Of a stretch of DNA of 64,000 bases, positions 1 to 64,000 are shown piece after piece; the stretch's first letter is position 1; every line of letters begins with the position of its first letter. Both the position numbers and the translations under genes were made by a program. The stretch is from Natronomonas halophila (GTDB taxonomy: Archaea; Halobacteriota; Halobacteria; Halobacteriales; Haloarculaceae): the NCBI RefSeq assembly GCF_013391085.1, contig NZ_CP058334.1, positions 1,922,001 through 1,986,000 on the forward strand, in the 5' to 3' direction. The notes below the pieces were generated by a model. That model searched no databases. It had not been told where the DNA came from and saw only the letters and a program-made list of their open reading frames with translations.

Positions 1-2
1 CC

Positions 3-41
3 GTCGGCATGCTCTACTGGGCGGCCGGACGGGCCGCATAG
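3..41 (+). CDS. C-terminal end of a gene cut by the window edge
   Basis: An open frame enters from the left edge and stops at TAG 39-41, giving the tail VGMLYWAAGRAA. The hydrophobic, small-residue ending would suit the end of a membrane protein, but twelve residues are too few to identify a family. Frame choice rests only on the plausible composition and on the stop preceding a non-coding stretch. Confidence 0.3.
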   Translation, partial: VGMLYWAAGRAA

Positions 42-143
42 CGGCCGCCTTCAGCGGCTTTACTGGTCCGAAAACGAACTCCGATTCTGCTTATAAATAC
101 TGATCGAAGGCTATCGAACCTACTTAAAAACTCGTCGACGATG

Positions 144-413
144 TTATCGCGGTCGGTTCGGCGCGACGCGGCGGCTAACCATCGAGGCGGCGGCGAGGGT
201 CAGCACGACGAGGCCACCGAACACGAGCGTACTCACGGCTAACCCGGAGGCCGACCCCGGTATCACTTCGGCGAGGGCCGGGCCGAGCGTCACCACTCCG
301 ACGGCGACGAGCGCGAGAGCGACGCCGGTCAGGGCTATCGCGACGGCCGGCATCACGCGTTCCGGGCGCACTGGCGGGTTCTCGGCGAGTCGTCGGTCGA
401 ATGGCTGGCTCAT
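144..413 (-). CDS. Small two-helix membrane protein, unknown function
   Basis: 89 residues from ATG at 413. A basic/acidic N-terminus of about 20 residues (MSQPFDRRLAENPP) is followed by two hydrophobic segments at roughly residues 23-48 and 57-80 and a short basic tail, so a small integral membrane protein with a two-helix hairpin is expected. No motif was recognised. It is divergent from rtcA and the 133 bp between them must hold both promoters. The gene is called from its length, composition and lack of a better reading on the other strand; function is unknown. Confidence 0.5.
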   Translation of the reverse strand: MSQPFDRRLAENPPVRPERVMPAVAIALTGVALALVAVGVVTLGPALAEVIPGSASGLAVSTLVFGGLVVLTLAAASMVSRRVAPNRPR

Positions 414-546
414 ATCCGACTGTAGGACACGAACGGCCGTAAAAAGGGCCGCCGTGTCCTACTGGCTGGGAATCGGGCCGTGGGGTCAGCAGGACGGGCA
501 GTCGGCCGTCGGAAGTTTTGTTGCCGTCCGCGTCGCCCGTTTTCGT

Positions 547-1545
547 ATGCACGAAATCGACGGCGCGGCGGGCGGCGGCCAGATCGTCCGGACCGCGGTG
601 ACGCTGTCGGCACTCTCGGGCGAGGCCGTCCGCATCGAGAACATCCGTGGCGACCGGCCGAACGGGGGGCTTCGCCCCCAGCATCTCGCGGCCGTCGAGG
701 CTGCCGCCGCACTGTGTGACGCGGACGTCGAGGGCGACGAACGGGAATCCGAAACCCTCGAGTTCGACCCCGGCGACGTCGCGGCGGACGACGTGACGGT
801 CGAGGTCGGCACCGCCGGCAGCGTCACGCTGGTGGCCGATACCGTCCTCCCGCTGGCGACGGCGCTCGACGAGGCGGCGACGGTGACGATAACCGGCGGC
901 ACCGACGTCCAGTGGTCGCCGCCGCTGGATTTCCTGCGCTATGTGAAACTCCCCCTCCTACTCGGTGTGGGCTTCGACGTCGACGTCTCGGTCGAATCCC
1001 GCGGCTTCTACCCGGTCGGCGGCGGCGAAATCGAGGTGACGCTCCGGCCCTCGGCACCGGAGGCACTGGCGTTCGACGAACGCGGCGCCCTCCGTCGTGT
1101 CGAGGTGTATTCGGTGGCGACCGAGGAACTCGAAGACCCGGCCGTTGCGGGCCGGCAGGCCGCGGCCGCCGCGGAGGCGCTGCCGGACGTGGCGACGCCG
1201 ACCGACGTCTCCTACGTCGAGGCCGATTCGACGGGGTCGGCGCTCGTGCTGGCGGCCGTCTACGAGGGCGGCCGTGCGGGCTTCACCGCACTGGGGGAGG
1301 CCGGCAAGCCCTCCGAGGAAGTCGCCAGCGAGGCCGTCGACGAATTTCAGGACTTTCACGACGGGGCAGGCGCGGTCGACCGCCGTCTCGCCGACCAGTT
1401 GATGGTCCCGCTGGCGCTTGCCGGCGGCGAGGTGCTGGCGCCCGAACGCACCGACCACGTCGAGACGAACCGGGGGGTTATCGAGACGTTCGGCTACGAA
1501 ATTGCCGTCGAGGAGCGCGACGAGGCGGTCCTGCTCTCCGGCTAA
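547..1545 (+). CDS. rtcA: RNA 3'-terminal phosphate cyclase
   Basis: 332 residues. RtcA converts an RNA 3'-phosphate to a 2',3'-cyclic phosphate through an enzyme-AMP intermediate. The N-terminal GGGQIVRT (residues 9-16), the RPNGGLRPQH segment and the C-terminal catalytic-histidine motif DHVETN (His304) are as in the family, and the length is normal. The frame stays open upstream to 454, but ATG 547 starts exactly where family members begin (MHEIDGAAGGGQ). It stands alone on the plus strand with no repair or splicing partner beside it. Family assignment is firm; the cellular substrate is not shown by the sequence. Confidence 0.93.
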   Translation: MHEIDGAAGGGQIVRTAVTLSALSGEAVRIENIRGDRPNGGLRPQHLAAVEAAAALCDADVEGDERESETLEFDPGDVAADDVTVEVGTAGSVTLVADTVLPLATALDEAATVTITGGTDVQWSPPLDFLRYVKLPLLLGVGFDVDVSVESRGFYPVGGGEIEVTLRPSAPEALAFDERGALRRVEVYSVATEELEDPAVAGRQAAAAAEALPDVATPTDVSYVEADSTGSALVLAAVYEGGRAGFTALGEAGKPSEEVASEAVDEFQDFHDGAGAVDRRLADQLMVPLALAGGEVLAPERTDHVETNRGVIETFGYEIAVEERDEAVLLSG

Positions 1546-1891
1546 CTGGCGGTTCGGTGTCTGCTGCCGTCGGCACGGCGGTCAGTCGGCCGTTCGATGC
1601 GTCGTGTTTCCCGACCGTTCTTAGGGGGCATGGAGGACCAAGCAAAACGGATTCCTGTGTTGGTGTGTAACACACTATCGCAGGCAGCACCGGTCTGGTG
1701 TTCTGGCTGCACCGAACGGCACCCCACCGTCGAGTTGGCGGAGTCTAGGCACCCTCGCTGACTCGGGTCGATGGAAGTCCCCACCTTCTCCCCCCCTTCG
1801 TGCCTTTTCGGTGTCTCCAAGCATCGAATCGGATCGGTAATCTTCCCCACTCAATAGTTGCGTGTTTGTATCGGGGCGTTCAAGACCCGTT
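1546..1891. other. Intergenic region upstream of the malic enzyme, with a 13-bp palindrome
   Basis: This 346-bp stretch has no convincing gene. It contains a perfect palindrome GTGTGT-A-ACACAC at 1663-1675, overlapped by a second dyad TGTGTT/AACACA (1656-1661 and 1669-1674), a reasonable operator candidate. The site lies about 220 bp before the malic enzyme start, rather far for direct control. Confidence 0.35.
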
Positions 1892-4150
1892 ATGGGACTG
1901 GACGAGGACGCACTCGACTACCACCGCGCGGACCCGCCCGGAAAACTCGAAATTTCGACGACCAAACCGACCAACACCCAGCGTGACCTCTCGCTGGCGT
2001 ACTCGCCCGGCGTCGCCGCCCCCTGTCGCGCCATCGACGAGGACCCCGCCGAGGCCTACACCTACACGACGAAGGGGAACATGGTCGGCGTCGTCTCCAA
2101 CGGGACGGCCGTGCTCGGATTGGGCGATATCGGCGCCCAGGCCTCCAAGCCCGTCATGGAGGGGAAAGGCGTCCTCTTCAAGCGCTTCGCCGACATCGAC
2201 GTCTTCGACATCGAGTTGGACGAGAACGATCCCGCGGAGTTCGCGGACTCTGTCGCCCGGATGGAACCGACCTTCGGGGGCATCAACCTGGAGGACATCA
2301 AGGCGCCCGAATGCATCGAAATCGAGGAGTACCTCCGCGAGGAGATGGACATCCCCGTCTTCCACGACGACCAGCACGGGACGGCCATCATTTCGGGTGC
2401 CGCGCTCCTGAACGCCTGCGAAATCGCGGGCAAGGACCTCGAAGAAATCGAGGTCACCTTCGCTGGTGCGGGCGCGGCCGCCACCGCCACCGCACGCTTC
2501 TACGACTCGCTCGGCGTCAAAAAGGAGAACATCACGATGTGCGACATCGACGGCATCATCACCGAGGACCGCGCCGCCGAGAACGACCCTCACGAGTACG
2601 CGGCGCCGTTCGCGGCCGACGTGCCCGAGGGAAGTCTCGCCGACGCGATGGAGGACGCGGACGTCTTCGTCGGCCTCTCTGTCGGCGGTATCGTCGATGA
2701 GGACATGGTGCGGTCGATGGCCGACGAGCCCATCATCCTCGCGATGGCCAACCCCGAACCGGAAATCGGGTACGAGCAGGCGAAGGCGGCCCGCGACGAC
2801 ACGGTTATCATGGCGACGGGCCGCTCGGACTACCCGAATCAGGTCAACAACGTCCTCGGGTTCCCCTTCATCTTCCGTGGGGCGCTGGACGTCCGCGCGA
2901 CCGAAATCAACGAGGCGATGAAAGTCGCCGCGGCCGAGGCGCTGGCGGACCTCGCCAAGCGTGACGTGCCCGACGCCGTCGTGAAGGCCTACGGCGACCA
3001 ACCGCTGCAGTTCGGCCCCGAATACATCATCCCGAAGCCGCTGGACCCCCGCGTCCTCTTCGACCTGTCGGGCGCAGTCGCCGAGGCGGCGATGGAGACC
3101 GGCGTCGCCCGCGAGGAACTGGACCTCGAAGAATACCGCGAGGAACTGGAGGCCCGCCTCGGCAAGTCCCGCGAGATGATGCGGGTCGTCCTCAACAAGG
3201 CCCAGAGCGACCCCAAACGGCTCGTGTTGGCGGAGGGCGACGACCCCAAGATGATTCGGGCGGCCTACCAGCTCGTCGAACAGGAGATTGCCCGCCCCGT
3301 ACTCATCGGCGACAAGCGCGCCATCTGGGAGCAGGCCGCGGACCTCGGGCTGGATTTCGACCCCGAAATCGTCGACCCGACGAGCGACGAACTCGACCCC
3401 TACGCCGACCGCCTCCACGAGTTGCGCAAGCGCAACGGCGTCACCCGCCGGGAGGCACAGGGACTGGTCCACGACGGCAACTACCTCGCCAGCGTGATGG
3501 TCGAGATGGGCGACGCCGACGCGATGCTGACGGGGCTAACCAACCACTACCCGACCGCCCTGCGGCCGCCGCTGCAGGTGGTCGGGACCGCCGACGATTC
3601 AGATTACGCGGCCGGCGTCTACATGCTCACGTTCAAGAACCGCGTCGTCTTCGTCGCCGACGCCACCGTCAATCAGGCGCCCGACGCCGACGTCCTCGAA
3701 GAGGTGGCGACCCACACGGCGGACCTCGCCCGACAGTTCAACGTCGACCCCCGGGTCGCGCTGCTGTCGTATTCGGATTTCGGCACGGTCGACAACGAGG
3801 GCACGCGCAAGCCCCGGGAGGCCGCCCGTCGCCTCCGTGAAAACGCCGATATCGACTTCCCGGTCGACGGCGAGATGCAGGCCGACACCGCCGTCGTCGA
3901 GGAGATGCTGACCGGCGACTACGACTTCTCGGACCTGGACGACCCCGCGAACGTGCTTGTCTTCCCGAACCTCGAAGCCAGCAACATCGCCTATAAACTC
4001 CTCCAGCGGCTCGGCGGCGCCGAAGCAATCGGCCCGATGTTGGTCGGGATGGACAAACCGGTCCACGTCCTCCAGCGTGGCGACGAGGTGAAGGATATCG
4101 TGAATCTGGCGAGCGTTGCGGTTGTGGACGCGCAGACGGACGAGGAATAG
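1892..4150 (+). CDS. maeB: NADP-type malic enzyme fused to a phosphotransacetylase-like domain
   Basis: 752 residues; decarboxylates malate to pyruvate with reduction of NAD(P). The malic enzyme part spans about residues 1-420, with [11 protein letters not shown] near the N-terminus, the metal/substrate segment FHDDQHGTA and the dinucleotide loop GAGAAATATA. From about residue 430 to the end it resembles the phosphate acetyl/butyryltransferase fold ([20 protein letters not shown] and following). This fusion is known in MaeB enzymes, where the C-terminal domain is regulatory, binding acetyl-CoA, rather than catalytic. ATG 1892 is preferred over the upstream GTG/TTG-type codons because homology begins at MGLDEDAL. 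Single gene, no operon partner. Confidence 0.93.
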
Positions 4151-4164
4151 ACTGTCGTCCGTTT

Positions 4165-4314
4165 TCAGGTCACTAACTCAAAGAGGCTATCGCCGAAGAA
4201 GATGAGCGCGAGGCCCGCGATGACGAGGAGAATCACCCACAGAATCGTCAGGATACCGACGCGTCGGAACACCTGCTGGTCGTTCGCATCGCGGGGCTCC
4301 GACTCCGTGGTCAT
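4165..4314 (-). CDS. 49-residue single-helix membrane protein
   Basis: Starts at ATG 4314 (MTTESEPRDANDQQVFRR) and stops at TGA 4165-4167. A charged N-terminus of about 18 residues precedes one strongly hydrophobic helix (residues 19-43, rich in I, L, V, A, with IFFG at the end). This is the usual layout of haloarchaeal small tail-anchored or subunit-like proteins. It faces maeB convergently, 14 bp from its stop, and diverges from dacZ. No family was recognised; the call rests on clean helix topology and halophile-like composition. Confidence 0.5.
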   Translation of the reverse strand: MTTESEPRDANDQQVFRRVGILTILWVILLVIAGLALIFFGDSLFELVT

Positions 4315-4397
4315 AGGTAGCTCTTCTCACCCCTCCTAATTAACACTTCGTGCCCCGGCGGGCGAACCACTATACGATATGGCTACACAGTACCGCC

Positions 4398-4934
4398 ATG
4401 AGCGGACCGCTGGCTATCGACTATCGTACCCATCACCGGGTCGACCGGATGCAGGCGGTCATCCGGTACTGTCTGGAGGGAATCGCGATGGAGTTCGGCC
4501 GCTGGGAGGACACCGCGGGTGCGCCGGGGGCGTATCTCGCCCTCGTTTCGAGCGGGTCGGTCGCGGATTTCGCGGATCCGATGGGGGACAACCACTGGCC
4601 GGAGACGGGCCGGGAACCCCTAGAGGAGTTCGACGCCTTCTACGAGTCCCTCCGGACGGTCGCCCAGACCTGCGACGGCGCGGCCGTCGTCGGCGTCGAC
4701 GGCGTCATCAACGAGCAGTTGGTCCGGTTTCGGAGCCCCGCGGGCGTGCAGGCCGACTACGAACCGTGGATGGGTGCCCGCCACATGAGCGCCCTCGACG
4801 TCTCGACCCGTGAGGACGTCGTCGTAACGTTGACGCTCAGCGAGGAGACCGGCCGGGTGACGGTGTTCCAGAACGGCACCTTCGAGAGCGTGCCGCCGGA
4901 ACGGTTCGGCGAACGCTGGCGTGGCACACAGTAG
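4398..4934 (+). CDS. dacZ: Diadenylate cyclase, c-di-AMP synthase
   Basis: 178 residues. Makes the second messenger c-di-AMP from two ATP. The DisA_N core is visible: the DGA motif at residues 93-95 (CDGAAVVGVDGVINEQLVRF), GARHMSA at 126-132 in the place of the usual G(T/A)RHRAA, and SEETGRVTVFQNG near the end. Length and absence of membrane or DNA-binding domains match the single-domain archaeal DacZ. In Haloferax the gene is reported to be essential and linked to osmotic homeostasis. The third residue of the RHR signature is Met here, which is seen in archaeal members as far as I know. ATG 4398 is chosen because the cyclase fold starts there; an upstream in-frame start at 4350 would add 16 unrelated residues. 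Confidence 0.85.
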   Translation: MSGPLAIDYRTHHRVDRMQAVIRYCLEGIAMEFGRWEDTAGAPGAYLALVSSGSVADFADPMGDNHWPETGREPLEEFDAFYESLRTVAQTCDGAAVVGVDGVINEQLVRFRSPAGVQADYEPWMGARHMSALDVSTREDVVVTLTLSEETGRVTVFQNGTFESVPPERFGERWRGTQ

Positions 4935-4996
4935 ACGCCCGCCGCCGGCCACACGCCTTCGGAACGTCCTTACTGGGGCCGTGGCTACCGCCGACC

Positions 4997-5524
4997 ATGT
5001 ACGTCGGCGTCGGCAGCGGCAACCCGGTCAAGCGACGAGCGGTCGAATCGGTCCTCGAAGCGACTGACGCGTTCGACAGCGACGCGACCGTCGAGGCGGT
5101 CCCGGTCGACTCCGGCGTGAGCGAACAGCCGGTCGGCCACGCCGAGACGGTTCGAGGCGCCGAGACGCGCGCCGCGAACGTCCTCGAATCGGGCGAGTAC
5201 GACCTCGGGGTCGGCATCGAGGGCGGCGTCGCCCGCGTCGAGGGCGCGTCGGGCCTCTTCTTGGTCATGTGGGCCGCCGTCGACGACGGCGAGACGTCGG
5301 GCCTCGGGTCGGGGCCGAGCCTCCGGTTGCCCGACGCTATCGCCGCCCGCGTCGAGTCGGGCGAGGAACTCGGGCCGGTGATGGACGACGTGTTGGGCGA
5401 ATCCGACGTCGCGAAACGGCAGGGTGCGGCGGGCGCGCTGACCGGCGGCAGCCTCGACCGCCAATCGGCGCTCGCGGCGGCCGTCTCGGGGGCGCTCGGG
5501 CCGTTCGCGACCGACCACTACTGA
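4997..5524 (+). CDS. Inosine/xanthosine triphosphatase (DUF84/YjjX family)
   Basis: 175 residues. Hydrolyses non-canonical ITP and XTP and so keeps damaged purines out of nucleic acids. The N-terminus MYVGVGSGNPVKRRAVESVL is the family signature (nucleotide-binding S/T-x-NP-x-K), followed by the acidic metal-binding stretch around DLGVGIEGGVA (residues 73-83). Length is normal for the family. It lies 62 bp after dacZ on the same strand and could share its transcript. Confidence 0.85.
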   Translation: MYVGVGSGNPVKRRAVESVLEATDAFDSDATVEAVPVDSGVSEQPVGHAETVRGAETRAANVLESGEYDLGVGIEGGVARVEGASGLFLVMWAAVDDGETSGLGSGPSLRLPDAIAARVESGEELGPVMDDVLGESDVAKRQGAAGALTGGSLDRQSALAAAVSGALGPFATDHY

Positions 5525-5537
5525 AAAAGGAGAGTCG

Positions 5538-6869
5538 TTATCGGCGATAGCGGTCGAGGCGCTCGGGGAGTTTCTCGGCGACGGTGCCGCCGAGTCGGTC
5601 CCGGAGCGCGCCTAGAATCCCGCGGGGCACGAAGAGGACGAAGGCGATGAAGATGAGGCCGAGGTAGAGTTCGGCGCGGCCGTCGACGAAGACGTTGATG
5701 AACTGCAGGACGGTGAGGTCACCGGCGCCCGCCGTCAGGACGCTTTCGGGCAGCGCGTCCCGGAGGAAGCGGGCCAATCCGTGGGATTCCGTCGAGAGGA
5801 TGCCGCGGACGAACTCGTGGAAGAGATGGCCGTAGAGCGCGCCGGCGAGCGTGCCGAACCCGCCGATGATGGCCGCCAGCAGGGCGTCGGCGGTCACGAA
5901 CAGGTCGAAGGTGTTCTCGGGGGCGACCGACCGCCGGTAGCCGGTAAAGAGCGCGCCGGCGATGCCGGCGAAGAAGCCGCTGATACCGAAGGCGCCCAGT
6001 TTGTACCAGAACGTGTTGTAGCCGACCGCCTTCGCACGCTCCTCGTTTTCGCGGATGGCGACCATCACCCGGCCGAACGGCGAGTGGATGATTCGCTGCA
6101 TCGCGAAGTAGGACAGCAGGACGACGGCGCCGACGGCGTAGTAGGACACCTCGACGGTGCCGAGGTCGAGGCCGGTCCCGAGGACGTTGTCGAAGCTATC
6201 GCCGGTCAACCGCCCCAGTCGGAACTGCAGGGCGTCGATACCGGGGATTCCGATGGCGAACCCCTCTCGGCCGACGACGCCGACGCCGTCACGCGGGTTG
6301 GAGCCGACGTAATCCCAGTTGCGGATGAAGACGTGGGACACTTCCGCGAAGCCCAGCGTCACCATCGCGAAGTAGACGCCGGTCAACCGGAAGGAGACCG
6401 CGCCCACGGCGACCGCGATGAGGAAGGCCACCAGCGCGCCGCCGATCAGCATGAGCATGAACGGCGCATCCGGGGCCAGTCCCGGTATCTTCCCCGTGCC
6501 GGCCAGCGCGACGAAGTAGGCACCGATGCCGTAGAACATCGCGTGGCCGAAGGAGAGATAGCCGGTGTAGCCGCTGACGAAGTCGAAACTCATCGCGAAG
6601 AGGCCGACGTAGAGCACGACGACCATCGTCCGGGTTCGGGGCAGGAAGACGTCGAGGAGCGCCCCAATCTGGACGCCGCCCACGGTGAGGGTGATGCCGG
6701 TCAGGCCGGCGTAGATGAACGGGTAGACGACCAGCGCGGCGACGACGGCGACGTGTGCCGTGTGACTCCCGAGATAACTGCGGAGCGTGTCACCGGTCGA
6801 CTCGCCGTCGTCGGACTCGGGACTGGCTGCCTCGGGTTTCTCGTCGGGGTCGGGGGCAGCGTCGCTAAT
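5538..6869 (-). CDS. livM: Branched-chain amino acid/amide-type ABC permease, LivM-like
   Basis: About 443 residues if the frame is read back to the livH stop. Second permease of the importer, with about nine to ten membrane segments and family motifs such as FDFVSGYTGYLSFGHAMFYG. The obvious GTG at 6683 cannot be the real start. The frame stays open upstream and encodes another helix (AHVAVVAALVVYPFIYAGLT) preceded by a Glu/Asp-rich tail typical of haloarchaeal membrane proteins. No in-frame ATG exists there. The upstream limit given is an ATT codon at 6869-6867 overlapping the TAG of livH, so the start is uncertain. Last gene of the livKGFHM operon. Confidence 0.85.
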   Translation of the reverse strand: MSDAAPDPDEKPEAASPESDDGESTGDTLRSYLGSHTAHVAVVAALVVYPFIYAGLTGITLTVGGVQIGALLDVFLPRTRTMVVVLYVGLFAMSFDFVSGYTGYLSFGHAMFYGIGAYFVALAGTGKIPGLAPDAPFMLMLIGGALVAFLIAVAVGAVSFRLTGVYFAMVTLGFAEVSHVFIRNWDYVGSNPRDGVGVVGREGFAIGIPGIDALQFRLGRLTGDSFDNVLGTGLDLGTVEVSYYAVGAVVLLSYFAMQRIIHSPFGRVMVAIRENEERAKAVGYNTFWYKLGAFGISGFFAGIAGALFTGYRRSVAPENTFDLFVTADALLAAIIGGFGTLAGALYGHLFHEFVRGILSTESHGLARFLRDALPESVLTAGAGDLTVLQFINVFVDGRAELYLGLIFIAFVLFVPRGILGALRDRLGGTVAEKLPERLDRYRR

Positions 6870-7857
6870 GGCCGCCCACCTCCGCGATGCCGAAGAGGCC
6901 CTTCGGGCGGGCGATAAGCACGACCACCAACACGAGGAACAACACCAGTTCCGGCAGCCCCGGGAAGTCGATGTAGTTGATGAACAGCCACGTCATCAGG
7001 GCGTCGACGAGGCCGACCAGCAGGCCGGCGACGACGGTTCCCTTAAAGGAGCCGAGGCCGCCGATGATGACGACGATAAAGGCGATAAGCAGCGTCTCGA
7101 CGCCGAGCGGGACGCTCGCGCCGAACCGCGGGTCCCACATGAGCAGGACGCCCGCGACGCCCGCAAGGCCGGCGCCGACGCCAAAGACGACGGTGAAGGC
7201 CCGCCGGACGTCGATGCCGAGCGCCTGTGTCATCTCGGGGTCCTCGCTGCCGGCCCGGATGTAGAGGCCGTACCGCGTCCGGGTGAGAAACAGGAAGATG
7301 GCGGTGACGACCAGCAGGCCGACCAGCATCTCGAAGAAGAGCAGGCCACGGGCGCTCGCACCGAGGATATCGTATCGGTTCGCGAGGAAGTCGGGCGCGG
7401 TCCCGATGGCGGCCTGCCATTCGGTCTGGGGTCGGAGGCCGCCCAACTCGACGACGATGCGTGCGGCTTCGTCGAGGACCAACACGAGGCCGAAGGTAAG
7501 CAGAATCTGGAACAGCGGTTCGCGGTCGTAAATCGGCCGGATGAGCGTCACCTCGATGGCAGCGCCGAAGCCGGTCAGTATCGCGAAGACGGCGGCGACG
7601 GCGACGAAGAACAGCAACAGGCGCGCGATTTGGCCGGTCCCCGCCGAGACGAGGCCGACCATCACGGCGCCGCCGAGATACGCGCCGAGCATCGTCAGCG
7701 ACCCGTGGGCGAAGTTGAGCACGCCCATCAGCCCGAAGATGAGGCTGAGGCCGCTGGCGATGACGATGTAGAGGGCGGCCTTCGAGAGCGCGTCGAGCGT
7801 GATGCCGATGGGTGCGAAAAGCGGGAGGCCGTCCGCGAGAAGCGACAGACCGGTCAT
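6865..7857 (-). CDS. livH: Branched-chain amino acid/amide-type ABC permease, LivH-like
   Basis: 330 residues from ATG 7857. First permease of the importer: many hydrophobic segments and the characteristic stretch SGLSLIFGLMGVLNFAHGS (about residues 38-56). A cytoplasmic-loop motif near residue 210 (TRYGLYIRAGSEDPEMTQALGI) is where LivH proteins contact the ATPases. The ATG overlaps the livF stop by four bases, which indicates translational coupling. The frame is open further upstream through livF but that part is not LivH-like. Confidence 0.9.
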   Translation of the reverse strand: MTGLSLLADGLPLFAPIGITLDALSKAALYIVIASGLSLIFGLMGVLNFAHGSLTMLGAYLGGAVMVGLVSAGTGQIARLLLFFVAVAAVFAILTGFGAAIEVTLIRPIYDREPLFQILLTFGLVLVLDEAARIVVELGGLRPQTEWQAAIGTAPDFLANRYDILGASARGLLFFEMLVGLLVVTAIFLFLTRTRYGLYIRAGSEDPEMTQALGIDVRRAFTVVFGVGAGLAGVAGVLLMWDPRFGASVPLGVETLLIAFIVVIIGGLGSFKGTVVAGLLVGLVDALMTWLFINYIDFPGLPELVLFLVLVVVLIARPKGLFGIAEVGGH

Positions 7858-8552
7858 GCGCTGAGATACCTCCGTATCTTCTCGTCGTCCCGCGAGACGT
7901 CCTCGGTCGAGCCGGATTCGACGACCCGCCCGTGGTCGAGCAGGTAGAACCGGTCGGCGAGGTCCATCGCCAGCGGGAAGTTCTGTTCGACCAGCAGCAC
8001 GGTCGCGTCCTCGGCGACCCGCGAGAGCGCGTCGGCGACCTGCTGGACGATTTTCGGCGCCAGTCCCTCGCTCGGTTCGTCGACGAGCAGGAGGTCGTTG
8101 TTGCCGACCAGTCCGCGGGCGATGGCGACCATCTGCTGTTGGCCGCCCGAGAGGTCGCCGGCCTCCCGGCCGCGGTGGTCCTCGATTTCGGGGAACGCGC
8201 CGTAGGCAGTTTCGAAGGCCGCCTCGACGCTTTCGCCGGGTGGCGTCGCGATACGGATGTTCTCGTCGACGGTCAGGTGCGAGAACATCCGGCGTTCCTC
8301 GGGCACCCAGCCGACGCCCTTCCGGGCGACGTCGTGGGTTTGCAACCCCGTCACGTCCTCGCCGCGGAGGGTGATGGTCCCCTTGCGGGGCGGCGTCAAC
8401 TGCAGAATCGACCGGAGCGTCGTCGTCTTGCCGACGCCGTTGCGGCCGATGAGGGCGACGCATTCGCCGTCCTCGACCTCCAGGGAGACGCCCTGCAGGA
8501 TGTGGCTCTCGCCGTAATAACTGTGGATGTCGTCGACGTCCAGCAGGCTCAT
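7854..8552 (-). CDS. livF: ABC transporter ATPase, LivF-like
   Basis: 232 residues. Walker A GRNGVGKTT (about residues 37-45), Q-loop region, signature LSGGQQQ (about 135-141) and Walker B LLLVDEPSEGLAP; the SEGLAP sequence after Walker B is the usual LivF feature. It overlaps livG by four bases at its start and livH by four at its end. Works as a heterodimer with LivG to power the LivHM permease. Confidence 0.93.
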   Translation of the reverse strand: MSLLDVDDIHSYYGESHILQGVSLEVEDGECVALIGRNGVGKTTTLRSILQLTPPRKGTITLRGEDVTGLQTHDVARKGVGWVPEERRMFSHLTVDENIRIATPPGESVEAAFETAYGAFPEIEDHRGREAGDLSGGQQQMVAIARGLVGNNDLLLVDEPSEGLAPKIVQQVADALSRVAEDATVLLVEQNFPLAMDLADRFYLLDHGRVVESGSTEDVSRDDEKIRRYLSA

Positions 8553-9331
8553 GCGTGTTCACCTCCGGTGGGTCGGCCGGCCTCGTAGCCGCCGAGATAG
8601 GCCTCCTGGACGCGGTCGCTGTTGCGAATCGCCATCGGGTCGTCGTCGGCGATGAGCGAGCCCTGATGGAGGACGGCGATGCGGTCGCTGACCTCCATCA
8701 CGACGTCCATGTTGTGTTCGACCAGCAGGACCGCGTGGTCGGCGGCGATATCGTCGACGAGGTCGGTGAGGTCGTCGATACCGTCGCTGGAGACGCCCGC
8801 GGTCGGTTCGTCAAGCAGGATGACGTCGGGGTCGCCGGCCAGCGCGATACCGACCTCGAGGTTCCGTTTCTCGCCGTGGCTGAGCGCCTCGGCGGGCCGG
8901 TCGGCTTTCTCGCCGAGGTCGACCCGGTCGAGGATGTCGCGGGCCTCCCGCTCGTATTCCGGGAAGGCCTCGACGTTGCGCCACGCGCGCCAGGAGTCCG
9001 CGCCGCCTGCGGCCTGTGCGGCGATGCGGACGTTCTCCAGCACCGTCGACGTCTCGAAGACGTTCGTTATCTGGTAGGACCGGTGGATGCCCGACAGCGC
9101 CGTCTCGTAGGGTGCATGGTCCGTGATATCTGTCCAGTCGTCGCCGTCGTGGTACTCGACGGTGCCCTCTGTCGGTTCGAGGACGCCCGTCAGCAGGTTG
9201 AAAAACGTCGTTTTCCCGGCGCCGTTCGGCCCGATGAGGGAACAGCACTCCTCGCCGAGGTCGAAATCGACGCCGTCGACGGCGACGAGGCCCCCGAACC
9301 GTTTCGTGAGGTTCCTCGTTCGCAGGACCAT
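8549..9331 (-). CDS. livG: ABC transporter ATPase, LivG-like
   Basis: 260 residues from ATG 9331. Walker A GPNGAGKTT (about residues 33-41), signature SHGEKRNLEVG in the place of LSGGQ, and Walker B VILLDEPTAGVS; the degenerate signature with EKR is normal in LivG. Three bases separate it from the livK stop, and it overlaps livF by four. Confidence 0.93.
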   Translation of the reverse strand: MVLRTRNLTKRFGGLVAVDGVDFDLGEECCSLIGPNGAGKTTFFNLLTGVLEPTEGTVEYHDGDDWTDITDHAPYETALSGIHRSYQITNVFETSTVLENVRIAAQAAGGADSWRAWRNVEAFPEYEREARDILDRVDLGEKADRPAEALSHGEKRNLEVGIALAGDPDVILLDEPTAGVSSDGIDDLTDLVDDIAADHAVLLVEHNMDVVMEVSDRIAVLHQGSLIADDDPMAIRNSDRVQEAYLGGYEAGRPTGGEHA

Positions 9332-9334
9332 CGC

Positions 9335-10696
9335 TTACAGCGAACACCCCATGTCGGGGTGGTCTTCCGGCAGCGTCGTCTCGTCGGCGGGGATGCGGGC
9401 CAGCGGTTCGCCCGGCATGATGGGTGCGTCCCAGTTGTCCTCGGTGTTCGGAACCGGGTAGGCGACGGTCATCTCCGAGCGCGCCTGGTTGTTGTATTCC
9501 TGGAAGGTGTAGGCGTCGGCACCTTTCGGCGTGTCGGCGACGGTCATCCCCGTGAGCGCGTCGGCGATGTCCGCACCGTCCGTTGACCCGCTCTCGTCGA
9601 CCGCCTGCACGATGGCGGATGCGGCGGTGAAGGTGCCCGAGGTAAAGAGGTCGGGAACGATGCCGTACGTCGAGGTGTACGCGTCGACGAAGGCGTCGTT
9701 GATGTCGTTGTCGTACTGGTTCCAGTGGTAGCGAGTCGTGAACGGCCCGAGTTTGGCGTCGCGAATCTTCTCCTCGGTCAGCGGTTCGCCGAGGACGCGC
9801 TGGGCGACGCCGCCGATGGCGTTGGTCGAGATCTGAGTTGCGAAACCGCCGAACATCCGAAGGCCGTAGCCGCCGGAGAGCCCCTCGTCGAGGAAGTTCG
9901 GCAGCGTCACGACGGTGAAGCCGCCGATGACCGCGTCGGCGCCCGCGTCGACGGCGTTCTGATAGAGGCCCGCGAACTCGTCGTGGCCGCGGGGGACGAA
10001 CCGCTCGTCGACGATTTCGATGCCCTCGGATTCGAGGACGTTCCGGTAGTTGCGGGCGACCGCACGGCCGAAGGAGTAGTCCGCGGCCATGATGAACACT
10101 TTCTCGACGTCGGTCTCCTGTGCGACGTATTTCCCGCCGGAGAGGGCGTCCATCGCCGTGTTCTCGCTGGCGCGGAAGACGAGTTCGTTACACAGTTCGC
10201 TATCGCTGGAGAGGTCCGCCGCCGCGGCGGGTCCGGCCATGTAGGGGACGTTCGCCTCCAGGACGACGGACTCGATGACGCGCCGTGCGCCGTCGGAAGA
10301 GCCGATGCCGAACAGCATGTCGACCTCCTCGTCCTGGACGAGGTCGGTCGCGACCGTCTGGGCCTGGTCGGGGCTGAACTGCGAGTCCTCGATGACCAAC
10401 TCGTAGGTCACGTCCTCGCCTTCGACCGTTTGGGTCCCGGTGGTCGAGGTGTCGATGGGGTCGCTGTCGTGTTTGTGGGCCAATCCGGAGAGAAAACCCC
10501 ACAGCGACTGCTGGCCGTAATACTGTACGTCGCCGGAAAGCGGCTGCATGACCCCGATTTTGACGGTCCCGCTGGCGCTGCCGTTGCCGTTGCCGTTACC
10601 GTTGCCGTCCCCCGTACACCCGGCTAACGCCGAGGCGCCGAGCGTTCCCGCGGCCGTCGTTTTCAGCCACTGCCGCCGCGTCTGTTTCTTTGCCAT
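9335..10696 (-). CDS. livK: Tat-exported solute-binding lipoprotein of the Liv-type importer
   Basis: 453 residues from ATG 10696; the frame also allows GTG 10711 five codons earlier. The N-terminus MAKKQTRRQWLKTT carries a twin-arginine signal and the lipobox ALAGC, followed by an Asp/Gly/Asn-rich linker and the periplasmic-binding fold (VKIGVMQPLSGDVQYYGQQS and following). It captures the substrate outside the membrane for LivHMGF. First gene of the operon. The substrate is unknown: this family includes amino acid, amide, urea and aromatic acid binders. The neighbouring acyl-CoA ligase, esterase and SDR make a carboxylate plausible, which is inference. Confidence 0.9.
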   Translation of the reverse strand: MAKKQTRRQWLKTTAAGTLGASALAGCTGDGNGNGNGNGSASGTVKIGVMQPLSGDVQYYGQQSLWGFLSGLAHKHDSDPIDTSTTGTQTVEGEDVTYELVIEDSQFSPDQAQTVATDLVQDEEVDMLFGIGSSDGARRVIESVVLEANVPYMAGPAAAADLSSDSELCNELVFRASENTAMDALSGGKYVAQETDVEKVFIMAADYSFGRAVARNYRNVLESEGIEIVDERFVPRGHDEFAGLYQNAVDAGADAVIGGFTVVTLPNFLDEGLSGGYGLRMFGGFATQISTNAIGGVAQRVLGEPLTEEKIRDAKLGPFTTRYHWNQYDNDINDAFVDAYTSTYGIVPDLFTSGTFTAASAIVQAVDESGSTDGADIADALTGMTVADTPKGADAYTFQEYNNQARSEMTVAYPVPNTEDNWDAPIMPGEPLARIPADETTLPEDHPDMGCSL

Positions 10697-10735
10697 GTTA
10701 GAATTATTCACACATGATGTAGCAAAAGGGGGGAG

Positions 10736-10748
10736 GTTAACATATCAA
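10736..10748 (-). promoter_or_regulatory. Copy 1 of a 13-bp motif, upstream of livK
   Basis: Plus-strand GTTAACATATCAA, reading TTGATATGTTAAC towards livK; 40 bp before its ATG. It fits the consensus RTTNRMATATSAA shared with 11848-11860, 14354-14366 and 14481-14493. This position is near that of a basal promoter element, so part of it may overlap the BRE/TATA region. Confidence 0.45.
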
Positions 10749-10776
10749 CTACAGCCGAATCCGGCCGCCTCGCGGC

Positions 10777-11730
10777 TCACTCCCCGCCGGGCGGGTCCGG
10801 CAGGCGGCTGGCGGCGTAGTCGATAGCTTCGCGTCCGTCGTCGATGTGTTCGTAGAGGCTCAAAAACCCGTGAATCTGGCCCTCGTAGTTGCGATGTTCG
10901 ACCGGGATGCCCGCTTCATCGAGCCGCTCGGCGTAGGCGGTTCCCTCGTCGACCAGCGGGTCGAAGCCGGCCGTGATAACCGTCGCTGGCGGCAGCCCCG
11001 AGAGGTCACGCGAACGCAAGGGGAACGCGTAGTCGTTGCCGATGTCGGCCGCCCCCGTGAGGTACTGGTCGAGATACCACTCGACGCTGTCCATCTCGAG
11101 AAAGTAGCCGGTCCCGTAGTCGTCGTAGGAGTCGAACCAGTGGACCGATGGCGGGTTGACCGAGGGGTAGATGAGCAGTTGGTGGGCGATATCGGGCCCG
11201 CTGCGGTCCCGTGCGGCGAGGGTGACGGCGGCGGTGAGGTTGCCGCCCGCGCTGTCGCCGCCGACGGCGACGCGGTCGGGGTCGCCCTGCAGGGCGGCGG
11301 CGTGGTCGGCCGCCCACGCGGTCGCGGCATAACAGTCCTCCAGCCCCGCGGGGAAGGGATGTTCCGGCGCCCGGCGGTAGCCCACCGAGACGACGACACA
11401 ATCGGCCTCGTTCGTCAGCAGACGACAGGGGCCGTCGTAGGCGTCCAGCGATCCGCGGACCCACCCGCCGCCGTGCAGGAAGACCAACACGGGGAACGGC
11501 CCCTCGCCGTCGGGCGAGTAGATGCGGAGCGGTATCGGGCCGTTCGGCCCTTGAATCTCGAGGTTCGTGACTTCGCCGACGGGGTCGGGCGTCTGGGACG
11601 CAAAGAGGTCGTCGAGCAACTGCCGGCCGGTCGCAACCGACAGCGTCGAGGAGGGTGGTGAGACACCGGCTTCGAGTTCCTCCAGCAGCGCCCGCGCCTG
11701 TTCGTCGAGGTCAGGGTGGCGGTCGGTCAT
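10777..11730 (-). CDS. Alpha/beta-hydrolase esterase of the hormone-sensitive lipase family
   Basis: 317 residues. Shows the oxyanion-hole motif HGGGW (about residue 90) and the nucleophile elbow GDSAGGN with catalytic Ser (about 158-164), with acidic and His partners expected near DPLVDEG and QIHGF at the C-terminal side. Such enzymes cleave short-chain carboxyl esters; no signal peptide is present, so it acts in the cytoplasm. It lies upstream of and codirectional with livK, 80 bp away, with copy 1 of the shared motif between them. Confidence 0.88.
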   Translation of the reverse strand: MTDRHPDLDEQARALLEELEAGVSPPSSTLSVATGRQLLDDLFASQTPDPVGEVTNLEIQGPNGPIPLRIYSPDGEGPFPVLVFLHGGGWVRGSLDAYDGPCRLLTNEADCVVVSVGYRRAPEHPFPAGLEDCYAATAWAADHAAALQGDPDRVAVGGDSAGGNLTAAVTLAARDRSGPDIAHQLLIYPSVNPPSVHWFDSYDDYGTGYFLEMDSVEWYLDQYLTGAADIGNDYAFPLRSRDLSGLPPATVITAGFDPLVDEGTAYAERLDEAGIPVEHRNYEGQIHGFLSLYEHIDDGREAIDYAASRLPDPPGGE

Positions 11731-11847
11731 CGACTGCCTCCGTAGGCGAGGAGCCGGCAGCCCCGCGAGGACGGTACATGGCCGAACCTATCTGTGTTTC
11801 GTGGTAGCATGACACGACATATGTGATACCGGCATCAAAAACGAGGG

Positions 11848-11860
11848 GTTGGCATATGAA
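11848..11860 (-). promoter_or_regulatory. Copy 2 of the 13-bp motif, between the regulator and the esterase
   Basis: Plus-strand GTTGGCATATGAA, 118 bp before the esterase ATG on the minus strand and 38 bp past the regulator stop. Matches the RTTNRMATATSAA consensus at every position. Confidence 0.45.
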
Positions 11861-11897
11861 CGGTGGGCGGTCGTCGTGGCTGTTCGGTGGGCCCCGG

Positions 11898-12608
11898 CTA
11901 TGGCATCTCGTCGACGTGTTCGAGTGCCTCGACCAGTCCCCGGAGGACCTTCTTCTCGCCGCGGCGCATGTTCTTGGAGACGGCGGTCGTCGAGACGTCG
12001 AACTCGTCGGCCAGCGTCGAGAGGGTGGCGTCCCGGGGCGTCTCGAAGTAGCCGGCGTCGGCCGCACGCCGGACGGTCTTCTCTTCGACCTTCGAGAGCG
12101 AGCGGGCGGCATCCAGCAGGGCGGTCGCCGCGTCGGCGTTGTGCATCACGTCGAACAACTGGTCGAGTTCGAGGTCGCGGCGTTGTTCGACCTGAAAGTC
12201 GTTGTTCTTGTCGAGGGCGTACAGCGTCTCGTCGGCGGTACCGCCGTCGTCGAAGCCGACCTGCCATAGCTCCTCGCCGTCGCGGATATGGAACGGCCCG
12301 GTGATGTAGCCGCCCTTCTCGTGGATCGTCTCCATGGCGTCGGTCTGCTCGATAACCGTCCGGATAACGGCGGTATCACCTTTCCGAGTGAACAGCCGGT
12401 AGTCGGACATGTTCTCGTGGGCGCGCAGCGCCGACAGGCCGTTGTCGAGTGCCCCCCTGTCTGCCCCCTCGACGAAGAGTCTGGTCTCCAGTTCCTCGGC
12501 GGCCGCATCGAGTTGCCAGTGCATCGTCGAGAACGTCACCTCGTGGTCAACGGTCGTGTCGATGAATGGGCAGTCGTACTGCTCCATCTCCATGGTGACG
12601 TCTAACAT
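11898..12608 (-). CDS. HTH_10 (bacterio-opsin activator-type) transcription regulator
   Basis: 236 residues from ATG 12608; a GTG 16 codons upstream is less likely. The C-terminus (about residues 175-236) is the HTH_10 DNA-binding domain with helices around ALSTLADEFDVSTTAVSKNMRRGEKKVL. The N-terminal 150 residues form the small sensor-like domain found in this haloarchaeal family (CPFIDTTVDHEVTFS and following). It lies just downstream of the acyl-CoA ligase on the same strand. The recurrence of one 13-bp motif in the surrounding promoters makes it a candidate local regulator; that link is inferred. Confidence 0.8.
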   Translation of the reverse strand: MLDVTMEMEQYDCPFIDTTVDHEVTFSTMHWQLDAAAEELETRLFVEGADRGALDNGLSALRAHENMSDYRLFTRKGDTAVIRTVIEQTDAMETIHEKGGYITGPFHIRDGEELWQVGFDDGGTADETLYALDKNNDFQVEQRRDLELDQLFDVMHNADAATALLDAARSLSKVEEKTVRRAADAGYFETPRDATLSTLADEFDVSTTAVSKNMRRGEKKVLRGLVEALEHVDEMP

Positions 12609-12652
12609 GGTCTTGTCCTTTCGAGGCCACGTATATAACGGTTCTCCACGAT

Positions 12653-14218
12653 TCACCCACCTCCAGTCGGTCCGAACCGTTCTTTGACAGCCACACGGTC
12701 GATTTTTCCGGTTCCGGAGTCGGGCAGGCTGTCGACCACCGTCAGCGCGACGGGGACGGCGAAGTCGGCGACCCGCGGTTCGAGGAACGATTCGAGGTCG
12801 GCAAGCGTCAGCGAGTCGTCGGCGACGACGACGGCTTTCGGCACCGCGCCGAGGCGGTCGTGGGGGATGCCGAAGACGACCGCCGCCTCGACGTCAGGGT
12901 GTTCGACGATGGCGCTTTCGACGCGCTGGGGGTAGACGTTCTCGCCCGCCGTGACGAACATGTCGTCGATGCGGCCCTCGATGTGGACGTAGCCGTCCGA
13001 ATCGACGCGAGCGAGGTCGCCGGTCGAGACCCAGCCGTTGAAGGTCCGCTCGTCGGCGTCGCCCCAGTAGCCGGCCGCGGCGGCGGGCCCCGCGAGTTCG
13101 AGTTCGCCCACCTCGTCGCGGGCGACGGGGTCGCCCGCTTCGCCGACCAGCCGGAAATCGACGCACATCGCGGGTACGCCGACGCTGCCGACCTTTTCTG
13201 GCGGGGCATCCTCGGGCATCGCGAAGTTGTTCGGTCCGAATTCGGTGAGGCCGTACCCCTGCGAGAAGTCGACGCCCCGCTCGCGCCACGCCTCGATGAC
13301 GGGCTCGCGAGATGGGCCGCCGCCGCTCTTGACGAACCGCAACGACGAGAGGTCCGTCGCCGCCCACACATCGTGGCGGGCCATCTCGGCGAGTGCGGTC
13401 GGCGTCCCGACCAGTACCGTCGCCGCCTCGCGTTCGATATCCGCCAGCACGCGCTCGGGATGGGCCTCCCGCCGGAGCAGCACTCGCGCGCCCATGCCGA
13501 AGAAGGGCAGCGTCAGGATGTTCCAGCCGCCGGTGTGGAACATCGGGAAAACCAGCGGCGTCACGTCGTCGGGACGAATCCCCCACGAGGTAATCGTCGA
13601 GAAGGCGTTCCAGTAGATGCTGCCGTGGGTGAGGACCGTCTCCTTCGGCGTTCCCGTCGACCCGCCGGTATGCAAGAGGAGGTGCGGGTCCGACAGCGCC
13701 GTCTCGACGGCGTCGAACGTCGGGTCGTACCGGTCGATGCCAAGCGGGTCGTAGCGGTGGTCGTCGTCGGTCGGCAGCGACCGGACGGTGGGGTCAGCGT
13801 CGCTCAGGTCGAGAGCGTCGATGAGTTCGGCTTCGAAGGGCGTTTCGACGACGACGACCGACGGCTCGATGTCGGCGACGACGGCCGCGAGGTCGCGCTC
13901 GGCGAGGCGGTGTGACAGCGGCGCGAGCAACCCCCCCGTCTTGGCCGTGGCGAAAAAGAGGTCGACCAGTTCGACCCGGTTCCGCGAGAGGACGGCCACC
14001 CGGTCGCCCGACCCGACACCCAGCCCCCGGAGCGCGCGTGCGGTGCGGTTCGCCCGCTCGTCGAGGTCAGCGTAGGTGTAGGCCGCGTTGTCGGCGGGTT
14101 CCTCGACGGCGACGCGGTTCGGCGTGAGTCGCGCCCGTCGCTGGCTCCACGCGCCGACCCACTCGTAGGGCCGGTCGTCGTGGGTATGCGGGGACGCGTC
14201 CGGCTGGCCTCCGAGCAT
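12653..14218 (-). CDS. Acyl-CoA ligase (AMP-forming), first of three
   Basis: 521 residues from ATG 14218. Activates a carboxylic acid to its acyl-CoA via an acyl-adenylate. Visible family motifs are the P-loop HTGGSTGTPKETVLTHGS (about residues 165-182), the YGLTE-type motif (GYGLTEFGPNN), the STGDL Asp (WVSTGDLARVDSDGY) and the C-terminal GTGKIDR lysine. The frame runs open to 14326 but nothing recognisable lies before MLGGQPDASPHTH. Substrate class cannot be read from the sequence. 44 bp upstream of, and codirectional with, the HTH_10 regulator. Confidence 0.9.
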   Translation of the reverse strand: MLGGQPDASPHTHDDRPYEWVGAWSQRRARLTPNRVAVEEPADNAAYTYADLDERANRTARALRGLGVGSGDRVAVLSRNRVELVDLFFATAKTGGLLAPLSHRLAERDLAAVVADIEPSVVVVETPFEAELIDALDLSDADPTVRSLPTDDDHRYDPLGIDRYDPTFDAVETALSDPHLLLHTGGSTGTPKETVLTHGSIYWNAFSTITSWGIRPDDVTPLVFPMFHTGGWNILTLPFFGMGARVLLRREAHPERVLADIEREAATVLVGTPTALAEMARHDVWAATDLSSLRFVKSGGGPSREPVIEAWRERGVDFSQGYGLTEFGPNNFAMPEDAPPEKVGSVGVPAMCVDFRLVGEAGDPVARDEVGELELAGPAAAAGYWGDADERTFNGWVSTGDLARVDSDGYVHIEGRIDDMFVTAGENVYPQRVESAIVEHPDVEAAVVFGIPHDRLGAVPKAVVVADDSLTLADLESFLEPRVADFAVPVALTVVDSLPDSGTGKIDRVAVKERFGPTGGG

Positions 14219-14353
14219 CACGTTTCGGCTCGGATATCGAGCCTCGGTTGGACGGACCGTCCCCCGAGGCGTTGGCGCGGGGCGGCCAGCCGTCGACTGT
14301 ACAGAACTCGTGTCATACCCTACCACAGCTACTCACCCACTATCAAACCGGAG

Positions 14354-14366
14354 ATTCACATATCAA
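14354..14366 (-). promoter_or_regulatory. Copy 3 of the 13-bp motif, ligase side
   Basis: Plus-strand ATTCACATATCAA; differs from copy 1 at three of 13 positions and fits RTTNRMATATSAA. Confidence 0.4.
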
Positions 14367-14480
14367 CCCCGTCGTTACCGTAGAGGTACGCCATACCGCG
14401 TTTTAGGTGAACGTCGATTTCGGGGACAGGCGTTCAGTCCTCGGGTTCCGACGGTTTCGGCCCCGCCGACGCGGGCCGAC

Positions 14481-14493
14481 GTTAGAATATGAA
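14481..14493 (+). promoter_or_regulatory. Copy 4 of the 13-bp motif, SDR side
   Basis: Plus-strand GTTAGAATATGAA, 39 bp before the SDR start, nearly the same spacing as copy 1 has to livK. Confidence 0.4.
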
Positions 14494-14531
14494 CCTCGGT
14501 TTCCATATCGGTCGCTAGCCGATACTGTGGT

Positions 14532-15407
14532 ATGAGTTCGCAACCGGGCTCGGATAGCGACTCCCTGTCGCCGCCGCCCATCACGAAAGAGCGGGTTCTC
14601 ACGCTCGATGACCCGCGATTTTCGACGGAGAACGTCGCCGTCGTCACCGGCGCGGCCTCGGGTATCGGCCGGGCGACGGCCATCGCGCTGGCGGTCAATG
14701 GCCTGACCGTTGTCGGCCTCGATATCGACGAGAGCGGCCTCGACGAAACCATCGAGACGGTCGACTCGCTTGACGCCGAGGGCCGGCTGGTCGCCGCGCC
14801 CGCCGACCTGACCGACGACGAGGAAACCGAGGCGGCCATCGAGGCCGCTGCCGAGGAGGGGTCGATTCGATATCTCGCCAACATCGCCGGAATGCAGCAT
14901 ATCGCGTCCATCCCCGACTTCCCGATGGACACCTACGACCGGTTGACCGACGTGATGCTCCGGGCACCGTTCCTGCTGTCGAAACTCGTGATGCCGCATA
15001 TCCGGGCGACCGACGACGGCGTCGGCGCCATCGGCAACATGTCGTCGATTCACGGCCGCTATGCCACCCGCGACAAGGCGACCTACATCACCGCGAAACA
15101 CGGTCTCAACGGCCTGACGCGGTCGATTGCTGCCGAGGGCGAAGGCACGCTCCGCGGCTATTCGGTCAGCGTCGGCTACGTGTTGACGCCGTTGATGGCC
15201 AACCAGATCGAAGACACCACCGAGGAGCGGGGAATCAGCGAGGACGAAGTCATCGAGGACGTGATGCTCGGGCAGGCACGTACGAAGGAGTTGATGTTGC
15301 CGGTCGAGGTTGCGAACCTCTTCGTGCTCGGCTTCTCGTCGCACGCGAAACACCTCAACGGCGGCGACCTGCTGTTCGACGGCGGCTACACGCTCACCTA
15401 CGAGTGA
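14532..15407 (+). CDS. Short-chain dehydrogenase, 3-hydroxybutyrate dehydrogenase-like
   Basis: 291 residues. NAD(P)-dependent oxidoreductase with the cofactor loop TGAASGIGRA (about residues 40-49) and the catalytic YxxxK within YITAKHG (about 177-183), plus Ser in NMSSIHG. The C-terminal half (TPLMANQIEDTTEERGISEDEV) is characteristic of 3-hydroxybutyrate dehydrogenases, which interconvert acetoacetate and 3-hydroxybutyrate. A 30-residue polar N-terminal extension precedes the fold. It shares the intergenic motif with the divergent acyl-CoA ligase, suggesting a joint role in acyl or hydroxyacyl use. Confidence 0.85.
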   Translation: MSSQPGSDSDSLSPPPITKERVLTLDDPRFSTENVAVVTGAASGIGRATAIALAVNGLTVVGLDIDESGLDETIETVDSLDAEGRLVAAPADLTDDEETEAAIEAAAEEGSIRYLANIAGMQHIASIPDFPMDTYDRLTDVMLRAPFLLSKLVMPHIRATDDGVGAIGNMSSIHGRYATRDKATYITAKHGLNGLTRSIAAEGEGTLRGYSVSVGYVLTPLMANQIEDTTEERGISEDEVIEDVMLGQARTKELMLPVEVANLFVLGFSSHAKHLNGGDLLFDGGYTLTYE

Positions 15408-15438
15408 AACCTGTCGCCCGCTGAAAACGAGCCGGTGA

Positions 15439-15594
15439 CTACAACGACGTGCTGACGCCGACCACCGTCTCCTCGCTTTCGGTCCCGGGGACGCTCAGCC
15501 ACTCCTCGCCGTCGACGGCGCTGGCCTGCAGCGGCCCGAGCGTGTAGCGGCCGGTCGCCGCCTTCAGGACCGACCGGCGTGTCTCCGTCCGCGT
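15439..15594 (-). pseudogene. Remnant of a Tat-signal protein
   Basis: On the minus strand an open stretch reads TETRRSVLKAATGRYTLGP and ends at TAG 15439 after about 50 codons. RRSVLKAATG is a typical haloarchaeal twin-arginine signal start, and the C-terminal part is acidic and halophile-like. No ATG or GTG precedes it in frame and the hydrophobic part of the signal is missing, so an internally deleted, start-less remnant is the best reading. A chance open frame cannot be excluded. Confidence 0.3.
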
Positions 15595-15711
15595 GGTTCG
15601 TTCGTCTCTCTCCGTACCGGTATATAGCCCTCTGTGGCCATCACCCCGGTACGTTCAGGTGGGGACGCGGACGGAGGGATACAGCCGGCGACGTACCGTG
15701 TGATACCCCTA

Positions 15712-15718
15712 TTATAAA
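15712..15718 (+). promoter_or_regulatory. TATA element of the pst operon
   Basis: TTATAAA lies 34-40 bp before the pstS ATG, in a short A+T-rich patch within G+C-rich DNA. With the usual 25-27 bp to the transcription start, the mRNA would have a leader of about ten bases. Confidence 0.55.
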
Positions 15719-15751
15719 CCGGTTTAGTAACCCTCGGGGACCAATCAGGTG

Positions 15752-16816
15752 ATGACGCAGGAGAACTCGCGTCTCGACGGGGTATCGCGGCGACAGGTGA
15801 TTCTCGGTACCGGTGCGGTCGGGGCGGCCTCGATGGCCGGCTGTCTCGGCAACGTCACCGGGAGCAACGAGGGGGGTTCAGAGCCGCTTACCGCCGACGG
15901 CTCCTCGACGGTCTATCCCATCACGAGTCGAGCGGGCTCGCTGTGGAACGGTAACGCGCCCGCGGACGACAAGGAGTACTGGGGCCCCGGACAGTACGAT
16001 ATTGACACCGACAAGAACATGGCCGACTACTGGGCCGGCCTCTACGGCTTCGAACCCAGCGGCGAGGAGGGCACGCCGCCGTTCTTCGTCAGCGTCGGCC
16101 TCAACCACACCGGCGTCGGCCTCGAAAAACTCGAACGCGGACAGGTCGACATCGGCGACGCCAGCGCGCCGGTCAGCGCGGAGTTCCCCGACCGGCCGGC
16201 ATCCGAACTCGAACCCTTCACGGACCACGTCGTCGCCATCGACGCCCAGCCCATCATCGTCAGTTCCGAACTGTACGAAGCGGGGGTCACCGAACTGACC
16301 CTCGCGGACGTTCAGGACATCTATCGCGGCAACGTCGAAAACTGGTCGGAACTCGGCGGGCCGGACAAGGAGATTCAGGCCGTCGGCCGCGCGGTCGGCT
16401 CCGGGACCGACACCTCGTTCCGCGCGAACGTCCTCGGCGACCCCGACGCCGAGATGCCCGGCGTCGACACCCGGAAGGGCCAAAACCAGCAGGTCAAGAC
16501 GCTCGTCGACAACTCCGACAACGCTATCGCCTACATCGCCCTGGCGTTCGTCGACGACGCGACGCCCGCCATCGACCTCGAAATCGACGGCCAACTCTAC
16601 GAGTATCCCGACGACTTCGGGACGCTCGATTACCCGCTGTCGCGGGCGCTGCACTGCTATACGTGGGAAGGAACCTCCGACAAGGAGGCGGCCTTTATCC
16701 GGATGATTCTCAGCGACTACGGCCAGCAGATGTTCGTCGAAACCAACGACTACCTGCCGCTGAACGACGACCGCCGGCAGGAGGAAATCGACAAACTGCC
16801 CGAGCCGTCGAACTGA
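15752..16816 (+). CDS. pstS: Phosphate-binding lipoprotein PstS
   Basis: 354 residues from ATG 15752 (a GTG directly precedes it). Twin-arginine signal SRRQVILGTG and lipobox SMAGC; mature protein with the PstS phosphate-loop segments LTADGSSTVYPIT (about residue 46) and GRAVGSGTDTSFR (about 215). Binds phosphate outside the cell and delivers it to PstCA. First gene of a tight operon with its own TATA box; low-phosphate induction is expected from family knowledge. Confidence 0.95.
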   Translation: MTQENSRLDGVSRRQVILGTGAVGAASMAGCLGNVTGSNEGGSEPLTADGSSTVYPITSRAGSLWNGNAPADDKEYWGPGQYDIDTDKNMADYWAGLYGFEPSGEEGTPPFFVSVGLNHTGVGLEKLERGQVDIGDASAPVSAEFPDRPASELEPFTDHVVAIDAQPIIVSSELYEAGVTELTLADVQDIYRGNVENWSELGGPDKEIQAVGRAVGSGTDTSFRANVLGDPDAEMPGVDTRKGQNQQVKTLVDNSDNAIAYIALAFVDDATPAIDLEIDGQLYEYPDDFGTLDYPLSRALHCYTWEGTSDKEAAFIRMILSDYGQQMFVETNDYLPLNDDRRQEEIDKLPEPSN

Positions 16817-16851
16817 GCCGCTGACTGCGAATATTTTACGAGACTCACTCC

Positions 16852-17961
16852 ATGCTCGGCTCTTCATCCCTCGAAGCGATTCCGCGACTCGACCGTCGGA
16901 CCGACCTCTCCCGGGAGGCCGCGGCGATGCTCGCCGTGCTGTCGGTCAGTCTGCTCGGAACGTTCGTCCTGTTCCTGCTGAACGACCTGCTGGCCGTGGT
17001 GCCGCTCGTCGCGTTCCTCGCGGCGGTCGGCTACGGATGGGTCACCCAGCAGGACGTGACCGCCCGCGTGCTGTCGCTTATCGCCACCGCCTCGACGATA
17101 GCGATTCTCGGCCTCATCACGGTGTTCATCTTCTATCGGGCGGTGCCCGCCTTCCGGCTGATGGGCGCCCGCCTGTTCGGCTTCACCGACCCCGTGACGG
17201 TCTTGGGCGTCTCGCTGCCGGCCGTCGAGACGTTCTGGAGCACCGGGTCGAACACCTACTCGCTGGTGCCGATGATCTGGGGCACGCTCGTGACCACCGC
17301 CATCGCGATGGTCATCGCGGGGCCGCTCGGTATCGCGGGGGCGCTCTTTCTCGCTGAAATCGCGCCGCCGATGGTCCGGGAGGTGGTCAAGCCGGGCGTG
17401 GAGATTCTGGCCGGCATTCCCTCCATCGTCTACGGCTATCTCGGCTTCGTGACGCTGAACACCTTCCTCTTCGAGCACCTGCGGATGTCGAACCTCGGGA
17501 GCCTCTTTCTGGTCGGCCTGGTTATCGGGCTGATGGCGCTGCCGACGGTCGTTTCGGTCGCCGACGACGCGCTCACGAGCGTGCCGGCCAGCATGCGTGA
17601 CGGGTCGGCCGCGATGGGCGCAACCGAGTGGCAGACGACGAAGAGCATCACGCTCCCGGCGGCGCTGTCGGGCGTTTCCGCCGCCGTACTGCTCGGCATC
17701 GGCCGGGCCATCGGCGAGACGATGGCCGCGACGGTCATCATCGGCCACAGCCAGCAACTCCCGCAACCGCTGGCCGACGTCTTCGCGAGCACCGAGACGC
17801 TGACGAGCCTCATCGCCAGCCAGTACGGCAACGCCGACGGTGGCCACATGAGCGCGCTGTTCGCGGCCGGTGTCGTCCTCTTCGTCACCGTGCTGGTGTT
17901 GAGCATCGGCGCCCGACGCGTCGAACTTCGGATGGAGCGGAAACTCGGGGGTGAGCCATGA
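16852..17961 (+). CDS. pstC: Phosphate ABC permease PstC
   Basis: 369 residues, starting 35 bp after pstS. About eight hydrophobic segments; the permease domain has the ATPase-contact loop DGSAAMGATEWQTTKSITLP (about residues 248-267) and FLAEIAPPMVREVVKPGVE. The N-terminal 100 residues add two to three helices. The last four bases overlap pstA (ATGA). Confidence 0.93.
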   Translation: MLGSSSLEAIPRLDRRTDLSREAAAMLAVLSVSLLGTFVLFLLNDLLAVVPLVAFLAAVGYGWVTQQDVTARVLSLIATASTIAILGLITVFIFYRAVPAFRLMGARLFGFTDPVTVLGVSLPAVETFWSTGSNTYSLVPMIWGTLVTTAIAMVIAGPLGIAGALFLAEIAPPMVREVVKPGVEILAGIPSIVYGYLGFVTLNTFLFEHLRMSNLGSLFLVGLVIGLMALPTVVSVADDALTSVPASMRDGSAAMGATEWQTTKSITLPAALSGVSAAVLLGIGRAIGETMAATVIIGHSQQLPQPLADVFASTETLTSLIASQYGNADGGHMSALFAAGVVLFVTVLVLSIGARRVELRMERKLGGEP

Positions 17962-19511
17962 GCGGTGAGTACGCCTCGACGCTCGTCACCGACGAGGCGA
18001 CGCTCGGCGAGCGTGTCGCCTCGACGACGATTGGCCTCGGCCTCCTCGTGTTCGTGCTGTCGGTGCTGGCGGTCGCTCGCGTGGTGACCGAGGAGGCGTC
18101 GGTCCTCGGTATCGGCCTCTACGATTTCCTCGCTGGCGGCCTGCTGGCGATGGGTCTCGGCGTCGGCGTCGTCGGCGTCGGGTCGGCACTCGGGCGGGTC
18201 GCAACGACGCCCGACGAGACGCCGGGCACGGTCACCGCGGGCGCATTCGGCCTTATCGCGGCCGCCGTCGTCTGGCTGTCGACCGCCCAAATCGGCGCTT
18301 TCGGCCCCCTTGGAGGCGTCCCCGCTGGCCTCCTCGCGGGCGCCGTCACGTTCGTCGGCCTCGGGTTGCTGCCGGAGGATCTCGGGTCGACGCTGCCGAC
18401 GGTTGCGGTTGCGGTCGCGGTCTCTGGGGCCGTGCTGACGAACCTCCTCACGCCCGCGTGGCTGTGGGACCCCGAGTGGCTCTCGGCGGGCTTTTCGGGG
18501 TCGATGACGATTCCGGTGCTGCTTGCGGTCGCCGCGCTCCTGACGGCGTGGGCCGGCGCGAAAGCCTACGGCGGCTACGGCAGCGAGGGCCGACAGGCCG
18601 GCGCGTACCTGCTGGTCGCGCTGAACGCGCTCGGGATGTTGGCCGTGCTGTTGGCCATCATCCTCTTTATCGTCACGAAGGGCGTCGCCCCGGCCTTCGA
18701 GGGGTTCTCGCTGTCCCCCTTCGATTGGCCGTTCGTCCTGAACGGCTACTCGTTCCGGCCGGACGTGGTCAACGGGGTGTTCCCGGCCATCGTCGGCACG
18801 ATATACCTCGTGGTCGGGGCGACGCTAACGGGCGTCCCCGTCGCCGTCGCCGCCGCCGTGTTCCTCACCGAATACGCCGAACAGGGGCCGTTCGTCGGCG
18901 CCGTGGAAATCGCCACGAACGGCCTCTGGAGTACGCCCTCGGTAGTGTACGGCCTGTTCGGCTACGCCTTCCTCGTGCCGCGACTCGGCGGCACCACCTC
19001 GCTGCTGTCGGGGATGCTCGTTCTCGGGTTCATGCTGATGCCGCTGTGTCTCATCACCTCACGGGAGGCCATCAAGGCCGTTCCCGACGAATACCGCGAC
19101 GCCAGCGCCGCCCTCGGCGTCTCCCAGTGGGAGACCGTCAAAAGCGTCGTCGTCCCCGCGGCGATGCCCGGCATCGTCACGGGCGTTATTCTGGGCGTCG
19201 GCCGCATCGCCGGCGAGACGGCGCCCATCCTGCTGGTGATGTCCGGCGGCCTGCGCGACGACGCCCCGAACGTTCTCGGGTCCTTCGAGTTCACCTCGGC
19301 GCCGCCCTTCGTCGCCAACGACGCGCTGTTGCAGAGTTCACCGGCCCTCCCGTATCAACTGTACGCGACCATCACCTCGGGCGTCTCCGCGGAGAACGCC
19401 GTCGAGTACGGCTGGGGCACCGCCTTCGTGCTGCTGGTGGTCGTGCTGTCGTTCTACGCGGTCGGCATCGCCACGCGGATGTACTTCAGACGGAGACTCA
19501 ACTATGAGTAA
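17958..19511 (+). CDS. pstA: Phosphate ABC permease PstA with a long N-terminal membrane extension
   Basis: 517 residues, much longer than bacterial PstA (about 280-300). Residues 220-517 are the standard permease with the EAA-type loop [20 protein letters not shown]. Residues 20-215 add about five or six helices rich in Gly, Ala, Val and Leu. Similar elongation is seen in other haloarchaeal PstA as far as I recall. It overlaps pstC by four and pstB by eight bases. Confidence 0.93.
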
Positions 19512-20427
19512 CACCACACCATTGGAGACGGAACGGACCGATGGACGCGACGACCCCGACGCTGTGCGCGCAACGACGGTCGGCGAGTCCGAGGAAACGA
19601 TTCGGCCCGCCTGGCGCCAGTACGACTTCGAGGGCGACCCGAAGATGTCGGTTCGAAACCTCGACGTCCACTACGGCGACGACCACGCGCTGAAGGACAT
19701 CAGCATGGAGATTCCCGAGGAGAGCGTCACCGCGCTCATCGGGCCATCCGGCTGCGGGAAGTCGACGTTCCTCCGGTGTCTGAACCGGATGAACGACCGG
19801 ATTCGCGCCGCCGACGTCGACGGCGAGGTGACCTACGACGGCGAAGACATCTATCAGGGTGGCGTCAACCTCGTCGAACTCCGCAAGCGCGTCGGGATGG
19901 TGTTTCAGGCGCCGAACCCCTTCCCGAAGTCGATTCGGGAGAACGTCTCCTACGGGCCGCGCAAACACGGCGAGGTCCGGACCGGCTTCTTCGACCGCCT
20001 GACCGGCCGCGACGACCGCGAACAGCGGGACCGAATCGTCGAGGAGTCCCTCCGGAAGGCGGCGCTGTGGGACGAGGTCAACGACCGCCTCGACGAGAAC
20101 GCCCTCAGCCTCTCGGGCGGCCAACAACAGCGGCTCTGTATCGCCCGCTGTCTCGCGGTCGACCCCGAGGTCATCCTGATGGACGAACCGGCGTCGGCGC
20201 TGGACCCCATCGCGACTGCGAAAATCGAGGACCTCATCGAGGAGCTATCCGAGGAGTACACGGTCGTCGTCGTCACCCACAACATGCAGCAGGCCGCCCG
20301 CATCTCCGACCAGACGGCCGTCTTCCTCACCGGCGGCGAACTCGTCGAGTACGGCGACACCGACCGCATCTTCGAGAACCCGAACAGCGACCGCGTCGAG
20401 GATTACATCACCGGGAAGTTCGGCTAA
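19504..20427 (+). CDS. pstB: Phosphate ABC transporter ATPase PstB
   Basis: 307 residues. Walker [10 protein letters not shown] (about residues 80-88), signature LSGGQQQR, Walker [14 protein letters not shown], and a PstB-type N-terminal stretch [19 protein letters not shown] after a 50-residue polar extension. Powers PstCA. Confidence 0.95.
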
Positions 20428-20429
20428 CC

Positions 20430-20561
20430 ATGTCCCGAGCAGACTACCAGCGACAACTCGACGCCCTCCGCGCCGACGTCGTCGAGATGAGCGACCACGC
20501 CGTCGACGGCTGTGCGCGCATCGTCTACATGACCGACCACGACGCGGGGTCGCTCTACTGA
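20430..20561 (+). pseudogene. phoU: phoU truncated to its first 43 codons
   Basis: ATG 20430, two bases after the pstB stop. It encodes SRADYQRQLDALRADVVEMS, closely resembling the first helix of PhoU, then ends at TGA 20559-20561 after TDHDAGSLY. PhoU normally has about 220 residues forming two three-helix bundles, so only the start remains. The next gene begins two bases later, so the missing part was cleanly deleted rather than frameshifted. A functional 43-residue peptide is possible but unlikely. The neighbouring AbrB-PhoU protein may take over the role. Confidence 0.65.
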
Positions 20562-20563
20562 CG

Positions 20564-21562
20564 ATGAACTCGATATCCGATTCCGACCCGGTGAAACGGA
20601 AGGTGCAGTTGGCCGGCGGCTCGACGTTTACCCTCTCCATCCCGAAGGAGTGGGCGACACAGCGTGATATCTCGCCCGGCACGGGCCTGCTCATCTATCC
20701 CTTCGACGACCGCCTCGTCGTCGCGCCGGCCGAGCGCAACGACGGCGGCCGGACGACGGTCATCGACGCCGACAGCCTCGACGAGGAACTACTCGCGTGG
20801 CGGATGCGAGCCGCCTACGTTTCGGGTGCCGACGCCATCGAGGTGCGCTCGAAGACGGGGCTGTCGACCGCCCAGCGTCGCCTCGCATCGAGCATCGTCA
20901 CCGACCTCGTCGGGATGGAAATCGCCGAGGAATCAGAGACCGAACTCCGCATTCGGAGCCTGCTGAACGCCGCCGAAGTTTCGCTGGAACGCACCATCGA
21001 ACAGCTCCGCAATCTCGCGTTGCCGATGCATCGGGACGCCATCGAGGCGGTCCGGACCGACGACGCGGAGTTCGCCGCACAGGTCGCCGCCCGCGATGAC
21101 GACGTCGACCGGCTGTTCGCGCTCGTCAGCCGGCAGTTCCATCGCGTCCTCACCGACGTCCGGGAGATGGAGCACCTCGAACCCGGCCATCTGCGGGCGT
21201 TCGCCCAGTTCCGTATCGCCCGCCAACTCGAACGCGTCGCCGACCACGCCGAACGCATCGCAGCGGTAACCGACCGCCAGCCGGCGGGGCCGCCGACGGA
21301 GGTCGCCGACCGTCTGGCGGGGTTCGGCGCGGACGCACGGCGGGTCGTTACGACCGCCCTCGACGGCGACGCCGCGCGGGCGCTGGGGCAGCGAGCCGAC
21401 GTACTCGATGCGGCGGATACCTTCGACCGCGAACTCCACGACAGCCGCACCGAATCGACGTATCTCTACGGGCGCATCGTCGAACGCGTCCGCCGGACCG
21501 CAGAACACGGCGGCAACGTCGCCGAAGTCGTCGCGCTCCTCGATGCGACCGATAACCGATAG
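20564..21562 (+). CDS. AbrB-PhoU domain phosphate uptake regulator
   Basis: 332 residues. Residues 10-55 form a SpoVT/AbrB-type DNA-binding fold (KRKVQLAGGSTFTLSIPKEW); residues about 110-330 form PhoU-like helical bundles (EVSLERTIEQLRNLALPMHRDAI, RIARQLERVADHAERIA). The combination is common in haloarchaeal pst operons and presumably ties phosphate transport state to transcription. It follows the truncated phoU by two bases and closes the operon. Confidence 0.88.
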   Translation: MNSISDSDPVKRKVQLAGGSTFTLSIPKEWATQRDISPGTGLLIYPFDDRLVVAPAERNDGGRTTVIDADSLDEELLAWRMRAAYVSGADAIEVRSKTGLSTAQRRLASSIVTDLVGMEIAEESETELRIRSLLNAAEVSLERTIEQLRNLALPMHRDAIEAVRTDDAEFAAQVAARDDDVDRLFALVSRQFHRVLTDVREMEHLEPGHLRAFAQFRIARQLERVADHAERIAAVTDRQPAGPPTEVADRLAGFGADARRVVTTALDGDAARALGQRADVLDAADTFDRELHDSRTESTYLYGRIVERVRRTAEHGGNVAEVVALLDATDNR

Positions 21563-21639
21563 GCGCTCCCTTTTCCTGCAGCCGTCGCTGTAGGAGCGGC
21601 CGAACTGGTCGTACCGTTCCGGTTACCGACGCGGGTCGC

Positions 21640-22446
21640 CTACCGGTTCCACGGCGCTTCTTCGAAATCGACGTACCGTTTCTCGCGGTCGATGGCGTCG
21701 ATTCGCTCGATGTCGGCGTCGGTCAGGTCCACGTCGAGGGCGCCGATGTTCTCCTCGATGTGGTCGGCGGATGCGGATTTCGGAATCGCGGCGACCGAGT
21801 CCTTCGAGAGCAGCCACGCCAACGCGACCTGTGCGGGCGTCGCGCCGTGGCTCTCTGCGATGTCGACCAGTTCCGGAACCTCGGTGACGTTGCCTTTCGC
21901 CATCGGCGTGTAGGCGACCAGCTGGTGGCCATGCTCGCGGGCCAGTGCACGGAGTCGGCCCTGCTGGAGCAGGGGGTGGCACTCGACCTGATGGGCGAAC
22001 AGCGGCGCATCGAGCGTTTCGATAGCCGCCTCCAGCAGTTCGGGCGTGAAGTTCGACAGGCCGACGTTTCGAATCAGGCCACGCTCGTAGAGGTCGTCGA
22101 ACGCCGACAGCGTCTCCCGTCGGTCGTAGGCCCGAATCGGCCAATGGACGTACAGCAAATCGAGCGTCGTTACGCCCAGGCGTTCCCGGCTGGCTTCGGC
22201 GTGGTCGATAACGTCGTCGTACGAGAGGTTGTCCGGGCTGATTTTCGTGGCCAGAAAGACGTCCTCGCGGTCGACGTCGGACCGCCGGATGCCTTCGCCG
22301 ACGGCCCGTTCGTTCTCGTAGCCTTCGGCGGTATCGACGTGCCGGTAGCCGCAGTCCAGCGCCGTCGCGACGCTTTCCGCACAGACCTCCGGGTCGGTGT
22401 TCTCGTAGGTTCCGATGCCGATGTCGGGGAGTTCCTCGACGACCAT
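21640..22446 (-). CDS. Aldo/keto reductase
   Basis: 268 residues from ATG 22446. NADPH-dependent carbonyl reductase with the full catalytic tetrad: Asp38 and Tyr43 (HVDTAEGYENE), Lys68 (LATKIS) and His101 (LLYVHWP). C-terminal cofactor segment SVAAIPKSASADHIEENI. The frame stays open upstream to 22737 but that part overlaps the next gene and is unlike an AKR N-terminus. It is the last clearly core-type gene before the transfer-like block. Confidence 0.92.
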   Translation of the reverse strand: MVVEELPDIGIGTYENTDPEVCAESVATALDCGYRHVDTAEGYENERAVGEGIRRSDVDREDVFLATKISPDNLSYDDVIDHAEASRERLGVTTLDLLYVHWPIRAYDRRETLSAFDDLYERGLIRNVGLSNFTPELLEAAIETLDAPLFAHQVECHPLLQQGRLRALAREHGHQLVAYTPMAKGNVTEVPELVDIAESHGATPAQVALAWLLSKDSVAAIPKSASADHIEENIGALDVDLTDADIERIDAIDREKRYVDFEEAPWNR

Positions 22447-22517
22447 ACCCCGTATGGAGGCGGCGGTCCCTTGGGTGTTCGTCCTCCAACTGACTGAGCT
22501 GTAGAATTTTCTTGCAT

Positions 22518-22538
22518 ACGGGTCACCCGTTGACCCGT
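22518..22538. repeat. 8-bp inverted repeat at the left border of the transfer block
   Basis: ACGGGTCA-CCCGT-TGACCCGT, a perfect dyad with a 5-base centre, lies between the VirB4-like stop and the aldo/keto reductase start. It could be an operator for the reductase or a terminator-type hairpin for the transfer operon. No second copy was seen at the right end of the block. Confidence 0.35.
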
Positions 22539-22567
22539 TGAAAAACCAAACCGGCAGAGGGCCTGGA

Positions 22568-24652
22568 TTAATCGTCATCCGCGATAGCGGATGAATCTGC
22601 TTCTGTACCAGTAGCGAGATCTGGTGGCGTTTCGTTTTCGATGACAGCCATCTCTCGGGGGAGTGCTCTGATTTTGATTCCACGCCATTCCCCGTCGACG
22701 CCGAGGAGTGCTTGCGAGTAGCCTTTCTCCTTGTCACCCGGAACCGCGTTCTGAACGAACCGCATTTGGGCGTGATTCAAATCGAAGATCTCCGCGATAT
22801 CCGGGTCCATCCCGTCGAGTTTGTGGAACTGCTTGATGGCACACTGGTCAAGGATGATTTTTGAGATATCGTGTGCGAGGAACTCATCGACAGTCTGTGT
22901 GACCAGTCGAATCGACAAGTCGTGGTGGCGATGGTGTCTGAAGATGGTCTCTAGATACTCCAGGGTCTCGGCGTCTTTCATGAGGTACCGCGCCTCGTCG
23001 ATAATAAACACGACCTCCTTTTCTGTCTCCTTGGCACGCTCATAGACCAGTGAAATGAGCAACTCCATCAACAGGCTCGTGTGTCCACCGATAGACCCAC
23101 CCTGCTGAGTCAGGTCCAGATACAACACCTTCTCGTCTCGGATGTCGAATTCGCTCTCTCGACCGAGGTTCTCGAACTGCCCGCCTTCAGCGAAGGGACG
23201 CAACTGATCGAGCAGCCAGACGGCATCCGATCGGATCTTCTCGCCTTCGGCCTCTACTCGCACGACATACTCATCGGGGTCTTCGCTCATTTCTTCGAGA
23301 ATATCCAGCATCTCCTGTACCGTCGGACTCTCGCGGCTGTGCGTCGAGACGTCTTCCGTGATTCCCTTCCGGTCGTAGGCTTCGTCGATGGCGAGTTCTA
23401 GCGTTGTGCGTCGATCGCCGAGGTCCACATCGCGGAGCGCGAAGTAGTTCGTGAAGAAACTCACCGCCCGGTTTCGCTTTTCTTTTAGAGGGCTCGCATC
23501 ATCGCCACGTTCGGCACGGCGGTGTTCCGGGGTCGGTTTGATTTCTAACGGGTTGAGACCCAGCGTTCCGCCGACGGTCAACTGTCGGCCGCCGAGCGCA
23601 TCGACGACCCCATTCCAGTTGTTGAGCGGCTCGAGAACGACCCCAATCCGATCCGGATCACGCTCTAGCGTACGGATGAAGTTCTGTTTCGAACCGAAGG
23701 ACTTCCCCGAACCAGGATCCCCAACCGTGAACATCGCATAGCCGTCCTCGCGCTCGAAGGGGTCGATAACGACGGGGCTTCGGGTGTCCTTGTGGATACC
23801 GAATTCGACGCCACCGTCCTCGAGAATCGTTGCGTTATGCGGTGACGCAAGCAACGCACCGACGGCGCCGCCGAGCGCAACGGCATCCCGTTCCAGCCCG
23901 CTCGGACCGACCGGAGCGGCCGACCGGAGCGCCTTGTCCTGCGTACAAATCGCCGTCTTCGGTTCCAGTCCAGCCGGTTGCTCACGGAGCGTCGCTCTGA
24001 CTTTCTTGACGGCCTGCTGGAGTTCGTCCCGTGTGTCCGCCCGCACCGTAATGACGAGTTCCTGGTCGAAGACCTGCTGGCCGTTCTCGACGGCCTTGTA
24101 GGTCGCGACGGCGTCGTTGGCTTTCTCCTGTAGATAGGCACCCCTGACCGATTTTTCGAGGTCGGCATCAGCCTGTAAGTCGTCGGCCACCCGTTGCAGT
24201 TCGTCGCGAGCACGGCCTTGGTTTTTTGGCACGATGCGAGACGTCACGTCGAACTCGATATCGGTCAACTCGAAGAGCTTGCTCAGATAGCCATCCTTCG
24301 GAGCGTCGGGATATTCTGCGACGTACAGAGTGGTCGTCCATTGTTCACCGACCTTCGCGGCTCTGGTATCCCACTGAACCGCCGCTGGTGCTACCGTATC
24401 CTGATGCTGTTCGGCGATCGAATCCAACAGATCACGTTCGATATCGGCCGCTTCCAACGTTTCCTCGTCGAGGTGGGAGGAGAGTGGTGTCTCTTCGCGA
24501 GTTCGCTCGCGCCACCACGAAACGAGATTCGCGATCACGATGAGTGCGAGCACGCTGCTGACACCGTATACCAGTATTCCCTCACTCGAAACGACAGGCG
24601 GTAGCGAATCGAGTCGACTGATCGCGTCTGTAATAACCTCGCTTGGTGTCAT
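22568..24652 (-). CDS. VirB4/TraC-like (HerA-FtsK superfamily) ATPase
   Basis: 694 residues. A hydrophobic helix near residues 27-46, a VirB4-like N-terminal half, then Walker A GDPGSGKS (311-318) and Walker B VVFIIDEARY (about 560). VirB4 proteins energise assembly and substrate transfer of type IV secretion systems; archaeal CedB-like DNA-import ATPases belong to the same superfamily. The start overlaps the upstream gene by four bases. Last gene of a minus-strand operon of membrane proteins. The family is firm; whether the substrate is DNA or protein is not shown. Confidence 0.85.
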   Translation of the reverse strand: MTPSEVITDAISRLDSLPPVVSSEGILVYGVSSVLALIVIANLVSWWRERTREETPLSSHLDEETLEAADIERDLLDSIAEQHQDTVAPAAVQWDTRAAKVGEQWTTTLYVAEYPDAPKDGYLSKLFELTDIEFDVTSRIVPKNQGRARDELQRVADDLQADADLEKSVRGAYLQEKANDAVATYKAVENGQQVFDQELVITVRADTRDELQQAVKKVRATLREQPAGLEPKTAICTQDKALRSAAPVGPSGLERDAVALGGAVGALLASPHNATILEDGGVEFGIHKDTRSPVVIDPFEREDGYAMFTVGDPGSGKSFGSKQNFIRTLERDPDRIGVVLEPLNNWNGVVDALGGRQLTVGGTLGLNPLEIKPTPEHRRAERGDDASPLKEKRNRAVSFFTNYFALRDVDLGDRRTTLELAIDEAYDRKGITEDVSTHSRESPTVQEMLDILEEMSEDPDEYVVRVEAEGEKIRSDAVWLLDQLRPFAEGGQFENLGRESEFDIRDEKVLYLDLTQQGGSIGGHTSLLMELLISLVYERAKETEKEVVFIIDEARYLMKDAETLEYLETIFRHHRHHDLSIRLVTQTVDEFLAHDISKIILDQCAIKQFHKLDGMDPDIAEIFDLNHAQMRFVQNAVPGDKEKGYSQALLGVDGEWRGIKIRALPREMAVIENETPPDLATGTEADSSAIADDD

Positions 24653-25743
24653 CGGTCGTCCTCCCGCGGACTCCGACTCACAGCCGGTTCGGTACGGATG
24701 AGCTGCTCGGCGTGGTCTTCGCTGAGTTCCTCACCGTTCCAGAATTCGGTCAGTAGAAGGAATATCTCGACTGTCGTGAGGCGTCGGTCGGTCCACCCGG
24801 AGACGTTGTCGATGAACTCCGAGCGGACCGTCTCGATTCGATCATCGAGCTTTTCGAACATTGCAGCCCGCAACTCGGATTCTTCGAGTTGCTCTCGCCG
24901 GGTGACGAACGGGTTGAACAGAAAACCGATAATCGGGAACTTCGTGAGTTTCTCGCCCGGCGTTTGCTCGGCTCCGTATCGCTTGTAGACCTCAATGCGA
25001 TCGACCTCGACGCCGAGATAGTAGTGCAACTCTTGAGCGTCTGCGAGGTCGTCGGGCCGTTTGTCTTGGTATTCCTCGATCAACTCGCCGAAGACCGGAT
25101 TGGCTTGGACGTCCTCGTCTTCAAGTCGATCATCGAGTTGTTTGACGAGCCGTTCGACCGGAAACGAGCGGGTCGTCGCATACATCGTCAGTGGGAAGCC
25201 CAACTCGTTGTTCGCGAACTCCTCGCCCGCTCGCTGGACGGCGGCCCAGTCATCTGACATGGCGAAATCCATGTTCGCCGGTTCGAGTTCGATGAACGCC
25301 TCCATCGTCCCATCCGTCCGCTCGATGGCGTTCGCACCCGGCCATGCCCGCCTGACGTTCGTCAGGTCCTGTGTGGATTCATCGACGCTGAACGGCGTGT
25401 ACTGAACCAGACCGCCCTCGGTGGTCGGGTTGGTATCCGCCGTGCGATAGCTGTGGGTCACCCGTGGACGCTTTGTGACATAGCGTAGAACGTCGGTCAA
25501 CCAGTCCCACGCGGTGAGTTGCGGTGGTGCTGCATAGACCAGTGCCGTACCGATGGTCAGCCCTGTGAAGAGGAGACCGATGGTAACGATACCGATGTTC
25601 AGCAAACTGCCGATGAGTAGGCCAGCTAACGGAAATCCAAGCAAGACGCCGACATCTCCTTCCCGAATGTTGATGACCGGGATGCGATTGTCTTCACCGA
25701 GACGGTTCATGATGCGCCGTTGTGCTCTGTCGTAGTCAGTCAT
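24649..25743 (-). CDS. Membrane partner of the VirB4-like ATPase (PrgI/VirB3-type plus VirB4 N-terminal-like)
   Basis: 364 residues. Two adjacent hydrophobic segments at about residues 30-70 (VGVLLGFPLAGLLIGSLLNI and a second) resemble the PrgI/VirB3 two-helix hairpin. The rest is a soluble domain with a parallel to VirB4 N-terminal domains (AFIELEPANMDFAMSDDW, YLGVEVDRIEVYKRYG). No nucleotide-binding motif. Coupled by ATGA overlap to the ATPase, so the two probably form one complex. The specific family call is moderate. Confidence 0.6.
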   Translation of the reverse strand: MTDYDRAQRRIMNRLGEDNRIPVINIREGDVGVLLGFPLAGLLIGSLLNIGIVTIGLLFTGLTIGTALVYAAPPQLTAWDWLTDVLRYVTKRPRVTHSYRTADTNPTTEGGLVQYTPFSVDESTQDLTNVRRAWPGANAIERTDGTMEAFIELEPANMDFAMSDDWAAVQRAGEEFANNELGFPLTMYATTRSFPVERLVKQLDDRLEDEDVQANPVFGELIEEYQDKRPDDLADAQELHYYLGVEVDRIEVYKRYGAEQTPGEKLTKFPIIGFLFNPFVTRREQLEESELRAAMFEKLDDRIETVRSEFIDNVSGWTDRRLTTVEIFLLLTEFWNGEELSEDHAEQLIRTEPAVSRSPREDDR

Positions 25744-25746
25744 TGA

Positions 25747-26862
25747 TCAGTAGTAGGCCGGATCGTTTTCTTTTCGCCGATACTCCGAACGACCTCCAGA
25801 GTCCGCCTCGTCGGATGAATCCGAGGCAGGTTGATCTCCCGTTCGTCGGGCGACTCTGTATCGGTTCGATACCGCCACGCTTGCGCCGGCTGTTGGTCCC
25901 CAACGGCCGGCAGCAGCAGCGGCTCTCGGACCACCGATCGCAGCCGCTCCAGCGACGGTTCCCAACAGCACTGTTCCTCGACTCGCTGTTCCCAGCACTC
26001 GGGCTGCCAGCGGGCTCGCATATTGGAACGTCTTCCAGGTGACGAATAACGCGATAATCGGTAGCGAGATTACGACGAGATACTCGAAGAACGACCCTGA
26101 AACGGCCAGTTTTGACTCGCCAGTAAACAGGAACGCATAGCCGCGGAACAGAAGCGCAGCCGGCAATGGGAGAATCGCGAGCGGGATAAACTGGGCACAG
26201 ATTCGTCGGGCGATTCCCGAAAGGACAGGAACGTTTCCGTAGGAAATCGCAAGCCCAACTGGCATCCCGTAGAGGTACACGTACAGTAGGACGTCTCGAA
26301 TGAAAAACAGCGCCTGTACAGCGAGCATCGAGAGGCCGCCAACCATCGCCATGAGAAGCGTGACTACGGGTGTATCAACCGCGTGTGGAAGCATCGCGAT
26401 GAGTGCCTCCGCTACCTGCGTGATATTCGGGAGCAACCCGATTGTAAGCCCGTGAACGAAGTACAACGTCATCACCGCGAGCCAATACCAGGTGACAATG
26501 AGGAATGCACCTGTCCACGACGACCGCCGAGCCTTTCGCTGTTCGTAGGCGCTTCCCATGTTGAATATCCGGATAAAATGCCGTCCTTGGACACAGAGAA
26601 AGAGAATAACGAGTCCGAAAATCATCATCTCTCCCGCCACGGTTGCCTCATAGATGCCGTGCCAGAGACCGTCTGATTTTGGGGGCTTGCTGAAGACTTT
26701 AGCAGTGCCATCACCCTCCGGGAGAGGTGTGGCGAAGAGCGAGGCACCCAGATCGCGAAGTCCCCCCACTAATTCCTCTGAAAACCATTCTGTGACTCTT
26801 TTGACGATGTCCTCGAACCATTTCAGACCAAAATCTGAGAACGGTGTTTCGGCCATTTTCAT
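25747..26862 (-). CDS. Polytopic membrane channel-like protein (VirB6/TrbL/CedA type)
   Basis: 371 residues with about seven hydrophobic segments between residues 70 and 320 and an amphipathic N-terminus. The layout matches inner-membrane channel components of type IV secretion systems (VirB6, TrbL) and the archaeal DNA importer CedA; no sequence motif decides between them. The C-terminal 50 residues are polar and disordered-looking. Three bases separate its stop from the next start; its own start overlaps the lipoprotein stop by four bases. Confidence 0.55.
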   Translation of the reverse strand: MKMAETPFSDFGLKWFEDIVKRVTEWFSEELVGGLRDLGASLFATPLPEGDGTAKVFSKPPKSDGLWHGIYEATVAGEMMIFGLVILFLCVQGRHFIRIFNMGSAYEQRKARRSSWTGAFLIVTWYWLAVMTLYFVHGLTIGLLPNITQVAEALIAMLPHAVDTPVVTLLMAMVGGLSMLAVQALFFIRDVLLYVYLYGMPVGLAISYGNVPVLSGIARRICAQFIPLAILPLPAALLFRGYAFLFTGESKLAVSGSFFEYLVVISLPIIALFVTWKTFQYASPLAARVLGTASRGTVLLGTVAGAAAIGGPRAAAAAGRWGPTAGASVAVSNRYRVARRTGDQPASDSSDEADSGGRSEYRRKENDPAYY

Positions 26863-27641
26863 CCCCTCTCGATGATTTCTGGTCTACAGGCGTCGTATTC
26901 ATCCGCACTTGGGTATTCAACCAGAAACTGCTGTTCGATATTGGGATAATTAGTTCCAGTTATAGTGATGAGACACTCTCCCTCTTGTCTCTCTTCTTTG
27001 CAATCCGTTCCCTCACCTTCGAACGAAAACGGAAGTGTACTACTGAAGATTGTATCCGCAGAATCTGGGTTTAGGATAATTCGGTCGCGTTCCCCTTGTC
27101 CGGTTGTATCGTCGAAAATACCACTTTCAGAGTTATGTAACGCTGTAGGATTCGGAACATCGCCGCTGAACTCTAACTGCTGAATGGCTGTAGGACCAGT
27201 ACCCGTATTACGTAGTTCGACAAAACATTCTACATCTGCTGTTTTTCCAAGTGAGTCTGGCATTCGATCTGGGTGATTCTCCCCTATACCGATATCGACG
27301 ATTTCCAGATTGGGATGTATGTCAAGAGATGTCGTCGCGCTTCGTTCACCGCTCTCGACTAGGGCAATCTCGTATTCGCCCGGAGTGTAATCTACACCCA
27401 ACTCGAAGGTGAGCTGAGTCTCCCCGGATGTTCGGTCTGCTTCAGCGAATAACTCACCGTCCGGATTTGTAATTGCGATATTGCCGCTGGTATCGTCGGC
27501 AAGTTTGACGACAAGTTCGGTATTGTCTACAGTGACATTCTCGAATAATTCTCCTCCCGTCGATGTACTCTCAGAGCAGCCAGCAAGCGCTGCTGCTCCG
27601 GCGATACTACACAACACGTTGCGTCGAGTTCGCTCTCTCAT
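26859..27641 (-). CDS. Secreted lipoprotein with a CARDB-like beta domain
   Basis: 260 residues from ATG 27641, which shares one base with the stop of the upstream gene. The N-terminus MRERTRRNVLCSIAG carries two adjacent Arg and a lipobox ALAGC. The mature part is beta-rich, with repeated ELRNTGTGPTAIQQLEFSG-like pieces as in cell-adhesion or BsuPI/CARDB-type immunoglobulin folds. Probably anchored outside the membrane as part of the transfer machine. Function is unknown. Confidence 0.65.
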   Translation of the reverse strand: MRERTRRNVLCSIAGAAALAGCSESTSTGGELFENVTVDNTELVVKLADDTSGNIAITNPDGELFAEADRTSGETQLTFELGVDYTPGEYEIALVESGERSATTSLDIHPNLEIVDIGIGENHPDRMPDSLGKTADVECFVELRNTGTGPTAIQQLEFSGDVPNPTALHNSESGIFDDTTGQGERDRIILNPDSADTIFSSTLPFSFEGEGTDCKEERQEGECLITITGTNYPNIEQQFLVEYPSADEYDACRPEIIERG

Positions 27642-29383
27642 TAGAATCGCCTCCAGTGGAGCAACGTTCCGAGTTGTCGACCAGCGTACAGTGCGACCGC
27701 GAAGGGGAGCAGGACCATTCCCAACCGCCACAACAGCCTTGTCCAGCCGTAAATCGTGGTCAGTGGATGCCATCGAACGATATCGGTATCGCTCGCATAC
27801 GGTGGATAGGCGCTGAGCCACGATTCCGGCTCGTATCGAGCCGTATACGTGCCGGGTTGGGTGATGAAAACCGTCGCTTTGCCTGTTCCATTCGTTTTCA
27901 CGCGCTGGTCCGCGATCTGGATGTAGCCTTCCTGTTCAAGTGTGCCAACTGGCGACCGACGATTGTTATCCTGCAATACAATCGGATTGCCAGTTTTGGC
28001 GGCCTCCAATTTCAGCAGCACCGTAACTCCGGATTCGTTTCGCTTGACGATGGAGGCCGAGAGGCTGCTCTCCCGAATCTTCCGCGGACTAGTTGGAGAT
28101 TCGAGGATCGTTGCTTGCGTGCCGTAGACGATGCCGTGAACTGTCAGCGCATCCGGGTTGACATGGCGTGATTCAACAGCCATGCCGTACGTCGGTTCGT
28201 ACGTCGAGTTGATGACCGCTACCGAGACGTTCTCCGGGATCGACTCGGCGGGCGATTCGTAGGATCGGCCCCACGTTTCGATAATCGTTGGACCACCGTA
28301 CTCCGGCTTGGCCCGTGGCCCGAGTTCTGACGGATACGCGTGAACGTAGACGGGCAACGCATCCGATTCGATCGGCTTGGATTCTTTCGCCGTTGAACGC
28401 ATAAGGACGTCCCAGCGCGTGTCTCTGGCGTTGAAGAATCGCCAAACGCCTCTGACTCGGTGACTCCCGTTCTCGGTTAGGGAATAGCCCTGCCATGGCT
28501 CGGTCTGATAAATCGAGACGCCCATCTTTCCATCCGGATACTCCGAGAAATGCGCCGTCGCACGCAGATCATAGACGTCGACGGGGATTTCGTCGGTGAC
28601 CGTCACGGAGTCGTTGACGAGTACCGTCTTGTCGATGTCGATCGTCTCGGTCCCGTTGCCGAGTGATCGGTTGACTTCTCGCGAGGCATCAACGCTTTTC
28701 CGGAGGGTCGTATTGATATCGGCTTCCAGCCGCAGCGTCTCGACGTCACCCTCGACGTTGTACCGCAGTTTCGGGTGGTGGTTCCCGTCGGATTCGACGA
28801 GTAGTCTGTCGTCTGCGTAGAGGCGCACTTCACTTATCGTGTGATTGGTGAGCTGCCAAGTGACCGATCTGTCTATGCGGTACCTGTCAGGCGGCACGGT
28901 GACTCGATAATCGACGGTTCCGAGCACGAGGCCGTCCGGTGCGATATAGAATCGCGTCTCGGACGCATTGAGATACGCCCTTGTCGACGGCGAAACCGCG
29001 AACACCGTCGCGTGGGCATCCTTGATGTAGGTCGAACTTTTCGTCGTTGCGTGCGGCGGGTATACTGACGTCTTCCGCCCGCCTGGGGAGTATTCGTCGT
29101 GTGCGAACCGCGTCCAGCGTTTCGCCGTCGATGGTGGTCTGGCAAACGTCAAATCTGAGCCGTTGGCGACTTGGTGAATCGTCGTTCGGTTCTCACCGTA
29201 GGCTGAACGATACTCCTCGTTCGAAATGTACGTTGAGCCGGGTTGTTTCGCCCACAGCGTCGCTTCTTCGCTTTCGTTCAGGCCACTATCGGTCGATCCG
29301 GGACGCGGCGGTCCTGCAGCGGCACTCGTAGCGCCGCTGACCAACAGAAAGATACAGCCGATGATGGCTCCCAGTTGGCGCAT
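27641..29383 (-). CDS. Large exported, C-terminally membrane-anchored protein
   Basis: 580 residues. A Sec-type signal (MRQLGAIIGCIFLLVSGATS) precedes a long beta-rich extracellular part with many N-x-S/T sites, and a C-terminal helix near residues 545-570 (RLGMVLLPFAVALYAG) anchors it. No enzymatic motif was seen. Its place between the VirB2-like and VirB6-like genes suggests a surface component of the apparatus, comparable in topology to large haloarchaeal conjugation-associated proteins. Confidence 0.6.
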   Translation of the reverse strand: MRQLGAIIGCIFLLVSGATSAAAGPPRPGSTDSGLNESEEATLWAKQPGSTYISNEEYRSAYGENRTTIHQVANGSDLTFARPPSTAKRWTRFAHDEYSPGGRKTSVYPPHATTKSSTYIKDAHATVFAVSPSTRAYLNASETRFYIAPDGLVLGTVDYRVTVPPDRYRIDRSVTWQLTNHTISEVRLYADDRLLVESDGNHHPKLRYNVEGDVETLRLEADINTTLRKSVDASREVNRSLGNGTETIDIDKTVLVNDSVTVTDEIPVDVYDLRATAHFSEYPDGKMGVSIYQTEPWQGYSLTENGSHRVRGVWRFFNARDTRWDVLMRSTAKESKPIESDALPVYVHAYPSELGPRAKPEYGGPTIIETWGRSYESPAESIPENVSVAVINSTYEPTYGMAVESRHVNPDALTVHGIVYGTQATILESPTSPRKIRESSLSASIVKRNESGVTVLLKLEAAKTGNPIVLQDNNRRSPVGTLEQEGYIQIADQRVKTNGTGKATVFITQPGTYTARYEPESWLSAYPPYASDTDIVRWHPLTTIYGWTRLLWRLGMVLLPFAVALYAGRQLGTLLHWRRF

Positions 29384-29387
29384 ATCT

Positions 29388-29804
29388 TCAGAACGGGATC
29401 AGGTTCACACACTCGGCAATCGGGAGGTCCATCGAATTGCCTGCAAGCGTGAACAGGGGTCCGAGAACGGTCAGGACGACACCCGATTTCATCGCCCCTC
29501 GCTTGTGTTCCTTCAGAGAGGCCTTTTGCTCGCGGCTGAGGGTGAACATCTCCATCAGCTCGTCGGCCTGCCAAACCACCAGCAGGCCCATGATTCCCAG
29601 CCCGGTTGTGAGCTGAACGAACCCTTCGATCATGTCGGTCAGCGTACCGGATTGCTCGTTACAGACTGGGTTACTGCTTTCCGCTGCTGTCGCCGGTTGG
29701 GCGGTCAGCAGACTGAATACTACGATCACACTAAACGCGATTAGCGCGATTCGTCTATCCGTCGATAGGGTGGGCGGTTGCTCGGAAGACGACGTTGTAT
29801 TCAT
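29388..29804 (-). CDS. Small membrane protein, VirB2-pilin-like topology
   Basis: 138 residues. A signal-like helix (residues 20-40, ending ATAAE) is followed by two hydrophobic segments at about 63-85 and 108-130 separated by a charged loop (TLSREQKASLKEHKRG). Signal plus two helices with a basic loop is the VirB2/TrbC pilin layout. It sits first in the tightly packed membrane-gene run, four bases before the next gene. Identification is by topology and context only. Confidence 0.5.
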   Translation of the reverse strand: MNTTSSSEQPPTLSTDRRIALIAFSVIVVFSLLTAQPATAAESSNPVCNEQSGTLTDMIEGFVQLTTGLGIMGLLVVWQADELMEMFTLSREQKASLKEHKRGAMKSGVVLTVLGPLFTLAGNSMDLPIAECVNLIPF

Positions 29805-29886
29805 GCTTACTTCAGTTAGCCATTCTACAGGAGGGGATAAAGTACCTAAATTTCAGACTAAATATTGTAATAGTCCGTCGAGTTAT

Positions 29887-30222
29887 TTAATACTCTGAAT
29901 GCTCGGATGGGTCGACGTACGCCACAGCTGCTGGTTCACCGAGCAAGAGCGTCCCTTGGCACTGTCGGAGCGTTGCTTTGACGACGATTTCGTGAGCGCC
30001 GAGCGTGGGATAGGATAGCGGGTTCTGATCACACTCGTTGCAGTAGAGGCGGGCCAGAGAAAGCTCTCGTTCGTCCGTGAAGCGATATGCGTAGCCGATT
30101 ATTGTCGTCTCCGCGAAGAGATACGCGCCACAGGTCGTACATTGAGGGGCCGTTGAGGCGTCACCGATAGCCAGCCCCGTTAGCGTTCCGACTGCTTCGA
30201 CTTGAATCGCCCTCGGGATCAT
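29887..30222 (-). CDS. Cysteine-pair (zinc-binding-like) small protein
   Basis: 111 residues from ATG 30222, whose first bases overlap the stop of the SWIM-finger gene. Two CxxC pairs about 40 residues apart (CTTCGAYLF and YCNECDQ) suggest one zinc site. The rest has no recognised fold. A longer upstream frame exists but duplicates SWIM-gene sequence in another phase. Accessory gene of unknown role. Confidence 0.55.
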   Translation of the reverse strand: MIPRAIQVEAVGTLTGLAIGDASTAPQCTTCGAYLFAETTIIGYAYRFTDERELSLARLYCNECDQNPLSYPTLGAHEIVVKATLRQCQGTLLLGEPAAVAYVDPSEHSEY

Positions 30223-30710
30223 TTCTCCGCTGCCTCGCAGCAGTCGTCCAAATCTCGCTTTCGCATCGCTTCGGCGCCACAGCCCCGACATCGGTAGTAC
30301 TCCTCGCCAGTCCACTCACCGTAGGCGTCGAATTCAGGGATTGGCCCACGAATCTGCCCGGTATTGTTTCTATCTTCGACCTGAGACTCGACGGTTGCAC
30401 CCCCGTCAGAGGCGACTCGCTTCGGAATCCGACCATCAGGTGTCGGGACGCGCTTCGCGCGGATCTCCATCTCGACGCGGCGTCGGTGTTTGCAGCCGTT
30501 CTCGGGCGTGTTTTCACGATAATCCGGGCAGGTGCAGGTTCCATCGACGACATCGACGGTGTAGATGTTTCCGGACTCGGCGTAGACAGTATATTTGCCG
30601 CCCGCCTGTTCGAGCGTGACCTGCATCGATTCCGTGTACGCACGTCGTGTCCTCGGTTCGAGGTCATCGATACTGTTCGGTATTGGGGTGAAAGCTTCTC
30701 GTCGATCCAT
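30219..30710 (-). CDS. SWIM zinc-finger protein
   Basis: 163 residues. The SWIM motif CxCx(11)CxH is complete: Cys59, Cys61, Cys73, His75 in GTCTCPDY...GCKH. A second Cys group near the C-terminus (YRCRGCGAE, DDCCE) may bind another zinc. SWIM fingers bind DNA or proteins and are common on haloarchaeal plasmids. Its start is 24 nt downstream of copy R1 of the recurring hairpin leader. Confidence 0.75.
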   Translation of the reverse strand: MDRREAFTPIPNSIDDLEPRTRRAYTESMQVTLEQAGGKYTVYAESGNIYTVDVVDGTCTCPDYRENTPENGCKHRRRVEMEIRAKRVPTPDGRIPKRVASDGGATVESQVEDRNNTGQIRGPIPEFDAYGEWTGEEYYRCRGCGAEAMRKRDLDDCCEAAEK

Positions 30711-31198
30711 AGTTGGGCGAGAGCACTACGTCGCGCGCCCTCGCCCGTCAGGGCGCAAAAACGAGCTATCAAAGGTGATTAGTTGTCATCTCTACCGGGA
30801 TGTAACGCAGGTCTCAGAAGCCACTATTCCGGTTTGTTCGAGGCAAGGTTCTGTGTTTCTCGTCGATGGCACCCGCTATTGGAAGACACCTGCCGAGTTG
30901 ATAATCGCGATACCAACATAATAGATGTGTACTTCTGATTATTATCGGATTTTGGAATATTAAGACCGATTAGCAGTCTCTCAAAGCGTTTTAGCAACAC
31001 GAATATAGCTCAAGTGGTTAATCCGCCTTCACTGGAAATAGCGTTTTGTTAATTCCCATGTTCGTGTTATATGTTCGATTTTACACCCGGTTCCCATGCT
31101 AATAGTCTTATGTACATAAGAGATAACAGTTGTCAGTACCAAGATTACGCGCTCTAACATTAATCACGCCTGAAAGTATACTGAATCTGTGGGAACCG
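30711..31198. other. Non-coding junction between the transfer block and the catabolic island
   Basis: 490 bp without a supportable gene. The first 60 bp hold the R1 hairpin leader. The rest is markedly A+T-rich, unlike the core, and shows no repeat or tRNA that would mark a border. Confidence 0.5.
30735..30762 (-). repeat. Hairpin leader R1, upstream of the SWIM-finger gene
   Basis: Plus strand: arm GCGCCC, loop TCGCCCGTCA, arm GGGCGC, then AAAAAC. In mRNA sense (minus strand) it reads a T-run, a stem and the conserved G-rich loop, ending 24 nt before the ATG at 30710. Confidence 0.6.
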
Positions 31199-31588
31199 CT
31201 ATTGAAGTGACTCGAATACAGATGTGTATTGATCTGGAATAGTACAGGCCGCGCCCGTTTCAGGTTTAATCGTTACCTGTGTACTTTCTGCAGTCGCCAC
31301 CGTGTCTGTGCCTGTGTTAATCTCGTAACTAAGTGTGAAACTCTTCTCATTAATGTCGCCCAGATTCAAGTCTACGGAAACGGAGTCGCCCCAACTAATA
31401 GGGCCTTGGTAGTCAACTTGGAGAGAAACGACGACCATATCTGGTGACTCAAGGTTCATCCCTAGAACTTCTTCGAAGAATTCGAGGCGTGCAACTTCCA
31501 TGTACGTAACGAATACTGCATGATTTACGTGGTTCATCCCGTCTAGATCACTATATCGTGGCTCAACTGTCGTTGAGTAGTGTGCCAT
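31199..31588 (-). CDS. 4-hydroxybenzoyl-CoA/acyl-CoA thioesterase family (hotdog fold)
   Basis: 129 residues. The hotdog active-site motif RYSDLDGMNHVNHAVFVTYM (residues 11-30) has the Asp and the helix-capping NHVNH of the 4HBT/FadM type. Hydrolyses an acyl-CoA; its placement next to two acyl-CoA ligases and a TRAP importer suggests it relieves CoA trapping in the same pathway. Same strand as the TRAP genes but 440 bp downstream, so probably its own transcript. Confidence 0.85.
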   Translation of the reverse strand: MAHYSTTVEPRYSDLDGMNHVNHAVFVTYMEVARLEFFEEVLGMNLESPDMVVVSLQVDYQGPISWGDSVSVDLNLGDINEKSFTLSYEINTGTDTVATAESTQVTIKPETGAACTIPDQYTSVFESLQ

Positions 31589-32030
31589 GTCAAACCAATG
31601 TCGGGGAACTGTCTTCAGACTGTCGTTAGATATCCAATTGAGGCCTAAATACTAATTTGAATACTAAATCGAACGTCTTTGATCATCGACGAGGCGATAT
31701 ATTCGCCACTATTTGTTTATTCGACTCGGTGATGTCCCAAGTTGGCATATTTCTAGTCACGCAAATAAATACGTGCCCCGTAGTAGATTGCTGGGTTAGC
31801 AGCCCTTAATTCGGATTTACAGAAGGCGTCTGCAATAATACGAAGAGTTGTGTGATTGTTTCGTAGAATCTCTAAGATGCTCGCGGGGTTAGACGAGCAC
31901 CCGATGGGCCAATGGTTGCCACGCTGCTAATAATTCGACTCGGCGTCGATTGTGAACCCCTACCAATCGGTAGGCGTCTATTCAGTAATAATCTCTTTGG
32001 TGATTCAGCAGTTCAAAATATAGAAGTCGG
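31589..32030. other. A+T-rich gap between the thioesterase and the TRAP operon
   Basis: About 440 bp with no supportable gene on either strand. It should hold the thioesterase promoter and the end of the TRAP transcript. I see no repeat or transposase remnant that I can name. Confidence 0.4.
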
Positions 32031-33323
32031 TTAGAAAACCGACGGAAGCCAAGTGGTCAGAGCTGGGAAAGCAACAAGCAGTAGAATCACGATCATGATC
32101 GGGACATAGAACGGAGCGACTGCCTTCGTGATCTCTTCAAGGCTCGCGTCTGTAACCTTTTCCAGAACGAATAAGATTACCCCGAAAGGCGGAGTGAGGA
32201 GTCCAATCATTAGGGTGAGGATCATGATAATACCAAATTGAACTAGGTCGATACCTACGTTGTCGAGAATTGGCACGAGGATCGGTACAAGGATGGTAAT
32301 TGCTGCCAGCGTCTCCATGAACATTCCCACGAACAACAACAGGAGAATGATCAAGAGCATGATTCCAATAGGATTGCTGGTGATGGACGTAATCAGGTCC
32401 GCTAGCATCATCGGTAACTGAAGTTGGAGTGCGACGGTACCGTACAGCGACGCGGCACCGAGCAAGAATAACAACGAGAACGTCTCGATGGCACTCGCTT
32501 GGATCTCCTCATGGAGATCGTTGAATGACATGTCTCCATAGAAAACCCCGAGCAAGAGTGCATATGTAACAGCAACCGCACCTGCTTCGGTCGCAGTAAA
32601 GAATCCTGAGAGGATACCACCGATAATCAATACCGGGAGAAATAGCGGCAAGAGGGCTAACTTGAGATTGGCAATCACTTTTGATAAATCAAACTCCTCA
32701 CGCAGGTCGATACCGTCCCTTCGCATGATGATGAACGTGAACACCATGAGTATTATGCCGAGTAGTAAACCCGGAATCACACCTGCAATAAATAGGTCAC
32801 CAATCGAGACACCTGCGAGGACACCGTAAATTATGAGCGTTACGCTTGGTGGGATAATCGGACCGATAACGGTTGAAGATCCAGTAACCCCAAGCGCGAG
32901 CTTCTTATTGTAGCCACGCTCACGCATCGATTCATACTCGATACGACCTAGCCCAGCAGCGTCAGCCAACGCAAGTCCGGACATCCCCGAAAAAATCATA
33001 CTCGCTGTGATGTTCACATAAGCTAACCCACCTCGGAACTGGGCGAACAGTGCGTTAGCGAAGTCGAATATTACTTCGGTAAGTCCGATCCGGTTCATGA
33101 TTCGACCCAGTAAAATGTAGAACGGGAGCGCGAGTAGTGTGAAGCTATTGAGGCTGTAAACCAGTTGTGTGCTGATGAGCGAGTAGTTGAGGCCTCGTCC
33201 AAACGGTGAAACCATGATAACAATACTCGTTCCAGCCATTGCGATCGCGACTGGAACACCCATCGCGTACAATAGTAACAGAACACCCAAAAACAAAAAG
33301 GTGAGAACCAGTACCTCAATCAT
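32031..33323 (-). CDS. dctM: TRAP transporter large permease, DctM-like
   Basis: 430 residues with about 12 hydrophobic segments along the whole length. Typical DctM pieces are GMSGLALADAAGLGRIEYESM and GVTGSSTVIGPIIPPSVTLIIYG. Couples sodium influx to uptake of an organic acid delivered by DctP. Overlaps dctQ by eight bases. Base composition is lower in G+C than the core. Confidence 0.93.
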   Translation of the reverse strand: MIEVLVLTFLFLGVLLLLYAMGVPVAIAMAGTSIVIMVSPFGRGLNYSLISTQLVYSLNSFTLLALPFYILLGRIMNRIGLTEVIFDFANALFAQFRGGLAYVNITASMIFSGMSGLALADAAGLGRIEYESMRERGYNKKLALGVTGSSTVIGPIIPPSVTLIIYGVLAGVSIGDLFIAGVIPGLLLGIILMVFTFIIMRRDGIDLREEFDLSKVIANLKLALLPLFLPVLIIGGILSGFFTATEAGAVAVTYALLLGVFYGDMSFNDLHEEIQASAIETFSLLFLLGAASLYGTVALQLQLPMMLADLITSITSNPIGIMLLIILLLLFVGMFMETLAAITILVPILVPILDNVGIDLVQFGIIMILTLMIGLLTPPFGVILFVLEKVTDASLEEITKAVAPFYVPIMIVILLLVAFPALTTWLPSVF

Positions 33324-33825
33324 CGTCGGTCACATCCCGAGCGGCATCGATTGCGTTCCATCCTTCGAAAACCATCATCAGGACCAATGAGGCCAAGATG
33401 AGGGCATAAATAGCTCCAAGCCGCATGAAGGTCACTTCGGCGAATGCACTGTTCCACTCGCTAAACATCGATCCGAATACTCCACGAGTGTAAATTAGGA
33501 GTACGGTGATTGTAATCGTCGATGCAGTGGCCTTGAGAGCAAGACGTTTTCGTCCTGTTAGTCGCTTTTCAAAGGTAGACATTTTAATATGTTCGCTGTT
33601 TCGTGAGGCGACGGCAGCACCAAGATAGGTTCCGACAATCAACAGGACAGTTGCGACCGGTTCAACAAGATACGTCGGTAGCCCGAGGAATCCAAGATTG
33701 AACGTACGCACCAGTACTTGAATGATTGTAATCCCAACGAGCGCTGAAAACAATGCAGAGAGACTGTACAGAAGCACGCGGTCCAATATCGTGTTTGATT
33801 TGAAACCGCTATCTGTCGAATCCAT
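33316..33825 (-). CDS. dctQ: TRAP transporter small permease, DctQ-like
   Basis: 169 residues with four hydrophobic segments (about residues 13-40, 53-75, 92-115 and 133-158), the standard DctQ topology, and the short conserved loop SRNSEHIKMSTFEKRL after helix two. Three bases downstream of the dctP stop; forms the membrane complex with DctM. Confidence 0.88.
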   Translation of the reverse strand: MDSTDSGFKSNTILDRVLLYSLSALFSALVGITIIQVLVRTFNLGFLGLPTYLVEPVATVLLIVGTYLGAAVASRNSEHIKMSTFEKRLTGRKRLALKATASTITITVLLIYTRGVFGSMFSEWNSAFAEVTFMRLGAIYALILASLVLMMVFEGWNAIDAARDVTDDD

Positions 33826-33828
33826 CTG

Positions 33829-34839
33829 TTAGATGCTTTTCACTTCTTCCCAAGTCCCTTTCCAGTTCGTATCAAATTGTTCTTCGATATAAGGACGAGC
33901 CGCTTCCCGAAGTCCTTCTCTATCGACATCGCTAATGATCTCCATTCCATTTGATTCCAACTCGTCAAGAGTCTCTTGTTCCGCCTCTTTCCCCTGCTGA
34001 GTCGTCTCCTCAGAGGCTTCTTGGGATTTTTCTAGGATGAGTTCCTGATGAGTCTCGTCCAAATTTTGGAAGGAGTTTTCGTTCATCCACAGATTCCGGT
34101 TGCCGACGAGGTACTCGACTTCGATAAAGTAATCCTGTACCTCATAGAGACTCATTGAAAGTGCTTGGTTCGCGTCGGAGGTGGTCGCTTCAGCGACACC
34201 CGATTCAAGGGAACTGTAAACCTCGTCCGACGGGGTAGTTGTGGTGTTGACACCAATCTCTTCCCAACTATCGATCCAAGTCCCGATAGGTGTCTCACGG
34301 AGCTCGAATCCTTGGAAATCTTCTACAGTCTTTACAGGCTCATTTGACGTCATCGAACGCCAACCGACATAGAGTGGGTCACCGAGCACGCGGACATCAT
34401 GCTCTTGTCGGATATTTTCATAGGAAGATTGGATTAGTTCGCTGTTGTTGACTCGTAGGAGATGTTCGAAGTCATCCATAATGAAAGGACTAGAGTGGAA
34501 CCATACTTCTGGAGCCCACATTGCAATCGGAAGTGGGCCTGCACCCATCCCTTCGAGACCACCGTTGCTGAGTGTTTGGGTCATCTCTTCCTCTCCCCCG
34601 TATGCTCCACCAGGAACGTGGTTAATGGCGAGCTCTCCGTCCGTTTCTGCTTCGACCTTCTCTTTGAGTTTGGCGATGGCGATGTTTTCGAGTGTCCCCT
34701 TTTCAAATGTGCTTGCGAACGTCAATTCGGTCCCCGAATCTGACCCGAGGCTACCGAGACATCCCGCAAGGCTGAATCCTGCGCCAACTCCACCGGCTTG
34801 CAGTACTTGTCGCCTGCTAACACCGTTGTTAAACGTCAT
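33829..34839 (-). CDS. dctP: TRAP transporter substrate-binding lipoprotein, DctP-like
   Basis: 336 residues from ATG 34839. Twin-arginine signal SRRQVLQAGG and lipobox SLAGC, then the DctP fold with the substrate-binding segment FQGFELRETPIGTWIDSWEEIG. Family members bind carboxylates through a conserved Arg, here probably that of ELRETP. The substrate is unknown. First gene of the dctPQM operon. Confidence 0.9.
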   Translation of the reverse strand: MTFNNGVSRRQVLQAGGVGAGFSLAGCLGSLGSDSGTELTFASTFEKGTLENIAIAKLKEKVEAETDGELAINHVPGGAYGGEEEMTQTLSNGGLEGMGAGPLPIAMWAPEVWFHSSPFIMDDFEHLLRVNNSELIQSSYENIRQEHDVRVLGDPLYVGWRSMTSNEPVKTVEDFQGFELRETPIGTWIDSWEEIGVNTTTTPSDEVYSSLESGVAEATTSDANQALSMSLYEVQDYFIEVEYLVGNRNLWMNENSFQNLDETHQELILEKSQEASEETTQQGKEAEQETLDELESNGMEIISDVDREGLREAARPYIEEQFDTNWKGTWEEVKSI

Positions 34840-35211
34840 CAACCACCCATTCTAACAAATAGGTATTAAATCTTCCCCTAATTAGCCTCATTGTTAAGCA
34901 CAGAACTTAATTGGGTTAGTGTTGCTGTACGGCTTCGAGCTTAGAATCCTCTTATATCCTTAGACTATCTACATATCATGGTTTTAAGCTAGCTAATGCT
35001 ACCGCCTATCGATATTTTCCATGGACACCGGGTTCGTTATAATCTATATATCTACATAGGGTAGCAGGGCTGTTTGATATACGGAATCCCTGTAGTTGGT
35101 AGAACTAGGTCGCTATACCAGTTCTATTTTACTTAATATAGTCCATCTATTTGTAGAATTCTTCGGGGGCGGCGGAACGTTTAATACAATTTGATAGAGA
35201 CAGATTACTCG
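34840..35211. promoter_or_regulatory. Divergent promoter region between the TRAP operon and an acyl-CoA ligase
   Basis: No gene. TATA-like TATTAAAT at 34864-34871 lies 25 bp before the dctP ATG, and TTTAATA at 35180-35186 lies 26-32 bp before the ligase ATG, so both messages are probably leaderless. Between them is a dyad TTAAG-(7)-CTTAA at 34894-34910, a candidate operator for the IclR-type regulator at 41.6 kb; that assignment is inference. Confidence 0.5.
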
Positions 35212-36756
35212 ATGCGTATACACGAGCTTTATCAGTCGGGACTAGAGCGAAATCCAGGGAAAGAGTTCGTTACGTTCCCAAATCACAGTTCATACACATA
35301 CGAAGCATTTGCTGAACGGATAGCACAGACCGCACATGCGCTAGAATCGATCGGAGTCTCGAAAGGTGATCGTGTAAGCGTATTCCTCCCAAACTGCCCG
35401 ACGTTCCTTGCGCTATTCTTCGCGACATCGAAGCTTGGAGCAGTCTTGGCACCTGCCAACCCTGAGTACACGGACCGGGAGCTATCACACAGCATCGATC
35501 TTTCGAACCCTTCTATATTAATCACGGAAGATGAATTAATCGAGACAGCGTCTGTAGCCGCGGAAGAGAGCAGTGTCGAGGAAGTCCTCACTATCGAAAA
35601 AAATGACTCGAACCGATCACTCTCCACGCTGATCGAGGACCAACCGAGGTCATACGATGCGCCAACGTATCCCGATTCAAACATCGCGTTGCACATGTAT
35701 ACCAGTGGTACGACGGGACCACCGAAAGCTGTCGAAATCACGCATTTCAATTACACACACGCTGCCGCTGACTTCGCTAAGAGGATGGGTCTAGCCCCAT
35801 CAGACCGACTCGGTACGTGTCTCCCTCTCTTTCACGCGAACTCGCAGGTCTATTCGACGCTCGGTGCCTGTGCTGTTGGTGCATCGCTCGTTCTATTCGA
35901 TCAGTTTTCGACCTCAAGCTGGTGGGAATGGATGCGCGAGCATAACGTCACCGAGTTCAACGCGATGGGGTCGATGTTAAAGATGCTCGACAATGTTGAC
36001 CCATCGACTGTCAATCCCGATAATCCGGTAGAGAAGGTGTTTTCTGCCGGGACACCACCAGAACTGATCGAACCGTTCGAAGAACGTTTTGGAATCAGGG
36101 TTGTCGAAGGGTACTCACTTACCGAAGATGTTCTATTAATCCTGAACCCCACCGAACCCTCACGACGACGGGTGGGTAGTATTGGATTGCCGCCGGCAGA
36201 AAAGCGCGTACAGATAGTCGATGACGACGGAAACCAAGTCCCTCGTGGTGAGAAAGGTGAGATTATCATGGATTGTCCGTCAACGATGGCTGGCTACCAC
36301 GATCAACCTGAGAAGACCGATGAAACCATCAGGGACGGGTGGTTGTACACGGGAGATTATGGGAGGATGGATGAGGACGGATTCCTCTACTTCGTTGACC
36401 GAAAGAAGGACGTCGTTCGCCGTTCCGGGGAGAATATCTCTTCGTACGAGGTGGAGGGGGTGATCAAGGCCATGGCCGAGGTTGAGGAAGTGGCAATCAT
36501 TCCTTCCCCAGACGAGTTTAGAGGCGAAGAGGTCAAGGCCCTCGTCAAACTTGAACCAGGTGCGTCTCTGGATCCAGAAGATATTATTGAGGCCGCCGAA
36601 GCAGAACTTGCATCGTTCAAAGTGCCTCGCTATGTCGAATTCGTCGATACCTTCCCCTACACACCGACGGAAAAGATTCAAAAGTCCAAACTTCGTGAAC
36701 GTGAGCAACGTGGTGAGGTCGATCATTGGGATCGAACGGAGGAACTAGACGGATGA
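35212..36756 (+). CDS. Acyl-CoA ligase (AMP-forming), second of three
   Basis: 514 residues from ATG 35212; a TTG seven codons upstream is not needed. P-loop MYTSGTTGPPKAVEIT (about residues 162-177), GYSLTED, YTGDYGRMDEDGFLYFVDR and the adenylation-domain lysine in TPTEKIQK. Moderate resemblance to crotonobetaine/carnitine-type and benzoate-type ligases, not enough to name the acid. First gene of a two-ligase run divergent from the TRAP importer, so it probably activates the imported acid. Confidence 0.88.
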   Translation: MRIHELYQSGLERNPGKEFVTFPNHSSYTYEAFAERIAQTAHALESIGVSKGDRVSVFLPNCPTFLALFFATSKLGAVLAPANPEYTDRELSHSIDLSNPSILITEDELIETASVAAEESSVEEVLTIEKNDSNRSLSTLIEDQPRSYDAPTYPDSNIALHMYTSGTTGPPKAVEITHFNYTHAAADFAKRMGLAPSDRLGTCLPLFHANSQVYSTLGACAVGASLVLFDQFSTSSWWEWMREHNVTEFNAMGSMLKMLDNVDPSTVNPDNPVEKVFSAGTPPELIEPFEERFGIRVVEGYSLTEDVLLILNPTEPSRRRVGSIGLPPAEKRVQIVDDDGNQVPRGEKGEIIMDCPSTMAGYHDQPEKTDETIRDGWLYTGDYGRMDEDGFLYFVDRKKDVVRRSGENISSYEVEGVIKAMAEVEEVAIIPSPDEFRGEEVKALVKLEPGASLDPEDIIEAAEAELASFKVPRYVEFVDTFPYTPTEKIQKSKLREREQRGEVDHWDRTEELDG

Positions 36757-36823
36757 CTCATCGTATCATTCCCACTCAACACCGCTGGTTCAAACGAAAT
36801 TATATGTTGGCGGGGTGTCTCCG

Positions 36824-38407
36824 ATGAGTGTGCCCACACAACCACCGACAATTCAGGAACTTCGAACACATGGTGATACCCTCGTATCTCTCCTCGAACG
36901 GAGTGCAGAAACGACTCCCTCGGCCAGCGCCGTCCGATGTGAGGGCAAGACAGTTACATACGGAACTCTCCACAACAGAGCCACTAGCCTTGCGGATGGC
37001 TTGCATGAGTACGGGTTAGACGAGGACGACCGTTGCTGTCTCTGCCTTCCGAACGGTATCCCGTTTATCGAAGCTGCGTGGGCCTGTGCCTCCGGTGGCA
37101 TTGTTGCGTCACCTATCAACCCTTCGTATCAACGTCGTGAAATCGCGTACCAACTTGATCACGCCGATGCAGCTGCTATTATCATTAGTCCCGATAGCGT
37201 TGATCACGCACGGGATGCGATTGACGATGTAGATCGAGATGTCGCACTATTTTCGACGGAACAAGACGATGGGGTTGACGCAACGATTGACGAACTAATC
37301 GAAGCGGGAGATCATTGTACTGTCGAACGCTCGCCGTCTGACGTAGTGTTCCAACCATATACATCCGGAACAACCGGCGATCCCAAAGGAGTTCTCTTGA
37401 CTAACCGCAACTTCCGGGTGCAAATTCTTCAGACGGTTGCACGCCGTCTTCGACAAGATGAGCTTGGTGATGCACTTGTCATTCTACCAACCTACCATAT
37501 CACCGGATTCCTGTTGGCAGTGTCAGCCCTTGCCGCTGGCCAGACGCTCAATCTCTGTCGGCCGGACCAGTGGGATCCCGAAACTGTCCTTGAACTTGTG
37601 ACCGAGGAGCCAATTGAGGAGTTCGTCGGTGTGGCGACGATGTTCACCGACTTGCTTGATGAGTACGACGAGACGCGCCATGATGTTAGTTCGCTTCAGG
37701 CCACTCAACAGGGTGGAACGAAGATACCACCAGAACTGCAGGCATCCTTTGAGGAGACTTTCAACGTCGAAATTATGGAAGGATACGGGATGACCGAGAC
37801 TACTGCCGCCGTATTGAGTAGCATTGATGCATCCCTCGGCAACCGGAGGGGAGCAGCAGGGCAACCAACAGGGCACACCCGGGTGAAGATCGTTGATGAG
37901 GATGGTACTGAACTCCCCGACGGTGAGGCTGGTGAGCTTCTTGTAAAGGGCCCCCAAGTGATGGCCGGTTACTACGAAGATGGGGAAGCGACCGAAGAGG
38001 CGTTCACGGAGGATGGATATCTCAAAACAGGCGATCTTGCCTCACGCGACGCCGACAACTATGTCACAATCAAAGGTCGAAAGAAGAACACCATCATCAC
38101 CGGTGGCTTCAACGTCTATCCAGCTGAGGTCGAGGACACGATTTGTAGCCACCCAGATGTTCGAGATGCTGTTGTCGTCGGCATCCCCGATGAGCGGAAG
38201 GGCGAAGTGGTTGCGACGCTCGTCACCCCGAAAGAGGGCAAGATCCTCGATGAGGACGAGATTACATCCTATGTCCTTGACGAACTCGCACCGTACAAGC
38301 ATCCACGTATCGTTGAGATACGGGAAGAAGCGCCCCGAACAGGGAGTGGCAAGATCAAACGGAGCGTCGTCGAGTCGCAGTTTCGAGAACGGTACGACTC
38401 TCGCTGA
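36824..38407 (+). CDS. Acyl-CoA ligase (AMP-forming), third of three
   Basis: 527 residues from ATG 36824. P-loop YTSGTTGDPKGVLLTNRN, GYGMTETTAA, KTGDLASRDADNYVTIKGRKK and terminal GSGKIKRSV. It differs substantially from the preceding ligase, so the pair is not a recent duplication and may act on different intermediates. A TATA-like TTATAT is about 25 bp upstream, so it may be transcribed separately. Confidence 0.88.
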   Translation: MSVPTQPPTIQELRTHGDTLVSLLERSAETTPSASAVRCEGKTVTYGTLHNRATSLADGLHEYGLDEDDRCCLCLPNGIPFIEAAWACASGGIVASPINPSYQRREIAYQLDHADAAAIIISPDSVDHARDAIDDVDRDVALFSTEQDDGVDATIDELIEAGDHCTVERSPSDVVFQPYTSGTTGDPKGVLLTNRNFRVQILQTVARRLRQDELGDALVILPTYHITGFLLAVSALAAGQTLNLCRPDQWDPETVLELVTEEPIEEFVGVATMFTDLLDEYDETRHDVSSLQATQQGGTKIPPELQASFEETFNVEIMEGYGMTETTAAVLSSIDASLGNRRGAAGQPTGHTRVKIVDEDGTELPDGEAGELLVKGPQVMAGYYEDGEATEEAFTEDGYLKTGDLASRDADNYVTIKGRKKNTIITGGFNVYPAEVEDTICSHPDVRDAVVVGIPDERKGEVVATLVTPKEGKILDEDEITSYVLDELAPYKHPRIVEIREEAPRTGSGKIKRSVVESQFRERYDSR

Positions 38408-38467
38408 CGTCCACAGAAACCACTCCTGAACCGTCAGGGGTTATTTTTGATGAGTCGTTGCTTTTCC

Positions 38468-39415
38468 TCAAGCTGTCTGTACGTCGTATCCGAGTTCGTC
38501 GAGTTTACGCGCAAGCCGTTCCCGCCGTTTGTCCCCCGGCATGTAAATTGGACTACGCGGTGGGCCAGCAGAGCGCCCGAGTAGATCAAGGGCACACTTG
38601 ATATTGGCTGGGTAGTCTTGGCCGAAGAGAATTCCGAGTAGGCGTGAGGCTTTGAACTGCAACTCTTTCGCTCGTTCCCACTCACCTGCTCGACAGGCGG
38701 CCCAGAGATCGACAATCAGGTCGGGGTCAATATTCGTCGTTACGCACCAAGCAGTATTGAGTCCCGCTAATGAAAACGGGAAGAATGTATTCGCTCCGAT
38801 TCCGACGTTAAACTGAGAATATTCATCTGTAAGTCGTAGCTTTGCGAGGAGTTCATGCAGATCCGGATTGCTTTCCTTGATGCCGACTACGTTGTCAAGT
38901 TCTTCGTCGGCGACGAGTTTGATGAGTGTGGACGGCGTCGTGTTGTTCTTGGTTCTGATTGGATAATTGTAGATGGAAAGACCAGTCTCGATGTCTTGTG
39001 CAAGTTCCTTATAGAACCGGCGCAGGTTTTCTTGGTGGTCGTTATAGAGCCAGTAGTAAGGATTCGAACAGATGACGCCGTCAGCGCCGTTCTCTTCGGC
39101 GAAGTGTGCCATCCGCTTAGTCTTCTTTAGACTCTCAGCTGTTACGTTGCAGAATACGGGGAGATCTCCACTCTCCTCAATCGTAATCTTCGTCACTCGT
39201 TGCCACTCATCGTAAGTCATGCTTGCGAACTCGGCCGTCGTTGCACAGGACATGACACCGTCTACGCCGGCATCAACACCATAAGAGACGAATTCTGGCA
39301 ACTTATCATATGCTATCTCACCATCGTTGGTCATCGGCGTCACTGGGCAGTGGATCACTCCCCATGGCTTGGTGATTCCCGTCTCTGTTTCTGTGTCTTC
39401 GGTTATTTCTATCAC
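38468..39415 (-). CDS. Dihydrodipicolinate synthase/N-acetylneuraminate lyase family aldolase
   Basis: 315 residues from GTG 39415. The Schiff-base Lys180 is in VVGIKESN and the catalytic Tyr149 in SIYNYP; the usual GTTGE motif is CATTAEF here, so the pyruvate-carboxylate pocket differs from DapA. The superfamily includes 2-keto acid aldolases, dehydratases and hydratase-aldolases of aromatic degradation. In this island it more likely cleaves or dehydrates a keto acid than makes lysine. Confidence 0.82.
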   Translation of the reverse strand: MIEITEDTETETGITKPWGVIHCPVTPMTNDGEIAYDKLPEFVSYGVDAGVDGVMSCATTAEFASMTYDEWQRVTKITIEESGDLPVFCNVTAESLKKTKRMAHFAEENGADGVICSNPYYWLYNDHQENLRRFYKELAQDIETGLSIYNYPIRTKNNTTPSTLIKLVADEELDNVVGIKESNPDLHELLAKLRLTDEYSQFNVGIGANTFFPFSLAGLNTAWCVTTNIDPDLIVDLWAACRAGEWERAKELQFKASRLLGILFGQDYPANIKCALDLLGRSAGPPRSPIYMPGDKRRERLARKLDELGYDVQTA

Positions 39416-39624
39416 GGCACAAGTAGGTCATTCCAACTGGATAAATAGTATTTGGGTACCGGTAACGTCAACCGGGTTGGGTATCGAATAGATAACGCCG
39501 ACAAACAGCTTTTGAGATTAGAACAGATACTCTTGTTTACAATTACTAACAGCCGTTGAAATGAATTTGGGCTGAACCTAATGGTAGAACACGCGACTAT
39601 ACTCTGCTATGAATCCGAGCTCCC

Positions 39625-40161
39625 TTAGAGCGAAATACCATCTCCTGTGCGGACGACGCGGTCGTTCATGTCATCCATAACGAGGGCTGCAGGGAATTCC
39701 GTCGGGTCATAGAGCTCGTCTGTGTCACCGATGAGATGTTCGATTCGCGGGACTCGTGGCCGTTTGAGTATCCCGATATGAGTGTGATGTTCGTCACCAA
39801 CTACTTCAACCCGGTTTTCCGCACCTGCCGGTAAATAGATGATTTCACCCGGTCCGCCTTCTATTGATTGGACTTCTCCATTGTTATCCCGATATTCCCA
39901 GACGCATCTTCCTTCGAGATTAACGAGTATTTGGTACATTTCGGGACTATGCGAGTGCCACGGAACCACTGCACCCGGATCGCCCTCTGTCCATGTGGTA
40001 ATGACATCGTTCGTAAGGACTGTTGATCGTATCTCCATCGGCATCTCGTCTTCGCCGACACTGGCTGCTTCAGCGAGGACTGGAGATTCATCTACTGAAA
40101 TTTTGTGTGGCTGTTGCTGCGGCAACACGCCGTAATTTTTCTTTGTCGGCACAGTTGCCAT
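39625..40161 (-). CDS. Cupin-domain protein
   Basis: 178 residues. Cupin motif 1 is WHSHSPEMYQILVNLEG, with two His and a Glu as metal ligands (about residues 86-102). Motif 2 (GPGEIIYLPAGAENRVEVVG) has Asn or Glu where the third His normally sits. Could be a metal-dependent isomerase, decarboxylase or dioxygenase acting in the island's pathway, or a binding protein. Divergent from the alcohol dehydrogenase with only 90 bp between them. Confidence 0.75.
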   Translation of the reverse strand: MATVPTKKNYGVLPQQQPHKISVDESPVLAEAASVGEDEMPMEIRSTVLTNDVITTWTEGDPGAVVPWHSHSPEMYQILVNLEGRCVWEYRDNNGEVQSIEGGPGEIIYLPAGAENRVEVVGDEHHTHIGILKRPRVPRIEHLIGDTDELYDPTEFPAALVMDDMNDRVVRTGDGISL

Positions 40162-40251
40162 CTTGCGGGTATAGTAATAAAATTTCCCCCCACTTCAAAG
40201 ACCAGACGACGGGGAAACACCCAAGAGGATGGTTTCCGTGTATCAGTTTGA

Positions 40252-41460
40252 ATGCAAACCGATACTTTACATCATTGGTACGGGCCATCGCGATTCGTTA
40301 TTGGCGCAGGATGTGTCGGTGAACTTGAACCGATAGCGAAAGATGCTGAGATATCACATGTCCTGTTAATCACCAGCCAATCGGTAGCGGCCGATTCCGA
40401 AATCATCAACCCCATTATTGACGGACTAGGTAGCCTTGACGTCACTGTATTTGATGAGGTAAGTATCAAAAAGGAGCTTGAAACCGTGTTGGCAGCTGTA
40501 GACCTCATCGAATCGTCCAGTATCGATGGAATCGTTAGTGTAGGGGGTGGAAGCACCGTCGACGTAGCAAGAGCCGTCAGTGCGGTCGCGGTAACCGACG
40601 ATGATCCGACAACGCTCTTCGCGGACGTTGGAGATGACGGGGAGATCGAATTCTCGGATATTCCGTCGGCATCACTTCCGGTGATTGCGATTCCGACCAC
40701 ACTCTCCGGCGCAGAAGTAACCTGCGCGGCAGGCATGAATATTGGTGACCCCGATCAAGGCTCCAGAAGAGTTCGAAACGCACCTATGATTAGTCCTGAT
40801 CTCTGGCCTGAGGCGATCTTTTATGATCCAAAGATCGCAGCAAGAACGCCAGATTCTGTGCTCGGTCCGTCTGCGATGAATGGTCTCGACCATGGTATCG
40901 AGATGCTATACTCTAGAAATGGTTCAGCTTTCACCGATGCGACGGCGACTCAAGGCATCCGACTATTCAACGAGTCGATCCCGAATCTGCTCGGCGATAG
41001 CCAAAATATTGATACACTCGAGCGGGCGATGACCGGAGTCGCTCTTTCGACACTTGGATTAATCGACCCAACTACGGGAGCGAAGTACTCGGTTATCCAC
41101 GCATTCGGCCATCAGTTAGCACAACGATATGATGTCCATCAAGGCCAAGTGCATGGTATTGTGGCTCCAACCGTTCTCGACTATATTTTCGATAATATCG
41201 AAACCAACCAAGCACAACTGGCAGAGGCCCTCGGGTGTGCGACTAAGAAAGATTCACAAACAGCAATCGTGAATCGTGTCAGAGAGCTTCGGAACGCTCT
41301 CTCTCTCCCTTCAGAACTGCGAACGCTTGACGCAATAGAACGAAATGATTTCCCCGAACTTGCGGAGGCCATCAGAAACGATATTGGCATTCAGTTCGGT
41401 CCTTCTGGACTCACACCCACTACGGCTGAAATTGAGGGAATATTGGATTCGGCTTGGTAG
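40252..41460 (+). CDS. Iron-type alcohol dehydrogenase family (maleylacetate reductase-like)
   Basis: 402 residues. Nucleotide loop GGGSTVDVARA (about residues 97-107); metal ligands are expected in NGLDHGIEML, IHAFGHQLA and HQGQVHG, all present. The N-terminus TLHHWYGPSRFVIGAG resembles maleylacetate reductases and related enzymes more than ethanol dehydrogenases. A role in reducing or oxidising an intermediate of the island pathway is likely; the exact substrate is unknown. 107 bp before the IclR gene. Confidence 0.8.
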   Translation: MQTDTLHHWYGPSRFVIGAGCVGELEPIAKDAEISHVLLITSQSVAADSEIINPIIDGLGSLDVTVFDEVSIKKELETVLAAVDLIESSSIDGIVSVGGGSTVDVARAVSAVAVTDDDPTTLFADVGDDGEIEFSDIPSASLPVIAIPTTLSGAEVTCAAGMNIGDPDQGSRRVRNAPMISPDLWPEAIFYDPKIAARTPDSVLGPSAMNGLDHGIEMLYSRNGSAFTDATATQGIRLFNESIPNLLGDSQNIDTLERAMTGVALSTLGLIDPTTGAKYSVIHAFGHQLAQRYDVHQGQVHGIVAPTVLDYIFDNIETNQAQLAEALGCATKKDSQTAIVNRVRELRNALSLPSELRTLDAIERNDFPELAEAIRNDIGIQFGPSGLTPTTAEIEGILDSAW

Positions 41461-41567
41461 ATTAGATCTTATTGTTCCCAGTAGACAAGTCACTATGAAC
41501 CATCCGGATGCGAGTAAAAATTCGATAGCATCGAAATCATTTTGGTCCATGCTCACAACCAAGATGC

Positions 41568-42338
41568 ATGGGAATAGAAGAAAGTCGGAAAATCAAATCG
41601 GATGAAACTCTTATTTCAATCATAAATCTATTGAAAGAGGGAAATAAGATACATGTTTCCGAGATCGCGGACACCCTCGATATAGCAAATAGTACCGTGC
41701 ACGGGCATCTCTCCACCCTCCATTCCTATGGTCTCGTCCGAAAGACTGGTACAGAATATCGACTCGGGCTACAATTCCTTGATTACGGTGAAGTAGCGCG
41801 AAGGGAACATCCGTTATACGCACCCACAGCTGAGACAATCGAAGAGCTAGCCCAAAGTACACAAGAGAAGGTCTGGTGTATCGTCGAAGAAAATGGTCAA
41901 GCCGTGTATCTGAATGGTGCATCTGGTGACCGATCTGTTAAAACACATGCTCGTGAAGGTCAACATACGAAACTTCACCATCTCGCCGCCGGTAAGGCAA
42001 TTCTCGCATCCCTCTCTCCCGAGCGGGTGGAAGATATTATTGATAAACACGGTCTTCCGTCAAAAACGGAGAACACGATTACTCAAAAAGAGGAATTGTT
42101 AGAAGAGATTGACCAGATTCGCGAAGAGGGAGTGGCATACAACCTCGGAGAGTCTGTTATTGGGCTTCACGCCATCGGCGTTTCTATCCATGACGAGGAG
42201 GATAAAGTGATGGGCGCAATTAGTATTAGTGCACCCGCAAATCGGATGAGCCAGGATCGAATGTCGGGTGATTTGTCCCAGAAGCTCAAAGGCGTCGCAA
42301 ACGAGATTGAACTGTTATTTCGTACAGATAGGTACTAA
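41568..42338 (+). CDS. IclR-family transcription regulator
   Basis: 256 residues. N-terminal winged helix (about residues 14-72: NKIHVSEIADTLDIANSTVHGHLSTLHSYGLVRK) and C-terminal effector-binding IclR domain (HPLYAPTAETIEELAQ, KLHHLAAGKAILASL, GVAYNLGESVIGLHAIGVSI). IclR proteins control catabolic operons in response to a pathway metabolite. As the last gene of the island it is the natural regulator of the TRAP and ligase promoters. Confidence 0.92.
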   Translation: MGIEESRKIKSDETLISIINLLKEGNKIHVSEIADTLDIANSTVHGHLSTLHSYGLVRKTGTEYRLGLQFLDYGEVARREHPLYAPTAETIEELAQSTQEKVWCIVEENGQAVYLNGASGDRSVKTHAREGQHTKLHHLAAGKAILASLSPERVEDIIDKHGLPSKTENTITQKEELLEEIDQIREEGVAYNLGESVIGLHAIGVSIHDEEDKVMGAISISAPANRMSQDRMSGDLSQKLKGVANEIELLFRTDRY

Positions 42339-42800
42339 AATGCGGTATACTTGATCCACGGAGAATTACTGACTATCTGATTTCTCCCACTTTCGATGAT
42401 GTCGAATCTCCACGTAGTATCTCTGGTTCCACCCTTGGATAGGGGGAATGATTGCTCTTCTGAGCTGCGTCTACTAAAATAACAGAGTTAATGATGTTAT
42501 TCATGTCGTTTTACTCGGGAACGAGATTATGGTCTGCCAAATCTCGGTACTATGTCAATACAATATATCTGGAATTTCAAGGGGCTGTTAACATGACGTA
42601 CGTAACCTCAAACGCTTATATATGCAAGCGGTAAACATTATACTGGAGCGTTCTAGGGCCTGTCCTCCCGGATATAGGTCGTGGCTGCGCGCGCAGCGAA
42701 CGGAGTGATCGAGCACGGAGCGGAGGGTGGGGCGGTGGCTGGCGGGTGGTGGCCGAATACAACAAAAAACCGTCAAGAGATTACCGTACTCTGGGCCGGT
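42339..42800. other. Non-coding stretch at the left side of the second mobile region
   Basis: 460 bp with no supportable gene. The left part is A+T-rich like the catabolic island; G+C rises abruptly at about 42.68 kb where the direct repeat begins. Confidence 0.5.
42676..42749. repeat. Left copy of a G+C-rich direct repeat
   Basis: 74 bp starting AGGTCGTGGCTGCGCGC and ending TGGCGGGTGG. It matches 54379-54444 over its whole length except for an 8-base deletion in the other copy and four transitions. It contains the palindrome CTGCGCGCGCAG. Both copies lie just past the stop of a minus-strand gene. Confidence 0.6.
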
Positions 42801-43424
42801 CTATTTGAGTCCGAGCAGCTGCCGTCCGGAGGTGAGTACCTGGTCGGCGAGCGTCACTCCGCTCTCTCGAGGGTCCAACCCCGAGGCGAAGATCACCTCG
42901 TGGCCACCCGAAGCGTAGCCAGCGACGAGTCCCCGAAGGCGATCCCGAGCCGTCTCCGGAGGTAAATCGCCCGCATCAACCAGTCCACCGAGCGTCGCTT
43001 TCGCCGCCTCGATGCTGGTGCAAAAGGCCCCATCAGCGACCGCTTCGCCATCGACGTGTGACAAGGCAACGATCGCACCCTCGCCGAACGCATCATCCTC
43101 GTAGATTTTGTCGCTCCATTCCGAGAGACCGAACCAGACGGTTCGATACGGTCTGACCTTGAACCGGTCGGTGACGATGACGACGGCCCCGAATCGGCTA
43201 AAATCGAGCCTGTCGATTACCTCTTGGAGCGACCGACCTTCCTCGATCGGCGTTTCCTCCACGAGTGCGGGCTCATAGTCGCCATCGCCGTGTCCGTACG
43301 GCGTTTCCGAACTGATGCGTGTCGCCAACTGCAGGTTCCGCCCGATATACGTCGACCGATGCGCTGTATAGCTGCCGTCCGATCCTTCGTACAATACGAG
43401 TGCGTGCCGTTGTCTCATCTTCAT
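42801..43424 (-). CDS. DUF6735-like haloarchaeal protein
   Basis: 207 residues. The N-terminus RQRHALVLYEGSDGSYTAHRS matches the typical DUF6735 start (RALVAYER-DG-YNLHYS). No catalytic motif is seen. Such genes occur mainly on haloarchaeal plasmids and integrated elements and have no known function. The start lies 25 nt downstream of hairpin leader R5. Confidence 0.6.
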   Translation of the reverse strand: MKMRQRHALVLYEGSDGSYTAHRSTYIGRNLQLATRISSETPYGHGDGDYEPALVEETPIEEGRSLQEVIDRLDFSRFGAVVIVTDRFKVRPYRTVWFGLSEWSDKIYEDDAFGEGAIVALSHVDGEAVADGAFCTSIEAAKATLGGLVDAGDLPPETARDRLRGLVAGYASGGHEVIFASGLDPRESGVTLADQVLTSGRQLLGLK

Positions 43425-43449
43425 CGTTTCTCGCGGACCAACTCAGGCC

Positions 43450-43477
43450 GGCCCGCACCCGTCGGGCCAACAAAAAA
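43450..43477 (-). repeat. Hairpin leader R5, upstream of the DUF6735-like gene
   Basis: Plus strand: arm GGCCCG, shorter loop CACCCGT, arm CGGGCC, then AACAAAAAAC. Most divergent copy, but arms are perfectly complementary and the A-run and spacing to the start (25 nt) are kept. Confidence 0.5.
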
Positions 43478-43487
43478 CCGCGGCTGC

Positions 43488-44414
43488 TTATCGCCGCGCG
43501 CCCTCGAGATCCCGATAGCGCTCCCGAACGGTCACTGCTGAGACGTCGGCAGCATCCGCGAGTGCGTTCTGTTTCAGATACTCGCCGGTCTCCTGTCCGG
43601 CGAGATACAGCGCTCCAGCAGCCGAACCGAGTGGATTCCGACCGTTCGCGATCTGGTCGTTGTCCGCGGTATCGAGAAGTGTCTGCGCTCGCCGCCGAGT
43701 TTCCTGTGAAGCGTCGACCGCCGACGCTACCTGTGGGACGTACTGCGACGGATCTGCTGGCGGCACGGGCAGATCGAGTTCCCGATTCAACGCGGTGTAT
43801 CCGGTGCGAATGCGCTCTTCGTCGATCTTCGAGACCCGTGCAATCGCCTCGAACGACCGAGGATGTTCGTTGAGACGGCAGACCGCGTAGAGACACCCTG
43901 ATGCGATTGCCTCGATGGATCGGCCTCGCAGGAGATCCGAATCTTGGGCCGTTCGGAAGAGTTGACACGCCTGATCACGAACGCTCGTCGGTAAGCCGAG
44001 CGCGGCCGTCATCCGCCGAATCTCGGTGAACCCAGTGATGCGGTTTCGGTCGGCCTTCGAGCTGACCTTCGCTCGGGTGTGCTCGCGACGCAGCCGATGC
44101 AGTTGGCGTCGTTTTCGCCCCTTGAGTTCCCGTCCACTGGAGTCCTGCTTCCGGCCGATGTCCGTCCCGATACCGCGGTCGTGTCGGGCGACGGTGTTCG
44201 GCGCACCGACGCGCCGGCCGCCTTCGTCGTTGTGGAACTCCCGCCACTCCGGGCCACGATCCATCTCCTGGTCCTCGACGACAAGTCCGCAGTCGTCACA
44301 GACCGTCTCGTGGGTATTCGATGTTACTCGGCTACTGCACTCCGGGCAGGTGTTGTGTTCGTTTTGCTGTACGTCCTCGTCGAACGTCTGCTCGTAGATG
44401 TTTCTCGAAGCCAT
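43488..44414 (-). CDS. tfb: Transcription initiation factor B (TFB) paralogue
   Basis: 308 residues. Zinc ribbon with Cys23, Cys26, Cys39, Cys42 (CPEC and CDDC), a B-finger/linker region, then two cyclin-like repeats (about residues 110-205 and 210-308; SIEAIASGCLYAVCR and NPLGSAAGALYLAGQ). TFB recruits RNA polymerase to TBP-bound promoters; haloarchaea carry several paralogues that give promoter choice. The C-terminal repeat ends early (REERYRDLE-like ending), slightly short for a TFB. Accessory-region copy, 27 nt after hairpin leader R2. Confidence 0.9.
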   Translation of the reverse strand: MASRNIYEQTFDEDVQQNEHNTCPECSSRVTSNTHETVCDDCGLVVEDQEMDRGPEWREFHNDEGGRRVGAPNTVARHDRGIGTDIGRKQDSSGRELKGRKRRQLHRLRREHTRAKVSSKADRNRITGFTEIRRMTAALGLPTSVRDQACQLFRTAQDSDLLRGRSIEAIASGCLYAVCRLNEHPRSFEAIARVSKIDEERIRTGYTALNRELDLPVPPADPSQYVPQVASAVDASQETRRRAQTLLDTADNDQIANGRNPLGSAAGALYLAGQETGEYLKQNALADAADVSAVTVRERYRDLEGARR

Positions 44415-44441
44415 GTCACGTCACGAGGCACGCTACTGTGC

Positions 44442-44470
44442 GCCCCTCGCCCGTTCCGGGGCACAAAAAC
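44442..44470 (-). repeat. Hairpin leader R2, upstream of the TFB gene
   Basis: Plus strand: arm GCCCC, loop TCGCCCGTTCC, arm GGGGC, then ACAAAAAC. Ends 27 nt before the TFB ATG. The 98 bp 44375-44472, including the first 13 TFB codons, recur at 45454-45551. Confidence 0.6.
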
Positions 44471-44646
44471 GGACCCATCGAGACGAGTACCTGACATCGT
44501 TCACTCCCGGGAGGGATCCCAGCGAATTTGCTGAGAAACCAGTCTTCAGCAACTACTCTCTGAAAACCGTGTAGCCATATCGAAGAACTGAGCGCAGTAC
44601 AAGGTAATCCTCCGCTACACCGGGACTACTTGACTAGGGCACGCGG

Positions 44647-45000
44647 CTACTGTAGTTCCTCAATTAGAGAAACAGCAGCCTCGTCGACGAGTTCGCTCTC
44701 TAAACGCCCCTGCCAGAAATCGATGTCTTCGTGGTCGATCGATTGGACTCCCCATGGAACGATTCGGCTCTCGTCTGGTGTTCCACCACGGAGCCAACTC
44801 TCATCTGGAATCTCAATGAGACCATCCAGCCACGATGTCGACGTTAACGTCACCACGATGTACTGCTCGCCGTGGAACGGACGCCCTTCGTGATTCGAGA
44901 GGATGAGCCACGGCCGAGCGTTCTCTTCACCCTTGAACGGATCGTTCCCATAGACGACGTCCCCTCTCTCGAAAACCACAGTCGCATCCTCATCGTTCAC
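44647..45000 (-). CDS. PemK/MazF-like toxin candidate
   Basis: 117 residues from GTG 45000, which shares a base with the stop of the upstream gene (TAGTG). The N-terminal FERGDVVYGNDPFKGEENAR and PWLILSN match the start of PemK-type RNase toxins (GDVV...P....RP-LI), and YIVVTLTS is in the expected second strand. MazF/PemK toxins cleave mRNA and are neutralised by a linked antitoxin. The length is usual. Family call is good; toxicity is inferred. Confidence 0.7.
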   Translation of the reverse strand: MNDEDATVVFERGDVVYGNDPFKGEENARPWLILSNHEGRPFHGEQYIVVTLTSTSWLDGLIEIPDESWLRGGTPDESRIVPWGVQSIDHEDIDFWQGRLESELVDEAAVSLIEELQ

Positions 45001-45368
45001 TATTCGTCCTCCATACTCGGATGCGGCTCGCTGGGAGCATGCTCTCGCCACGATTCCTTGTCCTCTTCTCCTAATTGCTCGTTGAACAGGGCTGTCGCCC
45101 GCTCGTAGCCACTATATCCTTCGAGTCGGTCGGTGTCGTCGGTTACCGCCCAGTATGTCGCCTTGTGCTCAACTAAACTACGGTCCTTCAACCGCGAGAG
45201 TGCGGTGCTGACCGCCCCCTCATCAACGCCTATCTGGGACGCGATTTCGCGTGCCTTGAACGCACGATTGTCGTTTGCAACGAGGAATCCGAGTACTTGA
45301 TCAGGGACTGAAAGCCCCGCGAGTTCCTCCTCGCTCGTGTTCTCGAAGGTGTCTCGATCAATGGACAT
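45000..45368 (-). CDS. Winged-helix protein, candidate antitoxin or regulator of the PemK-like gene
   Basis: 122 residues. A MarR/TrmB-like winged helix occupies residues 20-85 (VPDQVLGFLVANDNRAFKAREIASQIGVDEGAVSTALSR), followed by an acidic tail. It overlaps the PemK-like gene by one base, the arrangement expected for an autoregulated toxin-antitoxin operon. Could instead be a general regulator that happens to be coupled. Confidence 0.65.
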   Translation of the reverse strand: MSIDRDTFENTSEEELAGLSVPDQVLGFLVANDNRAFKAREIASQIGVDEGAVSTALSRLKDRSLVEHKATYWAVTDDTDRLEGYSGYERATALFNEQLGEEDKESWREHAPSEPHPSMEDE

Positions 45369-45453
45369 CGTTGGATGGAGATATGTACTCTATCGTAAAG
45401 AGCGTTAGGAGTGAAAGCTCTGAAAATATCAAAAGATACTATTTTCTGTACAG

Positions 45454-45551
45454 CCTCGTCGAACGTCTGCTCGTAGATGTTTCTCGAAGCCACCTCACGT
45501 CACGAGGCACGCTATTGTGCTCCCCTCGCCCGTTCAGGGGCCAAAAAACGG
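45454..45551 (-). pseudogene. Truncated duplicate of the TFB 5' end with its leader
   Basis: 98 bp almost identical to 44375-44472: hairpin leader plus the codons ASRNIYEQTFDE. The start codon is GTG instead of ATG, and similarity stops after about 13 codons; the frame then runs into unrelated A+T-rich DNA that overlaps the winged-helix gene. Probably the scar of a duplication or recombination. Confidence 0.7.
45521..45549 (-). repeat. Hairpin leader R3, in the duplicated TFB 5' end
   Basis: Plus strand: arm CCCCT, loop CGCCCGTTC, arm AGGGG, then CCAAAAAAC. 28 nt before the degenerate GTG start. Its arms differ from R2 although the flanks are duplicated, so stem bases changed while complementarity held. 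Confidence 0.55.
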
Positions 45552-45561
45552 CTTCGAGACG

Positions 45562-46722
45562 CTAATCAGCCGTTGCAAACCGCTCCCGCAGTAACTCTTC
45601 TCGTTCTTCGAACGTCTCGGCTTTCTCACGGACACCGTCGCTGACCTGTTCGATTTGCGCCAGCGCAACCTGGCTTTCGAGCCCGGTCTGGCCGTCCGCA
45701 TCGGTCTCGGCTTGGGCCTGTCGTTCGTAGGCCTGTTCGACGCGTTCGAGCGTTCCGTCCGGATTGAACAGGATGTCATTGGCCGTCCGGATGTAGCCGT
45801 CGAGGGCGTCGCCTTCCTTGCCGCGGAAGAAGTGGGTCAGCGCGTAGGTCGCCCCTGAGTGTAACGTCCACATATCGATTTCGAAGGGGTCCGCCGCGTT
45901 CGATCGGGCGTCGCTTGCGGCTTGTTGCGCTAGATACTCCGGAAAATCCAGCAGGGTGTAGAACTCTTCGAGGTCGAACGGGACGTCGGGGAACGAGACG
46001 GTGATGTCCTGGGCATCCGTGATGAAGCCCAGCAAATCATCCGCGACGAGTTCCAACTGGGAGAGCACCGATTCCCACCACGGCCCGAAGCCGTCGATAT
46101 CGCCGACGTGCTTGACGACTTCACGGTCGGTGAGCGACCGGATCGAGTTCGCACAGTAGCTATCTCGTGCAAACCCCTCGACGTACACCGCGTTGTTGCC
46201 GAAGAAATCGTAGCCCGTTGTGACGCCCATCGTTATCGGGTCATTCCGACCGGGGAGGGTAACCGACAGCCCGTCGAACATGATGTCCATGTGGACTTCG
46301 CCGCCGCCTCGGTACTGTCTGATTTCGCCGAAGACAAGTTCCGACAACGGGGTCTCCTCGTACGTTTCGGCACGGAGAATCTCCTCCAGTTCCCCGTAGA
46401 CGTCTGTCGGGTTGATGATGGCGTAATTGGAGGTTGGAACGTGGAAGAGCGGATCTTCGTCGGCTTCGCCATCACCGCTTGCCTGTTCGATGAGTCGGGT
46501 CGGCTCGACGACCGCGTTGAATCGGTCCGTCTCGACCCACTCGCCGGTGTAGGGGTTTTCGTAGCCGACCGTAGTTTCCGTTGCCTGCGGGAGCGACCGA
46601 ATCGCTTCGGCGAACGTCGTTACTTCCTCGACATTCTGGTTGGCTTCATACCACGCAGGAAGTGTTGCGTCTGTTCTTGTGTCTACGCCCGCGAACACGG
46701 TAGATGTCTTTGGAGCTTTCAT
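45562..46722 (-). CDS. DUF932-like plasmid-type protein
   Basis: 386 residues. The middle part (GEVHMDIMFDGLSVTLP, TGYDFFGNNAVYVEGFARDSYCANSIRSL) resembles the DUF932 proteins found on plasmids and phages; the last 60 residues are a charged coiled coil. No catalytic residues can be named. Start is 29 nt after hairpin leader R4. Function is unknown, but its relatives are carried by mobile elements. Confidence 0.55.
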   Translation of the reverse strand: MKAPKTSTVFAGVDTRTDATLPAWYEANQNVEEVTTFAEAIRSLPQATETTVGYENPYTGEWVETDRFNAVVEPTRLIEQASGDGEADEDPLFHVPTSNYAIINPTDVYGELEEILRAETYEETPLSELVFGEIRQYRGGGEVHMDIMFDGLSVTLPGRNDPITMGVTTGYDFFGNNAVYVEGFARDSYCANSIRSLTDREVVKHVGDIDGFGPWWESVLSQLELVADDLLGFITDAQDITVSFPDVPFDLEEFYTLLDFPEYLAQQAASDARSNAADPFEIDMWTLHSGATYALTHFFRGKEGDALDGYIRTANDILFNPDGTLERVEQAYERQAQAETDADGQTGLESQVALAQIEQVSDGVREKAETFEEREELLRERFATAD

Positions 46723-47026
46723 CGGTTCTCACGAGAGACGACTTCGAGCGTCCCTCGCCCGTTCAGGGGCAGAAAAACTGTACTCTCTACACCGGTATCA
46801 CGAAATCCCGAAACCCCTGCAATGGCAAGCAAGAACAGTCGCTCCATTCTGTAGTGGAATAGGACTTGGCCTTAGCGTCCAATAGCGATGATTCGAGACG
46901 AGTCGGAACGTCTGGCACCACGGCGGCCGGGGCTACGTCGCGTCAGGGCTCTTGGTATAGAGCCAACCACGACGTTTTGAGAGGGTTGTCATAATCCTTT
47001 TAGAACGAGCGTTCGGTTAGATTCGC
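46723..47026. other. Intergenic region with hairpin leader R4 and the lipoprotein promoter
   Basis: 304 bp, no gene. The first 55 bp hold R4 for the DUF932-like gene; the rest drives the plus-strand metzincin-like gene, with an A+T-rich patch (CATAATCCTTTTAG) about 30 bp before its ATG. Confidence 0.45.
46751..46777 (-). repeat. Hairpin leader R4, upstream of the DUF932-like gene
   Basis: Plus strand: arm CCCT, loop CGCCCGTTC, arm AGGG, then GCAGAAAAAC. 29 nt before the ATG at 46722. No flanking similarity to R2/R3 beyond the element. Confidence 0.55.
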
Positions 47027-48988
47027 ATGAGGTGGGGGGTTCGTTCCCGACGAAGAGTACTAGTCGTATTGGGGCTCGTAGTGTGTCTCGCTGTTGCAGG
47101 CTGCTCGGCAGTCGATGATACAGCGCCGAACGAGGACCCGGTCGTCGAGGGCCAACAGGTTACGCCTACAGCGACGCAGACTGCGACCGAATCCGGCGAC
47201 GAACCGACGCCGACTCCGGAACCGCTGACGCCACCGACCGACACACCGGAGTCGTATCCACCAATTATCGAACGAGTCCAGAGCTCATTGGGGGAGAACG
47301 AAGGAAAGATTCTGTATCTTATCGTGACAAACAAGTCCGACTCGGTGACGAACGACGGCGAAGCGTTCTTAGAGCGCCTGCGGGAAATCGAGGACCTAGG
47401 CTACGCCCAGCGCGACCGCGTCGCCGAGTCAGTCATCAGACGGACAACGATTACCGACGGGATGCTGCAGACTATCGACCGGATTCTGGCGTCTCCTGAA
47501 CGGTTCCAATCGACGGCCTTCAGGGATGGAATTCAGGATACCAACGACAACGGGATACTGGACGGCGAAGAGCAAGCTCTGGGGCTGAATCCGGACAGGC
47601 GAGATACTGAAATTGAGTCCATCGTCAAGCCGCTGCAATCGGATGGCTATACCCAGCGTGAACTATCGTACCTGAACCAGGTCATCGAATTCTCGTCGGA
47701 CCGGGACAATCAATACGGTGGCTGGCAGCAGGCGAAAGACCACGAACTGCTTCAGGACGCCGCTTCGGATGGGGAAATCTCGAAGACGGAACACTGGGGT
47801 ATACAGAACAACGACAGCGATGAACTGATAAACGCCAAAGAGGAACACATCGGGACCGACCCGGAGCAGGCGGATACGAGCGGCGACGGCTTCGAGGATC
47901 ATCTCAAATGGGGCCCGATGCAAGACCTTGGGATGGATGCTGACCCCACACGAATCGACGTGTATATTGAGGTCGACAAGACCGAAGACTCCGAGTTCTT
48001 GACTGAAAGCCAACGGCAAACGATAAAGAGTACTTTCCGCCAGGAACCGGGCGATGCAGTCGGTCCGATTCATATCCACTTCATTCGGAGCGACCGGAAT
48101 CTCGAGCGCGCCAATAACTATGACGAAGTCGACGAACGCCAGGCCGAACATCACGACGGCTTGGGGTACGGCGTCCGATATTTCCTGATTACCAACGGCT
48201 CCATCGAGGATTCCGGGCGTGCGAGAATGTCGACCGCCGGAGCGAGTTGGATGGTCATTCGAAGCGATCTGTATGGCAAGCAGCAAACTGCGGCACACGA
48301 GATCGGGCACGGCCTCGGTGTATTCGGCGACTCGTACGAAGGGGTCGATACGGACGAACGTTATCCCGGCTACGAGAGCATCATGAACTACGCCTACGGT
48401 AATCAGGATCACGATGCAGTCACCTTCTCGAACGGGCCACCGTTCAACGACTACAAACACATGGCTGAGATGTCGTTCGCAATCCGATACATCACCACAC
48501 ACAAACTCCGTGAGGCATGGGCGAACGGCGGTGTCGAGCAACAACTGGACCAGCGAGTCGAAACCACACCAACACCGACATCCACCCCGACGCCGACCGC
48601 GACACCAACTTCGCCCGCTACCGCGACGCCAGCACCGACCCAAACACGAACACCGACCTCGACAACTACGTCGACAGCAACGCAAACGCCGACTCCAACA
48701 GCCACCCCGACAGCGACACAGACGTCAACTGCGACTGCCACGTCGACTCCGACGGCGACTGCGACGCCCTCCGAGACGACTACATCCACATTGACCCCGA
48801 CCGCTACGCCAACCTCGACTGCTACAGCAACACCCTCATCGACAGCCACGGCCACTCCTACTTCGACGCCAACTCAAACATCGACCCCTACGTCTACCCC
48901 AACGCCCACCGGAACAAGCAGTTCGATGGGTGTAGTCGTGGTTATGCTGTTAGGAACAGCCGACCTGACCTATCGACGAGAAGCATAG
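47027..48988 (+). CDS. Secreted lipoprotein with a metzincin-like zinc site and a Thr/Pro-rich stalk
   Basis: 653 residues. The N-terminus [19 protein letters not shown] is a lipoprotein signal. The catalytic-type motif [12 protein letters not shown] (about residues 424-435) and a Met-turn-like SIMNYAYG further on mark a metzincin fold, but the third His of HExxHxxGxxH is absent and Asp follows one place later. A Thr/Pro/Ser/Ala-rich stalk of about 110 residues leads to a short C-terminal hydrophobic stretch that ends abruptly ([19 protein letters not shown]). EF-hand-like [12 protein letters not shown] near residue 170 may bind calcium. Probably a surface protease or a binding relative of one. 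Confidence 0.75.
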
Positions 48989-49042
48989 GGCTGAGACTGA
49001 GATACAACGTTACTGGTATCTACGCTCAACGCCCTAAAGCGG

Positions 49043-49734
49043 ATTTGTTCCAAGCAGGGTTGGCAAACGCGCTGTTGACATTCTACATCGAGACACGAGA
49101 CAATGTTCAGTATAGAAGGTTAGACGATCAACGTTGGCTTCGGCAGAAGCGGCAAGAGGAGAAAGTGAGTCTTGAGAATCTGAGTAAGGAAATTGGTTGT
49201 CCAGAAGGCCGCCTCAAGTCTCGTTTGAAGAAGCTCGAAATTTTCGAACTACCTGATGAGACATCTACGCAGGAGTCGCATGGTCCCGATCCAGAGTATC
49301 CAGATCTCCACAACGAGAAGTGGCTGAAAACCAAGTATATCGATGTGGGTTTGACTTCTAAAGAGATTGCTGACCGTTTAGGCTGTGTTTCGAACTCAGT
49401 GAGACAAGCGCTCAGTAAGCACGGGATTCGTAAACAAGACCATCGCCCATCCGAATTACAGAATGAATCATGGATACGACGAAAATACGTTTATGAAGAT
49501 TTAACTGATCGAGAAATCGGCTCGATGATTGATATCTCCCTCTCTTCTGTACGGAAAGCCCGGAAGAAATTCGGGATTCAAAGTCAGCCAGCGTATCCGA
49601 AGTTACGAGATGAGGAATGGCTTCGAGCGAAATGGGAAGACGAATTATTGAAGCCAGCTGAGATAGGGGAGGCTGCAGGAGGGGCTTCAACCGGTACTGT
49701 TCGAGAATGGCTTGACAAACATGGAATCATCTAA
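49043..49734 (+). CDS. HTH-repeat protein, start unclear
   Basis: About 230 residues. Four tandem units of about 50 residues share L..E.WLR.KY....L...EIA......S.VR..L.KHGI: at DDQRWLRQKRQEEK, HNEKWLKTKYIDVG, QNESWIRRKYVYED and RDEEWLRAKWEDEL. Each is a helix-turn-helix of the type seen in DNA-binding domains of homing endonucleases and recombination proteins. No ATG or GTG precedes the first unit in frame after the lipoprotein stop; the position given is a TTG, so this may be a 5'-truncated gene. Confidence 0.6.
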
Positions 49735-49770
49735 CTTGCGGAGATGCAGTTACTGTTACTAAACGCAGTT

Positions 49771-49833
49771 CTACACGTCATCGACGTCTTCATCGGTGGT
49801 GGCCGTAGCGTCCTCTACCGATTGTTGTGGCAT
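49771..49833 (-). other. 20-codon open frame starting MPQQS (copy 1)
   Basis: ATG 49833 to TAG 49771, encoding MPQQSVEDATATTDEDVDDV. The 20 bases around the start (ACATGCCACAACAATCG core) recur at 51480. Probably the surviving 5' tip of a lost gene; a microprotein is possible. Confidence 0.25.
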
Positions 49834-49910
49834 GTCTGCATTGTCTTGTAGTCCGGTACTCCGCCCAGAAAGATCGCCCAAGTAGATACTTGTAGACGAC
49901 CGGATAGGAT

Positions 49911-50378
49911 ATGGATATGTTCGGTATTTCGGAGCCAAATATCCTCGAGCAGGGAGAGGCTGGAGACCAATTCATCAATGAAGATCAACCACAGGTCAGA
50001 ATCACTCGAAATCAGACCGATCCGAATTGGATTGTAGATGGGGTCGACAGTATAGAAATCTCCTATGAATCTAACGACCGATTCCGGGTTGAGTATTGGG
50101 GATATATGACCGGGAGACTGTGGATCACCCATGATGGCGTTAACGAACTGAAACAGACCTTCCTTGACGATCGAGATGAGATTCCTGGCTGGACGCTCTC
50201 GACCGAACTCACGGAGCTCCCGGACTGGTTTCCTGTGCCTGACGACATCCCTTCTCCTGTTACGTGTAGTGAATGCGGGTCAGAAGTCTCGGTAACTGAG
50301 GTCACAGCCCCGTTGTCAGGGGGGTTACAAGACCGCTACTGTCCAGATTGCTGGTCCTCTGTTCGAGATGGAACGTAA
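49911..50378 (+). CDS. Zinc-ribbon protein of unknown function
   Basis: 155 residues. The N-terminal 100 residues are beta-rich and acidic without a recognised fold (SNDRFRVEYWGYMTGRLWIT). The C-terminal 40 residues form a zinc ribbon with CSEC and CPDC pairs. A second ATG two codons later is equally possible. Stand-alone gene among defence/mobile-type neighbours. Confidence 0.55.
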   Translation: MDMFGISEPNILEQGEAGDQFINEDQPQVRITRNQTDPNWIVDGVDSIEISYESNDRFRVEYWGYMTGRLWITHDGVNELKQTFLDDRDEIPGWTLSTELTELPDWFPVPDDIPSPVTCSECGSEVSVTEVTAPLSGGLQDRYCPDCWSSVRDGT

Positions 50379-50595
50379 CCATCGCGACCTTCTTGAGTCG
50401 CCTTACCGCTGCATCACACTTCCGTTGATATGACCTCCTACTGACAACCTGGCTCACAGATAGACTTATCTGACGCAGCTGTGTCTGTATCAAATACCGA
50501 ATAGGCCGTACCCATCCCGGGTCGCGTTGAACGTGACCTGCGAACACCGGATGGGAGTTCAAGCATAGTCGGGAGTCCGGCTATGCGTGACAACT

Positions 50596-50862
50596 ATGGC
50601 CTACGAAATTTCCTTCCGGCGTGGACTCGAAGCGGCTTTTGAAACCCTCGACAGCGAGGCTGCAGCCCAGATTCAGAAGAAGCTTGAGCGTGTCGCGACT
50701 GACGAGTGGCGGTCGCCTGCAGACTGGAGCTACAAATCGTGGGGCGGCCAGTCGACCGGGAAGTTCAACTGGGGGTCTCACCGTGTTTTCGCGGATATCG
50801 ATGAATCAGCAGGCAAAATTATCGTTGATGAGTCTCTCCATCGGGAGAACCTCTATAGGTAG
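50596..50862 (+). CDS. RelE/ParE-like toxin candidate
   Basis: 88 residues from ATG 50596. The C-terminal half (HRVFADIDESAGKIIVDESLHRENLYR) is the RelE-family ending, with conserved basic residues and Tyr, and the N-terminal helix pair (AFETLDSEAAAQIQKKLERV) fits the fold. RelE toxins cleave mRNA on the ribosome. No antitoxin of the usual RelB or AbrB type is visible immediately upstream, so it is either an orphan or paired with an unrecognised partner. Confidence 0.65.
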   Translation: MAYEISFRRGLEAAFETLDSEAAAQIQKKLERVATDEWRSPADWSYKSWGGQSTGKFNWGSHRVFADIDESAGKIIVDESLHRENLYR

Positions 50863-50997
50863 GGTAAACTCGGTCGGTGATTCCGGAGCTAAGATGGTAA
50901 TCGGGATAATCGCCTCTTAAATCAGATTTCTATTTTCGTTAAATGATATGTGGGGTATACGAAAGTTCTTATAGCTTCTCTATGTGGGTAAAGGCGG

Positions 50998-51381
50998 ATG
51001 GTAGGTACAACCACACAGACGGTTACTGTCGGTCAGACTGACAACAGCGGTAATCTCATTGCAGACCAGACGCACGCCGGGAAGACCATCCACGTGCCCG
51101 CTGGGGAGATTGGGGCAACCTATGAAGTTCGGCTCATCGACAGGGGCGATTACCTCGTCGCTGACGTTGTTGACCGGACGAAGGAAGTCCAGCCTCGTCA
51201 GCCGAGCATCGATAACGGTCCGGATACGGACGATGTCGGGAAAGACCTTCTCGACCCCAGCCGGAACAGTTCTTACTCGCATGAGGTCCGGAACTCGCCC
51301 GCAAGCGGGAAGCTGCGGAGTACTCCGGAGAAAGAGGAAGAACGCGCTCGGCGGAGCCAGATGACTCAGCGGAAGCTGTAG
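50998..51381 (+). CDS. TRAM-domain small protein
   Basis: 127 residues. Residues 15-60 (GNLIADQTHAGKTIHVPAGEIGATYEVRLIDRGDYLVADVV) form a TRAM-like beta-barrel, an RNA-binding module that archaea use as a stand-alone RNA chaperone. The remaining 65 residues are polar, charged and probably disordered. Follows the RelE-like gene by 135 bp. Confidence 0.6.
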   Translation: MVGTTTQTVTVGQTDNSGNLIADQTHAGKTIHVPAGEIGATYEVRLIDRGDYLVADVVDRTKEVQPRQPSIDNGPDTDDVGKDLLDPSRNSSYSHEVRNSPASGKLRSTPEKEEERARRSQMTQRKL

Positions 51382-51434
51382 CCGGGTTATCTGACTGCTG
51401 ACTCAGCGGATTCATTTTTCAGCCGCATACAGGT

Positions 51435-51482
51435 CTACGGACTGGATATGCCGTTAGACGTTGCTAACGATTGTTGTGGCAT
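51435..51482 (-). other. 15-codon open frame starting MPQQS (copy 2)
   Basis: ATG 51482 to TAG 51435, encoding MPQQSLATSNGISSP. It follows the metallophosphoesterase stop by 14 bases on the same strand and shares its start-region sequence with copy 1 at 49833. Confidence 0.25.
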
Positions 51483-51496
51483 GTCCGTATCTGGAA

Positions 51497-52558
51497 TCAT
51501 AATGGCTGGCGGCTAATCTCCGGTGAGTCCCCTGTAACTGTTAGTAGCCAAGTCGAGGGGTCGTTGTCCTCTGTCGAATCACTAATCGGTGCTGTTGGGC
51601 CCGTAGTCAGGACGGGTACATCGTGGTCACGAACCGTCCCTTCGCTCCCTACGTGCAGGTGGCCCGCGATGATGAGGTCCGGTGTGACTGTCGATTCTGT
51701 GAGGAAATCCCGAAGGTCGAGTTGCTCGGGTGAGTAGATATTCACGTTCTGTTCGTCTACGACGGGGAACGGTGTATCGTGGATAACCAGTACCTCTGGA
51801 ACTCCGAGAGTGTGGAACCGATGGTCGGGAGATAATGATGGGAGCTCTGCTCCTGAGTGGTCATAACCATACGCATTCAGAGATTCACCCTTCCCCGAGA
51901 TGGACGTCTCCTCGGTCGTGAGCCGGATGCACTCCGATTGTTCCGCCGTTAGCCGTTTCAGGAGTCGCCGACCAGCTTCCTTGTCGTGGTTTCCTTGGAC
52001 AAAATAGAAGGCGATTCCCTGCTCGCATGTGCGCGTCACTTCCTCATGAACCGTGTCTAAATCGGACTGTGTTGTCTCGTGATCGAAGATATCGCCAGCG
52101 TGGATTACCGCATCGACATTCTGGTTTCGGGCTCGGCGGAGTACTTTCGTGAAGGTCTCGCGGTTATCGACATCGTAACTCCAGGACGCCTTATTGCTCC
52201 GTGGACGGTGTCGGTATCCAACGTGGGTATCGCCGACGACGCAGATTCGAGTAGCCGCTGTCTGGCTAACTTCCCGGGCTTGGAACGCCGTAGTGCTATG
52301 TATCTCGACTCGGTCCCCTGATTGGGTGGAGTACCGTTTCCCACGTGCGCCTTCGAGCTCGTACTCTCGTCCTTCTACCCACTGCTGGCTGACATTGTGT
52401 GTCTTCCAAGTGATGACGTGGAGTTGGTCCCCATCCTCATCGATTGCTTTCAATTCGGTACTGCGAGGGTGGTTGGGCTGTGTGTTTACAGCGGTAACGG
52501 TGAGGCGTATTGAGTCAGTAAGACGTCTATCGTGCTGCACACCTTCACGAGTAATCAC
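51497..52558 (-). CDS. OB-fold plus calcineurin-like metallophosphoesterase (SbcD/Mre11-like)
   Basis: About 353 residues from GTG 52558; the frame is open to a TTG at 52654 and the start is uncertain. Residues 10-100 look like an OB-fold nucleic-acid-binding domain (SIRLTVTAVNTQP, VITWKTHNVSQQWVEGREYEL). From about residue 103 the phosphoesterase motifs appear in order: VGDTHVGYR, HAGDIFDH, VQGNHDKE, IIAGHLHVG. This is the Mre11/SbcD-type nuclease core without its Rad50-binding tail. Nuclease activity on DNA ends is likely. It lies directly downstream of, and possibly overlapping, the HNH gene. Confidence 0.75.
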   Translation of the reverse strand: MITREGVQHDRRLTDSIRLTVTAVNTQPNHPRSTELKAIDEDGDQLHVITWKTHNVSQQWVEGREYELEGARGKRYSTQSGDRVEIHSTTAFQAREVSQTAATRICVVGDTHVGYRHRPRSNKASWSYDVDNRETFTKVLRRARNQNVDAVIHAGDIFDHETTQSDLDTVHEEVTRTCEQGIAFYFVQGNHDKEAGRRLLKRLTAEQSECIRLTTEETSISGKGESLNAYGYDHSGAELPSLSPDHRFHTLGVPEVLVIHDTPFPVVDEQNVNIYSPEQLDLRDFLTESTVTPDLIIAGHLHVGSEGTVRDHDVPVLTTGPTAPISDSTEDNDPSTWLLTVTGDSPEISRQPL

Positions 52559-52643
52559 TATGCAGAGTATCCCCCGAGGCGCTATAGATAAGTTCGGGTT
52601 GCCGCACGAGTCGGAGACTGATCTGAGTGGCGAGCGTTCTCTG

Positions 52644-53921
52644 TTACATAACAAATTTATTTATATATTCGATCACGCTAACTAACTCCTCTCTCTTGTC
52701 ATAATCGTAGTATTTCTGGAACTCGTTCTTGTTATGTAGCTCTTTACCTCGCTTACTCCACTCCTTTTTACTCATCTTTGTATGATTCTCTTCATATGGG
52801 CTCCGTATCTTCCACTTCTTCCAAATCAATCCGGCTTTCTCCCAGGTACAGTCACATAGTATACAACGGGGCGGGCTATCCTCGTCAAGATATTTCTCCC
52901 AAACAGTATACTCGCCACCGCAATGTGGACAGAATTGCCAGCCGAACAGATTCATCTCTGATCGTGCTTTTTGAATGACTCTGCTAATCGATAGAAGGAG
53001 GTCATCAAGCTGGTCCGTAATCTGGTCTAATGCTTCCCTCATCTGTTGGTCGGCATAGTCGGTCCTCGCTGTGGTTGCTTGTTCGTCAACATCCTTGACG
53101 TCCGGTAGCTCTGCTTCACAAGAGGGACAAAAGTCATACTGTGGCTGTATCTCGATGCCACATTCATCGCAGATGAGGCCATCTGATGACCCGTATTGTT
53201 CTCCACAGTTGGTACACTTATTCGAAGGTGGAATATTCAACGAGCACTCAGGACAGATGCCAGCATAAATACTGGCTCCTTTTATGAAAGAGGTGAATGA
53301 ATTGAAAAAGTTAGCTAACTGTTCATCCAGTTTAGCATAGATTTTTAGCCGTCCATCTATCGAAGCTGCGAGGCCAGCATTAGATTTGCATGCCGCAAAC
53401 ATTTTGCGGCTATCCATGAAATCTCCTTTTAATTCCATAGACTCCTCAAAAATATCTATATATTCGCTTATCCCCCTATCTTTGTCGACGACCGAACTGT
53501 CTCCTTCATCCCTGTTCACTAATAATAAATTATCTAATGCTTTTACGCTCCCTATAGCGATAGAGATTAACACCTCTTGGTAATCCTGAATACTCGGTGT
53601 TGTATTCCCGGAAATAGAATTAGACATTATTTCGGGGACGTTACCCCTTTTCTCCGTCGGATATGTTTGAAGTGAACCGAGCGGACGTCCATGTACTAAA
53701 CTGTGGCATTCATCACATAGGGTGACTAAATTGTCTATTCCGTGGGTGCCGCCACGATCGACTGGGACAATATGGTGGGCGTGTAGCTCCGTATCTCCGT
53801 TAGGGCCGCCTCCAGCCTGACAATTTTGACATCTGTAGTTATCACGTTTATAAACCCGTTTCCGACGGGTATCCCAGTCATCTGGGTAATCGTCTCTACT
53901 TGTTATAGGGGAATTCGACAC
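52644..53921 (-). CDS. HNH endonuclease with multiple zinc ribbons
   Basis: 425 residues from GTG 53921. An N-terminal HNH nuclease (residues 28-78) has CQNCQ, HAHHIVPVDRGG, DNLVTLCDECH. The middle is A+T-rich and helical, and the C-terminal half has paired zinc ribbons (CPEC...CTNC, CDEC...CPSC, CPHC...CILC). Basic-residue content and base composition differ from the core, which indicates transfer. It could be a homing-type or defence nuclease; its neighbour is another predicted nuclease. Confidence 0.75.
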   Translation of the reverse strand: MSNSPITSRDDYPDDWDTRRKRVYKRDNYRCQNCQAGGGPNGDTELHAHHIVPVDRGGTHGIDNLVTLCDECHSLVHGRPLGSLQTYPTEKRGNVPEIMSNSISGNTTPSIQDYQEVLISIAIGSVKALDNLLLVNRDEGDSSVVDKDRGISEYIDIFEESMELKGDFMDSRKMFAACKSNAGLAASIDGRLKIYAKLDEQLANFFNSFTSFIKGASIYAGICPECSLNIPPSNKCTNCGEQYGSSDGLICDECGIEIQPQYDFCPSCEAELPDVKDVDEQATTARTDYADQQMREALDQITDQLDDLLLSISRVIQKARSEMNLFGWQFCPHCGGEYTVWEKYLDEDSPPRCILCDCTWEKAGLIWKKWKIRSPYEENHTKMSKKEWSKRGKELHNKNEFQKYYDYDKREELVSVIEYINKFVM

Positions 53922-54320
53922 GTAGAATGAAATGCTTAGTATAGGTATTTAAATTCGGTGCCAGGTGTGGAGAGAAACTCTGGTTTATCTTTATTAGATT
54001 TCAGATCCGGTCGCTAAAAGAAAGCGATCCAAACTCACCCATATTTAGTATGCTACTCTTCGGCACGGTCTAAATCTTCCTGCTATCGAACCACCGTTCT
54101 ACTCTGACTATCTGCTTGCCATCACCGGCGGGGAGGTTGTCCAGCGGATTGGGCTGGTTGGTCACCCGTGGGCACCTCTATTCATTATAGTATCATGACA
54201 TTTTCTCGAATCGCAAGACTGCGCGGGTATCGGGTTGTAGCGTTTTCGAACGTTATTGGATGACATTGGCCTTTCCTGAGAAGGCCGAAAATATCTGATA
54301 GAAGCCGTCTAACGCCAGAA

Positions 54321-54366
54321 TACTAGAACAGGATTTGAACCCGGGCTCTCGTCCTTACCAATGACG
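54321..54366 (-). tRNA. Partial tRNA-Thr(GGT)-like 3' half
   Basis: Read on the minus strand: anticodon stem CGTCA, loop TTGGTAA (anticodon GGT), GGACG, variable AGAGC, T arm CCGGG-TTCAAAT-CCTGT, then a seven-base acceptor-like TCTAGTA. Four of five anticodon-stem pairs and four of five T-stem pairs form. The D arm and 5' acceptor are missing upstream. This is what is left when an element inserts in a tRNA gene, so it may be an attachment-site remnant. Not a functional tRNA. Confidence 0.45.
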
Positions 54367-54378
54367 TCTTCGAGTCTT

Positions 54379-54444
54379 AGGTTGTGGCTGCGCGCGCAGC
54401 GAAGCGAGCACGGAGCGGAGGGCGGGGCGGCGGTTGGCGGGTGG
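54379..54444. repeat. Right copy of the G+C-rich direct repeat
   Basis: 66 bp, same orientation as 42676-42749, 11.7 kb away. It sits between the tRNA-like fragment and the stop of the OB-fold gene. Confidence 0.6.
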
Positions 54445-54482
54445 ATGGACACACGAAAAGAAATAGGCCGCCTACGCGCTCA

Positions 54483-55295
54483 CTACCAAGCGTCCCGCTC
54501 GGGGAAGGTGACTATCGACCGGCCGGTCAACGCGAGTGATGGTCGGCCCTTGTACCAGCTGACCGCCGCATCCCTAATGCGCACTGTCTGTCCTTCGGCG
54601 ATGATGGGTTGGTGCGACCGCTTCCACACGGTCAGCTTCGTTCGTCCCGTCTCGTCTTCCAGCAGCCCGACCTGTTGCATCGAGGGACTGCTCGGTTCCC
54701 ACAACTCAGCCACTTCTGCTTCGACGTCGACCCACTTGCGACCTACCTGCTCCAATTTCCCAAGCGCCACGATCGCGCCCGGCGCCGCCTGCACGTCGTC
54801 AACCATGTCCAGCACCGCGTCCTGCATCGACCGGCCATCCGCGACCCGCGCGGCCAGCTCTCGTTCGATGGCCTCGAAGCCGAGTCCACCGCGACACTTG
54901 CCTTCCAGCCGATGGGCCTGCTTGTGGACCTCCGGACGCGTCTCCGCATCCAGTTTCTCACGGGGATCAGCCTGACTCGACAGCCCACCGTGTTTCGCGT
55001 CCGTCATTGCTCGACACAGTTCCTCGCGCCGACTCGCCTGCGACCGATCCGCGCGTTCACGCGTCCGTCGTTTCTCCGCTTGTCTGGCTTCCCACTTCTC
55101 CTGTGCTTCCAGCGTCATCCCATGCGGCCGCTCCTGCTCGTCGGCTGCCGCGACCCGCTCGCGGACATCCGAGTCGATCTTCGCTTGCGTCTGCATCTCC
55201 ACCGTGGGACGCAGCTCCGGCGTTTCCTCGACTGCTTCCTGTTTGTCTTGCTGTTCGACCGAGACCTTATCACGGATCGAGTTCTTACGTTGCAT
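54483..55295 (-). CDS. OB-fold (RPA-like) DNA-binding protein with a charged helical N-terminus
   Basis: 270 residues from ATG 55295. Residues 1-125 are highly charged and probably coiled coil (KWEARQAEKRRTRERADRSQ); residues 150-270 contain an OB-fold as in archaeal RPA-type single-strand-binding proteins (DVEAEVAELWEPSSPSMQQV, GLLEDETGRTKLTVWKRS, VRIRDAAVSWYKGRPSLAL). A helper of element replication or recombination is plausible, as it lies next to the integrase region. Confidence 0.65.
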   Translation of the reverse strand: MQRKNSIRDKVSVEQQDKQEAVEETPELRPTVEMQTQAKIDSDVRERVAAADEQERPHGMTLEAQEKWEARQAEKRRTRERADRSQASRREELCRAMTDAKHGGLSSQADPREKLDAETRPEVHKQAHRLEGKCRGGLGFEAIERELAARVADGRSMQDAVLDMVDDVQAAPGAIVALGKLEQVGRKWVDVEAEVAELWEPSSPSMQQVGLLEDETGRTKLTVWKRSHQPIIAEGQTVRIRDAAVSWYKGRPSLALTGRSIVTFPERDAW

Positions 55296-55334
55296 CGGCT
55301 TACAGAGCCTGAAGGCGCTCTTCGAGCGTCCAAC

Positions 55335-55360
55335 ATCCGCGATGTCCCTGCATCGCGGAT
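55335..55360. repeat. 10-bp inverted repeat upstream of the OB-fold gene
   Basis: Perfect arms ATCCGCGATG and CATCGCGGAT around TCCCTG, followed by TTTCC, 40 bp before the OB-fold gene start. Operator or hairpin in its leader. Confidence 0.45.
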
Positions 55361-55431
55361 TTTCCACAGAATCGAACCGACCAGCCACGGCGACGACGTC
55401 AAAACGACTGACGCCGTCACCCGAGGCGCCC

Positions 55432-55475
55432 GCGCCGCGCCTTCACGCCGGACCCCGTCCGGCGCGGCGCGGCGC
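55432..55475. repeat. Two-part hairpin, palindrome 0
   Basis: Inner perfect hairpin GCCGGAC-CCC-GTCCGGC (55447-55463) enclosed by arms GCGCCGCGCC (55432-55441) and GGCGCGGCGC (55466-55475). Confidence 0.55.
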
Positions 55476-55562
55476 CGACGGCCATCCCACACAGACGAGT
55501 GAGGGGGTGAAGCTCGAGGTGAGCGCGCGCTCACCGCCGTATACCCAGCCGGACACCGCGGG

Positions 55563-55623
55563 TCGGCGCCGCCCGCCGACAGCCGTCCGTCGCAGACGCA
55601 ACGGAAGCAGCGGGCGGCGCCGA
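55563..55623. repeat. Palindrome 1 enclosing the conserved small hairpin
   Basis: Outer arms TCGGCGCCGCCCGC (55563-55576) and GCGGGCGGCGCCGA (55610-55623) are perfectly complementary over 14 bp. The centre holds CCGT-C-CGTC-GCA-GACG-CA-ACGG, a nested hairpin nearly identical in palindromes 2 and 3. Confidence 0.6.
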
Positions 55624-55707
55624 GGCGGCACGGCCGGTGGGTATACGGTGGTGGACGGCCCCGGATACGGCCGCATCGAGGGACGCAGAGGGCGAGTACC
55701 GCCGGAC

Positions 55708-55793
55708 CCGTGCGGGGCCGGACCCGCGCGAGCCTGTCCCGTCCGTCGTAGACGCAACGGAAACGCCTCGCGCGGCAGGCCGGCCGCGCACGG
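55708..55793. repeat. Palindrome 2 enclosing the conserved small hairpin
   Basis: Outer arms 55708-55721 and 55780-55793 pair at 13 of 14 positions; a second stem CCGCGCGAG/CTCGCGCGG pairs 55724-55732 with 55767-55775. The centre holds CCGT-C-CGTC-GTA-GACG-CA-ACGG. Confidence 0.6.
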
Positions 55794-56115
55794 CACGCCC
55801 GCGGAAGCACAGCCCGTCGCGGACTGAGTTCGAGCGCACGCCCGGCAGGCCGCGCAGCCATTCCCGAGGAACTCCCGGACCGTGGCATAACGGGGGTGAG
55901 CACGGCGAACCCCCGTTAGCCATCGCAGCCCGGAGGCAACTCGGGACGAGGGCGAACGCCCGAGCGGCGAGCAGCCCGCCCCGGACCGCGCAGGAGGCCA
56001 CGTCTGAACCGCCGTCCGTCGGCGCGACCGCATTCAGGGAGCGCCGACGCAACGAGCGGTGAAGATGCAGTCGTCCCGGCGCCGGTCAAACCCGGTTGCG
56101 GGCCGAGGGCTCGCA

Positions 56116-56225
56116 GGCCCGCTTTCGGGTGCGACCGGTATCGGGCGACTGCACCCGGCCCGACCCGGTCCCGTGACCGTGCCCCGTCCGTCGACAGACG
56201 CAACGGAAGCGCGAAAGCCCGGGCC
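56116..56225. repeat. Palindrome 3 enclosing the conserved small hairpin
   Basis: Arm GGCCCGCTTTCG (56116-56127) pairs with CGAAAGC-CC-GGGCC (56212-56225) with a two-base bulge. The conserved hairpin, CCGT-C-CGTC-GACA-GACG-CA-ACGG, lies off-centre to the right. Confidence 0.5.
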
Positions 56226-56353
56226 CGGCAGGAACGGTCCCTGCCGGCCGGAGCGCGCACAACCCGAGGAGTCACCCCCGAACGTACGTCGCCACACACT
56301 GGCCAGACGTCCAGAAGCGCTTTGGGCTAGGTGACCATCGCCCCTGGCGGACT

Positions 56354-56456
56354 GAAAGGGCGAGGCGCGGCGGCGTTCATGTAGTCGCTACACAGGCGCT
56401 ACCCGTCCGAAGCGAGGGTATCCTGTGTAGCGACCGCCGCCGCGCCGAGGGCTTTC
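56354..56456. repeat. 30-bp interrupted inverted repeat upstream of the integrase
   Basis: Three successive arms pair exactly: GAAAG (56354-56358) with CTTTC (56452-56456), GGCGCGGCGGCG (56364-56375) with CGCCGCCGCGCC (56435-56446), and GTCGCTACACAGG (56384-56396) with CCTGTGTAGCGAC (56422-56434). The left side has an extra TTCATGTA; the 25-base loop has its own CGCT/AGCG pair. It ends 51 bp before the integrase ATG. Attachment site, operator or transcription-blocking hairpin. Confidence 0.65.
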
Positions 56457-56507
56457 GAGGTGCCTGCCGCGCTGGTTATCTCCTCACCCGCCCTACGAGT
56501 CCCGACC

Positions 56508-57530
56508 ATGCCGACGATGGATTACGAAAAACAGGCGCAGCGATCGTTGGACCACATCGTGAGCTCGGAGACGCTCCATCCGGACAACAAGGCCCTCATC
56601 AGCCGCTACTACCGTCACATGCTGCTATCGGGTGTCAGCGCCGCCCAGCGCCAGAAAGTGATGGCCCACATCAAGATTATCATCGACCACCTCGAGGACA
56701 CGTCGGTTCACGACCTCGACAAAGACGACATCGAAGACCTGGTCGCGTGGCTGTACACTCGCGGGACGACCGAATCGACGGTCACCGATTACAAACAGGC
56801 GATCAAGCAGTTCTGGAAGTGGATGCACGACGGTAAGGAGCCGCCGGAGACGAAATGGATCCAACGCAGCCGCCAATCGGCTCGACGCCTCCTCCCACAG
56901 AGCCTGCTCACACCCGAGGACGTCGAGGCGCTGATCGAGACCGGCACGAATCCACGCGACCGGGCGTTCATCGCGCTCCTCTGGGAGACGGGCGCGCGTA
57001 TCGGCGAGTTGATCGACCTCCGGGTCGGCGACATCGAGGACGGTCTCGCGAGCAAGTACGTCGTCGTAGCCGGGAAGACGGGCGCCCGTCGACTGTTGCT
57101 GCTGGAATCCACGCCGTACATCGACGAGTGGCTACAAGCACATCCGCGACCGAGGGCCGATTCGTTCCTGTGGTGTAAGGTCGACACGAAACAGGGCACG
57201 CCCGAAGAGCAGGTCAGCTATCAGTATCTCCGCCTGCGGGTTCTGGAGCGGGCTCGCGAGCAGGCCGGCATCGAGAAACCGGTGAACCCACACCACTTCC
57301 GCCATAGCCGGGCGACGTATCTGGCGAACTACCTGACGGAAGCCCAGATGTGCGAGTGGTTCGGGTGGGCGCGTGGTTCCCGCGTTCCCGGTCGGTACGT
57401 CCACCTGTCGGGCCGGGATATCGACCGGGCGTACACTGCGATGCTTGACGAACCGGGGTATCATCGTCTCACGACCTCTCGATTGGACCGAGTCGACGAG
57501 CCATCAGATGGACACCTCGGCGCCGCATAA
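56508..57530 (+). CDS. Tyrosine recombinase/integrase
   Basis: 340 residues from ATG 56508. N-terminal SAM-like core-binding domain (about residues 5-108) and catalytic domain with Arg164 (ETGARIGEL), Lys190 (AGKTGAR), His262-x-x-Arg265 (HHFRH), Trp287 and the nucleophile Tyr297 (GRYVHLS). Archaeal XerC/D-like family; cuts and rejoins DNA at an attachment site. It lies just past a palindrome-rich block and 2.2 kb from a tRNA-like fragment, so it is the likely mover of this region. The C-terminal 30 residues are a charged tail. Confidence 0.92.
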   Translation: MPTMDYEKQAQRSLDHIVSSETLHPDNKALISRYYRHMLLSGVSAAQRQKVMAHIKIIIDHLEDTSVHDLDKDDIEDLVAWLYTRGTTESTVTDYKQAIKQFWKWMHDGKEPPETKWIQRSRQSARRLLPQSLLTPEDVEALIETGTNPRDRAFIALLWETGARIGELIDLRVGDIEDGLASKYVVVAGKTGARRLLLLESTPYIDEWLQAHPRPRADSFLWCKVDTKQGTPEEQVSYQYLRLRVLERAREQAGIEKPVNPHHFRHSRATYLANYLTEAQMCEWFGWARGSRVPGRYVHLSGRDIDRAYTAMLDEPGYHRLTTSRLDRVDEPSDGHLGAA

Positions 57531-58166
57531 CGGGCCGACGATGGTGGCCTAATACTGAGACCACACGAAACCGTACTGTCCGGATAGCCACAGGGGGTCT
57601 CTCTCCTATCGGCGATCGTTCAGCGTTCCGTCTATATGTGGGGTGACCAAGGCTGTCTCTCCGGCCCTTCGAACCGTTTCCGGAATACTGTACTACCCGA
57701 TACACCCCCAGAAACTGGGGGTGTATCGCTGAATTTCGAATTTTAGGAGCGGACGTCTAAGCTGTCTCTATTTCTCTGTTAATATCGGATTGACTGAATT
57801 CGACGGTGTACGACAGATGTATCGGCTGAACTTGAAGGAGGATATCCGTGGTCGTGTTTCGGCTGGCCGGGGTACTAGCGTCGCTTGATATGAGTACACG
57901 CGTAGTATTGCGGAGACAGCGATGGGTGTAAACCTCCGCATGAACTGTCCAAATCGGCGTAATGTGTAGATTGAGGTTCGCAAATGGGTGTAGACAGAGG
58001 ATCGCAGCTATGAAGCTATTTTCTGGGCTGAACTGGTGAATCAACTGCAAGAACGAGCTTGCGAATGGACTGTTTCCTATGAGAGGGATACTTCCGGTTA
58101 TGCCTTCCGCGATCGTCACTATCCCGGGTGTTGAAGAGTTTTCCATCCAAGAGGCAACCACAGCAT
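57531..58166. other. Non-coding stretch after the integrase
   Basis: About 635 bp. It contains the hairpin described separately; the rest has only an unconvincing 134-codon minus-strand frame (57757-58161) with a non-acidic composition and no family likeness. Confidence 0.4.
57698..57728. terminator. 14-bp perfect hairpin downstream of the integrase
   Basis: Arms CGATACACCCCCAG and CTGGGGGTGTATCG with an AAA loop, 168 bp after the integrase stop. Strong enough to terminate or protect a transcript, but no T-run follows, so a mobile-element end is also possible. Confidence 0.4.
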
Positions 58167-58598
58167 ATGAATCGCCGCCGAGTCCTCCAGCACCTCCTCG
58201 GTGGAGGTGCCCTCCTCACGGCTGGCTGCACTGTTTTTGGGGAAAATCCGGGAGCGTTCACGTTCGCTCTCGTGAATCGACGCGAGCAATCGTTCCACGT
58301 TGAGTTCACACTCTGGGGGGATAACGACGAGGTCATCATTGACGGCGCTGTTGACCTCGCGTCTCGGCCACCCGAGGAGGAGTACACCGTTCTGGACTTC
58401 CCCAATCTCGTCCACGTCACCAATGGCGACGAAATCGAAGCCCAGGTCACGGTCGACGGTGAGACGTATGAGCAAACCCACGAGATCACGTGTAACCAGA
58501 GCGAGAACGCTGAGAACAACTTCTTCTTCCGAATCCGCTCACGAGGGGCTCCCACTGAGAGCGAGACCGGGATGGAATTTGCTGGAAGCGAGTGTTGA
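58167..58598 (+). CDS. Small secreted lipoprotein
   Basis: 143 residues from ATG 58167. NRRRVLQHLLGGGALLTAGC is a twin-arginine-type lipoprotein signal ending in a lipobox. The mature part is an acidic beta-sandwich-like domain (FALVNRREQSFHVEFTLWGD), a common haloarchaeal surface lipoprotein type of unknown role. Back in core-like composition. Confidence 0.7.
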   Translation: MNRRRVLQHLLGGGALLTAGCTVFGENPGAFTFALVNRREQSFHVEFTLWGDNDEVIIDGAVDLASRPPEEEYTVLDFPNLVHVTNGDEIEAQVTVDGETYEQTHEITCNQSENAENNFFFRIRSRGAPTESETGMEFAGSEC

Positions 58599-58699
58599 CC
58601 GCTTTATAGTCTAACGACATCGATCGGTCGTTACGTCTCCTTTATAGAGTGGTGGAAGTTCGTGAACTTCTACTGGCGTGAATCTCTCGTGCATCTCTG

Positions 58700-59770
58700 T
58701 TATACGAAGACTTCGACCTCGGTGAGCTCGAACCGCGCCCCACCGTTCTCTGCGTCCGTAATCTCCATCCGCCAGTCGTGTTCCTCGGCCACCTGTTCGA
58801 CCATCTGAAGCCCGTATCCATCACTATGTGTTGCCTTGGATTCGTCGGATGATTGGAGCTCCACCTTCATCTCGTCTGAAATACCGTCACCATCATCCTC
58901 GACGTAAAATCCCTCTCCATCACCGAGGACCCCTACCTCGACGGTGACGGATGAACCGCCGTGTTCGACCGCGTTGCGAAACACGTTCTCCAGCAACTGG
59001 AGAAAACAGCCCTCGGTCGCCCTGATATTCCATACTGGATCGGCTACGACGAGTTCGGCGTCCCCCGTTGGAACCGAGCCCCACGCCGTCTGCGCCATCT
59101 CTTGGAGTGTCCGTACCACCAATGAGTTGTTGGCGCCTTCATTGACTATCGCATTCTCCGTATCCTCGATGATATTACCGATCCGGGAGATGGCCTGTTC
59201 GACCTCTTCTAACTCCTCAATCTCGTGTTCCCTCTGGATTAGATCGATATATCCCTGTGCAATCGTGAGCGGGTTTTGAAGGTCGTGGGAGAGAATGTGT
59301 GCGAACTCTTCGAGTTGCTGATTTTGTTCTTCGAGTTTGTTGTTCTGTGCTTCGAGACGTTCTTCACGCTCTTTCCGGTCAGCTATCTCGGTGAGAACGC
59401 CCGTAAAGAGACGTTGCCCTTCGTAGTCGTGTGCCCGAAAGCTAATCTTTACGGGAACTTCGTGACCGCCTTTGTGGAGCGCCAGAAGTTCGATCCCTGT
59501 CCAATCGAGCGTTTTCTCTCCGGTATCGAGGTATCGTGCCAGTCCTGCTTCGTGCGCTGAGACTAAATGGTCGGGGATGATTTTCGTCAGAGGACTCCCA
59601 ATCAGGTTGTTAGCACTGTATCCGAGAATGTCTTCCAACACGGGATTAGCATAGAGGATGTTACCGCCAGTATCGATGGTCAATAGTCCCTCGGAGATGT
59701 TCCTGACTAACTCCTGTAGAAACTTGCAGCTCTCATAGAGAGGCGCTTCTTCAGATATATCTTGGCCCAT
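58700..59770 (-). CDS. PAS-domain sensor histidine kinase
   Basis: 356 residues. One PAS domain (about 12-130: ISEGLLTIDTGGNILYANPV), a coiled-coil linker, the H-box FAHILSHDLQNPLTIAQGY (phospho-His about residue 162), N-box ENVFRNAVEHGG and G-box DDGDGIS, ending with GYGLQMVEQVAEEH. No transmembrane segment, so a cytoplasmic sensor. No response regulator is adjacent. Confidence 0.88.
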   Translation of the reverse strand: MGQDISEEAPLYESCKFLQELVRNISEGLLTIDTGGNILYANPVLEDILGYSANNLIGSPLTKIIPDHLVSAHEAGLARYLDTGEKTLDWTGIELLALHKGGHEVPVKISFRAHDYEGQRLFTGVLTEIADRKEREERLEAQNNKLEEQNQQLEEFAHILSHDLQNPLTIAQGYIDLIQREHEIEELEEVEQAISRIGNIIEDTENAIVNEGANNSLVVRTLQEMAQTAWGSVPTGDAELVVADPVWNIRATEGCFLQLLENVFRNAVEHGGSSVTVEVGVLGDGEGFYVEDDGDGISDEMKVELQSSDESKATHSDGYGLQMVEQVAEEHDWRMEITDAENGGARFELTEVEVFV

Positions 59771-59987
59771 TGAGATATAGCATGCAGTATATGGATATAA
59801 ATCAGCCTTGGTGGCTTCAAAATGAGAAGTACCCTATCTGAGCGTTTTTGACGATTTGATGTATCTTCAGGCTCGTTATCCATTGAAGAAACGTACTTTT
59901 TCCACCGATCTACCGCTTAGTATCTGGTACGGAGGCGGACACCGGGTGAAGCGAACATTTTCGGGGAAGAGCGAGTGTTGGGTGGGC

Positions 59988-60950
59988 TCATTCCGTGTAC
60001 GCTTGTTCGCCAGCGACGATCCGTTGGGTTGAGGCGTATGAGACCTCAGAACTATCGTACGTTATTCGAGTGGTCGTTGCATAGATGTTTAGTGTCGCTG
60101 TTGGCGACCCTGTACCAAACGCGACGTAGTGGTCGTTCGTGGCTGGGTCGATAGTCACATCGACTCGCAACGAATAGGTGCCAGCGATTTCGTCAGGGTT
60201 GTGGTACTCGATGTCAAGCGTTCCCTCAAGCCCCTCTGCAAACACAAGCGTCGAACACGGCCTCCCACCAACTGCCCCAGCAACGAAATCAATCTCAACT
60301 TCGGCGGCGTCAACCTCGCAGGTCGGCTCCTCAGTCCCATCTACGACCGGCTTTACGGTCACATTGTTGTTCGTGTTTTCGTAGATATGTAACTGCCAGA
60401 CCGTTCCGCTTTCGTTGGTGATATACACGGTCGAGGAGTTCGCCAGAATATCACCGCCCCCGTCGGTGTAGAGGCCGTCTCGATTGACCACCATCGTATA
60501 GTCGCTGATACCGCTGACACCCCCTGCGACTTGCCAATCGCTTGCATCCCCACTCGCGTTAGTGAAGGCCCGAGACTGGTTCGTCTGTCGAAGCTGCGTT
60601 CCGTTCGTCTGACCGATTGTCGTTGCGTCGAATGAAATCCCTCGGTTAGCATATCCATTCGATTGAGCATTCTGAAATTCGTTGGTCAGTTGTGTGTAGT
60701 TTTGCGTCAAATCCTCGTGTGAATTATTGTGACGCGCGTTGACCCTCTCCAGATGGATATCAATAGTTTCGAATGTTATTGAGACGACAGAAAGAGCATC
60801 ATCACTATTGCCGGAAGACCGTGATGAGAGGTTTTCCGTGTAAATAGCAGAATTAAGAACAAGCGCAAGGCTGACGAGTACTATGGCCAAAACTAATGCG
60901 GTAATGACCAGTAACTGTCCTCGTCCGGCACCGCTACCGCTTTGACTCAT
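59988..60950 (-). CDS. DUF7261-like pilin-type membrane protein
   Basis: 320 residues. A short positive N-terminus and one helix (QLLVITALVLAIVLVSLALVL, residues 12-32) precede a long extracellular domain rich in Asn, Thr and Ser, the layout of haloarchaeal pilin-like DUF7261 proteins. Its start overlaps the stop of the large histidine kinase by four bases. A surface filament or adhesion role is inferred; other pilin genes usually found with this family are absent from the window. Confidence 0.65.
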   Translation of the reverse strand: MSQSGSGAGRGQLLVITALVLAIVLVSLALVLNSAIYTENLSSRSSGNSDDALSVVSITFETIDIHLERVNARHNNSHEDLTQNYTQLTNEFQNAQSNGYANRGISFDATTIGQTNGTQLRQTNQSRAFTNASGDASDWQVAGGVSGISDYTMVVNRDGLYTDGGGDILANSSTVYITNESGTVWQLHIYENTNNNVTVKPVVDGTEEPTCEVDAAEVEIDFVAGAVGGRPCSTLVFAEGLEGTLDIEYHNPDEIAGTYSLRVDVTIDPATNDHYVAFGTGSPTATLNIYATTTRITYDSSEVSYASTQRIVAGEQAYTE

Positions 60951-63900
60951 TTATCACCCCCTTGAAGCCCAGTAATCTCGAACCGTGCGCCGCTATCGGG
61001 GCCGTCGGTCACACGGACAGCCCAGCCGTGGGCTTGCACCACCTGCTTGACGATGCATAGCCCGAAGCCCGTCCCCTCCGCAGCGGTGGAGTAGCCCGCC
61101 TCGAACACGTCATCACGCTCGTCTTCTGAGATACCAGGGCCGTCGTCTTCGACGTAGAAACCGTCCTCTAACTCGCCGATAGTGACTGTCACGTCCTCAC
61201 TACCGTGTTCGACCGCGTTCCGCATGAGGTTTTCAAGGAGTTGCTGGAGACGACTTTGGTCGGCGTTAATCGTCCGTTCGACATCGGTCGTGAGTGTCGC
61301 CTCAACGGTGGCCACGTTCCGCCAGCAATTCTCAGTAAGGGTCACCAGGTCAACCGGTTCGGTGTCACCGACTGGTTCGCCTTCCCGTGCCAGCGTCAGG
61401 AGATTATCAATGAGGTCGTCCATACGTTCGTTCGCGTGGCCTATATCGTCGAGACGCTCGCTGTCGCACTCGTTACGGGCCAGTTCTAACTGCCCTTTCG
61501 CCACCCGCAAGGGATTTCGAAGGTCGTGAGAGACGATGCTGGCGAACTTATCCAAGCGTTCGTTCTGGCGAGTCAGTTCCCGCTCGCGGCGCTTGCGCTC
61601 GGTAATATCGGTATAGTGTTCGATTCGGCCACCCTCATACAGGCCGGACTCGATTGGTTGACTCCAATGTTTGAGCCACCGCTCGTCCCGTCCGTCGGCT
61701 GGGAGAACGTGACAGTCGAACTCCTCGACATATGTGTTATCGTCGTAGGTCGCCAAGACTGTCGTGGCAAAACCCTCCGAATCCTCGACGGAGTGTTTGA
61801 TGTGGTCGTGAATCAACTGGCGTTTGTCCGCGCCAACCACCGCCTCACGGTCGATACCGAAGTACTCCTCGGTAGCCTTGTTGATCCAGACGACCTCGAA
61901 ATCGGCATTGAGGATGAACGTTCCAACATCGGAGGTGTCCAGAACATCATCGGTGAGCGAGCGGTAGCGGGCCTCACTTTGTTTGAGCGCTTGTTCTCGA
62001 TTGAGCCGGCTTAGCGCCGCGATGATAATATCGGCCAGGATTTCGCCGAACACGACATCCTGCTGATCAAATGTGGCAGGCGTCTCCGAGCCGGCAATCA
62101 GGATGCCGTGGTCGCCGAGCGGAACGTAGAGTTCGCTTCTGATGGGGGTCTCGGGATTGTAGAGATCCGAATCCTCGTGGACATCGTCAAGCGCGAGCGC
62201 TTCCCCGTCCTCGTAGACACGCCACGCGATACTGTTTCCCTCGGTAAACACCGGAAGGTCGCCCACGAGATTATAGATGTCGTCAGTTCCGGCGACTGGA
62301 ACAAGTCCTGCCTGTTCGTCGTACAGGTGAATCGCGTTCGCATCGAGCCCTAAAACCTCGGATGCTGCCTTAACGCCGAGTTCGCTGATTTGCTCACGCG
62401 TGTCGGCGGTCACCAGGTGGTTCGTTCTCTCGTTGAGGTCTCTGAGACGGCCCGCCCGTTCTTTGCGCTCGGTGACGTCCCGAGCGGAGACGATGAGCGA
62501 CACGACCGTGCCCCGATCGTTGAGTACCGGCCTGACGACGCCTTCGACAGTACGGACGTCACCATCTGCAGTCAGGTGATCGGCTTCATATTCGACGTAT
62601 TCGCCGGCAGCCGCCTTGTCGATCCAATCTTTCAGATTGCCTTCGGTATCGGGCGTCCACCACGGCGTCTCCCAGAACGGCTTCCCCAGAGTTTCAGCAC
62701 GGGTTGCATCGACGTAGTCTAACGCGGTATCGTTGACGCTCTGAATCGTCCCGTCGGTATTCAATATCCCAACCAAGATATTCGGGTCGTTGACCATCGA
62801 CTTGAACCGCAACTCCCGTTCTTTTCGCTCTGTGACATCGCGGTCGGAGATTAGGAGCGAGACGACGTCACCATCCTCGTTCGTGACGGGTCTGAAGACG
62901 CCGGTGACGACGAGTGGCCTGCCGACGGCCTCCGACAGGTCGATTTCGAACTCGACGTACTCCCCTTCGACGGCCCGTTCGATCCACTCTCGAACCTCTC
63001 GTTGGGCTACGTCATCGCCTTTGAACCACGGCGTCTGCCAGAACGGCGTGTCGATTACCTCATCCAGACTGGCCTCGATATATTGCATCGCCGTGTCGTT
63101 GATGTCCAGAACCGTTCCATCGGTATCGATCAAGCCGACCAGAATATTCGGGTCGTTGAACATGGCCTTGAACCGACGTTCGGTACGCTGCAGTTTCCGC
63201 TCGCGTTCTTTCCGGTCGGTGATATCCTCCTGGAAGCCGATGAAATTGGTCACCTCTCTCCGTTCGTCGTAAACCGGCGCGATCGAGACTCGATTCCAGA
63301 ACTTCGTGCCATTGTTTCGATAATTTTGGAGTTCGACGCTTATCGACTCCCTGTTAGCGACCGCGTTTCGCATCTCCGCGACGGGGGCCTCCTCGGTTTC
63401 TGACCCTTGCAAGAACCGGTGATTCCGTCCCAACACATCCCCCAGCGAGTATCCGGACACGTCGGCAAACTCATCATTCACATAGATGATCGGATTGTCC
63501 GCTTGGTCGGGGTCGGTGATCGTGATGCCGACTGGTGCCTCGCGTATCGCTCTGTTCCGAACTTCGAGTTCGTTCCGGATTTCCCGAGCGTGAATGGCAT
63601 GACCGATGTCATCGGCAAGCTCCGCCAGTAGTTCTTGTTCTTCCGCGTCGAACAGGTTAACCTCATTCGCATACACTACTAGAAGCCCGTACAGGGTATC
63701 CTCGTAGGCGAGGGGCATCACCGCAGCCGAGCGAAAATCACGTTTGAGCGCCTGCTCGCGCCACGCAGCGAACGACGGATCTGTCTCGATATTCTGTGAA
63801 ACGGTAACAGTCCGATTTTCGACGGCGACAGCGGCAGGCCCGGAACCATCGGCACGTTCGTCTGCCGGAACGGATACCTCATCGAGATACCCATCACCTC

Positions 63901-64000
63901 CTTCGGATATAGTGCGAGGCTCTACGTGGTGTGTCTCTGGGTTGATGTCACCGATCCACGCGAATTGGTAGGGGTCGGCCTTGCTGAACGTTTCACAAAC
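60947..64000 (-). CDS. Multi-PAS/GAF sensor histidine kinase, 5' end outside the window
   Basis: At least 1017 residues. The frame is open to the window edge, so the GTG/ATG near 63720 is internal. Order: GAF (ending VVYANEVNLFDAEEQELL), three PAS domains with linkers IGFQEDITDRKERERKL and DRDVTERKERE, a second GAF (DLNERTNHLVTADTREQI), another PAS, H-box FASIVSHDLRNPLRVAKGQ, N-box ENLMRNAVEHGS, G-box DDGPGISEDE and TGFGLCIVKQVV. A soluble multi-input sensor. Translationally coupled to the pilin-like gene. Confidence 0.9.
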   Translation of the reverse strand, partial: VCETFSKADPYQFAWIGDINPETHHVEPRTISEGGDGYLDEVSVPADERADGSGPAAVAVENRTVTVSQNIETDPSFAAWREQALKRDFRSAAVMPLAYEDTLYGLLVVYANEVNLFDAEEQELLAELADDIGHAIHAREIRNELEVRNRAIREAPVGITITDPDQADNPIIYVNDEFADVSGYSLGDVLGRNHRFLQGSETEEAPVAEMRNAVANRESISVELQNYRNNGTKFWNRVSIAPVYDERREVTNFIGFQEDITDRKERERKLQRTERRFKAMFNDPNILVGLIDTDGTVLDINDTAMQYIEASLDEVIDTPFWQTPWFKGDDVAQREVREWIERAVEGEYVEFEIDLSEAVGRPLVVTGVFRPVTNEDGDVVSLLISDRDVTERKERELRFKSMVNDPNILVGILNTDGTIQSVNDTALDYVDATRAETLGKPFWETPWWTPDTEGNLKDWIDKAAAGEYVEYEADHLTADGDVRTVEGVVRPVLNDRGTVVSLIVSARDVTERKERAGRLRDLNERTNHLVTADTREQISELGVKAASEVLGLDANAIHLYDEQAGLVPVAGTDDIYNLVGDLPVFTEGNSIAWRVYEDGEALALDDVHEDSDLYNPETPIRSELYVPLGDHGILIAGSETPATFDQQDVVFGEILADIIIAALSRLNREQALKQSEARYRSLTDDVLDTSDVGTFILNADFEVVWINKATEEYFGIDREAVVGADKRQLIHDHIKHSVEDSEGFATTVLATYDDNTYVEEFDCHVLPADGRDERWLKHWSQPIESGLYEGGRIEHYTDITERKRRERELTRQNERLDKFASIVSHDLRNPLRVAKGQLELARNECDSERLDDIGHANERMDDLIDNLLTLAREGEPVGDTEPVDLVTLTENCWRNVATVEATLTTDVERTINADQSRLQQLLENLMRNAVEHGSEDVTVTIGELEDGFYVEDDGPGISEDERDDVFEAGYSTAAEGTGFGLCIVKQVVQAHGWAVRVTDGPDSGARFEITGLQGGDK

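Follow-up and report, generated by a model that had tools for sequence, protein, structure and literature searches.

We identified, in the haloarchaeon Natronomonas halophila, a gene (B) whose product carries an OB fold in front of a Mre11-type phosphoesterase with an intact active site. Its relatives have a patchy, mobile distribution and occur close to GmrSD and other defense genes. The family is a variant of the Mre11-type nucleases, which are usually thought of together with Rad50; its members have an SSB/RPA-like OB fold at the N terminus in place of the C-terminal parts for capping and Rad50 binding. The reading that we favor, with a probability of about 55%, is that B is a solo nuclease of mobile and defense islands that would degrade DNA with single-stranded ends independently of Rad50, and that the adjoining nuclease gene (A) is independent of it.

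The two genes are consecutive on the minus strand in a low-GC stretch of the chromosome (Table 1). They lie within the 64,000 nucleotides that we analyzed (contig NZ_CP058334.1, positions 1,922,001 to 1,986,000), hereafter called the window. A first-pass annotation of this DNA had described them as adjacent predicted nucleases of foreign composition, and both points held. The GC content is 44.1% in A, the lowest among the genes measured, and 55.1% in B, versus 66.7% for positions 1 to 20000 of the window. The listed open reading frame (ORF) of B, 385 aa long, starts too early. Because relatives begin at the residue matching GTG 52558, we moved the start there, giving a protein of 353 aa and a gap of 85 bp from the stop of A. 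Were the longest possible ORF taken instead, the two genes would share 11 bp, and the annotation was thus right to place the second start within about 90 bp of the first stop or overlapping it. Each gene has a candidate leaderless promoter. That of A carries 8/8 consensus bases, a score equaled at 0.065% of random positions; that of B is weaker, with 6/8 consensus bases, and 2.6% of random positions do equally well.

Table 1. Features of the A-B region (positions are those of the window)
Feature	Position	Strand	Basis or remark
155-aa protein with Cys pairs	49911..50378	plus	no Pfam family
Gene B, OB fold plus Mre11-type phosphoesterase, 353 aa	51497..52558	minus	start moved from TTG 52654
B residues 99-353, Mre11 nuclease domain	51500..52264	minus	structure alignment, conserved ligands
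B residues 1-97, OB-fold domain of SSB/RPA type	52268..52558	minus	model, Foldseek, weak Teb1 profile
Candidate leaderless promoter of B, TTATCTATA	52583..52591	minus	~29 bp before GTG 52558
Gene A, HNH endonuclease with zinc ribbons, 425 aa	52644..53921	minus	Pfam/NCBIfam profiles, full-length relatives
Candidate leaderless promoter of A, TTTAAATA	53946..53953	minus	28 bp before GTG 53921
Single-OB RPA/SSB-like protein (PRK07217-like), 301 aa	54483..55388	minus	upstream of A

The phosphoesterase of B was recognized by Pfam (Metallophos, E = 6.2e-16), and the OB fold proposed in front of it was borne out by structural modeling. An AlphaFold model built with 16 sequences (pLDDT 88, pTM 0.74) placed strands at residues 17 to 87, followed by the phosphoesterase domain. 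When this model was searched with Foldseek, the top matches were Mre11 proteins, and the N terminus matched the SSB protein SsoSSB (1o7i_B; E = 1.3e-4 over 104 columns). The Teb1 OB profile gave a weak match to the same part (E = 0.028). With VIA-align, the phosphoesterase superposed on Mre11 nuclease domains at Z scores of about 20 to 24 (for MjMre11, Z = 24.0, rmsd 2.7, 226 residues). The alignment stops at residue 244 of MjMre11 and 268 of PfMre11, and both Mre11 chains run on; the stop at MjMre11 residue 244 indicates that B lacks the parts for capping and Rad50 binding. All seven predicted metal ligands are present (D110, H112, D156, N190, H260, H300, and H302), the catalytic histidine H191 is in place, and these residues are invariant or almost so across the family (alignments of 24 and 16 rows). 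The ligand roles are assigned by analogy with Mre11 and DP1.

B therefore resembles Mre11/SbcD in its fold (Z of about 24), metal ligands, and catalytic histidine, but differs in lacking the capping and Rad50-binding parts and an adjoining Rad50 gene, and in possessing the additional N-terminal OB fold. Against the NCBIfam model Mre11_Halo (NF041030) it scored 56.5 bits, far under the cut-off of 550, versus 396.9 bits for a 217-aa piece of the host's own Mre11. The absence of a Rad50 partner, also claimed earlier, was confirmed among the scanned window genes adjoining B, none of which was Rad50-like. The host's Mre11 is encoded elsewhere, by a 464-aa ORF at about 2.48 Mb, some 0.5 Mb from the window; it overlaps an 887-aa ORF that is presumably Rad50. 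For comparison, the mre11-rad50 genes of H. volcanii form an operon without further genes (PMC2700283).

Other known proteins combine or associate similar parts. The small subunit of PolD, DP1, holds an OB fold and an active Mre11-like phosphodiesterase (PDE) in a single chain (PMC4996933), as do eukaryotic polymerase B subunits, and we considered B as DP1-like for that reason. We rejected this identity since the layout differs: the OB fold of DP1 (249-338) is inserted in the PDE (152-248 and 339-619), whereas that of B precedes a complete PDE. No DP1 model was among the NCBIfam matches of B at E ≤ 1, nor was DP1 among the fold-search matches (at most 50) listed for the B model. Haloarchaeal YhcR/HVO_1336 is a phosphoesterase of 247 to 260 aa encoded in an RPA operon (PMC5924565). 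Like B, it ties a phosphoesterase to OB-fold single-stranded DNA biology in haloarchaea; unlike operon-encoded YhcR, B is a fusion and island borne. The PADLOC candidate PDC-S10 matched only the phosphoesterase part of B (residues 144 to 309), with E = 1.1e-7 and a low score of 29 bits; the profile matched 3/5 B-family proteins tested and, weakly, 2/3 Mre11 fragments. A term search of the main text of a 2026 survey of archaeal immunity (PMC12988326) found neither PDC-S10 nor phosphoesterases. Among the papers listed by our literature searches, which covered few subscription journals, none named this OB-Mre11 family.

We characterized the distribution of the family by searching 391 genomes of the class, in which almost all matches to B were Mre11-level and covered the catalytic domain only. 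Together with two family-wide searches, of 170 and 146 genomes, this one supplied the full-length relatives. A B-profile scan of 52 loci, the window included, found a near-complete member or a large part in 50; the tree of the family holds 50 near-complete members and leaves aside the fragments L083 and L094. A pattern-based scan of genome contigs confirmed 349 loci; within the top 80 of these, every full-length match was haloarchaeal. Ten plasmid records matched B, seven of them over most of the protein. A viral origin was considered and rejected: phage records gave no match, and viral contigs gave no confirmed match in a search sensitive to close relatives only. Separate housekeeping contexts for the two genes, the alternative to a module in the first-pass annotation, were not what we found. 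Plasmids and islands harbor the relatives of B, along with genes for GmrSD, Mrr, PD-(D/E)XK, and integrase. In two genomes (G304 and G178), a separate Mre11-Rad50-type pair is also found at the B locus, and the role of B there may therefore be repair.

To describe the neighborhood of B, we took a census of the closest genes encoding 130 aa or more, two on either side, at 30 of the 41 mapped stretches (the window, near-copies, fragments, L076, and loci with A only were omitted) and classified the resulting 118 proteins with Pfam. GmrSD and phage integrase were each found six times, ADP-ribosylglycohydrolase four times, PD-(D/E)XK and DUF4268 three times each, and Mrr_cat twice. The control census covered 88 proteins around 22 housekeeping Mre11 genes (of 25 chosen loci, three were without an ORF at the spot) and gave Rad50-type AAA in 19 and AAA+ in 13; among the 25 of 60 families listed for it, the B-side neighbor families were absent. 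B has further nuclease-like neighbors in particular lineages. In G220 the neighbor is a NucS_C protein; Halapricum has PD-(D/E)XK plus UvrD, and the plasmid group has restriction endonucleases of Mrr or other type. At two loci (L092 and L093), an ADP-ribosylglycohydrolase gene adjoins B at 39 bp on the opposite strand; that of L092 matched PF03747 with E = 1.3e-74.

We then located GmrSD in whole genomes through its C-terminal domain (GmrSD_C) alone. Among 29 copies in the first 35 B genomes, seven lay no more than 1.8 kb from B (G329, G175, G252, G153, G227, G169, and G094). Twelve additional B genomes held eight copies and yielded only one such case, within 0.7 kb of B (G414). Of the 47 B genomes, 8 thus have GmrSD this close to B, which favors a link to defense. 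The other 39 do not, and this, with the single case among the additional 12, counts against the reading that we favor. The eight cases require at least five label changes on the B tree. A rough calculation (37 copies × ~6 kb / ~3.5 Mb) gives about 0.06 expected cases versus the eight seen, an estimate that does not extend to specificity over other defense-island genes. Orientation was evenly mixed, with four cases on the same strand and four convergent, which makes the association one of proximity and not of a single operon. Since gene order varies as well, it may be mere co-location in islands.

Under the reading that we favor, the OB fold of B would hold on to DNA that is frayed or single stranded, which the two-metal site, likely with Mn2+, would trim or cut without a Rad50 ATPase. 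It could thereby degrade DNA termini left by restriction nucleases, or the single strands of elements entering the cell. On plasmids, intermediates of transfer or replication may be processed by B as well. The data fit both restriction clean-up and plasmid processing by B and do not separate them. An archaeal Mre11-type nuclease that has a single-stranded-DNA-binding fold swapped for its capping and Rad50-binding half, is mobile, and recurs beside modification-dependent restriction enzymes would be an easily tested candidate for a missing step of archaeal immunity, the destruction of DNA after the first cut.

Near-identical B genes are carried by MPF_T-typed plasmids of Haloprofundus, Halorussus, and Halobacterium sp. 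DL1 in a common gene order with orc1/cdc6, ArdC-like, and TFB genes, and this plasmid-backbone setting fits plasmid maintenance as well as defense. B could accordingly be a maintenance or transfer nuclease of conjugative-type plasmids that acts on single-stranded DNA or replication intermediates, its restriction neighbors being incidental. The window, too, holds similar TFB and (by eye) VirB4/HerA-like genes, and the single-OB RPA-like gene upstream of A is common to the plasmid loci L069 and L075. We nevertheless consider this somewhat unlikely: many B genes lie outside this plasmid backbone, in varied orders, near GmrSD, PD-(D/E)XK-UvrD, SNF2, or Mrr genes.

Gene A is intact and is best read from its sequence as a predicted HNH-zinc-ribbon nuclease that shares an island with B and is probably independent of it. 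The Pfam HNH model matched residues 31 to 77 (E = 1.1e-11) with 45.1 bits, above the cut-off of 21.4, which identifies A as an HNH endonuclease. The domain spans approximately residues 10 to 95 and contains the motifs CQNC, HAHH, CDEC, and HSLVH (zinc-binding Cys pairs plus catalytic His). The translation has eight CxxC pairs, at residues 31, 69, 223, 236, 251, 265, 331, and 353; the pairs at 223/236, 251/265, and 331/353 are compatible with zinc ribbons, and double zinc-ribbon models at residues 223 to 272 scored under the Pfam cut-off. A single-sequence fold model of A (pLDDT 42.6) was too low in confidence for use. We rejected A as an IscB (RuvC plus HNH), for which the match of 51.9 bits covered the HNH only (NCBIfam cut-off, 175), and as ZorE, whose profile match was confined to the HNH and weak or under the cut-off. 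In GmrSD, a ParB-like domain is accompanied by an HNH domain (PMC5512222 and PMC12839542). GmrSD shares an HNH-type nuclease domain with A and is a recurrent genomic neighbor of the B family, but neither A nor B matches GmrSD_N (DUF262) or GmrSD_C (DUF1524); A as a GmrSD was rejected because neither was among its Pfam matches at E ≤ 1.

Matches to A occurred in 270 of the 391 genomes, mostly through the HNH alone, and only three relatives cover most of the protein: those of G312 (L188), G255 (L187), and a Halosegnis marinus plasmid (L105). In G312, an Mrr endonuclease and a SNF2/ResIII helicase lie in the same stretch; the plasmid relative adjoins DUF1156 genes. With two of its three relatives in such surroundings, A does not have a housekeeping context either. 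A might instead be an HNH gene of selfish or homing type, or what remains of one, that landed next to B. Its HNH module recurs at 50 to 65% identity in unrelated haloarchaeal proteins of 128 to 463 aa, its GC content is the lowest among the genes measured, and a G255 relative adjoins an ORF that looks serine recombinase-like from its sequence. Yet the full-length relatives retain both the HNH and the ribbons at 27 to 30% identity, and this, together with the restriction or defense-like neighbors of two of them, makes such an origin not very likely.

The first-pass annotation had further proposed that A and B form a two-gene module and suggested looking for their co-occurrence in other archaea. 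The genes proved not to be neighbors in other genomes. With A as the tblastn query (E ≤ 1e-3), we examined 948,612 bases in 51 B loci of genomes other than the host's (the fragments L083 and L094 included, the G048 fragment locus L100 excluded). No full relative of A was found in these fetched stretches, and the HNH part was present in two, at 4.6 kb (L094) and 2.9 kb (L080). Conversely, B was found with none of the three full-length relatives of A: G312 and G255 had no B match above the Mre11 level, the H. marinus plasmid was not among the 10 plasmid records matching B, and all three relatives have other neighbors. We therefore rejected a conserved module on the basis of the neighborhoods (0/51 and 0/3); that A has its own candidate promoter also speaks against one. 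Judged from these comparisons, the best explanation is that A probably came to lie beside B through co-location in an island, with no fixed partnership. Because the two genes occur separately in defense or island contexts, the suggested function in defense or element maintenance is plausible for each gene but not for the pair.

A broader proposal is that OB-Mre11 proteins serve as autonomous clean-up or effector nucleases of archaeal type IV restriction, with swappable cutters, of which A would be the one in this lineage. The OB fold would load onto ends or gaps left by GmrSD, Mrr, NucS-like, or HNH nucleases, and the invader would be degraded without Rad50, different cutters being interchangeable beside B. 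We regard this as unlikely. That A and B are a true, recent two-gene unit of this lineage, in which B degrades DNA cut or nicked by A, is highly improbable; the shared strand, the short gap, and the similar upstream, same-strand position of the HNH-type GmrSD in G329 and G175 agree with it, but the neighborhoods elsewhere, the separate candidate promoters (a weaker one for B), and the unlike GC contents all argue against it.

The surroundings of the two genes hold several other features. Downstream of B, 27-nt direct repeats (49815-49841 and 51464-51490, 89% identical) enclose the 155-aa gene, a 91-aa ORF (50587-50862), and, closest to B, a 127-aa ORF. A relative of the 155-aa protein follows B in G220, a genome of the same genus, in convergent orientation 19 bp away. 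Profile searches of the 91-aa ORF with Pfam, NCBIfam, and PADLOC gave nothing at E ≤ 1; by eye it resembles RelE/ParE, and it is without an obvious antitoxin partner. Positions 54323 to 54366, some 400 bp upstream of A, repeat 44 bp from the 3' end of tRNA-Thr(GGT); identity to the intact gene (G000:C1:2568303-2568346) is 91%, and the copy is likely an integration scar. An element built around a CCCCTCGCCCGTTC..GGGGC core recurs at 44363-44472, 45442-45551, and 46729-46778, at or just upstream of minus-strand starts (TFB at 44414 and a 386-aa gene at 46722), and is a possible shared regulatory element. Farther away, 22568-26862 contains a VirB4/HerA-like ATPase and membrane genes, and 31 to 42 kb of the window is a metabolic island with a TRAP transporter and genes of acyl-CoA-ligase type (all labels by eye). 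Together, the VirB4/HerA-like genes and the metabolic island suggest a large integrated element of conjugative type. Imperfect direct repeats with a GCTGCGCGCGCAGC palindrome (42675-42749 and 54378-54444, 90 to 93% identical) flank 11.7 kb carrying the TFB, toxin candidate, B, and A genes, and a related piece is also present at about 2.90 Mb.

Follow-up and report, generated by a model that had tools for sequence, protein, structure and literature searches.

What kind of genetic element is formed by a run of palindromes lying between a gene for an OB-fold protein and a gene for a tyrosine recombinase in the haloarchaeon Natronomonas halophila? The question arose from a 64-kb stretch of its genome, referred to here as the window, in which a sequence-only reading had noticed three nearly identical hairpins of 22-23 nt and proposed a family of separate structured RNAs or single-stranded DNAs, possibly an origin, transfer or packaging locus. 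Exactly three copies of the core hairpin CCGTCCGTC-N3/4-GACGCAACGG are present in the window (Table 1), and the chance expectation was 0 in 100 dinucleotide shuffles; the third copy starts at 56184, 3 nt away from the position first given. The outer stems enclosing the copies also proved real: the first is perfect, the second (55724-55742/55757-55775) pairs over 19 nt at 79% and the third spans 56178-56182/56209-56213. A fourth variant of the core with a longer apical stem (~56010-56054) had been overlooked. However, the hairpins are not separate; they belong to one element of ~0.9-1.0 kb and are arms of its multibranched fold, which is closed by a long-range helix. The best fold of 55400-56480 is multibranched, with an energy of -643.6 kcal/mol. 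The minimum free energy of 55405-56290 is -536.6 kcal/mol compared to -458±9 kcal/mol in dinucleotide shuffles (z -8.8), whereas the same control gave z +2.2 for the OB gene and z +0.2 for the integrase gene. Conservation of the body extends over 55405-56290; the 5' end of the element is predicted and its 3' end is placed where conservation is lost. In appearance, the 22-nt hairpin repeats resemble modules for protein binding.

Table 1. Positions of the element, its parts and associated genes in the window.
Feature	Position	Strand	Basis or remark
DUF6735 protein, in conserved plasmid gene order	42801..43424	-	Pfam DUF6735 8.5e-28
TFIIB homologue, in conserved plasmid gene order	43488..44414	-	Pfam TFIIB 1.3e-35
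OB-fold, SSB/RPA-type gene, divergent neighbour of the element	54483..55295	-	fold model; family A2
Candidate promoter of haloarchaeal type, on the RNA strand within codons 3-12 of OB	55260..55287	+	
Proposed structured RNA (~1.0 kb)	55296..56290	+	homologues of 71-90% identity, covariation, z-score, promoter geometry
5'-terminal hairpin of the proposed RNA, i.e. hairpin before the OB start codon	55297..55309	+	
Leader hairpin CCGCGATG..CATCGCGG-TTTT	55332..55363	+	present in ob- and tfb-linked copies alike
5' domain hairpin	55413..55482	+	
Closing helix, long-range, 5' side	55495..55528	+	26 pairs, 6 double-changed, GU 16 / AC 0 cells
Arm 1	55531..55654	+	holds core hairpin 1 (55583-55604) within 14-bp stem 55563-55576/55610-55623
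Arm 2	55690..55815	+	holds core hairpin 2 (55739-55760)
Arm of the fourth core variant (CCGTCCGTCGgcgc..gcgcCGACGCAACG)	56002..56066	+	
Strongly conserved hairpin arm	56067..56152	+	two helices 98% paired, GU 72 / AC 2 cells
Arm of core hairpin 3 (56184-56206)	56178..56213	+	
Closing helix, 3' side	56253..56285	+	same 26-pair covariation basis

Homologues were sought at the DNA level in 146 genomes belonging to the family and 392 belonging to the order. The long element was found in ~20 haloarchaeal genomes (near-complete copies in two genomes first, then in about eighteen more), in three families (f1, f4 and f7) and with 71-90% nucleotide identity. The OB gene starts ~100 nt from the element, divergently, wherever it is readable, the exceptions being a truncated copy (L096) and a copy cut by a contig end (L085). 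With respect to the same families, the element is 85-90% identical to most relatives whereas the OB protein shows 36-40% identity. RNAalifold predicted 211-285 pairs from 20 homologues, depending on alignment and settings, and compensatory double changes affected 58 pairs and 210 cells, compared to 32.8±3.4 pairs and 66±7 cells in column shuffles; with slid partners, the maxima were 23 pairs and 46 cells. The 14-bp stem of arm 1 has been rewritten with compensation kept in loci L071 and L089-L094, and a different hairpin is substituted for arm 2 in L071 and L092-L094. The arms of the 5'-terminal hairpin reach at least 5 bp in 40 of 53 sequences (3.7 in shuffles, maximum 7); their sequence differs among relatives with compensation, giving 17 distinct arm entries. 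Coding sequence was ruled out: 186 of the 192 indels relative to the window sequence have lengths not divisible by 3, and all three phases show equal rates of substitution (0.117, 0.133 and 0.120), so that the codon-phase conservation named by the sequence-only reading as what would refute it is absent. Covariation, z-score, indels and phase rates thus bear out its view of a conserved structured nucleic acid. In Rfam release 15 (including OLE, ROOL, GOLLD, RNase P and introns), no match with E<=1 was found for the 50-60 kb part of the window or for four homologue or short-form loci, and no match reached the gathering score across the whole window. No description of the element was found in the open-access papers searched.

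Two copies (L089 and L091) differ from the L083 group over the first ~230 nt and are nearly identical to it over the remainder, and in three others (L072, L095 and L096) the middle of the element is deleted while the 5' and 3' parts are retained beside the OB gene. These mosaics and internal deletions suggest that copies of the element have recombined with one another.

Strong relatives of the OB protein (profile matches with E below about 1e-60) are present in many haloarchaea, and the region upstream of their genes contains a shorter structured element of ~0.4 kb whose leader hairpins are the same as those of the long form. In this short form, a 19-bp hairpin is very conserved and the other arms are variable with compensation. 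Long and short forms have leader, slot and architecture in common but little sequence in their bodies; the slot is located divergently upstream of either an SSB-like OB-fold gene (ob) or a TFIIB gene (tfb). The short form was found at 247 places in 161 plasmid records, including pNRC100, PHS2, pNG600 and pHME132, and the long form in three plasmid records; among phage records, the short form has no match. The gene order in the plasmids inspected is DUF6735, further genes, TFB, cargo, OB and the element, followed by cargo, small conserved proteins, primase-type proteins and a type IV secretion system (T4SS) coupling ATPase. In the window, DUF6735 and TFB are likewise present to the left of OB and on its strand, and a coupling ATPase (TrwB_AAD_bind 2.1e-7) is encoded in the genome 35 kb to the right of the element. 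Among 60 relatives, 35 of 45 elements are at most 40 kb from a coupling ATPase, and element and ATPase co-occur across genomes (21/5/4/30, Fisher p 6e-8). The element points toward the ATPase in 34 of these 35 cases, although the ATPase gene shares the strand of the element in 19 and is on the opposite one in 16. The link to DNA transfer that had been suggested from the letters is thus supported by the plasmid slot and by linkage and polarity relative to the coupling ATPase. The label "conjugative" rests on this ATPase and on MPF_T typing of several carriers in PLSDB, which types all 161 carrier records as non-mobilizable. That the locus is a conserved structured element of conjugative-type plasmids is, in our view, nearly certain.

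A palindromic repeat (CTGGCGGACTGAAAGGGCGAGGC..GCCGAGGGCTTTC) at 56342-56462 has about 27 more matches in the genome (L002-L008), often as inverted pairs 150-300 nt apart, and no Rfam match; related copies come after the short element in L099, L100 and L103. The core hairpin sequence is found once each in six IMG/VR viral contigs (L173-L178), seemingly in homologous copies of one gene; these matches show no OB or element similarity and are probably unrelated to the element.

Which neighbour belongs with the element? A XerC/D-type tyrosine recombinase is encoded at 56508-57530, to the right of the element. A role of this integrase as a partner, along attC- or integron-like lines, is not supported, as tblastn found no relative of it at the homologous loci. 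From this comparison, the adjacent integrase appears not to be part of the element; it is possibly the integrase of this integrated element, or unrelated cargo. On the other side, the OB protein as modelled by AlphaFold2 is disordered at its N terminus, contains helices and ends in an OB fold (residues ~185-265, pLDDT ~91). Its best Foldseek match is an archaeal OB domain (2ken, E 5e-9), and the S. solfataricus SSB (1o7i) is also matched. Pfam OB matches do not reach the curated cut-offs, so the assignment is based on the fold, and by this model the neighbour is an OB-fold protein closest to ssDNA-binding proteins. No OB relatives were found in viral contigs. A TFIIB gene replaces OB beside the element in at least 10 of 18 loci examined, which were picked mainly for the absence of a strong OB match beside the element. 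One of them is in the genome of the window itself, where a second, short element (G000:C1:2901541-2901908; L181 ~6540-6967) has a divergent TFIIB gene on one side and a gene for a DUF87/TrwB-type ATPase on the other. These observations bear on a dedicated ribonucleoprotein, in which the RNA would bind the OB-fold protein and the complex would act in trans in an OLE-like manner, the antisense overlap being incidental. The repetition of the hairpin modules, the higher conservation of the element relative to the protein and the proximity of OB in every long homologue that could be read through all speak for such a complex. However, the loci with TFB indicate that OB is not an obligatory partner, and the OB domain resembles ssDNA binders; we consider this explanation unlikely.

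What ob- and tfb-linked copies have in common extends over the leader and into the neighbour gene as far as codon ~14. OB and TFB proteins show a similar N-terminal peptide (MSS.N.. / EGSD.Q), which is perhaps forced by overlapping nucleotide signals or is perhaps a common tag. Haloarchaeal promoters carry the motifs CGAAA / TTWT / WW (PMC4983044). Read on the element strand, the synonymous sites of the first 14 neighbour codons spell a candidate promoter of this type (CGAAA...TTWT...WW). GC3 at codons 2, 3, 8, 11 and 14 of ob/tfb is 0.17, 0.00, 0.15, 0.08 and 0.08, respectively (compared to 0.76 in gene bodies), and the third positions build ACCGAAAC - T/A-rich - TTA. The window has a BRE-like CGAGA at 55260-55264, a TATA-like TTAT at 55267-55270 and TA at 55286-55287 as the WW at -10/-9 of a start predicted at ~55296. 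Assuming a start just after the start codon, the BRE is at about -36/-32, the TATA-like part at -30/-24 and the WW at -10/-9. This geometry agrees with that of the haloarchaeal motifs and places the predicted RNA start at the start codon of ob/tfb. A BRE-like motif is present on the RNA strand at 37 of 52 distinct ob and tfb 5' ends, compared to 13.3±2.4 upon synonymous codon randomisation (maximum 21, 200 randomisations). The TATA-like part is degenerate; the strict joint BRE and TATA-like pattern was found at 13 of the 52 ends versus 2.1±1.3 after randomisation. A/T frequencies at third positions -33, -24 and -9 are 0.92, 0.85 and 1.0 (expected 0.16, 0.30 and 0.35).

To distinguish RNA from single-stranded DNA, the element was compared with a known ssDNA element, Frpo of F-like plasmids, and with a known RNA, archaeal RNase P RNA. 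Unpaired positions of the element + strand (A 0.32, U 0.09) resemble those of RNase P RNA from the same genomes (A 0.37, U 0.09) more than those of the Frpo T-strand (A 0.24, U/T 0.30), the latter being a single ssDNA control of different GC content. Among pairs common to the folds of both strands, the long form has 91 GU and 47 AC cells on the + strand, whereas the short form has no GU excess (36 GU, 53 AC); counts over the union of both folds are dominated by fixed wobbles and were left out. The GU-over-AC asymmetry was withdrawn as proof of RNA, as a one-strand wobble excess is seen in both controls and cannot separate RNA from ssDNA. Folding energy was uninformative as a strand test, also for RNase P RNA. 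In the apical loops of the core, GCA is predominant (29/63), and loops of the GNA/GNNA type were not a decisive sign of DNA. Combined, the RNA-like composition of unpaired positions and the promoter signature favour an RNA of the + strand, and the element probably acts in this form. The short form without GU excess, the strand-blind energy and the strict promoter pattern at 13 of 52 ends were counted against it.

The main rival is a folded ssDNA element of the leading region. The + strand would be the transferred strand and would fold on entry, where it would either serve the SSB-like and TFB genes as a promoter or priming site, in the manner of Frpo/ssi, which are promoters in single-stranded form on F-like conjugative plasmids (PMC9849209, PMC11541004), or belong to oriT. 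In position and polarity the element matches Frpo in F: it is located directly upstream of an SSB-type gene, the strand that folds is the template of that gene, and several copies precede different genes. Orientation toward the T4SS is also as such an element would have it, and GU excess is not RNA-specific since Frpo has it. Runs of 6 A/T are absent from the 70 nt upstream of ob in all 53 sequences, which was counted against the best explanation and for this rival. In contrast, the A-rich, T-poor unpaired positions are the reverse of those of Frpo, and the candidate promoter on the element strand is not something that this model would lead one to expect. Nor were promoter boxes found to be formed within a stem: the conserved stems of the short form contain no TATA-like A/T stretch, its sole A/T-rich conserved stretch being in a loop. 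We regard an ssDNA element as decidedly unlikely. A long, structured, cis-regulatory 5' leader of the ob/tfb mRNA (minus strand) is very improbable: the hairpin directly before the start codon carries a Shine-Dalgarno-like GGTG in its loop and AC exceeds GU on the + strand of the short form, but GU exceeds AC on that strand of the long form, unpaired A-richness is on the + strand and the synonymous-site promoter reads toward the element.

On balance, we favour a divergent gene for a large structured non-coding RNA of haloarchaeal conjugative-type plasmids and their integrated copies, with antisense control of the neighbour's leader. We infer each of transcription, antisense effect and role of the body. 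The RNA, ~1.0 kb in the window and ~0.4 kb in the common short form, would be transcribed on the + strand from the candidate promoter, which lies within the initial codons of its divergent neighbour, ob or tfb. Its first ~100 nt would be antisense to the whole leader of the neighbour gene and the remainder would fold into the multibranched body with the repeated 22-nt hairpins. In established cells, the RNA may restrain the SSB-like protein and the plasmid TFB, by antisense or by transcriptional interference across the leader, and this restraint would be lifted upon arrival of the plasmid in a new cell; the body would supply stability and protein binding. Control of ob and tfb through the leader is put forward tentatively; antisense control alone would not need a conserved body of 0.4-1 kb. 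The element may also, although we advance this with reserve, represent the first large structured RNA class in the archaeal conjugative transfer programme, one module capturing an SSB-like or TFIIB gene and controlling its zygotic expression from a promoter in its first codons, with a 1 kb variant in the lineage of the window. If true, a large structured RNA class would be added to archaea. Transfer and establishment of haloarchaeal plasmids are poorly known, and the element offers a direct handle on both through its constant location and orientation with regard to the T4SS and its presence on plasmids of laboratory strains such as Halobacterium salinarum NRC-1.

Three kinds of known systems can be compared with the element. 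FinP and CopA are cis-antisense RNAs of plasmids, roughly 70-100 nt long. Like them, the proposed RNA would run antisense to a plasmid control gene, over its leader; unlike them, it has a conserved body of 0.4-1 kb following the antisense part. OLE, GOLLD and ROOL are large ornate bacterial RNAs (PMC12286853), and a megaplasmid of Lactobacillus salivarius carries a long RNA (PMC5643018). These share with the element a length of several hundred nt to ~1 kb, a multibranched fold, high conservation and frequent location on mobile DNA, but the element is archaeal, is without Rfam similarity, and has a fixed divergent position on conjugative plasmids and a candidate promoter inside the neighbour gene. 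As with Frpo/ssi, structure is found immediately ahead of an early, SSB-type gene on a conjugative element, the template strand is folded, and a plasmid may carry more than one copy, each before a different early gene. Unlike Frpo, which has bacterial -35/-10 boxes in its stem and T-rich unpaired positions, the element has no such boxes, is A-rich where unpaired, reaches 1 kb and has a candidate promoter that would work on double-stranded DNA and yield the opposite transcript.
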